Translations under genes and position numbers: made by a program | Assembly: GCA_903970395.1 (NCBI GenBank) | Contig: CAJCIM010000115.1 | Coordinates: forward strand, 1 to 33,252 | Direction: 5' to 3' | Length of the DNA stretch: 33,252 bases | Origin: Acidobacteriaceae bacterium | Lineage (GTDB): Bacteria; Acidobacteriota; Terriglobia; Terriglobales; Acidobacteriaceae | The notes under the pieces: model-generated | Databases searched by the model: none | What the model saw: the letters and a program-made list of their open reading frames with translations, nothing else | What the model was told of the DNA's origin: nothing | Shown: piece by piece, positions 1 through 33,252 of the stretch | How the letters are laid out: each line of letters begins with the position of its first letter | Numbering within the stretch: position 1 is the first letter of the stretch

Positions 1-752
1 AAGGCGCTGGCGTTGGGTATGTGGCCGATGCCGAGGAACATGAAGCTGACAGGGAGCGTCCAGCGCTCGCCGGTCTTGGTGTTGTGGAGCTTGAGACCTT
101 TGAGGTCCTTATCTTCGACGCCGAGGCACTCTTCGACGACGGTGTTGTGGAGGAATTCGATCTGCGGGTGGGCGATGGCGCGCTCCAGCATGATCTTGCT
201 GGCGCGGAAGTTTTCGGTGCGGTTGATGATCGTGACCTTGGTCGCAAAGCGGGTGAGGAAGATGGCCTCTTCCATGGCGGAGTCGCCGCCGCCGATGACG
301 GCGATCTCCTTGCCGGAGGCGAAGAAGCCGTCGCAGGTGGCGCAGGAGCTGACGCCGAAGCCGATGAGCGCCTGCTCCGAGGGCAGACCGAGCCAGCGTG
401 CGCTGGCGCCGGACGCGATGATGAGGGTGCGCGTAAGGATGGTTTCTTTGCCGATGGTGAGGACGTAGGGTGACTTGGAGAGATCGGCGGAGGTGAGGTG
501 CGCGAGCCTGAGCTCGGCACCGAAGCGTGTCGCCTGCTTCTTCATATTGTCGATGAGCTCGGGACCCTGGACGCCCTCAGGCCAGCCGGGGAAGTTTTCT
601 ACGAGCGTGGTGATGGAGAGCTGACCGCCGGGCTCGTGGCCTTCGAAGACGAGCGGCTTGAGGTTGGCTCGGCCGGTGTAGATGGCGGCGGTGAGGCCGG
701 CGCAGCCGGAGCCCAGAATGACGGTGTCGCGTACGGTGGTTTGGTCGGACAT
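1..752 (-). CDS. trxB: Thioredoxin reductase (C-terminal part outside window)
   Basis: This NADPH-dependent flavoprotein reduces thioredoxin in the cytoplasm. My translation of the minus strand from the ATG at 752 gives 250 residues without a stop. The FAD-binding motif GSGCAGLTAAIY lies near residues 14-25, followed by EPGGQL near 40-45. The redox-active CATC motif is at C137/C140 (SSCATCDGFF), and an NADPH-site glycine motif follows it. The usual length is about 310-330 residues, so roughly the last fifth is beyond the left edge. In the first motif a Cys-Ala replaces the more common Pro-Ala, a mild variation. The gene diverges from a small unknown gene at 872. A possible -10 element TACAAT sits 11 bases upstream of the start, which would give a very short leader. 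The identification is firm; the symbol is by family. Confidence 0.93.
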   Translation of the reverse strand, partial: MSDQTTVRDTVILGSGCAGLTAAIYTGRANLKPLVFEGHEPGGQLSITTLVENFPGWPEGVQGPELIDNMKKQATRFGAELRLAHLTSADLSKSPYVLTIGKETILTRTLIIASGASARWLGLPSEQALIGFGVSSCATCDGFFASGKEIAVIGGGDSAMEEAIFLTRFATKVTIINRTENFRASKIMLERAIAHPQIEFLHNTVVEECLGVEDKDLKGLKLHNTKTGERWTLPVSFMFLGIGHIPNASA

Positions 753-763
753 AGGTTAGTTAG

Positions 764-769
764 ATTGTA
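764..769 (-). promoter_or_regulatory. Possible -10 box of the trxB promoter
   Basis: The minus strand reads TACAAT here, five of six matches to TATAAT, 11 bases before the trxB start codon. No good -35 box lies at the expected distance. If real, transcription would start within about five bases of the ATG. Confidence 0.3.
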
Positions 770-871
770 GCGGGTTACGAAAGATGCGAGGGTCGAGATA
801 CGAGATGCGAGTTTGGGCTCGGATGTGTTGGCGGCTCCGCATCTTGTGGAGCTTTCGGGCATCTTGTATGT

Positions 872-1072
872 ATGGCTGATCTGGTGTTGGTGTACGGAAT
901 GAGGTTGCTGCCGGCGGATGAAGTGGCAGCGGTGAAGGCGGCTCCGGTCGCGCTGAAGAATGGCAATGAGGCGCAGGTTACGATGCACATTCTGGAGGGC
1001 AGCCGCGAGCAGATTGAGGCGCAGCTGCGGCATAGCATCGATGCGTTCTTCGACTTTTATCCTGAGATTTAG
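872..1072 (+). CDS. Small conserved-looking hypothetical protein (66 aa)
   Basis: I do not recognise a family. The 66-residue product has no signal peptide or membrane segment. It shows a short beta-like start (LVLVYGMRL), an Ala/Lys-rich helix with ADEVAAVKAA, a second strand (QVTMHIL) and a long acidic helix ending in DAFFDFYPEI. This looks like a compact alpha/beta domain rather than a random frame. Support for the start is weak: a GGAG lies about 20 bases upstream, too far for a normal ribosome site. It is divergent from trxB and followed by a non-coding stretch. The opposite-strand frame at 775-1038 is Ser/Cys/Arg rich and less protein-like. Coding is likely but not certain. Confidence 0.5.
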   Translation: MADLVLVYGMRLLPADEVAAVKAAPVALKNGNEAQVTMHILEGSREQIEAQLRHSIDAFFDFYPEI

Positions 1073-1146
1073 AACCCGTTGAGTTTTGAGGCGTGGTGCG
1101 GAACAGGACACGCCGAGTGAGAGCCCCGTCGCGACAAAAATGCGGC

Positions 1147-1218
1147 GGAGGGTTTTTTGCAATGGAGCTCTGTTGGTTTTGATGGGGGGCTTCCAGGGGG
1201 AGAGGATTTTGCAATAGA
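1147..1218. repeat. Imperfect direct repeat around TTTTGCAAT
   Basis: The words GGGTTTTTTGCAATGGA (starting near 1149) and GGATTTTGCAATAGA (starting near 1204) repeat about 54 bases apart in the gap between the small ORF and the permease terminator. Nothing else recognisable is seen in 1073-1219. Confidence 0.35.
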
Positions 1219-1219
1219 A

Positions 1220-1244
1220 AACCCCGAGGCATCGCCTCGGGGTT
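1220..1244 (-). terminator. Rho-independent terminator after the sugar permease gene
   Basis: A perfect 11-bp stem (AACCCCGAGGC) with a 3-base loop lies about 18 bases beyond the permease stop codon. Read on the minus strand the stem is followed by TTTTCT, the expected U-rich tract. The plus-strand side lacks a good T run, so the terminator serves the minus-strand gene. Confidence 0.85.
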
Positions 1245-1262
1245 GGTTGAGTTTCGGTGGTT

Positions 1263-2615
1263 TTAGTACGAATCTGCCAGAGGGCTTTCCAAAGCAGGTG
1301 GGCGTTTGATGGCGGTGATGCCGAAGGCTGCAATGTAGACGTAGCAGATGGCCGGGATGATGAAGGCGGAGTGGAGGCCGATCTTGTCCGCGAGTGCGCC
1401 GGTGAGTTCGGGAACGATGGCCCCGCCGAGGATGGCGGCGATCAGAAGACTGGAGCCCTTGCTGGTGAGCGGGCCGAGATCCTGAATGCCGAGCGTGAAG
1501 ATGGACGGGAACATGATGGAGTTGCAGAAGCCGACCGCGAGGAGTGCTCCCATCGCGAGATGGCCGTGAGTGACGATAGAGAGGATCACTAGCAGGAAGG
1601 CGACGACTGCCGCGGTGCCAAGAACGGGGCCGGTGCGGAGCTTCTGCAGGACGGCCGAGCCGATGAACCGGCCGAGCATGGCGCCGCCCCAGTAGACCAT
1701 GAGGAAGTTGGCGGCGACGGACTCCTTGAGGCCTGCGATCTGGGGCAGGCCCATGTAGTTGACCAGCAGGCTGCCGATGGCGACCTCCGCGCCGACGTAG
1801 GTGAAGATGCCGAGGGCACCGGCGAGGAGCCAGGGGTGACGCCAGATGGTGTCAGGCTTGGAGAGGGCTTCGGCAAAGGCGCCGGGACGGAAGTCCTGCG
1901 TGAGGTCAGTTTGGCCAGTCTGCGGCTTGAGCTTGATGGCAGCGAGCGCGACCGCTAGCAGGACGAGAGTGACGGTAATGACGATATAGGGGAGGCGCAC
2001 GGTGTCGGCCTGGACTTCGCGGTAGCTCTGCAGGGCGGCGGCACTGAGGGTGTGCATCTTCTCTGGCGTGAGTTGTGTGGCTCCGCCGAGGATGAGCAGA
2101 CCGCCGATAAAGGGCGCGATGAAGGTGCCGAAGGAGTTGAACGCCTGCGCGAGATTGAGTCGGCTGGAGGCGGTGGCTGCCGGGCCGATGACGGTGACGT
2201 AGGGATTGACCGCGACCTGCACGACCGTCATTCCGGCAGCGAGGACGATGAGCGCGGCGAGGAAGACGGGGAAGAGCGCGAGGTAGGCGGCGGGCAGAAA
2301 TCCGCAGGCGCCTGCGGCCATGACGAGGAGGCCGATGACCATCGCCTTTTTGTAGCCGACGCGCTCGACGAGCTTGCCGCCGGGGTAGCTGAAGACGAAG
2401 TAGGACGAGAAGAACGCGAACTGCACCAGGAGGACTTCGGCGTAGTTGAGCTCGAAGATGCTCTTAAGGTGCGGGATGACGATGTCGTTGAGGCAGGTGA
2501 GGAAGCCGACCATGAAGAAGAGAGCGGTGGCCACGGACATGGCACGGGTGTCGGTCTTGATCTGTACGTCGGCCATGTAGCCGGGGGCACTTACGTTGCG
2601 AACGGGAACGGCCAA
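1263..2615 (-). CDS. Sugar MFS transporter, FucP/GluP (FHS) family
   Basis: This is an inner-membrane sugar:proton symporter of the fucose-galactose-glucose:H+ symporter family. The 450-residue product carries about twelve hydrophobic segments. Family features seen include FFMVGFLTCLNDIVIPHLK near residues 33-51, the SYFVFSYPGGKLVERVGYKKAM loop near 70-91, and NPYVTVIG followed by SRLNLAQAFNSFGTF near 135-165. The start is TTG at 2615, chosen because AAGGAG lies six bases upstream and the next ATG comes only at residue 14. The gene follows the GH31 glucosidase on the same strand and ends at a strong terminator. The substrate (fucose, glucose, galactose or another hexose) cannot be decided from sequence; glucose from the glucosidase is a reasonable guess. 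Confidence 0.9.
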   Translation of the reverse strand: MAVPVRNVSAPGYMADVQIKTDTRAMSVATALFFMVGFLTCLNDIVIPHLKSIFELNYAEVLLVQFAFFSSYFVFSYPGGKLVERVGYKKAMVIGLLVMAAGACGFLPAAYLALFPVFLAALIVLAAGMTVVQVAVNPYVTVIGPAATASSRLNLAQAFNSFGTFIAPFIGGLLILGGATQLTPEKMHTLSAAALQSYREVQADTVRLPYIVITVTLVLLAVALAAIKLKPQTGQTDLTQDFRPGAFAEALSKPDTIWRHPWLLAGALGIFTYVGAEVAIGSLLVNYMGLPQIAGLKESVAANFLMVYWGGAMLGRFIGSAVLQKLRTGPVLGTAAVVAFLLVILSIVTHGHLAMGALLAVGFCNSIMFPSIFTLGIQDLGPLTSKGSSLLIAAILGGAIVPELTGALADKIGLHSAFIIPAICYVYIAAFGITAIKRPPALESPLADSY

Positions 2616-2627
2616 GTGATGCTCCTT
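2616..2627 (-). promoter_or_regulatory. Shine-Dalgarno site fixing a TTG start
   Basis: The minus strand has AAGGAG at 2627-2622, then six bases, then TTG GCC GTT. The exact spacing supports TTG as the initiation codon of the sugar transporter. Confidence 0.75.
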
Positions 2628-2783
2628 CGTGGACTGCGGAAATCTACGTTATTAAGAGTAATTGGTGTGGCGGGGGTTTGGCTTGGGCGGGTAAGGATTT
2701 CAATGGGGGATTTTGTAGGGCTGAGCCTGAAAGAAGCAAACCTTGTGGTCTGAAGCCCCAGTCTTCTTGGAAGACCTGTGAAA

Positions 2784-2803
2784 CCCGACGCTGAAGCGTC
2801 GGG
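2784..2803 (-). terminator. Hairpin, probable terminator after GH31 gene
   Basis: A perfect 8-bp stem CCCGACGC with a four-base loop. On the minus strand it is followed by TTTCAC, a short T run, so it could end the GH31 transcript before the permease gene. It also carries the GGGGTACC signature that follows other hairpins in this window, so it may be a repeat element instead. Confidence 0.45.
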
Positions 2804-2923
2804 GTACCGGGGTGTAGCCAGGGGGAATGCTTGTGGCGGTCGAATACCTCAGAAGCAGATTCCGTAGGGAGAGCCAACGGCAATAGCAAAGGCTGCCGAG
2901 CCGGGCCAGGGCTGGCAGCGTCA

Positions 2924-2970
2924 CCCCACTCATGCCGACGATGGGACTGTCGTCATGAATGGGGCACCCC
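2924..2970. repeat. Extragenic palindrome with GGGGCACC tail
   Basis: The arms CCCCACTCATGCCGAC (2924-2939) and GTCGTCATGAATGGGG (2949-2964) pair at 14 of 16 positions around a nine-base loop and are followed by CACCCC. The related elements at 2784-2810 and 17188-17230 also end in GGGGYACC. Confidence 0.6.
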
Positions 2971-2984
2971 GAGATCGCCAGCCG

Positions 2985-5504
2985 TTAGCGCAGGGTGATC
3001 GTTTGGGGCTTGCCGGTGTTTGGCAGGGTTATGGCGTAGCCGAGCGCGGTGTGGTCGAGCTTAGCGGCGTTGCCGTTGGTGGTGGTGGCGGCGGAGGGTG
3101 CGGTGGCGAGGCCGATGGCCTCGATGCGGAGCTGGGTCCACCAGGGTTTGAAGGTGCCTTCGGGGGCGGGAATGGTGATGGTGAGAGCGCCGTCAGCGGT
3201 GAGGGCGCAGGTGAGGTGTAGGCGGAGGGAGTCGCCTTTGCGGAAGTTGTAGCTGATGCCGTCGTCCTGGTAGAGGTCGCCGGAGCAGGGGGAGTCGGGC
3301 GCGGGCGCGTAGACGCGGAGGGTTAGAGGGCCGTTGGGCTTTTCTTCGGTGGACTGTACGAGGGGCTGCATGGGGATGATGCTGCCGGCGCGGACGTAGA
3401 TGGGGAGCTGATCGAGCGTGGGCTGGATCATGACGGGTGCGAGCGGAGATTTGCCGGTCTCGGTGGGCTTGAGCGGATCACGGATCTCGAGGTCGCGGGC
3501 GGCGATGGACTGACGGCGGTCGAGCTTCGCGCCGGTCCAGTAGTCGTACCAGATGCCGGGCGGGAGGTGAACTTCGTAGGGCGCGATCTCGTCGGGTGAG
3601 GGGCTGGCCGCGACGAGGATGTCAGGGCCGAACATGAACTCTCCGGGAGCGTCGGTGTCGAGGGGGTGGTTGTCGGCGGTGGCGTGGGGGAACTCCAGGA
3701 AGAGCGGGCGGGTGATGGGGAGGCCGGTGCGCGAGGTCTCTTCGGCGATGGTGTAGAGGTAAGGCATCAGCCGGTAGCGCTCTTCGATGTAGCGGCGGCG
3801 GATGGTTTCGTGCTCGGGGCCGTCGACCCAGACCTCGTGCATGCGTGTGCCTTTGGCGGAGTGGTCGCGGTCGATGGGCTGGAAGGCAGCGACTTCGAGC
3901 CATTTGGTGAGCAGGTCTGCGGAGGGTGAGCCGGCGAAGCCGCCGACGTCGGCGCCGGTCATGGCGAAGCCGCTAAGGCCGAGGTTTTCGATCTGCGGTG
4001 TGGTCTGGCGGAGGTGGTTCCAGGTGGAGGAGTTGTCGCCTGTCCAGGTAGCGGCGTAGCGCTGTCCGCCGGCGTAGCTGGCCCGGGTGAGCACGAAGGG
4101 GCGCGTGTTGGGCGAGAGTGTGAGGAGGCCGTCCCATGTGGCGCGGGAGTTTTCCATGCCGAAGACGTTGTGGATCTCGGGGTGCATGGCGGTGCGTTTG
4201 CTGAAGCCTTCGCCGAGCGAGGCTGGCTCGTCGATGCGATGGACGACGTCGTCGGGCATGGTCTTGGTGGGATAGGTGAAGACGGCGGGCTCGTTCATGT
4301 CGTTCCAGAAGCCGGCGACCTTCATGTCGACGAAGTTCTTGTAGAGCGTGCCCCACCAGTCGCGGGTTGACTTCTGGGTGAAGTCGGGGAATACGCTGGG
4401 GCCGGGCCAGACGGGGCCAACGTACTCTTTACCGTTCTCTTTGACGAAGTGGTCGCCGGCGTGGCCGGAGTCGTATGGGGCGTAGCTCTGACCGGGGAGG
4501 TCGGCGATGTGGAGGTCGGTGATGAGGACGGTGCGGAGGTGCTCGGCGGCGAGACGGTGGATCATGCCAGGGAAGTCGGGGTAGTTGACGCTGTCGACGG
4601 TGAAGGGACGGTTCTTGTCCTGATAGTCGATGTCGAGGTAGATGGCGTCGGTGGGGATGTGATCGGCGCGGAGGCGAGTGGCTATCTCGTCGACCTGGGT
4701 TTCCGGGAAGTAGGTGTAGCGCGACTGCTGGAAGCCGAGAGTCCAGAGTGGCGGCAGCGGCGTGGGGCCGGTGAGCCAGGCGTAGGTTTCGACGACCTGT
4801 TTGGGTTCGGGGCCGTAGAGGATGTAGTAGTCGAGCGGGCCGGCGGGCGCGGAGAAGCTGTAGCGGTCGGTGCGGGCGCGTCCGAAGTCGAAGAAGGTGC
4901 GGAAGGTGTTGTCGAAGAGAACGCCGATGGTGCGACCGGAGTGCATCTCGAGGAAGAAGGGGATGGACTTGTAGATGGGGTCGGTGGACTCCTGCCAGCC
5001 GAAGTTGTCGGTGTTCCACATGGTGAAGGCTTCACCGTTGCGGTCGAGCGGACCAGGCTTGTCTCCGAGGCCGAAGAAGTGGTCTTCGAAGGGCTTGGAT
5101 TTGGTGACTGTAAATCCGTCGGTAGTCCACTGCACGGGGAGGGCGTCGTCCTGGAGGACGTTGCCGTCGAGGTCGGTGACGGTGAGGCGGAGGTCGTGGC
5201 CGAGTTTGACCTGGAGCGCGGAGGTGCTGAAGCCGTCGGGCTGTGCGGTGACGGCGACGCGGGCGGTGCGGGCGGCGGGCAGGACGGCCCAGGAGGCGTC
5301 TTCGGCGGGCTGACCGTTGGGCCACATGCGCACGCGAAGGACGTCGGGACGGAGTGCGTCGATGCGAAGCGTAAGCTGCGGGCCTGCGAGTTCGATGCCG
5401 CTGGAGGTGTGTGCGCTGGCGGGGAGAGCTTGCTGTGCGGCTAGCGGAAGGGCGGCGAGGAGGACAAACGATTGCAGAGCGAGCTTGAGGGGGCAACGAT
5501 ACAT
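2985..5504 (-). CDS. Secreted glycoside hydrolase family 31 (alpha-glucosidase type)
   Basis: This retaining alpha-glycosidase probably releases glucose or xylose from alpha-linked oligosaccharides outside the cytoplasm. A signal peptide covers residues 1-24 (hydrophobic QSFVLLAALPLAA, then QQA). An N-terminal beta-sandwich runs to about 250 and the TIM barrel to about 620, with beta domains after it. The GH31 signature GFWNDMNEP places the nucleophile at D402, and WTGDNSSTW places the likely acid/base at D490. YLDIDY near 289-294 is the conserved substrate-binding strand. The C-terminal part carries RAGSIIPMQP and a YQDDG motif typical of the family. At 839 residues it has normal length. It starts 47 bases after the binding-protein gene, with an operator-like site between them. 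Substrate specificity (maltose, isomaltose or xyloglucan fragments) is open. Confidence 0.93.
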   Translation of the reverse strand: MYRCPLKLALQSFVLLAALPLAAQQALPASAHTSSGIELAGPQLTLRIDALRPDVLRVRMWPNGQPAEDASWAVLPAARTARVAVTAQPDGFSTSALQVKLGHDLRLTVTDLDGNVLQDDALPVQWTTDGFTVTKSKPFEDHFFGLGDKPGPLDRNGEAFTMWNTDNFGWQESTDPIYKSIPFFLEMHSGRTIGVLFDNTFRTFFDFGRARTDRYSFSAPAGPLDYYILYGPEPKQVVETYAWLTGPTPLPPLWTLGFQQSRYTYFPETQVDEIATRLRADHIPTDAIYLDIDYQDKNRPFTVDSVNYPDFPGMIHRLAAEHLRTVLITDLHIADLPGQSYAPYDSGHAGDHFVKENGKEYVGPVWPGPSVFPDFTQKSTRDWWGTLYKNFVDMKVAGFWNDMNEPAVFTYPTKTMPDDVVHRIDEPASLGEGFSKRTAMHPEIHNVFGMENSRATWDGLLTLSPNTRPFVLTRASYAGGQRYAATWTGDNSSTWNHLRQTTPQIENLGLSGFAMTGADVGGFAGSPSADLLTKWLEVAAFQPIDRDHSAKGTRMHEVWVDGPEHETIRRRYIEERYRLMPYLYTIAEETSRTGLPITRPLFLEFPHATADNHPLDTDAPGEFMFGPDILVAASPSPDEIAPYEVHLPPGIWYDYWTGAKLDRRQSIAARDLEIRDPLKPTETGKSPLAPVMIQPTLDQLPIYVRAGSIIPMQPLVQSTEEKPNGPLTLRVYAPAPDSPCSGDLYQDDGISYNFRKGDSLRLHLTCALTADGALTITIPAPEGTFKPWWTQLRIEAIGLATAPSAATTTNGNAAKLDHTALGYAITLPNTGKPQTITLR

Positions 5505-5514
5505 AGCCCCATCA

Positions 5515-5528
5515 TGGTATCGCTTGCA
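5515..5528 (-). promoter_or_regulatory. LacI-family operator-like site upstream of GH31
   Basis: The minus strand reads TGCAAGCGATACCA, matching nine of the ten fixed bases of the LacI-family consensus TGNAANCGNTTNCA. It lies ten bases before the GH31 start codon, a position suited to repression. The galK promoter carries an exact match of the same consensus. Confidence 0.4.
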
Positions 5529-5551
5529 GCGGATGTGTGTGCGGAGCGGGG

Positions 5552-6538
5552 CTATTTGAGGAACTGAGTGGTATAGCCAAGCGTGGGGTCGATGGGTTGC
5601 TTGATGACGCCGAGGGAGTAGAGTTGCTCGGCGGTGGTCTTCCAGCGGGCGGGGTCGAATTGGCCGATGTACGCGCCGGTGGCGTCGTCGCCGGTGATGA
5701 AGTTGCCGGCCTTGAGGGTCTTGTAGGTGTAGTCGGCCCAGTCGGGGCTCATGGCGGGGTTGAGCTTTTCGATCATCGCGTTGGTGGCGGCGGGGTCGCG
5801 CATGTAATCCTGCCAGCCGCGGATCGAGGCACGGACAAACTTTGCGACGATGTCGGGGTGCTGCTTTGCGTAGTCGGTGGAGGTGAAGAAGACGCGGTAG
5901 GGATCGTAGCCTGCGTCGCGGTTGAGGAGCATGCGCGCGGGTGCACCACCCTTCTGAGCGAAGTAAGGCTCGGAGGTGAGGAAGCCCTGCTGGATGTAGT
6001 TGGGGTCCTGGATGAAGTTGGCGACGGAGAAGGTTGCGGGGACCTCATGCACATTATTGAGATTGAATTTGTGGACGAGGAACTCCCACCAGGTGGAGCC
6101 GGGTTTGACGGCGATGGTGTGGCCGTTGAGGTCGGTCCAGGTGTGTATGGGCGAGTTCTGGTGGATAAGGATGCCCTGCGGGTCGTGCTGCATGGTGGCA
6201 CCAATGGCGACGACGGGTTCGTGGGAGTTGGCGAGGGCTTCGAGGATGTGGTCGGAGGACTGCATGCCGAACTGGACGCTGCCGCTGGCGACGAGCGAGT
6301 CAGTAGAGGTATATGGGCCTCCGGGGAGGATGGTGACGTCGAGGCCTTCGTCCTTGTAGTAGCCCTTGAGCACGGCGGTGTAGAAACCGCCGTGCTCGGG
6401 CTGCGGATACCAGTCGGTCTGGAAGCTGATGGGTGTGAGACCGGAGGTGTTGGCTGGCTTGCGGCAGCCGAAGGTGAGCGCGAGCAGCGCGAGGGCGATG
6501 AGGCTGGTTCCGTAGCGCAGTGCGGGGTGGGGGCTCAT
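5552..6538 (-). CDS. ABC transporter substrate-binding lipoprotein, NMT1/THI5-SsuA type
   Basis: This is the solute-binding component of an importer for a small organic nitrogen or sulfur compound. The 328-residue product begins with a basic start and hydrophobic segment (residues 9-24) ending at LTFGC, so C25 is probably lipidated, although the -3 residue is not the usual Leu. The core resembles periplasmic proteins for formylaminopyrimidine, sulfonates, taurine or nitrate: DWYPQPEHGGFYTA near 41-54, then YYKDEGLDVTILPGG near 61-75, and later PTLGYTTQFLK. It is the only binding protein in the window. Its likely partners are the ATPase and permease genes at 12374-13932, on the other strand. 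The amidase gene ends 27 bases upstream, so the two are probably co-transcribed. The ligand cannot be read from sequence. Confidence 0.87.
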   Translation of the reverse strand: MSPHPALRYGTSLIALALLALTFGCRKPANTSGLTPISFQTDWYPQPEHGGFYTAVLKGYYKDEGLDVTILPGGPYTSTDSLVASGSVQFGMQSSDHILEALANSHEPVVAIGATMQHDPQGILIHQNSPIHTWTDLNGHTIAVKPGSTWWEFLVHKFNLNNVHEVPATFSVANFIQDPNYIQQGFLTSEPYFAQKGGAPARMLLNRDAGYDPYRVFFTSTDYAKQHPDIVAKFVRASIRGWQDYMRDPAATNAMIEKLNPAMSPDWADYTYKTLKAGNFITGDDATGAYIGQFDPARWKTTAEQLYSLGVIKQPIDPTLGYTTQFLK

Positions 6539-6565
6539 GCTTGCAGCGTAGCAAACTTTTGATGA

Positions 6566-7831
6566 TCAGAAGCTAAGAGCGGCACTGAGAGCTAGGAGAG
6601 CGGCGTCGCGGCCCATGGGTGCGACGAGTTGCATACCGCCGGGCAGAGTGACAACGGGAAAGCCGCAGAGGCTGACGGGCGCGGTGTAGCGGAGGATGCG
6701 GGTGCGGGTCTGGGTGTGGTCGTCTGCGGCGAACAGTGCCTGCGTGGGTGCGCAGGGGAGGAGCAGGTAGTCGAAACGTTCGAAGAGGGGGTTGGTGGCG
6801 GCGCGGAAGGCATGCAGACGTTGGTGGAGGGCTGCGAGCTGCTCGGGTGAGATGGATGCGCCCCAGGTCAGGCGGTCGGCGATCATGGGTTCGAAGTGCT
6901 GGAAGTGGCCACGGTGCAGGGCGGCCGCTTCGCTGGCCTGGATGGGCGCGAAGATGTCGATGGCATCGTGCCAGATAGATGCGTCGAAGTGGCCGAGCGC
7001 GATATTGTGCTGAGCGAGCTGCGATTTCCATTGTTTGAGTGCGGTGAGGACCTCGGGTTCGGTGTCGTGAAGGAACTCTGCGTTGGGTATGCCGATGGAG
7101 AGCGAGGCGAACTCGGGTGATACTGCGAGGGGAATATCGAAGAGAGCTTGAGCGAGCAGAGGGCCGTCGGTGAGGTCACGATAGAGCCAGCCGAGGGTGT
7201 CGAAGGCAGCGGCGAGATGTGCGCCACCTTGCCAGCGCGCTGACGTGTTGAGGGAGAGCGAGGAGCGATAGCCGCAGAGTCCGCAGAGCGCGGCTGGGAC
7301 GCGGACGGAGCCGCCGGTGTCTGTACCGATGGCGGCGAGTGCGGAGCCCTCTTGCACGCTGGCGGCTGCGCCGCTGGAGGAGCCGCCGGTGAGGCGTGTG
7401 GCGTCGCGCGGCTGGAGGCAGTCGCCGAAGTCGCGGCTTTGGCCGGTGATGCCGTAGGCGAGCTGATGCAGATGGGTCTTGCCGGTGATGATGGCTCCTG
7501 CGGAGCGCAGCTTTGCTGCGACGAAGGAGTCGGTCGTGGAGATTCCGTTCTGTTCGCGATAGAAGGTTGAGCCACAGGAGGTGGGGAAGCCGGTGAGGTC
7601 GAAGCAGTCTTTGAGCGAGACGGGGATGCCCCAGAGCGGCTGCGTGTCGATGTCTTCGCGGCGTAGATTTGCGGCCTGCTCGCGTGACCACGCTGCGTTC
7701 TGCGCGAGGTAGACGTTGTGGCCGTCGTTGCTGTTGGCTTGGCGGAGGACGCTCTCGAGTTCCGTGATGGGATCGGCAGTGTTGTTGCGGTAACGCTCGC
7801 GAAGCGAAGTAATGCTGGTGCCGGAGGACAT
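6566..7831 (-). CDS. Amidase-signature family hydrolase (AtzE/HpxY/GatA-like)
   Basis: This cytoplasmic amidase hydrolyses a C-N amide bond to release ammonia or an amine. The Ser-cisSer-Lys triad is complete: K74 in PVSLKDCF, the cis-Ser at S151 in TGGSSSGAAAS, and the nucleophile S175 in GTDTGGSVRVPA. At 421 residues it is slightly shorter than AtzE or HpxY, which act on 1-carboxybiuret and oxalurate. Members of that group usually need a GatC-like small subunit (AtzG/HpxX), and I find none nearby. The gene is divergent from the deaminase gene and precedes the binding-protein gene. The co-occurring HpxZ/AtzH-like gene at 14767 strengthens the link to ureide or biuret-like amides. A general amidase is the alternative. 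Confidence 0.88.
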   Translation of the reverse strand: MSSGTSITSLRERYRNNTADPITELESVLRQANSNDGHNVYLAQNAAWSREQAANLRREDIDTQPLWGIPVSLKDCFDLTGFPTSCGSTFYREQNGISTTDSFVAAKLRSAGAIITGKTHLHQLAYGITGQSRDFGDCLQPRDATRLTGGSSSGAAASVQEGSALAAIGTDTGGSVRVPAALCGLCGYRSSLSLNTSARWQGGAHLAAAFDTLGWLYRDLTDGPLLAQALFDIPLAVSPEFASLSIGIPNAEFLHDTEPEVLTALKQWKSQLAQHNIALGHFDASIWHDAIDIFAPIQASEAAALHRGHFQHFEPMIADRLTWGASISPEQLAALHQRLHAFRAATNPLFERFDYLLLPCAPTQALFAADDHTQTRTRILRYTAPVSLCGFPVVTLPGGMQLVAPMGRDAALLALSAALSF

Positions 7832-7837
7832 GCGGCG

Positions 7838-7843
7838 ATTGTA
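7838..7843 (-). promoter_or_regulatory. Possible -10 box of the amidase promoter
   Basis: The minus strand reads TACAAT six bases before the amidase ATG. No recognisable -35 box is present. If used, the transcript would be leaderless. Confidence 0.25.
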
Positions 7844-7889
7844 ACGGCGGCGTCGCGGGGTTCGCGAGAGGAGGCTTATTGGGGAAGCA

Positions 7890-7905
7890 GTTACAACGTG
7901 CTAAC
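7890..7905. promoter_or_regulatory. 16-bp dyad in the divergent amidase/deaminase promoter
   Basis: GTTANNACGTNNTAAC is a perfect palindrome except at two base pairs and sits seven bases before the deaminase ATG. It contains CGTGCTAA (7897-7904), which recurs in the ridA promoter dyad at 16598-16605 in the same orientation to its gene. It is a candidate operator for the nitrogen locus. Confidence 0.4.
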
Positions 7906-7912
7906 GTCGTGT

Positions 7913-8443
7913 ATGGCCCTGAGGATAAGCAAACCGTTGCGTGGCGCCGCGTTGGATGCGGAGCGGATGCGCGGTCTTGTCGCGTGGACGGCACGCACGC
8001 TTGAGACAGAGCATCCGGTGCCGTTTGGCGCGGAGATTGTGCACACCAAGACCGGCGAACGATTAATGCGTGCGACGAACGCTGTTCGGAAAGAGAATGA
8101 TCCGAGTTCCCATGCGGAGCTGCGCACGGTGCGGCTGGCTTGCAAGAAGCTGAAGGGGTTTTCTCTGAAAGGCTACACGATGTATACGACGTGTGAGCCT
8201 TGCCCGATGTGCATGGCTAACGCGTTGTGGGCGAACCTGGACCGCGTGGTGTTTGGTACGACGATCGCCGATGCGAACTGTTTCTGCAACCAGATTCAGA
8301 TACCGGCGACGGAGGTCGCGCATCGCAGCGATATGAAGTGCGCGGTGGTTGGGCCAGTGGAGCAGGCGCTGTGTCTTACACTGTTTACACACCCCAACAT
8401 GCAACGGGCCTTCCGTACGTGGAGCAGCCGAAAGAAGAAGTAG
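7913..8443 (+). CDS. Zinc-dependent nucleobase/nucleoside deaminase (GuaD/CDA superfamily)
   Basis: This enzyme would replace an exocyclic amino group on a heterocycle by a carbonyl and release ammonia. The 176-residue product has the complete zinc site: H67-A-E69 (SSHAELRTV) and PCPMC with C97 and C100; E69 is the proton shuttle. The layout matches bacterial guanine deaminases more than tRNA adenosine deaminases, with a C-terminal extension ending in SSRKKK. I chose ATG 7913 (MALRISKPLRG), although no clear ribosome site precedes it. GTG 7898 in the same frame has GGGGAAG ten bases upstream and is the alternative. Reading further upstream overlaps the amidase gene. It is the first gene of the seven-gene plus-strand unit. 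Guanine, an aminopyrimidine or an aminotriazine are all possible substrates. Confidence 0.85.
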   Translation: MALRISKPLRGAALDAERMRGLVAWTARTLETEHPVPFGAEIVHTKTGERLMRATNAVRKENDPSSHAELRTVRLACKKLKGFSLKGYTMYTTCEPCPMCMANALWANLDRVVFGTTIADANCFCNQIQIPATEVAHRSDMKCAVVGPVEQALCLTLFTHPNMQRAFRTWSSRKKK

Positions 8444-8482
8444 CGGCCTTGTAGTCACTAACGCGTAAGACAGGAGCCTTCG

Positions 8483-9853
8483 ATGAGTGATCTCGCCGCA
8501 GGATTGGAACGAGTCTTAGGTGATGGGTCGCGGGTGCTGACACAGCCGCAGGTGGTAGACCGGTTGTCCAGGGATTTCTATTGGTACTCGCCCATACTGA
8601 AGGCGATGCTAGATGACAAGCGTGCGGATGTGGTGGTGCAACCGGTGAGCGTGGGAGAGATCTGCGCGGTGTTGCGGTACTGTCATGGGAACGATGTACC
8701 GGTGACGGTGCGCGGTGCGGGCACTGGGAACTATGGGCAGGCGGTTCCGCTGCAGGGTGGTGTGGTGCTGGACCTGCAACGCATGGATCGGATTGAGGCG
8801 ATTGATGAGGACGGTGTTGCGGTGTGCGAGCCGTGCGTGAGGCTTGGTGCGCTGGAGACGAGTGCGCGCGAGGTAGGGTGGGAGCTACGGTGTTATCCGT
8901 CGACGGTGGCGAAGGCTTCGCTGGGCGGATTTCTTGGTGGTGGGTCGGGTGGCATCGGATCCGTGAAGCATGGTGGGCTGCGCGACTTTGCGACGGTGCG
9001 CGCGATTGAGATTGTCACGATGGAGGATGAGCCTCGTGTGGTGAAGCATGAGGGGCCGGCGGTGCATGAGATTCTGCATGCGTGGGGAACGAACGGCGTG
9101 ATGACGAAGATATGGTTTGCTCTGACGCCTGCGGTTGCTTGGTCGCAGATGGCGCTGGCGTTCAAGACGTTCGGCGAGGCGTTCACGTTTAGCGAGATGA
9201 TTGCGGTGGATGCCGTATGGGACAAGCGCCTGATCACGGTGTTCGAGTGGCCGCTGCCGTCGTTCTTCGGGCCGGTGAAGCCGTTGACGCGTGAGGGCGA
9301 GGCTTCGATCTTTCTGATGATTGCGGAGTCGCAGGTGGATGATTTGCAGATGGCTGCTGTTAAGGCCGGTGCGACGGTGACGCTTGCGCAGCCGTATGCG
9401 GGGCTGCGGTCGCAACCGTTGCTGTCGGATTACACGTGGAACCATACAACGCTGTGGGCGATGAAGGCTGATCCGGAGTACACATATCTGCAGTGCGGGT
9501 TCAAGCCGGAGCACGTGCGCGAACAGTTCGCGCTGCTGAAGGATAAGTATGGCGCGGATTTTCTGCTGCATATTGAGTGGATGAAGAACGGCGAGGGTGT
9601 GATGATTCCGGGGGCGATCCCTGTTGTGCGCTACAGCACCGAGGCACGATTGAACGAGATGATTGACTACTGCCGCGAGATTGGTGTGTTCGTTGCGAAC
9701 CCTCATGTGAACCATGTGGAGGGCGGCGGGCGGTACCGGGAGGACAATGTGCAACTGCTGGCGAAGTACAAGTATGACGCGAAGGGATTGATGAATCCGG
9801 GGAAGATGGCGAGCTTTGTGCGCAAGGATGCGATGGAGGAGCAACACGCATGA
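8483..9853 (+). CDS. FAD-binding oxidoreductase, GlcD-like (FAD_binding_4)
   Basis: This flavoprotein belongs to the PCMH/VAO fold group that includes glycolate and D-lactate oxidase subunits. The 456-residue product has the FAD pyrophosphate loop VRGAGTGNYGQ at residues 77-87 and the second FAD motif SLGGFLGGGSGGIGSVKHG at 146-164. It has a C-terminal substrate cap and ends with GLMNPGKM, a typical family ending. I see no Fe-S cysteine motif, so electrons probably go to oxygen or a soluble carrier. AGGAG lies six bases before the ATG. In this locus it could oxidise a C-N or C-OH bond; an imine product would suit the RidA protein encoded at 16109. That role is inference. Confidence 0.85.
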   Translation: MSDLAAGLERVLGDGSRVLTQPQVVDRLSRDFYWYSPILKAMLDDKRADVVVQPVSVGEICAVLRYCHGNDVPVTVRGAGTGNYGQAVPLQGGVVLDLQRMDRIEAIDEDGVAVCEPCVRLGALETSAREVGWELRCYPSTVAKASLGGFLGGGSGGIGSVKHGGLRDFATVRAIEIVTMEDEPRVVKHEGPAVHEILHAWGTNGVMTKIWFALTPAVAWSQMALAFKTFGEAFTFSEMIAVDAVWDKRLITVFEWPLPSFFGPVKPLTREGEASIFLMIAESQVDDLQMAAVKAGATVTLAQPYAGLRSQPLLSDYTWNHTTLWAMKADPEYTYLQCGFKPEHVREQFALLKDKYGADFLLHIEWMKNGEGVMIPGAIPVVRYSTEARLNEMIDYCREIGVFVANPHVNHVEGGGRYREDNVQLLAKYKYDAKGLMNPGKMASFVRKDAMEEQHA

Positions 9854-9863
9854 GGGCTGAGTT

Positions 9864-10658
9864 ATGAAGACATGGATTCCTGATACTCGCAAGTTTGCGT
9901 ACTTGAATTGGAAACAGGTGGAGGCGCTGCCAAAGGACAAGACTCTGCTGGTGCTGCCAACGGGTGCGATTGAGCAGCATGGGCATCATCTTCCGTTGGC
10001 GACCGATACGCTGACGAGCAATCTGTTGCTGGGACGTGCGCTACAGTTATTGCCGGATGATGTGCACATCTATGCGCTGGAGACGATTTGCTATGGGAAG
10101 AGCAATGAGCACATCGGTTTTCCGGGGACGATGACGCTGTCGGCGGCGACGTATATGGCGGTGCTGCGGGATATCGGCGCAAGCGTTGCTGCAGCAGGGA
10201 TCAAGAAGCTGCTGTTGTTCAACACGCATGGAGGGAACTCCGCGTTAAACGATGTGATGGCGCGGGACCTGCGCGCGGAGTTTGGGCTGCGGACGTTTCA
10301 CATGAGCGGCGGCGCGGGTGCGAAGCTGGAAGGCGTTGCGCCGCAAGAGGGGAAGTATGGTTTTCATGCAGGTGAGGTTGAGACGGCGTGGTTGCTGGCG
10401 GCGACTCCGGAGCTGGTGGATACAAGCGCTTATACGGTGAATTATATTGCGCGTATTGAGGACAACAATGTGTTGTCGCCCGAGAATGGGGCGGTGAATT
10501 TTGCGTGGCTGACGAGAGATATTTCGCCGAGTGGAGTGTTGGGTGATCCTCGCCCGGCGACAGCGGAGAATGGTGAGCGCTGGATTGCTGCGTGTGCAGA
10601 GAAGGCTGCCGCCGCGCTGATGGCTGCGTATGCGTATGAGAACCACTACATGCCGTAG
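9864..10658 (+). CDS. Creatininase-family amidohydrolase
   Basis: Enzymes of this family are binuclear-metal hydrolases that open cyclic amides (creatinine to creatine) or cleave formamides; MftE and ArfB are relatives. The 264-residue product keeps the metal-site motifs: GAIEQHGHHLPLATDT with E37, H39 and D48, NTHGGN with H122, and FHAGEVETAW with E173. NEHIGFPGTMTL at 81-92 is also typical. Length matches creatininase (about 260). The gene starts ten bases after the flavoprotein stop, and its own stop is directly followed by the next gene's ATG, so it is within an operon. No mycofactocin genes are nearby, making an MftE role unlikely. Ring opening of a lactam or deformylation are the plausible reactions. 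Confidence 0.88.
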   Translation: MKTWIPDTRKFAYLNWKQVEALPKDKTLLVLPTGAIEQHGHHLPLATDTLTSNLLLGRALQLLPDDVHIYALETICYGKSNEHIGFPGTMTLSAATYMAVLRDIGASVAAAGIKKLLLFNTHGGNSALNDVMARDLRAEFGLRTFHMSGGAGAKLEGVAPQEGKYGFHAGEVETAWLLAATPELVDTSAYTVNYIARIEDNNVLSPENGAVNFAWLTRDISPSGVLGDPRPATAENGERWIAACAEKAAAALMAAYAYENHYMP

Positions 10659-12377
10659 ATGCAGGTGGGAACGTTGATGGGTGAGAGCTTGCGGTTAGAG
10701 TGCGGTGATGGTGTGACGCTAGAGCGCGGCGTGTGGTGCCGAATGTCCGATGGCACGGTGTTGCGGTCGGACCACTACTATCCGCGTGGAGGTGGGAAGA
10801 ACGCGACGCTGTTAATGCGTCAGCCGTATGGCCGGGACATTGCTTCGACGGTGGTGTATGCGCATCCGGCGTGGTTTGCGAGGCGCGGGTACAACGTTGT
10901 GATTCAGGATGTGCGCGGGCGGGGCGGATCGGAGGGAGAGTTCTATCCGTTTCGCAACGAGGGTCGTGATGGTGCGGAGACGATTGCGTGGCTGCGGGAG
11001 CGGCCGGAGTCGAATGGGCGCGTGGGGATGTATGGGTTCTCTTACCAGGGGATGACGCAGTTGCTGGCGGCGGCAGAGCAGCCGGAGGGGTTGGAGTGCA
11101 TTGCGCCGGCGATGACAGTGTGTGATCTGTATGCGGGATGGTTTTATCACAACGGCGCGTTGCGGCTTGCGTCGTCGCTGGGTTGGGGCGTGCAGATGCT
11201 GAAAGAGGATGCTGTACGGTGCGGACTGCACGAGGCGCGCATGAAGCTGGAGGCTGCGTGGACGAATCTGCGCGCGCAGATGTGGGCGATGCCGTATGCG
11301 GAGCATGCGGCGATTGTTGATCCGGGGTTGCCGTCGTATGTGCGCGACTGGTTTGAACACGATGCGCAGGGCGAGTATTGGTGCGCGATGGATGTGGGCA
11401 CGCGCGCGACGAAGATTGCAGTGCCGGCGCTGCATGTTTCGGGGTGGTATGACACGTATCTTGAAGGCAGCGTGCGTGGGTTTGAGCTGTTGCGGAGGCA
11501 TGCGGGTACGGAGCATGCGCGGGAGAATCAGTATCTGCTTGCAGGGCCGTGGGTGCATATTCCGTGGGGTGATCGTGTGGGCGAGTGTGACTTTGGGACT
11601 GCGGCTCGGTTGAATACGGACGAACTGTTGTTGCGATGGTTTGATCATTGGTTGAAGGATGCGAGCACCTTTGCGGATGAGCCGAAGGTGAGGCACTTCG
11701 CAATGGGCGCGAACCGGTGGTTTGCTGCGGACGACTGGCGTGGAAGCGCGGAGAAGGTGATGTATCTGCACAGTGGAGGGCGTGCGGAGTCTCGTAAGGG
11801 AGATGGGGCGCTGTCGAGTGAGGTTGGAATCGAAGAGTCGCCGGATGTGTTTGTGTATGACCCGGAGGTGCCGGTGATGTCTCCGGGTGGACCGATGGGT
11901 GTTAGCGGGCCTACGGACCAGGCTGTGCTGGAGATGGGGAATAATCTGCTGGTGTATACGAGCGCGCCGCTCGTTGAGGTGCTGCATGTGCTCGGTGCGC
12001 CGAAGGTGTCGGTGTATGTTTCGACGTCGGCGACGCATGCCGATGTTGTGGCGAAGCTGGTGCGCGTGATGGCTAGCGGTCGCGCTGAGTTTGTATGTAT
12101 CGGTATTGCGCGGTCGACATATCTGTTTGGCGATGCGTATGAGGCGGACAAAGTTCAACACTGGGAGTTTGAGTTGGAGCCGACTTCGACGATGTTTGCA
12201 GTGGGTGAGTGCGTGAGGCTCGAAGTTGCGGGGTGCGCGTTTCCGCTCTATGATCGCAACTCGTCGAATGAGACGAAGCCTGGCAGGATGACGCCGTGGA
12301 ACTGGGGTCGTTCGACGCATGTGGTGTTTCATGACGCGGAGCGGCCGTCGTCGATCGCGCTGCGGGTGGTGGCATGA
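10659..12377 (+). CDS. CocE/NonD family hydrolase (X-Pro dipeptidyl-peptidase S15 type)
   Basis: This alpha/beta hydrolase cleaves esters or amides; relatives include cocaine esterase and alpha-amino-acid esterases. The catalytic triad is visible: S128 in GFSYQG, D265 in SGWYDTYLEG and H300 in GPWVHIPWGD. The oxyanion Tyr is probably in RQPYGRD at residues 54-60. A C-terminal jelly-roll domain begins near residue 330 (FAMGANRW) and ends with NRNSSNETKPG-like family sequence. No signal peptide is seen, so it is cytoplasmic. The ATG at 10659 abuts the creatininase stop; ATG 10677 is an alternative start. Its last four bases overlap the ATPase gene (ATGA). A role in nitrogen-compound breakdown is inferred only from the operon. 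Confidence 0.87.
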   Translation: MQVGTLMGESLRLECGDGVTLERGVWCRMSDGTVLRSDHYYPRGGGKNATLLMRQPYGRDIASTVVYAHPAWFARRGYNVVIQDVRGRGGSEGEFYPFRNEGRDGAETIAWLRERPESNGRVGMYGFSYQGMTQLLAAAEQPEGLECIAPAMTVCDLYAGWFYHNGALRLASSLGWGVQMLKEDAVRCGLHEARMKLEAAWTNLRAQMWAMPYAEHAAIVDPGLPSYVRDWFEHDAQGEYWCAMDVGTRATKIAVPALHVSGWYDTYLEGSVRGFELLRRHAGTEHARENQYLLAGPWVHIPWGDRVGECDFGTAARLNTDELLLRWFDHWLKDASTFADEPKVRHFAMGANRWFAADDWRGSAEKVMYLHSGGRAESRKGDGALSSEVGIEESPDVFVYDPEVPVMSPGGPMGVSGPTDQAVLEMGNNLLVYTSAPLVEVLHVLGAPKVSVYVSTSATHADVVAKLVRVMASGRAEFVCIGIARSTYLFGDAYEADKVQHWEFELEPTSTMFAVGECVRLEVAGCAFPLYDRNSSNETKPGRMTPWNWGRSTHVVFHDAERPSSIALRVVA

Positions 12378-13141
12378 CAACTGTGCCTGAGGTGTTGTTC
12401 AAAGGCGTGAGCAAGAGGTTTGCTGCGAACGCTGCGCCGGTGCTCGATGGCATCGACATGTCGATTGAGCGTGGTGAGTTTGTTTCGATTGTGGGGCCTT
12501 CGGGGTGCGGGAAGTCGACGCTGCTGAAGCTGGTCGCCGGGCTTTCGGCGTGTACGAGCGGCGAGATCGCGGTGAATGGGATGCAGCCGAAGAACGCGCG
12601 GGAGATGGTGTCCTTCGTCTTTCAGGATGCGACGCTGCTGCCGTGGCGAACGGTGGAGCGCAATGTGGCGCTGGCGTTGGAGTTAGAGGGGCGGACACGC
12701 GATGAGACTGCGGCGGCTGTTGCAAAGCTGCTGGAGCTCGTTGGGCTGGCAGAGGTTGGCAAGAGTTATCCGCGGCAGCTTTCGGGTGGGATGAAGATGC
12801 GGGTTTCGATTGCGAGAGCGCTCGCGACTCGGCCACGCGTGCTGTTGATGGATGAGCCGTTTGCCGCGCTGGATGAGATGACGCGTGATCGCATGAATGA
12901 GGAGCTGTTGCGGCTACGCGGGGAGCAGAACTGGACGGTGCTGTTTGTGACTCACTCGGTTGCGGAGGCGGTGTTTCTTTCGTCGCGGGTGGTCGTGCTC
13001 GCGCCGCATCCAGGCAGGGTTGCGCATGAGGTTGTTGTCGATCTGCCGTATCCGCGTACGGGAGAGACGCGCGAGAGTGAGGCCTTTGATGCGTTGGTGA
13101 ACAAGACGTCGAAGCTTCTGCGGGAGGCATATCGGGGATGA
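12374..13141 (+). CDS. ABC transporter ATP-binding protein, SsuB/TauB/ThiZ type
   Basis: This is the ATPase of an importer for small organic nitrogen or sulfur compounds. All motifs are intact in 255 residues: Walker A GPSGCGKST at 41-49, Q-loop Gln at 84 (VFQDATLLPW), signature LSGGM at 136-140, Walker B LLMDEPFAALD at 157-167 and the switch His at 194 (VTHS). The signature continues KMR instead of the more common RQR. The start overlaps the hydrolase stop and the stop overlaps the permease start, each by four bases, which suggests translational coupling. Its binding protein is probably the one encoded at 5552 on the minus strand. Confidence 0.93.
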   Translation: MTTVPEVLFKGVSKRFAANAAPVLDGIDMSIERGEFVSIVGPSGCGKSTLLKLVAGLSACTSGEIAVNGMQPKNAREMVSFVFQDATLLPWRTVERNVALALELEGRTRDETAAAVAKLLELVGLAEVGKSYPRQLSGGMKMRVSIARALATRPRVLLMDEPFAALDEMTRDRMNEELLRLRGEQNWTVLFVTHSVAEAVFLSSRVVVLAPHPGRVAHEVVVDLPYPRTGETRESEAFDALVNKTSKLLREAYRG

Positions 13142-13932
13142 AGAGCAAGTTGAAGCTCCTGCTCAATTCGGTTGCGGTGTTTGCGGCGTTGCTTGCGATG
13201 TGGCAGGGCATTATCTGGGCGTTTGCTGTGCCGAGCTATATGCTGCCGTCGCCGTGGGTTGTGGCAAAGACGTTTGCGATGCGCCTGCCTGACCTGTGGG
13301 CGTCGACGATGATCTCGGCTGAAGCTGCGGTGGGTGGGCTGCTTGCCAGCATTGTCGTTGGGGTGCTGATTGCGCTGGTCTTTGCGCGTTCGCGTTGGAT
13401 ACGGACGATGTTCTATCCATACACGATTTTGCTGCAGACCGTACCCATTGTGGCGATTGCTCCGCTGATTCTGATGTGGGTGGGGCAAGGGATACTGTCA
13501 GTTGGTGTTGTTGCTTTCATCATCTGCCTGGCTCCGATTATTGCGAACACCACGCAGGGGTTGGTGAGCGTGGACGAGAATCTGGTTCAACTGTTTTTGA
13601 TGCACAATGCGTCGCAGGGACAGATTCTGCGTAAGCTACGGCTGCCGCACTCGCTGCCGTATTTGTTTGTGGGAGTGAGAATTTCTAGCGGCATTGCGGT
13701 GATTGGAGCGATTACGGGGGAGCTGTTTGCCGGCTCCGGACAGGTTGGGCGCGGAGGCATCGGCTACTCGATTCTTTACGCGCAGACACAGGTGCAGACA
13801 GACTATCTTTTTGCGCTTGTGATTGCGGCTACTGTGCTGGGATTTACGCTCTTCTTTGCGGTGATGTTCTTTGAGTGGCTTGCGTTGCACCACTGGCACG
13901 AGTCAGCGGCGGAGAGCCGCGCTGATGGGTAG
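13138..13932 (+). CDS. ABC transporter permease, SsuC/TauC/ThiX type
   Basis: This integral membrane subunit forms the importer channel with the ATPase encoded just before it. The 264-residue product has about six hydrophobic helices, from LLNSVAVFAALLAMWQGIIW at the N-terminus to the segment around ALVIAATVLGFTLFFAVMFF. The cytoplasmic EAA loop, which docks the ATPase, is recognisable as NASQGQILRKLRLPHSLPYL near residues 160-180. Length and layout fit permeases for nitrate, taurine, sulfonates and formylaminopyrimidine. The start codon overlaps the ATPase stop by four bases (ATGA). Confidence 0.92.
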   Translation: MKSKLKLLLNSVAVFAALLAMWQGIIWAFAVPSYMLPSPWVVAKTFAMRLPDLWASTMISAEAAVGGLLASIVVGVLIALVFARSRWIRTMFYPYTILLQTVPIVAIAPLILMWVGQGILSVGVVAFIICLAPIIANTTQGLVSVDENLVQLFLMHNASQGQILRKLRLPHSLPYLFVGVRISSGIAVIGAITGELFAGSGQVGRGGIGYSILYAQTQVQTDYLFALVIAATVLGFTLFFAVMFFEWLALHHWHESAAESRADG

Positions 13933-13940
13933 CGTTTCGT

Positions 13941-14777
13941 GTGGAGGTAGATGACTTGCTAAGACTGGAGACAGAGGATGGTTGGTGGCTCGTTACGCAT
14001 CCGGATCATGCGCATCTTGCAGGCGAGTTTGCATCGCACTGGGGCAACGCACTGTTTTCTACGCCAGAGCCGCGCGAGCAGGTGCTGCGTGGGATCTACA
14101 GGCATGATGATGGGTGGCGTGAGCGCGACAGAACGCCCGCGGTGACGAAGCAGGGCAAGCCAGCGGCGTTTTCGACGGAGCTGGTCGGGACGTACTCGGC
14201 GTTTGAGGAGATCGATCTTGCGGCGTATCTTGAGGTGCGTCGCGAGGCTGTGCAGTTGATTGCGATGGAAGATCCGTATGCGGCGATTCTGATCTCGATG
14301 CATACGCATAATCTGTTGTCCGAGCGTGCTGACCGCAGTACGATTCGAGCGGATGAGCTGCCGTGGCTGGATGCCTTTCTCGTGGAGCAGATGACGCTGC
14401 AGCGGGCGCTGCGAGAGCGGTTGCTGAATGGTGGAACAGTTGCTAAGGATCATCTGACGGCGGAGGCGCTGCATCGCAATTTTCAGTTGCTACAGGCGTG
14501 CGACAACTTGTCGCTGCTGAGTTGTGTGGACTTTGGCCGGGATGCGACGTTGCTGCATCCGTTTGAGTTGCGTGATGGCAAGACGCGTGAGGTGAAGGTG
14601 CAGCGTGTGGGCGAGCGAGCGTTTCGGCTGACGCCGTATCCGCTGGCTACAGAGGAAATTTCGTTTAAGCTGCGAGCGCGATTTGTGGCGGGCAAGGAGT
14701 TTGCCAGCGCGGCTGCGTTGAAGGCTGCGATGGATCTGGCGCGGTATGAGGAGCTTGAGGTGCGGATTACGGCTTAG
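13941..14777 (+). CDS. DUF3891 family protein
   Basis: The function of this family is unknown. The 278-residue product starts at GTG 13941, eight bases after the permease stop. It is rich in potential metal ligands arranged as short motifs: H20, H23 and H25 (THPDHAHLAG), HDDGW at H55-D57 and MHTHNL with H121 and H123. The N-terminal THPDHAHLAG plus HDDGW pattern is what I use to place it in DUF3891. The pattern of His and HD dyads recalls HD-domain hydrolases, but I cannot assign a reaction. It closes the plus-strand unit. Its last 11 bases overlap the 3' end of the convergent NTF2-like gene. Confidence 0.8.
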   Translation: MEVDDLLRLETEDGWWLVTHPDHAHLAGEFASHWGNALFSTPEPREQVLRGIYRHDDGWRERDRTPAVTKQGKPAAFSTELVGTYSAFEEIDLAAYLEVRREAVQLIAMEDPYAAILISMHTHNLLSERADRSTIRADELPWLDAFLVEQMTLQRALRERLLNGGTVAKDHLTAEALHRNFQLLQACDNLSLLSCVDFGRDATLLHPFELRDGKTREVKVQRVGERAFRLTPYPLATEEISFKLRARFVAGKEFASAAALKAAMDLARYEELEVRITA

Positions 14778-15159
14778 GCTGCGGCAAGGTCGATACATGC
14801 GCGGAGACGATGCGCCAACCTTCGGCCATGCGTACCCACACCTGACTCTGGCGACCGCGAACGATGCCGTTTGGGCTGTCGCGTTCGAACTCGAGTGTGA
14901 CACTGCCGAAGTCTGTGCCGAAGGTGACGATCTCAAGACGGATGGTGCGACGCGCGAGGTTTACCGCTGGGCGTGACTTGCGGAAGGCTTCGATCTCGTC
15001 GGTGCCGTAGAGGTTTTCGGCTGCTCCGAGGCGGATGGCATAGGGGGAGTGCCAGAACATCGCGGTGAGCGTGTCGACATCGTTGTTGACGAGTGCGGTT
15101 TCGTAGCGGGGATAGAGTTCGCGGAGTTCGGCTACGGTGGCGGGATCGTTGATGGTCAC
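14767..15159 (-). CDS. HpxZ/AtzH-like protein, NTF2 fold (DUF3225 type)
   Basis: The 130-residue product resembles HpxZ of the oxalurate (hpxWXYZ) cluster and AtzH of the cyanuric acid operon, both NTF2-like proteins with no settled reaction. Family traits seen are YPRYETALVNNDVDTL at 16-31, FWHSPYAIRLGAAENLYGTDEI at 35-56, RKSRPAVNLARR and the C-terminal WRIVSAHVS. The start is GTG at 15159, supported by AGGAG five bases upstream; this ribosome site overlaps the stop codon of the formamidase gene. It is the last gene of the ridA-formamidase unit and overlaps the DUF3891 gene tail to tail. In known clusters it accompanies an AtzE/HpxY amidase, and such an amidase is encoded here at 6566. Confidence 0.82.
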   Translation of the reverse strand: MTINDPATVAELRELYPRYETALVNNDVDTLTAMFWHSPYAIRLGAAENLYGTDEIEAFRKSRPAVNLARRTIRLEIVTFGTDFGSVTLEFERDSPNGIVRGRQSQVWVRMAEGWRIVSAHVSTLPQPKP

Positions 15160-15167
15160 GGCGGCTC

Positions 15168-16106
15168 CTAGCTTGTGGGGAAGAGGATGCGCGGTGGGAG
15201 AATGCTCTTTGCGATGGCTGCGGAGACGGTGATCATGGGCTCGTTGACGACCTGGCTGATCTGCAGCTTCATGGCTACGCTGCAGAGCAGGTAGGCGTGG
15301 ACGGGGTCGAACCTCCAGCGTGAGACGAGGAGGTCAACCATGCGATCCGAGGCGTTGCGCGCGGCGGTGAGAGCGTCGGTATACGACTCGACGACGAGCC
15401 AGGAGGGGCCGTTCTCGTCGGACGGTGCGGACTCGATGAGTGGGGCGGAGAGGGATTGGTGTTTGTGTAGAGTGAAGCGGAGTGAGACGTCGGCGGGGCA
15501 TTCGATGCCGTTGATGCAAACCTCGCCGTCGCCCTGCGCGGCGTGCGCGTCGCCGCAGGAGAAGAGTGCGCCGGGTTGCTGGACGGGGAGATAGAGGGTC
15601 GCGCCGGTGGCGAGTTCGCGGACGTCCATGTTGCCGCCGAAGATGCCGGGCGGCCGTGTGCGGAGCTCACCCTGTTCTGCGGGCGCGACGCCCATGACGC
15701 CGCAGAATGGGCGTAGTGGAAGGACGGCCGGCGCGAGTGAGTGCGAGGTGTCGCCTTCGAGGGTCCAGTGAAAGAGAAAGGGATCGGCGAAGCGTTGTTT
15801 GAGGAAGCCGAGGCCGGGGATTACGCTGGACCAGCCCCAGCCCTTGTGGAGGACGCTGAGGATGTCGACTTGGAGGACGTCTCCGGGGGCGGCACCGGCG
15901 ATGGCAACGGGGCCGGTGAGTGAGTGGATGAGATTGCGGTCGATATTCTGGAACTCATCGACTGTCATTCCGGGGTGGACCTGTGCGCCGCTGGCGTCGA
16001 CGCACTCGAAGTGCACTGTATCGCCGGAGGTGATGGTGAGACGGGGCGGCAGGGCGGCGTTCCAGCGGGAGTGTGTGGGTTGTGCTGAGAGGGAGTGTTC
16101 CGCCAT
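15168..16106 (-). CDS. Acetamidase/formamidase family protein
   Basis: These hydrolases split formamide or acetamide into ammonia and the acid. The 312-residue product follows the FmdA/AmdA family along its length: SGDTVHFECVDASG at 27-40, APGDVLQVDI at 73-82, GVMGVAPAEQG at 135-145, GGNMDVRELATG at 157-168, SCGDAHAAQGDGEVC at 183-197 and VNEPMITVSA near the end. There is no signal peptide. The gene starts two bases after the RidA stop and its own stop overlaps the ribosome site of the next gene, so the three are one unit. In this locus it would consume a small amide released by ring cleavage. The exact amide is not determined. Confidence 0.9.
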   Translation of the reverse strand: MAEHSLSAQPTHSRWNAALPPRLTITSGDTVHFECVDASGAQVHPGMTVDEFQNIDRNLIHSLTGPVAIAGAAPGDVLQVDILSVLHKGWGWSSVIPGLGFLKQRFADPFLFHWTLEGDTSHSLAPAVLPLRPFCGVMGVAPAEQGELRTRPPGIFGGNMDVRELATGATLYLPVQQPGALFSCGDAHAAQGDGEVCINGIECPADVSLRFTLHKHQSLSAPLIESAPSDENGPSWLVVESYTDALTAARNASDRMVDLLVSRWRFDPVHAYLLCSVAMKLQISQVVNEPMITVSAAIAKSILPPRILFPTS

Positions 16107-16108
16107 AG

Positions 16109-16582
16109 CTAGATTTCCACCGTCATCTGTAGTTCAACGAGTGCGTTGCGGGGCAGTCCGCTGACGCCAATGGCTGCTCTGACGTGGCGACCCGGTTCGC
16201 CGAAGATGGACATGAAGAGGTCGGAGGCGCCGTTGATGACCTTGGGTGAGTCTGCGAACTGAGGGACGGAGTTGACGTAGCCATTCACCGTGAGGATGCT
16301 GCGAATCTTGTCGAGAGAGCCGAGGTGGGATTCGAGGACTGCGAGTTGCATGAGAGCACAGCTGCGTGCCGCGGCGTAACCCTCTTCGATGGTGCAATCA
16401 AGACCTACTGTTCCGGTGATGATGCCTTCGGGAGTCTGCGAGACAACGCCGGCGAGGTAGACGATGTTGCCGCAGGTTTTGGCGGAGGTGTAGTTGCCTC
16501 CGGGCACCGACGGAGGCGGCAGCTTAATGCCGAGGGATTCCAACGCGATGTACGGAGCGATGTTCGGGCGAGGAGGATTCAT
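16109..16582 (-). CDS. RidA (YjgF/YER057c/UK114) family protein
   Basis: Members hydrolyse reactive enamine/imine intermediates; some act in pyrimidine catabolism, such as RutC. The 157-residue product is longer than archetypal RidA (about 130) because of an N-terminal extension with LGIKLPPPSVPGGNY, as in the subgroup I know as YjgF_YER057c_UK114_like_1. The key residues R135 (HVRAAIGVSGLP) and E150 (ALVELQMTVEI) are kept, consistent with imine hydrolysis. It is the first gene of a three-gene unit with its own promoter candidate. Next to a flavoprotein and a deaminase, a role in clearing imines formed during breakdown of a nitrogen compound is plausible but inferred. Confidence 0.9.
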   Translation of the reverse strand: MNPPRPNIAPYIALESLGIKLPPPSVPGGNYTSAKTCGNIVYLAGVVSQTPEGIITGTVGLDCTIEEGYAAARSCALMQLAVLESHLGSLDKIRSILTVNGYVNSVPQFADSPKVINGASDLFMSIFGEPGRHVRAAIGVSGLPRNALVELQMTVEI

Positions 16583-16589
16583 TGCGATG

Positions 16590-16604
16590 GTGCTACTTTA
16601 GCAC
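16590..16604. promoter_or_regulatory. Dyad GTGCTA-N3-TAGCAC over the ridA -10 box
   Basis: A perfect 6-bp inverted repeat with a three-base centre covers the proposed -10 element of ridA. Its CGTGCTAA extension (16605-16598 on the minus strand) is identical to that in the deaminase promoter at 7897-7904. Confidence 0.45.
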
Positions 16605-16622
16605 GCGATTTTCAGGCGTAAA
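16595..16622 (-). promoter_or_regulatory. Candidate ridA promoter
   Basis: On the minus strand TTTACG (16622-16617) and TAAAGT (16600-16595) match four of six bases each to the sigma-70 -35 and -10 boxes with a 16-base spacer, 12 bases before the ATG. The leader would be about five bases. Confidence 0.4.
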
Positions 16623-16662
16623 TGGTAGCCCGAAGGGACCGCTGCGATAGCATAATGAGACA

Positions 16663-16675
16663 CTCCTCGCAGGAG
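16663..16675 (+). promoter_or_regulatory. Ribosome site of the DUF2165 gene within a small hairpin
   Basis: AGGAG (16671-16675) lies eight bases before the ATG and is exactly complementary to CTCCT three bases upstream. The 5-bp hairpin could hide the ribosome site. Confidence 0.4.
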
Positions 16676-16683
16676 CAGACTCT

Positions 16684-17175
16684 ATGAGCATGGCGCGTGT
16701 AGCCAAAGTTTTACTGTTGGCAGCGATGGCGTTCTTCTTCACACTTGTGGTGTTGAACAATACAGCAGACTTCGATTCCAACTACCAGTTTGTGCGACAC
16801 GTGCTGATGATGGACTCGACGTTCCCAGGGAACCGTGGGATGTGGCGTGCGATCTCTTCGCCGGGAGTGCACACCGCGTTTTACCTGGGCATTATTGCGT
16901 GGGAGACGTTGAGTGCCGGGTTGTGCTGGTGGGGCGCGATTGCATTGTTTCGTGTGCTGCATGCACCGTTGGTGGAGTTTCAGCGGGCCAAAAGGGTTGG
17001 CATTGCCGCGCTGACGGCAGGGATGCTGCTGTGGTTTGTGGCGTTTCTCTCGGTGGGTGGGGAGTACTTTCTGATGTGGCAGTCGAGGTTGTGGAATGGG
17101 CAGGACGCGGCGTTTCGCATGTTTGTGTGCGAAGGGGTTGTGCTGCTGATCCTCATGATGAGTGAGCCGGAGTAG
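16684..17175 (+). CDS. DUF2165 family small integral membrane protein
   Basis: The function is unknown. The 163-residue product has four likely membrane helices: residues 5-24 (AKVLLLAAMAFFFTLVVLN), about 60-90, about 100-120 (IAALTAGMLLWFVAFLSVGG) and the C-terminal MFVCEGVVLLILM. NNTADFDSNYQFVRHVLMMD near 25-44, containing an extramembrane loop, and WRAIS after it are typical of DUF2165. AGGAG eight bases upstream supports the start. It is a lone gene between the ridA unit (divergent) and galE (convergent), and I see no functional link to either. Confidence 0.85.
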   Translation: MSMARVAKVLLLAAMAFFFTLVVLNNTADFDSNYQFVRHVLMMDSTFPGNRGMWRAISSPGVHTAFYLGIIAWETLSAGLCWWGAIALFRVLHAPLVEFQRAKRVGIAALTAGMLLWFVAFLSVGGEYFLMWQSRLWNGQDAAFRMFVCEGVVLLILMMSEPE

Positions 17176-17187
17176 GGATTTGTACAT

Positions 17188-17230
17188 CCCACCCTAGCCG
17201 TGACGAAGCCGCGGCGTGGGTGGGGTACCC
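17188..17230. repeat. Extragenic palindrome with GGGGTACC tail between convergent genes
   Basis: The left arm CCCACCCTAGCCGTG pairs with the right arm CGCGGCGTGGGTGGG at about 12 of 15 positions and is followed by GTACCC. It lies between the converging DUF2165 and galE genes, where it could also terminate both. It resembles the elements at 2784 and 2924. Confidence 0.5.
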
Positions 17231-17239
17231 GGCTTTGTA

Positions 17240-18211
17240 CTACTTCTTGTGAAGCTGCTGGTGCCAGCCCCAGGCGCTGGCGATGATGTCGTCGAGTTCG
17301 GGGTGCTTGGGCGTCCAGCCGAGATGCTTCTTTGCTTCTTCTGAGCTGGCGACGAGGCGTGCCGGGTCGCCGGGACGGCGGTCCTTGATCTCGACGGGGA
17401 TTGGGTGGCCGGTGACACGGCGTGCGGCCTCGACCACCTGCTTGACGGAGAAGCCGCTGCCGTTACCGAGGTTGTAGATCATCTTGTCGGTGTGTTCGAG
17501 GGCCTGCAGAGCGAGGATATGGGCGTCGGCGAGGTCGGCGACGTGGATGTAGTCGCGGATGCAGGTTCCGTCGGGTGTGGAGTAGTCTTCGCCGAAGATG
17601 AATATCTTTTCGCGCCGTCCAATGGCGACGTCGAGGATGAGCGGGATGATGTGCGATTCGGGTTCGTGGGCTTCGCCGCGACCGGGGAGCGCGCCGGCGA
17701 CGTTGAAGTAGCGCAGGGCAGCATAGCGCAGGCCGTGGAGCTTGTTGAACCAGCGGAGCATGTGCTCGACGAGGAGTTTGGATTCACCGTAGGGGTTGGT
17801 GGGCGCGAGATCGGCGGACTCGAGGATCGGTGTGGATTTGGGCTCGCCGTAGACGGCGGCGGTGGAGGAGAAGACGATCTTGTTAACGCCGGTGGCGAGC
17901 ATTGCTTCAAGCAAAGAAAGGGTGGAGGCGGTGTTGTTGCGGAAGTAGACCTCGGGGACGCGCATGGAGTCGCCCGCTTCGATGAGAGCGGCGAAGTGCA
18001 GGATGCCGTCGGGTTTGAGTTCGCGCATGAGGGCTTCGACGCGCGGGCGGTCGGCGATGTCGGCTTCGACGAAGTCGGCGCCAGCGGGGAGTTCGTGGCG
18101 CTTGGAGTGGCAGAGGTTGTCCAGGATCGTGACCTTGTGGCCAGCCTGCATCAGGATGGTGGACACGGTACCGCCGACGTATCCGGCGCCGCCAGTGACG
18201 AGAACGTTCAT
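17240..18211 (-). CDS. galE: UDP-glucose 4-epimerase
   Basis: The enzyme interconverts UDP-galactose and UDP-glucose, the third Leloir step, using tightly bound NAD. The 323-residue product is an extended short-chain dehydrogenase: the NAD loop GGAGYVGG at 7-14, the FSSTAAVYG strand at 114-122 and the catalytic Y141xxxK145 in NPYGESKLLVEH. RYFNVAGA, GTCIRDYIHVADLADAH and RRPGDPARLVAS are diagnostic for GalE. It begins three bases after the galT stop and is the last gene of the galK-galT-galE unit, read toward the convergent DUF2165 gene. UDP-galactose from this enzyme would also supply surface polysaccharide synthesis. Confidence 0.97.
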   Translation of the reverse strand: MNVLVTGGAGYVGGTVSTILMQAGHKVTILDNLCHSKRHELPAGADFVEADIADRPRVEALMRELKPDGILHFAALIEAGDSMRVPEVYFRNNTASTLSLLEAMLATGVNKIVFSSTAAVYGEPKSTPILESADLAPTNPYGESKLLVEHMLRWFNKLHGLRYAALRYFNVAGALPGRGEAHEPESHIIPLILDVAIGRREKIFIFGEDYSTPDGTCIRDYIHVADLADAHILALQALEHTDKMIYNLGNGSGFSVKQVVEAARRVTGHPIPVEIKDRRPGDPARLVASSEEAKKHLGWTPKHPELDDIIASAWGWHQQLHKK

Positions 18212-18214
18212 GCG

Positions 18215-19261
18215 TTACTCCTTGATGTGTGAGAGTGCTGCCCGAAGAGTTTCAGCGGCGGATTCCGGTGTGATGTCGCGCTGTGGAGAGCCCAGGAGCT
18301 CAAAGCCAACCATGAATTTGCGCACCGTGGCGGAACGCAGAAGCGGCGGATAGAAGTGCAGGTGCATCAGCCACTCGGGGTGAGGTTCGCTGTCGCATGG
18401 TGCCGAGTGCAGACCCATGGAGTAAGGAAATGGTGTGTCGAAGACGCGGTTGTAGCCTGCCGTAACCTGCTTGAGTATGACTGCCAGGCCGCTGCGTTGC
18501 GCGGGACTTAAAGTGTCGACGGATGTGGCGTGTTGGCGAGGCAATAGAAGCAACTCGAAGGGCCATACTGCCCAGAAGGGCACGAGCGCTACCCATGTGT
18601 CGTTTTCGGCGACGATGCGCTCACCTTGTTTGAGTTCAAGAGCGAGGTAATCGGAGAGTAGCTGCGTGCCGTGGGTTGCGAAGTACTCACGCTGCGCGGC
18701 GAGTTCGAGAGCCGGTTCGTTGGGGATGTGCTCTGTTGCCCAGATCTGGCCGTGCGGGTGCGGGTTGCTTGCTCCCATCATGGCGCCACGGTTTTCGAAT
18801 ATCTGCACGTAGTTGATGGCGGGGTCGGCACCAAGCTCGGCAGCTTGTTGCGCCCACATCTCTACAACGCGCTCGATGGCAGGCAACTCCATGGTGGCGA
18901 GGGTCAGGTCATGCCGGGGATCGAAGCAGAGGACACGGCAGATGCCGCGTTCGGTCTCCGCTTTCAGGAGGCCAGCGCCGGCGGTATCCAGCGTTGCTTT
19001 GGCGACGTCGGGCTTCAGCGCGGCGTAGTCGTTCTCGAAGATATAGGTGCCGGTGTAGGGCGGGGTCTGGTGTCCTCCGGCGCGGACGTTGCCGGGGCAG
19101 AGATAGCAGTTGGGGTCATACTGCAGCGCGACGGATTTTGCGGTGTCTTCAGTCTGGCCCTGCCATGGACGTTGCGTGCGGTGGGGCGAGACGAGTACCC
19201 ATTCACGCTTCAGCGGGTTCCAGCGGCGATGAGGCGATTGGAGAAATGCTTTGTCCATCAT
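18215..19261 (-). CDS. galT: Galactose-1-phosphate uridylyltransferase
   Basis: It exchanges UMP between UDP-glucose and galactose-1-phosphate. The 348-residue product has the HIT-type active site NPHPHGQIW with the likely nucleophile H170, and zinc ligands C52 and C55 in CYLCPGN. WVLVSPHRTQRPWQGQ at 21-36 and ENRGAMMGASNPHPHGQ are hallmarks of GalT family 1. The start ATGATG overlaps the galK stop codon by four bases, so translation is probably coupled; the second ATG is only one codon later. It lies between galK and galE, the standard Leloir arrangement apart from order. Confidence 0.97.
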   Translation of the reverse strand: MMDKAFLQSPHRRWNPLKREWVLVSPHRTQRPWQGQTEDTAKSVALQYDPNCYLCPGNVRAGGHQTPPYTGTYIFENDYAALKPDVAKATLDTAGAGLLKAETERGICRVLCFDPRHDLTLATMELPAIERVVEMWAQQAAELGADPAINYVQIFENRGAMMGASNPHPHGQIWATEHIPNEPALELAAQREYFATHGTQLLSDYLALELKQGERIVAENDTWVALVPFWAVWPFELLLLPRQHATSVDTLSPAQRSGLAVILKQVTAGYNRVFDTPFPYSMGLHSAPCDSEPHPEWLMHLHFYPPLLRSATVRKFMVGFELLGSPQRDITPESAAETLRAALSHIKE

Positions 19262-20433
19262 GCCGGACGCTCCGCAGCGTTGCGCAGTGCGGCGCCATCG
19301 ACGGCTTCGCAGATATAAATCTCGGCAGCGATGTTGAATCTCTTCTGGTAGGATTCTGTGAGCGCAACTGTGAAGGCTGCGGTTTGAGTGCGCTGTACCA
19401 GGCTTACGGTGCAGCCGCCGAAACCGCCCCCTGTGAGTCGTGAGCCATGACAGCCTGGCAGCGCAGCGGCAGTTTCGACGAGGAAGTCGACCTCGTCGCA
19501 GCTGCAGGCGAAGTCGTCGCGTTCGCTCGCGTGTCCTTCGAGCATCAATTGACCCAGTGCCGTGGGGTCGCCGGCGAACATTGCGTCTTTTGCCTTGAGC
19601 ACGCGTGCGTTGTCGGAGATGATATGGCGGCAGCGCAGATAGGACTCGTGCGACATGTCGGCGCGGGCCGATTCCAGTTGCGCGAGCGTGGCGTCGCCCA
19701 GGTCGCGCAGGGATGGAAACTTTGTCTTCATCACAGCCTGGCCCTCAATGACCTGGCGATGCCGCACGCCGTATTCGCCGGAGGCTACGGAGTGTTTGAC
19801 CATGGAGTTGCAGACGACGATATGCGTCTCGGAGAGTGCGCCCTGGTTCATGGGCAGGTGGTCGTACTGAAGCGTGCGCGTGTTCAACAGCAGCGCGTGG
19901 CCTGCTTTCGCCGCGGCGATGGCGAACTGGTCCATGATGCCGCAAGGTGAGCCGACGTAATCGTTCTCGGCAGCTCGACACAGCACGGCGACTTCTTCGA
20001 GTGGCAACGAGGTTTTAGAAGATGCCAACAGCGCATAGGCTGTCGCCACTTCCACTGAGGCCGAGGAGCTGACACCCGCGCCAAAGGGAACGTTGCCGCT
20101 GAGGTGCAGGTCGAAGGGAGGCGGTTCGATTCCACGCTGCTGGAGTTGGCGAAGGACGCCGGTAGGGTAGTCGCTCCAGTTGCCAACGTGCGATGAACGG
20201 TCTTCGCGGCTCATCTCGCGTGTTTTGGGGAAGAGTTCGCTCTTGAAGAGATAGCCCGCCGAGGAGCCGGCGGTGATCGTGGCGTGCGTATAAAACGGAA
20301 TCGCCATAGGCAACACGAAGCCACCGGTGTAGTCCGTGTGTTCGCCAAGCAGGTTGACTCTTGCCGGCGCGACGAATGTTTCGGCAGAGTCAATAACCGC
20401 GTTTGACGTGGAAAATGAGTGACGTTGAGCCAT
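19258..20433 (-). CDS. galK: Galactokinase
   Basis: It phosphorylates alpha-galactose to galactose-1-phosphate. The 391-residue product, counted from ATG 20433, is a GHMP kinase: the galactokinase signature PARVNLLGEHTDYTGG at 23-38, the phosphate loop VPFGAGVSSSASVEVA at 115-130, the catalytic-base region GIMDQFAIA with D168, and the third GHMP motif TGGGFGGCTVSL near the C-terminus. I chose ATG 20433 because the longer reading frame passes through the promoter and operator; ATG 20454 remains possible and would add seven residues. It is the promoter-proximal gene of galKTE and starts 70 bases after the efflux operon's last gene, on the same strand. Confidence 0.95.
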   Translation of the reverse strand: MAQRHSFSTSNAVIDSAETFVAPARVNLLGEHTDYTGGFVLPMAIPFYTHATITAGSSAGYLFKSELFPKTREMSREDRSSHVGNWSDYPTGVLRQLQQRGIEPPPFDLHLSGNVPFGAGVSSSASVEVATAYALLASSKTSLPLEEVAVLCRAAENDYVGSPCGIMDQFAIAAAKAGHALLLNTRTLQYDHLPMNQGALSETHIVVCNSMVKHSVASGEYGVRHRQVIEGQAVMKTKFPSLRDLGDATLAQLESARADMSHESYLRCRHIISDNARVLKAKDAMFAGDPTALGQLMLEGHASERDDFACSCDEVDFLVETAAALPGCHGSRLTGGGFGGCTVSLVQRTQTAAFTVALTESYQKRFNIAAEIYICEAVDGAALRNAAERPA

Positions 20434-20452
20434 TTTTATGCGAACCGTACCC

Positions 20453-20483
20453 ATCATACGACAAGTGATGTAAACGGTTGCAA
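20453..20483 (-). promoter_or_regulatory. Candidate galK promoter
   Basis: The minus strand has TTGCAA (20483-20478) and TATGAT (20458-20453), four and five matches to the sigma-70 boxes, with a 19-base spacer. Transcription would begin about 13 bases before ATG 20433. Confidence 0.5.
20469..20482 (-). promoter_or_regulatory. LacI/GalR-family operator at galK
   Basis: TGCAACCGTTTACA matches every fixed base of the LacI-family consensus TGNAANCGNTTNCA, including the central CG. It covers the -35 box and spacer of the galK promoter, where a bound repressor would block polymerase. No LacI-family gene is in the window. Confidence 0.65.
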
Positions 20484-20503
20484 GGGACGGCTCATTCAGC
20501 GCA

Positions 20504-21862
20504 TTACGGGACGAGCTCTGTCGCCGATGCGGCCGAAAGCTGGTGAATGGCGAGCCATGTCTGCTGGTAGGCGGCGATAGCCGATGCGTTCGTTGTACGG
20601 GTGTCACGTACCGCATCCAGGTAGTCGATCAGCGCGATACCACCGTGCTCAAAGGCGAACTGCGCGATGCTGAGTACGTCGGTTGTCTCGTCGAGGTAGT
20701 GCTCGGTATAGCGGTCGGAGAGACGCTTGGATTGGGCGTAGTTCACCCATGCCTGATCGACGTCGGAGATGACCTGATTGTGGGCCGCCGCTGCCGTGAA
20801 CTTGGAAGCCTCTGTCTGGAAGACGGCGGTCTTCTTGTTGCCCTGGTTGCGGTCGAAGATGCGGAGAGGGATGTTTACCGAGAACCCCGCTGAATTTTCC
20901 GTGCCGGAGCGATCGTACTCGGCTTCGAGAGTGGGGTCGGTTGTGCCATTGGCATAGGCGAGCTTCTGGTTCGCTTCTGCGGCGGTAATGGCAAACTTTG
21001 CTGCTGCATAGTCGGGGCGTTTGTCGAGCGCCGCTTGTAGCAGGTCGGACTGAGTTTGGGTGACCACTGGCGGAACGACGTCGCCGATGATGTCAAAATC
21101 CGCGCTAGGGGTATCGATGCCCATGAGTGTCTGCAACTGGTCGGCGGCCTGGCGGAGGTTAACGATGTCGGTCGCCTCGTCAGACTCGAAGCCAGATACC
21201 TGTAGGTCGAGCCGCTCGAAGTCGATCTTGCTGAGGTCGCCGGCCTTGTAGCGGTCTTGCGAGATATTGACCTCGTGCTGGAATTCCTTGAGGCCGTCGG
21301 TTGCCAAGTGTAGTGATGCTTTGGCCATCAGCATCTGGGTGAAGGCGTTCTTTACAGCGAGGATCGTCTGGCGCGTGGTGTCCTGCAGCTGCGCTTCAGT
21401 TTGCGCCGTGGTGGCGCGAGCGTTGTCGAGCCGCCACTCGCGTTTGTTGCCGCGTTCGAAGAGGCGCGAGATTTGGACCGAGTAGTTGTAGGGATTGTTT
21501 GAGGAGGCTGGTTCGGTGACGTCCGAGCCAGCGATGCCGAGGTTCGGGTTTTGGCGGACGCCTGCCTGAATCTCCTGCGCCCGCACAGCCTGAAGATTGC
21601 GTTCGGCGGCGAGTAGGGTGAGGTTCTTGTTGCGAGCCATGTCGATGACTTGCGCCATGGTATAAGCCCCCGGTTTGGCGGGGACGGGTTTACGCGGGTC
21701 CGGTACGTGAATGGATGCCGCGTAGTTGGCAGGGGGCTGCTGATCGACTGCGCTGGAGCTTTGGCCGGGAGCCTGGGCAGCGAGCGGCGTTGTCAGGAGG
21801 CATGCCACAGCCGCGAGCAAGACAAATGGAGCAGGGCGTAGATATCTGATTGGGGTCAACAT
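20504..21862 (-). CDS. TolC-family outer membrane efflux factor (CzcC-like)
   Basis: This protein forms the outer-membrane channel of the tripartite efflux pump. The 452-residue product has a signal peptide (residues 1-30, hydrophobic PFVLLAAVACLLTTPLAAQ). Two repeated OEP domains follow: YTMAQVIDMARNKNLTLLAAERNLQAVRAQEI begins the first, near residue 67, and the second begins near residue 285 with the PDYAAAKFAITAAEANQKLAYA helix. Strings of Gln/Ala-rich helices match the coiled-coil tunnel. It begins 12 bases after the RND pump stop and is the last gene of the adaptor-pump-channel operon. CzcC-type is inferred from its partners. Confidence 0.88.
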   Translation of the reverse strand: MLTPIRYLRPAPFVLLAAVACLLTTPLAAQAPGQSSSAVDQQPPANYAASIHVPDPRKPVPAKPGAYTMAQVIDMARNKNLTLLAAERNLQAVRAQEIQAGVRQNPNLGIAGSDVTEPASSNNPYNYSVQISRLFERGNKREWRLDNARATTAQTEAQLQDTTRQTILAVKNAFTQMLMAKASLHLATDGLKEFQHEVNISQDRYKAGDLSKIDFERLDLQVSGFESDEATDIVNLRQAADQLQTLMGIDTPSADFDIIGDVVPPVVTQTQSDLLQAALDKRPDYAAAKFAITAAEANQKLAYANGTTDPTLEAEYDRSGTENSAGFSVNIPLRIFDRNQGNKKTAVFQTEASKFTAAAAHNQVISDVDQAWVNYAQSKRLSDRYTEHYLDETTDVLSIAQFAFEHGGIALIDYLDAVRDTRTTNASAIAAYQQTWLAIHQLSAASATELVP

Positions 21863-21874
21863 GGTTTCTGGACC

Positions 21875-24800
21875 TCAGTTCTCGAACTCGGCGTCAGGTT
21901 GGGGCAGGATGTCGGTGCTGCGCGCGACCCAGACATAGAGCGTGGGTAGCAGGAATACGCTCATGATGAGAGCACCCATCAGGCCGCCGACGATAACGAT
22001 GGCGAAGGGACGCTGTGAGTCGGACCCGATGCCGTGTGAGGTAGCAGCCGGCAGCAGACCGAGGGTTGCGACGAGCATGGTCATCATGATAGGACGCAGC
22101 CTAAGGACAGCGCCTTCGACGGCCGCGTCTCTGACGGAGTGGCCGTTGACGCGCATCTGGTTGATGTACTCAAGCATGATGATGCCGGTTTGCACGGAGA
22201 CGCCAAAGAGGGCGAGGAAGCCAACGCCCGAAGAGACGCTGAAGTGTGTGCCTGTAAAGAGCAGCGCCAGCAGGCCACCGATGGGGGCGATGATGACGTT
22301 GCACAGAATGAGTGTGGCCCACTTGAAGGAGCTGAACATCCCATAGAGGATGAGGAAGATGATGAGGATCGTGATGGGGAGGACGAGCATGAGGCGTTTG
22401 GAGCTGCGCTTCTGGCTTTCGTACTCGCCGGCCCAGTCGAGGTGATAGCCCGACGGGAGTTGAATTTGCTTGTTGACTTTGGCGATGGCCTCTTCCACGG
22501 TGCTGCCGAGGTCGCGGTCGCGGACGCTGTACTTGATGGCGATGTAGCGGCTGCTGCCTTCGCGATAGATCTCTTCTGCGCCGTCCGTGACTTTGACGTG
22601 TGTCAGCTGCGCGAGTGAGACGCGCTCACCGGAGGGGGCGAGCAGGCGGATATTGTTGATTGCATCGGGAGTGGCGCGGTACTGCTGACCATAACGCACC
22701 ATGACGTCGTAGCGGGCTTCGCCGTCAAGCAGTTCGGTGACCGGAGCGCCGCTGATGGTACCTCCAACTGCGCCCTCGATTGCGTTCTGGATGTCGGCGA
22801 CGTTGACGCCGTAGCGTGCGGCTGCATCGCGATCGACAACGTACTCGAGGTTCGGCTGGCCGATGATGTGGAAGACGCCGAGGTCGGCGATGCCTTTGAT
22901 TCCGCTCATGACCTGGGTGATCTGGTCACCCTTGGCTTCGAGGGTGCGAAGGTCAGAGCCGTAGAGTTTGACCGCGAGTTCGCCCTTGACGCCGCTGACA
23001 GCCTCTTCGACGTTGTCAGAGATGGGTTGCGAGAAGTTCCAGACAACGCCGGGCGTCTTTTCGAGCTCGCGGTCCATGGCGGCGATGAGTGCCTCCTTGT
23101 TTTCGTGGAAGACGGGACGCCACTCTTTCTTTGGCTTGAGGTCGACGTAGTACTCGGTGTTGAAGAATCCAGTAGTATCGGTGCCGTCGTCGGGACGGCC
23201 GTTCTGGCTGACGACTTGCGTGACCTCGGGAAAGCTGGCGAGGAGGACACGCGTCTTGTCGGCGACGGCGAGGCTGGCGGTGGGGCCTTCGCTAGGCGCC
23301 AGCGAACCGCGCACCCAGATTGCGCCCTCGTCGAGGTGCGGAAGAAACTCAGAGCCGATGGCGCCGCCAAAGGCCAGGTATCCGGCAAGGATGAGCAAGC
23401 CAGATGCTATGCCGATGGGGACGAACTTGTGATCGATGGCCCAGTTCGCGGCGGTGCGGTATCGCGCGACGATCCAGTGCAGCACAGGGTTTTCCCACTC
23501 GGTGGTGCCTCTAGGGAAGAAGAAGCTGGCAAGCACCGGCGCCACGACCATGGAGAAGATGAGGGCTCCGAGAAGCGCGAAGGCTACCGTCCAGGCCATT
23601 GGTTTGAAGAGGCGGCCTTCGACAGCCTGTAACGTAAAGATCGGCAGGTACGTGGTGATGATGATCGCGATCGCGTAGAAGACCGGGCGCTGTACTTCAT
23701 GCGCAGATTCGCGAATCTGCTCCAATACGGTCTTTTCGAGCTCACGCTTGTGGCTGAGATGGCGGACGATGTTCTCCACCATGACAACAGCACCGTCGAC
23801 GACCATGCCGAAGTCCAGCGCACCCAGCGAAAGCAAGTTGGCCGGGATGTGTCGCAGGTCAAGGCATATGGACGCGAAGAGGAGCGAGAAGGGAATTGTG
23901 ATGGCGACGATGAGCGCGCCACGCACATTGCCCAGGAAGATGAAGAGGATGATGGCGACGAGTACGATACCGACGGTGAGGTTCTCAAGCACCGTGTGCG
24001 TGGTGAGCTTGAGCAGGTCGCTACGATCGAGGAACGGCACGATCGTGACGCCCTTCGGCAGGATGTTCTCGTTGAGCTCCTTTACCTTGGCGTGGATGCC
24101 TTCGAGAACAGCGTCGGAGTTTTCACCCTTCTGCAGCAGCAAGACACCTTCGACGACGTCGTTGTCGTCAACGAGCTTCCCATCGTCGTGGGCGATAGCC
24201 TTCGGCTCGGCGTAGTGAACATCGCAGGTGCCGGCGGCAGGCTTGCAGGTCTTGCCGATCTGTCCGAGACGGATCTTTGGACCCTGTTGGACGGTAGCGA
24301 TGTCGCTAACGCGCAGCGCCGTGCCGTTGGATGCCTTCAGGACAGTCTGCTCAATGTCATGGACATTGGTGAAGAGGCCGACTTCCTGTACGTTGATCTG
24401 CTGCTGGCCCTGCTCGATGAAGCTGCCGCCTGCATTCACGTTGTTGGCGGCGAGTTGTTGCTGCACCTGCTGTAACGAAAGACCATAGGAGATCAGCTTC
24501 TCCGGATCGACGACGACCTGGTACTCGCGGGTGACACCACCGAAACTGGAGACGTCGACGACGCCTGGAACACTGCGGAAGGCCTTCTCCAGCTGCCAGT
24601 CCTCAATGCTCTTGAGGGCCATGGTGTCGTATTCGGGGTTGGTGCTCTTGAGGGTGTACCAGTAGATCTGGCCGACCGGGCTCCAGTCCGTGCCGATCTG
24701 CGGCTGGAGGCCCGTGGGCAGATTTACCTGGCTAAGACGCTCGAGGACTTTTTCGCGGTTCCAGTCGTCGACGCTGTCATCGTCGAAGATCATGGTGACG

Positions 24801-25075
24801 CTGGAGAGTCCAGCCAGCGTGGTGGAGCGCAGATGCGTCATGTGCGGGATGCCCGCCATGGCGATCTCCATGGGCACGGTGACCTGCTGCTCCACGTCTT
24901 CAGCGGAACGACCGGGCCACTGGGTGATGATGCTGACGTAGTTGTTGGCGACGTCGGGGTAAGCCTCAACGGGAAGGTTGTGGAAGGAGATGGCTCCCCA
25001 ACAGAAGAGCATCACCGCACCCAGCAGGATGATGAAGCGATTGTTCAGTGAAAAATCGACGATCTTCCTGATCAT
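21875..25075 (-). CDS. Heavy-metal RND efflux pump (CzcA/CusA family)
   Basis: This inner-membrane proton antiporter exports metal cations. The 1066-residue product has the standard twelve-helix plan with two periplasmic loops. The proton-relay motif DFGMVVDGAVVMVEN holds D421, D427 and E434 in TM4, as in heavy-metal RND pumps. YWYTL, QWPGRSAEDVEQQVTVPME and FFNTEYYVDLKPKKEWR are family hallmarks. I see no Met-rich triad pointing to copper or silver, so divalent cations (Zn, Co, Ni or Cd) are likelier. Residues 277-296 form an extra loop with C277, C284, H287 and H296 that could bind metal. The start overlaps the adaptor stop by four bases (ATGA). Confidence 0.93.
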   Translation of the reverse strand: MIRKIVDFSLNNRFIILLGAVMLFCWGAISFHNLPVEAYPDVANNYVSIITQWPGRSAEDVEQQVTVPMEIAMAGIPHMTHLRSTTLAGLSSVTMIFDDDSVDDWNREKVLERLSQVNLPTGLQPQIGTDWSPVGQIYWYTLKSTNPEYDTMALKSIEDWQLEKAFRSVPGVVDVSSFGGVTREYQVVVDPEKLISYGLSLQQVQQQLAANNVNAGGSFIEQGQQQINVQEVGLFTNVHDIEQTVLKASNGTALRVSDIATVQQGPKIRLGQIGKTCKPAAGTCDVHYAEPKAIAHDDGKLVDDNDVVEGVLLLQKGENSDAVLEGIHAKVKELNENILPKGVTIVPFLDRSDLLKLTTHTVLENLTVGIVLVAIILFIFLGNVRGALIVAITIPFSLLFASICLDLRHIPANLLSLGALDFGMVVDGAVVMVENIVRHLSHKRELEKTVLEQIRESAHEVQRPVFYAIAIIITTYLPIFTLQAVEGRLFKPMAWTVAFALLGALIFSMVVAPVLASFFFPRGTTEWENPVLHWIVARYRTAANWAIDHKFVPIGIASGLLILAGYLAFGGAIGSEFLPHLDEGAIWVRGSLAPSEGPTASLAVADKTRVLLASFPEVTQVVSQNGRPDDGTDTTGFFNTEYYVDLKPKKEWRPVFHENKEALIAAMDRELEKTPGVVWNFSQPISDNVEEAVSGVKGELAVKLYGSDLRTLEAKGDQITQVMSGIKGIADLGVFHIIGQPNLEYVVDRDAAARYGVNVADIQNAIEGAVGGTISGAPVTELLDGEARYDVMVRYGQQYRATPDAINNIRLLAPSGERVSLAQLTHVKVTDGAEEIYREGSSRYIAIKYSVRDRDLGSTVEEAIAKVNKQIQLPSGYHLDWAGEYESQKRSSKRLMLVLPITILIIFLILYGMFSSFKWATLILCNVIIAPIGGLLALLFTGTHFSVSSGVGFLALFGVSVQTGIIMLEYINQMRVNGHSVRDAAVEGAVLRLRPIMMTMLVATLGLLPAATSHGIGSDSQRPFAIVIVGGLMGALIMSVFLLPTLYVWVARSTDILPQPDAEFEN

Positions 25076-26268
25076 TCCTGGTCCGCCGTGTTCTGCAGGC
25101 TAAGAGCGTTCGCGACGACCTGCTGTCCAATGCTCAGACCTGAGCGGATCTCGACCATGTTGCCGTCGAGCGTCTTGCCTGTCTGCACCTGTACACGACG
25201 GAACGTGCCGTTGTTATCTGCAGGAACGAAGACAAAGCTGCGATCGTGCAGTTGCAGGACGGCTCCTGAGGGAACAACGGTAACCTGTTCGGCCTTCGAA
25301 GCCATCAGAGTGCCGGTAGCGAACATTCCAAGGCGCAGCTCACCGTTGGGATTCTGCACCTGAATGCGGACCTTTGCCGTGCGCAAGGACGGGTCAAGCT
25401 GGGCACCGATGTCAGAGATCGTGCCAGAGAAGGTCTTGCCCGGGTACGCATTCAGGCGAATGTCTGCATGCTGGCCAAGATGGACGTTCTTGAGGTCGTT
25501 CTCGAAGACATCGACGATGACCCAGACATGGGAGAGGTCCGCGATGGTGAGAGAACCGGTTGAGCCAGAGTAGGTGATACCCGCAGCGGCGGCGTTGGTT
25601 ACATTCTGCGAGATGATGACACCCGACGCCGGAGCGTAGATCTTCACCGTATCGCTGGGGTGGTCTTTATCGACGCCGAAGATCTTCAGCTGCTGCTGGG
25701 TGGCGGTCAAGTCTGCGCGTGCGTCATCGTCGCCGGCCTGTGCTGCTTCGAGCTGCGATTTTGGGATAGCGCCCTTGTCATAGAGCAGCTTGTCGCGATC
25801 GAGCGTAACAAGGGTCAGATGTTCATCGTTAACGGCCTTCAGGTAGGCGTTGAAGGCGGTTGTGACGTCCGGGCTCTGCACCTCCATGACGAGCTGGCCT
25901 TTGCGAACGGTGTCGCCCAGACCTACGTGGAGGGCGACCACACGGCCATTGGCGAGAGACAGGACGGGAATTTCACGAGAGACATCCGGGTTGACTGAGC
26001 CTGTGACCTCAAGCGTCCCAACGACCGGTTCGCTGACGGAGGCGACGAGAGAAAAGCGTGCGGGATTCTTGACGGTGACTGTATTGCTGCCGCCGGTTTC
26101 GACCACCTGCGTGCTTGCGGGTGCCTCGGCAGAAGGGTTCGGCGCATCTTTCTTGCATCCTGCGAGGAAGAGTGAAGGCATAAGGCCTATCGTCGCGAGC
26201 CGCTGGATGAAGATGCGGCTGGTCGTTGAACTGTCGCGGAGGGGCAATTCGCTGGTCGTCATGTTCAT
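25072..26268 (-). CDS. RND efflux periplasmic adaptor lipoprotein (CzcB/CusB type)
   Basis: This membrane-fusion protein links the RND pump to the outer-membrane channel. From ATG 26268 the product has 398 residues with a lipoprotein signal ending at SLFLAGC (C38). The barrel-sandwich/lipoyl half-motifs surround VVALHVGLGDTVRKGQLVMEVQSPD, with an alpha-helical hairpin in between (NDEHLTLVTLDRDKLLYDKG). The beta-barrel part includes HADIRLNAYPGKTFSGTISDIGAQLDPSLRTAKVRI, diagnostic for the family. An in-frame TTG at 26316 would give a 54-residue pre-cysteine leader and is less likely; neither start has a good ribosome site. The gene heads the operon and is divergent from a two-component system. 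Confidence 0.88.
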   Translation of the reverse strand: MNMTTSELPLRDSSTTSRIFIQRLATIGLMPSLFLAGCKKDAPNPSAEAPASTQVVETGGSNTVTVKNPARFSLVASVSEPVVGTLEVTGSVNPDVSREIPVLSLANGRVVALHVGLGDTVRKGQLVMEVQSPDVTTAFNAYLKAVNDEHLTLVTLDRDKLLYDKGAIPKSQLEAAQAGDDDARADLTATQQQLKIFGVDKDHPSDTVKIYAPASGVIISQNVTNAAAAGITYSGSTGSLTIADLSHVWVIVDVFENDLKNVHLGQHADIRLNAYPGKTFSGTISDIGAQLDPSLRTAKVRIQVQNPNGELRLGMFATGTLMASKAEQVTVVPSGAVLQLHDRSFVFVPADNNGTFRRVQVQTGKTLDGNMVEIRSGLSIGQQVVANALSLQNTADQE

Positions 26269-26332
26269 AGGTGGAGTCACGGATTGAGCTGGATCGCCTG
26301 CCTTTACTTCTTTCAAGATGAGTTTCGTCCGC

Positions 26333-26444
26333 TAAGATTCGAGAGTAAACCGGCACGGCCTGAACGTGATACGTGAGCCGGCAATCTTACGATTGGCTTA
26401 AGGCTATCTTCCGATAAAAGATGCAAAGAAGACGTAAGAATCGA
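26333..26444. repeat. Three TAAGATTCGA-like repeats between efflux operon and sensor kinase
   Basis: TAAGATTCGA (26333-26342), TAAGAATCGA (26435-26444) and the inverted AATCTTACGATT (26383-26394) share TAAGAWTCG. They lie in the divergent intergenic region, where binding sites of the adjacent response regulator would be expected. A 5-bp hairpin CGAAG-AAAG-CTTCG (26442-26455) overlaps the last copy. I see no convincing promoter boxes. Confidence 0.35.
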
Positions 26445-26484
26445 AGAAAGCTTCGCTAATCTGTACAGACGAACGCCGAAGACA

Positions 26485-27864
26485 ATGAGTCGCACCTCCA
26501 GAATCGCGATTGGGATTGCCAGTGTCATCCTGATTGGCTACGCAGACCGTTCGCTTAGCGACGCCATTCCGCTGGCGCTGCTGTATCTGTTGCCGGTGAC
26601 GCTGATATCCACAGCGCTGCGCCGCTGGCAGATACCTCTGCTTGGCCTGGCGTGCGCTTCGATTGCAGAGTACGCCGATGCCTATCCGTGGAGTTTGAGG
26701 CAGGGAAGTGCCCGCGACGCTCTATATTTTTTTGCATACACTGCGGCGGGCCTTTATGTACACGAGGCGCTGTCGCGGCGACAGGCCGAGTCGCAGCATA
26801 TGATCGAACTGGAAGCGGAGATCGAGGCGCGGCGCGCGATTGAGGAGCAGCTTAGGCTGGTGGTGGCGAACTCCTCGATTGCGATTATTACAGCGGATGA
26901 GGCGGGAACGATCCTGCAAGCGAATGATGCCGCTGAAAAGATGTTCGCGGGCGAGTTGTCTGAGTCCGATGTGCGGCTTAGAGATAGATCCCTGGACATA
27001 TTTTTGCCGTCGCTTGCGCGCGTGCAGATTGGACGCAACGGTTGGGGGCACCTGAGAACCATGATGCAGTGCCAGGGACAGCGCGCAAACCAAGAACCGT
27101 TTCTTGCGGATGTATGGATGTCGTCGTATTTGACTTCCAGCGGTGGCCGCCTGACGGCGATGATTGTCGACTCTTCAACGGATGTGCGCGAACGCGAAGA
27201 GGCGAGCCTGGAGCAGGTGCTGGTGGGGTCGCGGCTTGCGCTTGGGGCGCTGTCTCACGAGATTCGGAATATCTGTGCGGCCATCGCTGTCGTTCAGCAA
27301 AATTTGAGCGTGACGCATCCAGTTGGGTCTTCCTCGGAGGATTTTGAGGCGTTGAGCCAGTTGGTAAATGCATTGGAGCGGTTGGCGTCGGTAGAGCTTT
27401 CGATGGCGAAGAGGCAGCAAACACGATTGAAGCTCGATGCTTTCTTGCGTGAATTGAGGATTATCCTGTCGTCCTCCGTGCGGGAACTTGATATTCAGCT
27501 CGATTGGGATGTGCCGGAGAGACTTCCTGAGGTTTGGGCTGACTCACAGAGCCTGTTGCAGGTCTTCCTCAATCTGACGCGAAATTCTGAGACTGCACTT
27601 TGCGGTGTTGAAGATCCCACATTGACTGTGGCGACGAGCGTTACGGAGACTGTGGTCGTGGTACGTATCACGGACAATGGTCATGGCGTTGTGCAGCCGG
27701 AGCAGTTATTTCGACCTTTTGGAAACCGGACAGGAGTCTCCGGGCTAGGATTGTATCTGTCGCGCGCCATGATGCGCGGCTTCCATGGCGATCTTCGTTA
27801 CGAGGCCGGTGAGAGCGGCGCCACCTTCGCGGTGGATCTGGTGATTGCGCAGGGGAACGTATGA
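26485..27864 (+). CDS. Membrane sensor histidine kinase with PAS domain
   Basis: The kinase senses a signal and phosphorylates the next gene's product. The 459-residue product has about four N-terminal membrane helices (residues 7-95) and a short coiled-coil linker (97-125). A PAS domain spans about 125-235 (NSSIAIITADEAGTILQAN), followed by the phosphorylation H258 in LSHEIRN and the ATPase domain with N-box FLNLTRN (N367), D396 in DNGHG and GVSGLGLYLS. The periplasmic exposure is minimal, so sensing may be within the membrane or by the PAS domain. It lies divergent to a metal-efflux operon, and its last four bases overlap the regulator gene. The signal is unknown; metal stress is inferred from location. 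Confidence 0.9.
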   Translation: MSRTSRIAIGIASVILIGYADRSLSDAIPLALLYLLPVTLISTALRRWQIPLLGLACASIAEYADAYPWSLRQGSARDALYFFAYTAAGLYVHEALSRRQAESQHMIELEAEIEARRAIEEQLRLVVANSSIAIITADEAGTILQANDAAEKMFAGELSESDVRLRDRSLDIFLPSLARVQIGRNGWGHLRTMMQCQGQRANQEPFLADVWMSSYLTSSGGRLTAMIVDSSTDVREREEASLEQVLVGSRLALGALSHEIRNICAAIAVVQQNLSVTHPVGSSSEDFEALSQLVNALERLASVELSMAKRQQTRLKLDAFLRELRIILSSSVRELDIQLDWDVPERLPEVWADSQSLLQVFLNLTRNSETALCGVEDPTLTVATSVTETVVVVRITDNGHGVVQPEQLFRPFGNRTGVSGLGLYLSRAMMRGFHGDLRYEAGESGATFAVDLVIAQGNV

Positions 27865-28553
27865 TGCCGGCTTGTGCACATGCGATACGGCTGCTGCTGG
27901 TGGACGATCACATGCTCTTTCGGGAGAGCCTTCGCCGGATGCTCGAGGGAGAGCAGGGAATCCAGGTTGTAGGAGACTACTCGTCAGCGGACGGCGCTCT
28001 GGCAGCTTTATCTAAGGGGCTAACCTTCGATGTTGCGCTATTGGATTACGATCTTGGCAGCGGGGACAGGAGCGGGGCGAGCGGTCTTGATCTCGTGATC
28101 GAAGTCCGCCGAGCCATGCCGAAGGTGCCAATTTTGATGGTGACCGCCGGGATGGACATTCCAGACCTGCGCAGGGCGATTGGGCAGTTGCATGTAGGGA
28201 TCTTTCTAAAGACAGAGCCAACAGGAGAACTCTTGCTGGCGATTCAAAAGATGGCTCGTGGCGAGCAGTGGATCTCGTCGCGTGCATCGCTTGCGCTTTT
28301 TTCAGAGCAGGCGGCACCACAGACGGAGCGAGAAGAGCGCGGAACGCTGAGCGATCGCGAATCGCGCGTGTTGCAATCGGTCCTCGAGGGGGAGACGAAC
28401 AAGGAGATTGGTGTGCGGCTCGGAATGACGGAAAGCTCAGTGAAAGCCGTGCTGCAGAAGCTGTTTGAGAAGACGGGCGTTCGTAGCCGCTCACAGCTGG
28501 TGCGGTATGCGATCGAGTCGCACATTGATACGCGCGGCGCACGGCGGGAGTGA
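27861..28553 (+). CDS. NarL/FixJ-type response regulator with LuxR DNA-binding domain
   Basis: The receiver domain takes phosphate from the upstream kinase and the C-terminal domain binds DNA. In 230 residues I see the acidic pair D15/D16, the phosphoacceptor D62 (ALLDYD), T94 and K116 (FLKTE), all receiver hallmarks. The LuxR helix-turn-helix spans about 163-220: LSDRESRVLQSVLEGETNKEIGVRLGMTESSVKAVLQKLFEKTG. The gene starts by ATGA overlap with the kinase gene. Metal RND operons are more often paired with OmpR-type regulators, so this class is unusual here. Target sites may be the TAAGAWTCG repeats upstream of the kinase gene. Confidence 0.92.
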   Translation: MMPACAHAIRLLLVDDHMLFRESLRRMLEGEQGIQVVGDYSSADGALAALSKGLTFDVALLDYDLGSGDRSGASGLDLVIEVRRAMPKVPILMVTAGMDIPDLRRAIGQLHVGIFLKTEPTGELLLAIQKMARGEQWISSRASLALFSEQAAPQTEREERGTLSDRESRVLQSVLEGETNKEIGVRLGMTESSVKAVLQKLFEKTGVRSRSQLVRYAIESHIDTRGARRE

Positions 28554-28604
28554 AGTTTTCCTCCGGGAACGTGCGATACTTATGTCAGATAGGTGCTTCC
28601 GCGA

Positions 28605-29672
28605 ATGCTCTCTGAGCCGTTCTACGACCCAGGGCGGTCGTATCAGGACAACTTCGAGCACGGCCCCTTCGGCCTCTTTGCCGACGCACAACGCATTTCT
28701 TCTACAACAGAGCCTAAACACCGGTTTCTCGGTCAGCCTATTTCTGCGCCGTTTGGGATTCCGGCGGGTCCTTTACTCAACGGTAGGTTCGTCAAGGCGG
28801 CGCTTGATAAGGGATTCGATATTCCTGTTTACAAGACCGTTCGGACGCGCAAGTATGCCTGCCATGCTTGGCCGAATGTGCTCGCTGTGAAGGTTGACGG
28901 CGACCTTGATACGGGTCGAACGCTGGTGGCGCGCCGCGATTACTCAGAGCCATTGTCTATTACCAACTCCTTTGGGGTTCCGTCGTACGATCCTGAGTTC
29001 TGGCAGCCGGATATGGCTGACGCGGTTCAACATGCGGGGCCAGGGCAGGTTGTTGTGGGCAGCTTTCAGGGGACGAAGTCAGAGAGCGGCAGTGTTGATG
29101 CCTATATCGCAGACTTCGTGACTGGCGCGCGGCTGTTGAAGCAGACCGGCGTGAAGATCGTTGAGGTCAATTTGAGTTGCCCAAATGAGGGAACGGCGAA
29201 TCTGCTGTGCTTCGATATCCCGCGTGCGAGGACAATTGTCGAGGCGATCAAGGCGGAGTTGGGTGAGATTCCGCTGGTTACGAAGATTGCTTACTTTGGT
29301 GATGACGAGCGCCTTACGCAGTTTCTCCGCGAAGTGGGCAGCGTCGTCGATGGCATCTCGGCGATCAACACCGTTTCGGCTGTGGTTGTCGATGAACATG
29401 GTAAGCAGGCGCTGCCCGGTGAGGGCCGACTCAGCAGCGGCGTTTGCGGCAGCGCGATTCAGTGGGCCGGTGTTGAGATGGTTGAGCGGTTGGCGAAGCT
29501 GCGCGAGTCGCTTGGGCTGACGTTTGAGATTGTTGGTGTTGGCGGTGCTGGCGATGCTGCAGCGTTCGACCGGTATCGCAAAGCTGGCGCTGATGTGGTG
29601 ATGTCTGCAACTGCGGCGATGTGGAATCCTTGCCTCGCGCAGGAGATCAAGGAACTGGCGCATGAGCTCTAG
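28605..29672 (+). CDS. pyrD: Dihydroorotate dehydrogenase, class 1-like catalytic Cys
   Basis: It oxidises dihydroorotate to orotate with FMN, step four of UMP synthesis. From ATG 28605 the product has 355 residues; GTG 28593 would add four. The FMN/active-site motif VNLSCPNEG carries C192, the catalytic base of class 1 enzymes (class 2 has Ser). K77 in VYKTVRTRK, N121 in ITNSFGVPSYD and GVGGAGDAAAFDRYRKAGADVV near the C-terminus are expected contacts. The length is about 45 residues above usual class 1 proteins because of N-terminal and internal insertions, so it is divergent and the electron acceptor is unclear. It opens a pyrDEFCB operon whose genes overlap or nearly touch; pyrE starts inside its last 11 bases. 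Confidence 0.85.
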   Translation: MLSEPFYDPGRSYQDNFEHGPFGLFADAQRISSTTEPKHRFLGQPISAPFGIPAGPLLNGRFVKAALDKGFDIPVYKTVRTRKYACHAWPNVLAVKVDGDLDTGRTLVARRDYSEPLSITNSFGVPSYDPEFWQPDMADAVQHAGPGQVVVGSFQGTKSESGSVDAYIADFVTGARLLKQTGVKIVEVNLSCPNEGTANLLCFDIPRARTIVEAIKAELGEIPLVTKIAYFGDDERLTQFLREVGSVVDGISAINTVSAVVVDEHGKQALPGEGRLSSGVCGSAIQWAGVEMVERLAKLRESLGLTFEIVGVGGAGDAAAFDRYRKAGADVVMSATAAMWNPCLAQEIKELAHEL

Positions 29673-30306
29673 ACGCGAGGTTGCAGAGGCTTTGGTGGAG
29701 ATCGGTGGCGTTGGTTTTCGGCCAAGCGATCCGATCACCTTCAAGTCTGGCATCAAATCGCCTGTGTACTGTGACAACCGCCGCTTTCCGTTCCATCCGA
29801 AGCAGTGGCGCACCGTGATCGATGGCTTCGAGCAGATGATCGTCGAAGATGCGATTGCAGTGGATGTCGTAGGTGGAGTTGAAGCCGCAGGCATTCCGCA
29901 CAGTGCGGCGCTCGGCTTCCATCTGCAGAAGCCTTCCGTGTTCATCCGAAAGGAAGCGAAGGGGCACGGCACGAAGAAGCGCGTCGAAGGTGGCGATGTA
30001 AAGGGCCTGAGCGTGATGCTTGTCGAAGATCTAGTGACGACCGGCAGCAGCAGTCTTGCTGCGATTGAGGCGCTGCGTGAAGAGGGCGCTGTCGTTGACG
30101 ATTGCATGGCGATCATCAGTTATGGGTTTGCCGAGGCAGTTGAGGCGTTTGCGAAGGCAGGAGTTCGGCTTCATGCGGCGACAGACTTTGAGGCCGTGCT
30201 TGAGGTTGCGCTGGAGCGCGGTGTTATCGACGATGGCGGTGCGACGGTGGTGCGTGACTGGTTGCGCGAGCCGCATGGATGGGCGAAGCGGCAGGGTTTC
30301 GAGTAG
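29662..30306 (+). CDS. pyrE: Orotate phosphoribosyltransferase
   Basis: It couples orotate with PRPP to make OMP. The 214-residue product has the PRPP-binding motif VEDLVTTGSSS at 121-131, the flexible catalytic loop RKEAKGHGTKKRVEG at 96-110 and FKSGIKSPVYCDNR at 27-40 for the substrate hood. Length is normal for bacterial PyrE. Its start lies inside the pyrD reading frame (11-base overlap), and pyrF begins three bases after its stop. The upstream overlap suggests translation coupled to pyrD. Confidence 0.96.
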   Translation: MSSRREVAEALVEIGGVGFRPSDPITFKSGIKSPVYCDNRRFPFHPKQWRTVIDGFEQMIVEDAIAVDVVGGVEAAGIPHSAALGFHLQKPSVFIRKEAKGHGTKKRVEGGDVKGLSVMLVEDLVTTGSSSLAAIEALREEGAVVDDCMAIISYGFAEAVEAFAKAGVRLHAATDFEAVLEVALERGVIDDGGATVVRDWLREPHGWAKRQGFE

Positions 30307-30309
30307 ACG

Positions 30310-31131
30310 ATGAGCGATGTGATACGCAAGTACGAGAGGCGCGCCGAAGCAGTGAACTCCCTGCTTTGTGTGGGACTCGATCCGGAGATCGAGCGGATTC
30401 CAGAGCGGTTTCGCAGTGACGCGCTGCCGTTCTTTGCGTTCTGCCGGTGGATCATCGAGCAGACACATTCTGTAGCTCTCGCATATAAGCCGAATGTGGC
30501 GTTCTTTGAGGCTCGCGGCAGCCTGGGGCTTGAAGAGCTGGCGCGTACAGCTGAGTATCTGCGCTCTGAGCATCCTGAGATCGTCACGATCTGCGATGCG
30601 AAGCGCGCGGATATTGGCAATACGAATCGCGGCTATGTGGCATCGATCTTCGATGCGATGGGTTTTGATGCGGTTACGCTGCATCCGTATCTTGGGCGTG
30701 AGGCGCTGGCTCCGTTCCTTGAGCGGAAGGACAAGGCTTCGATCATTCTGTGTCGTACGTCGAACACTGGTGCTGGTGAGTTTCAGGATCTAGTTAGTGA
30801 TGGCAAGCCGCTGTGGGAGACTGTCGCCGAGCGCGTGAGCAAAGAGTGGAATGGGAACGACAACTGCATGTTGGTTGTTGGTGCGACGTATCCAGCCGAG
30901 ATGCGCAGGATTCGTGAGGTTGCGCCGGCGCTGCCGTTTCTTGTACCTGGTGTTGGAGCGCAGGGTGGCGATGTTGCTGCGGTGGTTGCCGCTGGGCTGG
31001 ACGCGAAGGGCAAAGGGTTGCTGATCAGCAGCTCGCGCGGGATTCTGTTTGCCGGTGATCCGGCTGTTGCTGCGCGGCAGCTGCGGGACGAGATCAACGC
31101 GGCGCGGGAGAAGATTTATGCTGCGCGTTGA
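30310..31131 (+). CDS. pyrF: Orotidine-5'-phosphate decarboxylase (type 2)
   Basis: It decarboxylates OMP to UMP, the last step. The 273-residue product belongs to the longer type 2 enzymes. The catalytic residues are present: K60 (AYKPN) and the D96-x-K98-x-x-D101 array in CDAKRADIGNTNRGY. LHPYLG, FLVPGVGAQGGD and SSRGILFAG mark the phosphate-binding and late barrel strands. Its last 14 bases overlap the start of pyrC. Confidence 0.96.
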   Translation: MSDVIRKYERRAEAVNSLLCVGLDPEIERIPERFRSDALPFFAFCRWIIEQTHSVALAYKPNVAFFEARGSLGLEELARTAEYLRSEHPEIVTICDAKRADIGNTNRGYVASIFDAMGFDAVTLHPYLGREALAPFLERKDKASIILCRTSNTGAGEFQDLVSDGKPLWETVAERVSKEWNGNDNCMLVVGATYPAEMRRIREVAPALPFLVPGVGAQGGDVAAVVAAGLDAKGKGLLISSSRGILFAGDPAVAARQLRDEINAAREKIYAAR

Positions 31132-32359
31132 GGGCATGATTGCCAATCATGATCGTGTATTTGAGGGTGCTGTGGAGATCGATCCGGCTTCTGGGTTGAT
31201 CGTTTCGGTTGGATCGAAGACGGGAAAGAGTGACCTTGATATTGGCGATGCCTTGATCTTTCCTGGCTTTGGCGACATTCATATTCACGCTCGCGAAGAT
31301 GCTGGCGGGACGCAGATGTACAAGGAAGACTTTGTTACGACGTCTGACGCGGCGTTGCATGGTGGCGTGACGCATGTGGCGGACATGCCGAATAATCCGA
31401 TTGCGCCGGTTGACGATGCTCGTTATGCGGAGAAGGAGAAGCTCACCGCAAAGTCTGTGGTGCATGTGACTCTGTATGCGGGCATCGGGCCTGAGACTGA
31501 GCCGTTGCAGCGTCATGTTCCGTATAAGGCGTTCATGGGGCCTTCTGTTGGCGACCTGTTCTTTGCGTCGCAGGAGCAGTTGGAGGGCGTGATCGCGAGG
31601 TATCGCGGACGCAATGTGAGCTTCCATTGCGAAGATCCTGTGATTCTGCAGGAGAGCAAAGGCGCGGCGACGCATGAGGCGCGGCGGCCAGCTCGGGCGG
31701 AGATTACGGCGACTGAGTTTGCGCTGTACCTGATCGAAAAGTATGAGCTGCAAGGCAAGTTGTGCCATTACTCGACTGAAGGTGGACTGCAGAAGATTGC
31801 GGCGGCGAAGAACCGCGGTGTGCGTGTTACTGCGGAGGTCACTCCGCATCACCTGTTCTTCGACGAGACGATGCTGACCGAGGAGAATCGGCTTGCGTTG
31901 CAGATGAATCCCCCTTTGCGCGGCAGCGCGGATCGACTGGCGCTGATTGAAGCTCTGCGCGGCGGGTTGTTGGATTATGTTGCTACGGACCACGCTCCTC
32001 ATACGCTGGAAGAGAAGGCGCATGGCGTGAGCGGCGTTCCGTTGCTGGATACGTATGGCGCGTTTGCGACTTGGTTGATACGTGAACATCGGTTCAGCGC
32101 AGGGGATGTTGCGCGGGTGTGTGCTTACAATCCTGGGCGGTTTGTGAAGGAGTTTCTGCCGAGCAGTTTTGGCGAAGGTTATGGGGTGGTGGCCCCGGGT
32201 TATGTTGGGTCGTTGACGATTCTGGATCTCGACTCGCCCTGGACTGTGCGGAGTGAGGAGATGCGGACCAAGTGTGCGTGGTCGCCGTTTGAGGGGTTCA
32301 CGTTTCCGGGGCGGGTGCGTGCGACGGTGGTGCACGGAAAGGTGTATCCGGCAAGCTAA
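31118..32359 (+). CDS. pyrC: Dihydroorotase, amidohydrolase superfamily
   Basis: It cyclises carbamoyl aspartate to dihydroorotate. From ATG 31118 the product has 413 residues. The metal site is visible: H55 and H57 in DIHIHARE, a probable carboxylated lysine K137 in YKAFMGPSVG, H170 (SFHCED), H218 (CHYST) and D291 in VATDHAPH. VADMPNNPIAP and MNPPLRG are class I-type motifs. The longer frame from 31049 lies wholly within pyrF and is not used; GGGAGAAG just upstream supports ATG 31118. Hydantoinase-like relatives are possible, but the pyr context settles the role. pyrB starts two bases after the stop. Confidence 0.93.
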   Translation: MLRVEGMIANHDRVFEGAVEIDPASGLIVSVGSKTGKSDLDIGDALIFPGFGDIHIHAREDAGGTQMYKEDFVTTSDAALHGGVTHVADMPNNPIAPVDDARYAEKEKLTAKSVVHVTLYAGIGPETEPLQRHVPYKAFMGPSVGDLFFASQEQLEGVIARYRGRNVSFHCEDPVILQESKGAATHEARRPARAEITATEFALYLIEKYELQGKLCHYSTEGGLQKIAAAKNRGVRVTAEVTPHHLFFDETMLTEENRLALQMNPPLRGSADRLALIEALRGGLLDYVATDHAPHTLEEKAHGVSGVPLLDTYGAFATWLIREHRFSAGDVARVCAYNPGRFVKEFLPSSFGEGYGVVAPGYVGSLTILDLDSPWTVRSEEMRTKCAWSPFEGFTFPGRVRATVVHGKVYPAS

Positions 32360-32361
32360 CT

Positions 32362-33252
32362 ATGGAGAAGCTCAAGCATGTGATCAGCGCGCGGCAGTTC
32401 GACGACCCTGAGTTTCTGAACGGGCTGTTCGACGTTGCCAACCAGATGGAGCGCGATGACCTGTTTCGGGCGCTGACCGATCCGTTGCGCGGGCGGATTC
32501 TGGCGACCCTTTTCTACGAGCCGAGCACGAGGACGCGGTTCTCGTTTGAGGCTGCCATGCAGAAGCTGGGCGGTGGCGTGCTGACGGCGGAGAACATGCG
32601 CGAGAGCAGCTCTGCGACGAAGGGCGAGACGATCGCGGATACGATTCGCATCGTCAGCGGCTATGCCGATGCGATTGCGATTCGGCACTACGAGCAAGGC
32701 ACTGCCGAGGCTGCTGCGCGCATCTCTCCGGTGCCGGTGATCAACGCCGGCGATGGCGTTGGCGAACATCCGACGCAGGCGCTGACGGATGTGTACACGA
32801 TCCGCAAGGAGCTTGGCCGCATCAGCGGGTTGCGCGTGGTGCTGGTGGGCGACCTGTTGAATGGGCGGACGATCCACTCGCTGCTGCCGCTGCTGGCCCT
32901 GTACAAGGACGTGCAGGTCGACCTTATCTCGCCGTGGCAGCTACGACTGCCGTTGAAGCATCGCGAGTACCTGTTGGAGAAGCACGTCTCGTTCCACGAG
33001 AGCGAGCGGCTGGACGGCGCGATTGCCGAGGCCGACGTGCTGTACATCACGCGGGTTCAGCGCGAGCGGTTTGCGTCGGTGGAAGAGTACGACGCAGTGA
33101 AGGACAGTTACATTCTGGATGCGGCGGCGGCGGACCGGTTGAAGCCGGAGGCAATCATTATGCATGCGTTGCCGCGAGTGAATGAGATCTCACCTGAGGT
33201 CGATGCCAATGCTCGCGCTGCGTATTTCCGGCAGGCGAAGAATGGTTTGTAC
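32362..33252 (+). CDS. pyrB: Aspartate carbamoyltransferase catalytic chain (3' end outside window)
   Basis: It joins carbamoyl phosphate and aspartate, the committed step of pyrimidine synthesis. My translation from ATG 32362 runs 297 codons to the window edge without a stop. The carbamoyl phosphate loop FYEPSTRTRFSFE spans 51-63, the SSATKGE loop 83-89, HPTQALTD 136-143 and DLLNGRTIHSL follows, with HALPRVNEIS near the end. These are the standard ATCase motifs. Usual length is about 305-320, so only a few residues are missing. No regulatory chain gene (pyrI) is seen in the window. The gene closes the visible pyrDEFCB run. Confidence 0.96.
   Translation, partial: MEKLKHVISARQFDDPEFLNGLFDVANQMERDDLFRALTDPLRGRILATLFYEPSTRTRFSFEAAMQKLGGGVLTAENMRESSSATKGETIADTIRIVSGYADAIAIRHYEQGTAEAAARISPVPVINAGDGVGEHPTQALTDVYTIRKELGRISGLRVVLVGDLLNGRTIHSLLPLLALYKDVQVDLISPWQLRLPLKHREYLLEKHVSFHESERLDGAIAEADVLYITRVQRERFASVEEYDAVKDSYILDAAAADRLKPEAIIMHALPRVNEISPEVDANARAAYFRQAKNGLY

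Follow-up and report, generated by a model that had tools for sequence, protein, structure and literature searches.

Gene content of the locus

Examination of the window, a 33,252-nucleotide stretch of DNA from a soil bacterium of the Acidobacteriaceae, reveals twelve genes between positions 5552 and 16582, all of them present as open frames. By Pfam, each falls in the family to which the original prediction had assigned it. The twelve are listed here with strand and supporting match, followed by a possible thirteenth.

5552-6538, minus strand: NMT1/THI5-family substrate-binding lipoprotein of an ABC importer (Pfam NMT1, 5e-38)
6566-7831, minus strand: amidase-signature hydrolase (Pfam Amidase, 7e-57)
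7913-8443, plus strand: zinc deaminase of the cytidine-deaminase fold, a proposed pterin deaminase (dCMP_cyt_deam_1, 5e-19)
8483-9853, plus strand: FAD flavoprotein of the 6v42 type (FAD_binding_4, 3e-28)
9864-10658, plus strand: creatininase-family metal hydrolase of the HGGN plus HAGE motif type (Pfam Creatininase, 1e-67)
10659-12377, plus strand: CocE/NonD-family alpha/beta hydrolase (Peptidase_S15, 1e-65, with PepX_C)
12374-13141, plus strand: ABC importer ATPase (ABC_tran, 1e-34)
13138-13932, plus strand: ABC importer permease (BPD_transp_1, 2e-27)
13941-14777, plus strand: DUF3891 protein (PF13030, 1e-45)
14767-15159, minus strand: AtzH/HpxZ-like protein (AtzH-like in Pfam, 2e-48)
15168-16106, minus strand: acetamidase/formamidase-family hydrolase (FmdA_AmdA, 4e-54)
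16109-16582, minus strand: RidA-like protein of the YjgF_endoribonc type (PF14588, 3e-18)
16684-17175, plus strand: DUF2165 small membrane protein, a possible thirteenth member (PF09933, 1e-59)

The genes are arranged in three tightly packed units, inside which the gaps range from -4 to +39 nt. The most likely start of the deaminase is the ATG at 7913, and no RNA element in Rfam was matched at the gathering threshold. The dedicated ABC importer that had been predicted is confirmed by the matches of its binding protein, ATPase and permease, and the earlier observation that uricase and allantoinase are lacking holds among the twelve genes.

Conservation in two phyla

Eighty loci with a creatininase-family protein were fetched (80 kept of 114 confirmed), and the presence of each gene was scored by tblastn at a threshold of at least 60 bits. 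In these 80 loci, many of which are cut by contig ends, the flavoprotein was found in 80, the deaminase in 79, the CocE hydrolase in 76, the binding protein, ATPase and permease in 72, 71 and 70, the amidase in 64, DUF3891 in 62, the formamidase in 41, AtzH in 34 and RidA in 32. In 62 of the 64 loci with enough flank, the core genes follow one another as in the window, from the deaminase through flavoprotein, creatininase, CocE and ATPase to the permease. The search for these neighbours in related genomes left the prediction of a gene cluster standing. The hosts belong to the Acidobacteriota and the Verrucomicrobiota, and the conservation of the twelve-gene unit is far beyond chance.

Among the neighbouring genes, those for MFS, GH31 and epimerase proteins recur in only 1, 2 and 1 of the 80 loci, respectively, so the unit ends where its boundary had originally been placed, at 5552 and 16582, with one reservation. 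DUF2165 lies just outside, is present in 23 of the 80 loci and is annotated also beside a Ruegeria cluster; it may be a thirteenth member. Taking as recurrent any flanking family present in at least 6 of the 80 loci, we find two types of outer-membrane barrel, an amidohydrolase resembling 8-oxoguanine deaminase, a protein that has some 298 residues and matches nothing in Pfam, and one that by eye resembles aldo-keto reductases. Genes for the barrels lie next to the cluster in 22 loci on the Acidobacteriota side and 15 from Verrucomicrobiota, which speaks for the reading proposed below. Proteins resembling carboxypeptidase G are not among the recurrent families.

The flavoprotein and the binding protein

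The flavoprotein had been described as GlcD-like, a description that we replace. It scores 78.5 bits against the TIGR00387 equivalog for the GlcD glycolate oxidase subunit, where the cut-off is 567.9, and is not a close relative of GlcD; it is instead a flavin oxygenase of the 6v42 type. The profile built from its orthologues matches PDB entry 6v42 with an E value of 7e-137, the next family following at 3e-24, and the predicted model superimposes on 6v42 with a TM score of 0.88 and 38% identity over nearly the full length. The entry is titled 'flavin oxygenase ... involved in folate catabolism', a label that is the depositor's own. Among the papers listed in a literature search that covered few subscription journals, none dealt with the 6v42 enzyme or with the opening of the pterin ring. 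An identity of 38% allows for a substrate other than a pterin.

The binding protein carries an LTFGC lipobox. Its orthologue profile matches PDB entry 4nmy, THI5 and ThiY (3ix1), with which last two it shares a DWxPxxxH stretch. The proteins found by this profile bind or make thiamine-type pyrimidines, which speaks for the reading proposed below; that its named relatives in the PDB concern these compounds and not pterins counts against pterins as the substrate.

Two types of deaminase

The zinc-binding motifs of the deaminase, HAE and PCxxC, are invariant, and its relatives in the PDB are deoxycytidine, guanosine and guanine deaminases. We know of no case of pterin deaminase activity in the cytidine-deaminase fold. 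This type of enzyme is encoded in 79 of the 80 acidobacterial and verrucomicrobial loci and in none of 14 plasmid regions. Conversely, an amidohydrolase-type (PRK07583-like) deaminase occurs in 0 of the 80 loci, and none of 15 genomes that carry the locus has one above the cut-off, the matches there being weak (29.3 bits at most). The two types exclude each other in the material examined, and one fold has apparently replaced the other. The amidohydrolase superfamily is the class to which known pterin deaminases belong. Such enzymes are described as acting on folate and pteroate (PMC9513972).

The hydrolases, RidA and DUF3891

In the creatininase-family protein, residues E37, H39, D48, H122 and E171 are conserved, and HGGN stands where the aligned creatininases have HYEN. 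Its assignment to the creatininases survives at family level but not at that of the equivalog, TIGR04448, against which it scores 87.8 bits with a cut-off of 235; creatinine degradation was rejected as the pathway on the same ground. In a tree of the family, the acidobacterial and verrucomicrobial copies group together (81/100), the outgroup branches being very long; the tree does not settle how they are related to paralogues or to the copies in Proteobacteria, and the latter point weighs against the pterin reading. The creatininase-family protein of Granulicella paludicola DSM 22464 is 90% identical. BrbF, an enzyme of this family, is reported to deformylate a formamidopyrimidine (PMC9478397).

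The amidase retains K74, S151 and S175. It was rejected as a member of the AtzE family, scoring 161.9 and 151.9 bits against cut-offs of 461 and 425.75, and as an allophanate hydrolase, for which it is also below the curated cut-off. The AtzH-like protein passes the HpxZ cut-off (NF033625, 151.6 bits against 135), is 46% identical to AtzH of pADP-1 and keeps the AtzH catalytic residues Y19 and R43. By the curated cut-offs, the amidase is not of the AtzE/HpxY kind that the original prediction named as acting together with HpxZ/AtzH. A search of the genome for the small subunit AtzG gave no match, a weak result because its control was also silent; the amidase is separated from its neighbours by 27 and 81 nt, too little for AtzG, and AtzD and AtzF are absent among the twelve genes. 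An oxalurate or cyanuric acid route was rejected on these grounds.

The CocE hydrolase scores 387 bits against TIGR00976, above the cut-off, and has S128, D265 and H300 conserved. The formamidase-family protein matches at family level only; as FmdA it was rejected (NF045496 equivalog, 110.1 against 500 bits). R135 of the RidA-like protein is conserved, and this protein is of the PF14588 type; two RidA queries from Proteobacteria matched nothing in the window and nothing in the 80 loci.

The DUF3891 protein has invariant His and Asp residues and is kept in 57 of the 61 loci with enough flank. Its predicted model (pLDDT 88.6) has no fold relative in the PDB at E values of 0.001 or below, and by sequence its best PDB match has an E value of 0.14. 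The family is found in 47 of 396 Acidobacteriota genomes. Six regions fetched for DUF3891 lack the locus, and its occurrence outside such loci counts against a role tied to pterins. Among three distant plasmid homologues, one, on an archaeal plasmid, has isochorismatase and amidohydrolase genes nearby, and the neighbourhoods of the other two contain nothing telling. The locus supplies a metabolic context for DUF3891.

A proposed route of pterin breakdown

One conserved unit fits the general idea, put forward in the original prediction, of import and catabolism of a nitrogen heterocycle. The same prediction held that the route matches no known pathway. The 6v42-type flavoprotein, together with the set of importer, creatininase, flavoprotein, deaminase and RidA in Proteobacteria (see below), indicates otherwise, since these belong to a barely described kind of pathway, the degradation of the pterin or folate ring. 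On balance, we favour the view that the locus serves to import and degrade pterins, the 2-amino-4-oxopteridines that provide folate and related cofactors with their ring. Observed are the genes present and their conserved linkage, the family ties of the flavoprotein, the conservation of catalytic residues and the complementary distribution of the two deaminase types; the substrate assignment draws on homology and the depositor's title of 6v42.

The substrate and all of the reactions, with their sequence, are inferred as follows, the late steps being guesswork. Free pterin would be taken up by the binding protein and ABC importer. The guanine-deaminase-like enzyme would strip the 2-amino group, converting pterin to lumazine, so that a cytidine-deaminase fold would do the job of the amidohydrolase-superfamily pterin deaminase of Proteobacteria. 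The flavoprotein would oxidise the pyrazine half, the creatininase-family hydrolase would open the resulting cyclic amide or remove a formyl group, and RidA may hydrolyse enamine or imine products. A second module, comprising the amidase, AtzH-like protein, CocE hydrolase, formamidase and DUF3891, would process the fragments, with ammonia, formate and small acids as end products. More speculatively, if the oxidation yields a 6,7-dioxo ring, an oxalyl amide would remain once that ring is opened, and such a compound would be a fitting target for an amidase that works with a partner of the oxalurate type, HpxZ.

The family names might suggest that the locus simply degrades oxalurate, cyanuric acid or creatinine, and the AtzH-like protein does pass the HpxZ cut-off and retain its catalytic residues. 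We disfavour this as very improbable, given the amidase scores far below the AtzE cut-offs, the missed creatininase equivalog, the lack of AtzD and AtzF, the narrow gaps beside the amidase and, for what it is worth, the AtzG search. It is also unlikely, though less so, that the same architecture acts on another aminated ring, either a thiamine-type pyrimidine (hydroxymethyl- or formylaminopyrimidine) or guanine/8-oxoguanine; in that case the binding protein and deaminase would be the guides to the actual substrate, and the specificity of the flavoprotein would have moved away from that of 6v42. The 4nmy, THI5 and ThiY kinship of the binding protein and the guanosine and guanine deaminases related to the deaminase point this way, as does the 8-oxoguanine-deaminase-like amidohydrolase found in 12 of the 80 loci, all Verrucomicrobiota, and again in regions from Klebsiella and Rahnella. 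Against it, the sole close solved relative of the flavoprotein is labelled as belonging to folate catabolism, and uricase and allantoinase are missing from the twelve genes.

Alternatively, the locus may hold two adjacent pathways, one for pterins (importer, deaminase, flavoprotein and creatininase) and an independent one in which amidase, AtzH, formamidase and CocE break down amides from a substrate of their own. None of AtzH, formamidase and RidA occurs in any of the 8 Verrucomicrobiota loci with full flanks, and 9 of the 54 loci with full upstream flank lack the amidase; both facts count against a single pterin pathway. Moreover, amidase-hpxZ pairs without AtzG occur alone, and a Roseomonas plasmid brings together homologues of creatininase, amidase, hpxZ and CocE with another importer, and without flavoprotein or deaminase. 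However, CocE and DUF3891 sit within the core operon, the order of which is so well kept, and 31 of the 34 fully flanked loci on the Acidobacteriota side retain AtzH, formamidase, RidA or several of these. We judge a pair of independent pathways to be quite improbable.

If pterins are the substrate, the locus is a compact gene set, conserved in two phyla, for the breakdown of a ring whose recycling from folate and related cofactors, into the cycles of nitrogen and carbon, has for the most part not been described. Tentatively, we suggest that Acidobacteriota and Verrucomicrobiota may possess a self-contained pathway, undescribed as a whole, for mineralising the pteridine ring. It would take pterins in through dedicated outer-membrane and ABC transporters, deaminate them with an enzyme of the cytidine-deaminase fold, oxidise the ring with the flavoprotein, open it with the creatininase-type hydrolase and process the fragments in a module that includes DUF3891 as a new enzyme.

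Comparison with known systems

The pyrimidine-precursor binding proteins ThiY and THI5 share their NMT1/THI5 family and the DWxPxxxH stretch with the binding protein of the window, but the gene context differs. As described for pADP-1 (PMC6219798), the cyanuric acid operon AtzDGEHF likewise has an AtzH homologue and an amidase-signature enzyme in one locus; the amidase of the window is outside the AtzE family, no counterpart of AtzD or AtzF is among the twelve genes, and the weak search for AtzG gave none either. On the Roseomonas mucosa plasmid, the creatininase (39% identity), amidase (31%), AtzH (50%) and CocE (38%) occur together, whereas the importer is another one and the flavoprotein, deaminase, DUF3891, formamidase and RidA are unmatched.

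Folate degradation in Variovorax sp. F1 is reported to involve carboxypeptidase G and a pterin deaminase. The pterin ring is deaminated early there, as proposed here, though by an amidohydrolase-type enzyme; the study as described stops at the deaminated products and leaves further breakdown open (PMC9513972).

The Rhizobium leguminosarum plasmid pRle248e has a cluster in which amidase, CocE, DUF3891, AtzH and formamidase find no match. Its deaminase is from another superfamily than that of the window, its FMN reductase is matched neither in the window nor in the 80 loci, and its RidA is of a different subfamily; the last two differences count against a common pterin route. Nevertheless, its flavoprotein is 66% identical to 6v42 and has as neighbours a creatininase, a binding protein of the NMT1/THI5 type, an ATPase, a permease, an amidohydrolase-type deaminase, the FMN reductase and RidA. 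A deaminase and a RidA-like gene are present in the window as well, each of a different kind, and identities to the window are 41% for the flavoprotein, 37% for the creatininase-family protein, 34% for the binding protein, 47% for the ATPase and 38% for the permease. Flavoprotein, creatininase, amidohydrolase-type deaminase and RidA are found together in 12 of the 14 plasmid regions viewed.

Organisation and conservation of the locus

The open reading frames and Pfam matches bore out the block of twelve genes at 5552–16582, with the families first assigned to it. The genes lie in three units, within which the intergenic gaps range from −4 to +39 nt:

Unit 1, minus strand: amidase, then the substrate-binding protein (SBP; 5552–6538) of an ABC importer
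Unit 2, plus strand: deaminase, flavoprotein, creatininase-family protein, CocE, ATPase, permease, DUF3891
Unit 3, minus strand: RidA, formamidase, AtzH-like protein (14767–15159)

Taking the deaminase to start at 7913, the start codons of deaminase and amidase are back to back, 81 nt apart. The source genome is a 3.8 Mb draft in 214 contigs, the window being contig C115; among named organisms, Granulicella (Acidobacteriota) has the nearest relatives of the window's creatininase-family gene. A GluP-type sugar transporter and a GH31 glycosidase flank the locus on one side (1263–5504) and galE/galT/galK-like genes on the other (17240–20616; galT by eye); transporter and epimerase also flank the locus in two near relatives (L067 and L068), and rarely elsewhere. 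The GC skew in 2-kb windows over 1–33252 is 0.24–0.33 in 1–18000 and 0.09–0.22 beyond, with genes on both strands.

Searching the whole collection with the creatininase-family protein gave 114 confirmed loci, of which 80 were kept. By record titles, 22 are from Verrucomicrobiota and the other 58 nearly all from Acidobacteriota or groups thereof. Gene presence was scored by tblastn with a threshold of 60 bits, many loci being cut by contig ends. The flavoprotein was found in all 80, the deaminase in 79, CocE in 76, SBP in 72, ATPase in 71, permease in 70, amidase in 64, DUF3891 in 62, formamidase in 41, AtzH in 34 and RidA in 32. Of 64 loci with sufficient flanking sequence, 62 keep the core gene order; CocE and ATPase are missing from the other two (L090 and L166), as is the permease from L090. 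Of 61 sufficiently flanked loci, 57 have DUF3891. Amidase and SBP occur together in 45 of the 54 loci whose upstream flank is complete, and the remaining nine have no amidase. In 42 loci both flanks are complete. Of the 34 among them from outside Verrucomicrobiota, 31 carry one or more of AtzH, formamidase and RidA (23 carry all three), against none of the eight from Verrucomicrobiota. A DUF2165 gene adjoining RidA, found in 23 of the 80 loci by tblastn and also next to the cluster of Ruegeria, may be a thirteenth member.

The distribution is patchy: with the source genome counted, flavoprotein matches at 1e-60 occur in 6 of 297 Acidobacteriota genomes, and creatininase-family matches of at least 71% (best segment) in 8 of 61 relatives. 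One locus labelled Rhodanobacteraceae (L126) is of acidobacterial type with the amidase–SBP pair at the opposite end, reflecting transfer or a misbinned contig. One genome (G171) has two flavoprotein gene copies, at C9:348631–349983 and C1:2762–4087, one match having an internal TGA. A protein of about 298 residues adjoining RidA (L112:11855–12751) has relatives in nine of the 80 loci and no Pfam match at 1e-5.

Flavoprotein and deaminase

Searched against the PDB, an orthologue profile of the flavoprotein has its best match in 6v42, at 7e-137, followed by LctD at 3e-24; phmmer gives 1e-96 against 6v42. The AlphaFold2 model (mean pLDDT 82) superimposes on 6v42 with a TM-score of 0.88 at 38% sequence identity, and the two have in common 74 positions that are conserved in no fewer than 97% of 81 aligned rows. 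The entry bears the description 'Crystal structure of the flavin oxygenase with cofactor bound involved in folate catabolism'; since no publication on the enzyme was found in the literature searched, this label is the depositor's statement.

A flavoprotein 66% identical to 6v42 is encoded on a Rhizobium plasmid, clustered with a creatininase-family protein, SBP, ATPase, permease, 'cytosine deaminase', RidA and an NAD(P)H-dependent oxidoreductase (FMN_red/Flavodoxin_2 by domain match). In 14 plasmid regions picked for variety, flavoprotein, creatininase-family protein, amidohydrolase-type deaminase and RidA occur together in 12, with a related SBP in 11 of these; the remaining two come from Roseomonas and, lacking annotation, from Methylobacterium (L179). 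Against PRK07583 (cut-off 403), a family that probably includes Arad3529 of Agrobacterium, the deaminase of Rhizobium reaches 696.9 bits, and four other deaminases score 221–298, under the cut-off. An abstract on Arad3529 reportedly mentions an undescribed pterin degradation pathway. The amidohydrolase-type pterin deaminases of Agrobacterium (Arad3529) and Variovorax deaminate folate, the latter pteroate too, and downstream of the Variovorax gene there is a conserved 'endoribonuclease' gene (PMC9513972).

The window deaminase bears cytidine-deaminase zinc motifs, and its relatives in the PDB include deaminases of deoxycytidine, guanosine and guanine. Enzymes of this type, present in 79 of the 80 loci, are absent from all 14 plasmid regions at 1e-6 and have no match at 1e-20 among 72,556 plasmid records. 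The amidohydrolase type is found in none of the 80 loci, nor does it exceed its cut-off in any of 15 locus-bearing Acidobacteriota genomes, each of which gives only weak matches of at most 29.3 bits. Guanine and pterin share their 2-amino-4-oxopyrimidine half, and a guanine-deaminase-like enzyme is therefore a sensible replacement. This swap is the main argument, one from gene context, that the window deaminase acts on the substrate of the proteobacterial amidohydrolase-type enzyme.

Uptake and accessory genes

The SBP, a lipoprotein, belongs to the NMT1/THI5 family and has the DWxPxxxH stretch also found in THI5 and ThiY. Next to the cluster, 22 of the 80 loci have a gene for a large outer-membrane barrel that includes a carboxypeptidase-regulatory domain, placed between DUF3891 and AtzH in 15 of them, and a TonB-dependent receptor is found in 15 Verrucomicrobiota loci; neither query matches the window. 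In one locus a protein adjoining DUF3891 (L145:15383–16882) carries an NMT1-type substrate-binding domain followed by two TonB C-terminal domain matches, an odd fusion of binding protein and TonB with relatives (at least 38%) in 11 of the 80 loci, all Verrucomicrobiota.

The AtzH-like protein scores over the cut-off for HpxZ and shares 46% identity with AtzH of pADP-1. It has retained Y19 and R43, which correspond to the catalytic Tyr22 and Arg46 of AtzH provided that the published numbering is shifted by three, as the cloning primer suggests (PMC6219798). The amidase retains K74, S151 and S175; judged by the AtzE cut-off, it does not belong to that family. A Roseomonas plasmid cluster (L173:8986–16912) has creatininase, amidase, hpxZ and CocE homologues with a different ABC importer and, unlike the window, neither flavoprotein nor deaminase; amidase–hpxZ pairs without annotated AtzG occur in Azospirillum and Pseudoroseomonas. 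From these cases, amidase, AtzH and CocE appear to form a portable module, which in the window perhaps serves ring-opening products. Some His/Asp residues of DUF3891 are invariant, and its model, a confident one, has no solved relative; the family is also found outside such loci. A distant copy on a Halomarina plasmid (L185:8001–8855) lies near two isochorismatase–amidohydrolase pairs, possibly another nitrogen-compound setting.

Proposed pathway and substrate

The simplest order using the genes, outside support for which covers the first two steps only, would begin with deamination of pterin to lumazine and flavin-dependent oxidation of the pyrazine ring. The creatininase-family enzyme would then open the ring by hydrolysis or, alternatively, act by deformylation, since BrbF of the same family deformylates a formamidopyrimidine (PMC9478397). 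RidA would hydrolyse enamines, and hydrolysis of amides or formamides would come last; an oxalyl-amide in the late route is speculative. Because the flanks of the 80 loci show no recurrent carboxypeptidase G-like family, free pterin seems a likelier substrate than folate.

Several findings count against pterin: the flavoprotein is only 38% identical to 6v42, the creatininase tree leaves kinship with the proteobacterial copies undecided, the late genes are absent near the Verrucomicrobiota copies, the named SBP kin handle thiamine pyrimidines, and the FMN reductase of the Rhizobium cluster has no match in the window or the 80 loci. The substrate could instead be a purine, as 8-oxoguanine-deaminase-like genes adjoin 12 Verrucomicrobiota loci and two plasmid clusters. 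In the former (12 of 80 loci; L140:1117–2505) the amidohydrolase reaches 507 of 532 bits; in the latter, from Klebsiella (L168:16888–18306) and Rahnella (L174:2405–3832), it is accompanied by an SBP of its own and by a 2OG-Fe(II) oxygenase. The window holds a probable locus for import and degradation of the pterin ring. The original prediction, a nitrogen-heterocycle or cyclic-amide catabolic locus, was right as to class, and the likeness of the flavoprotein to 6v42 and the deaminase swap narrow its substrate to a probable pterin ring.

The proteobacterial kind of cluster is already known, though barely described. One of its defining features, the amidohydrolase-type deaminase, was searched for here and is absent, so the window locus is not a plain member of that kind.
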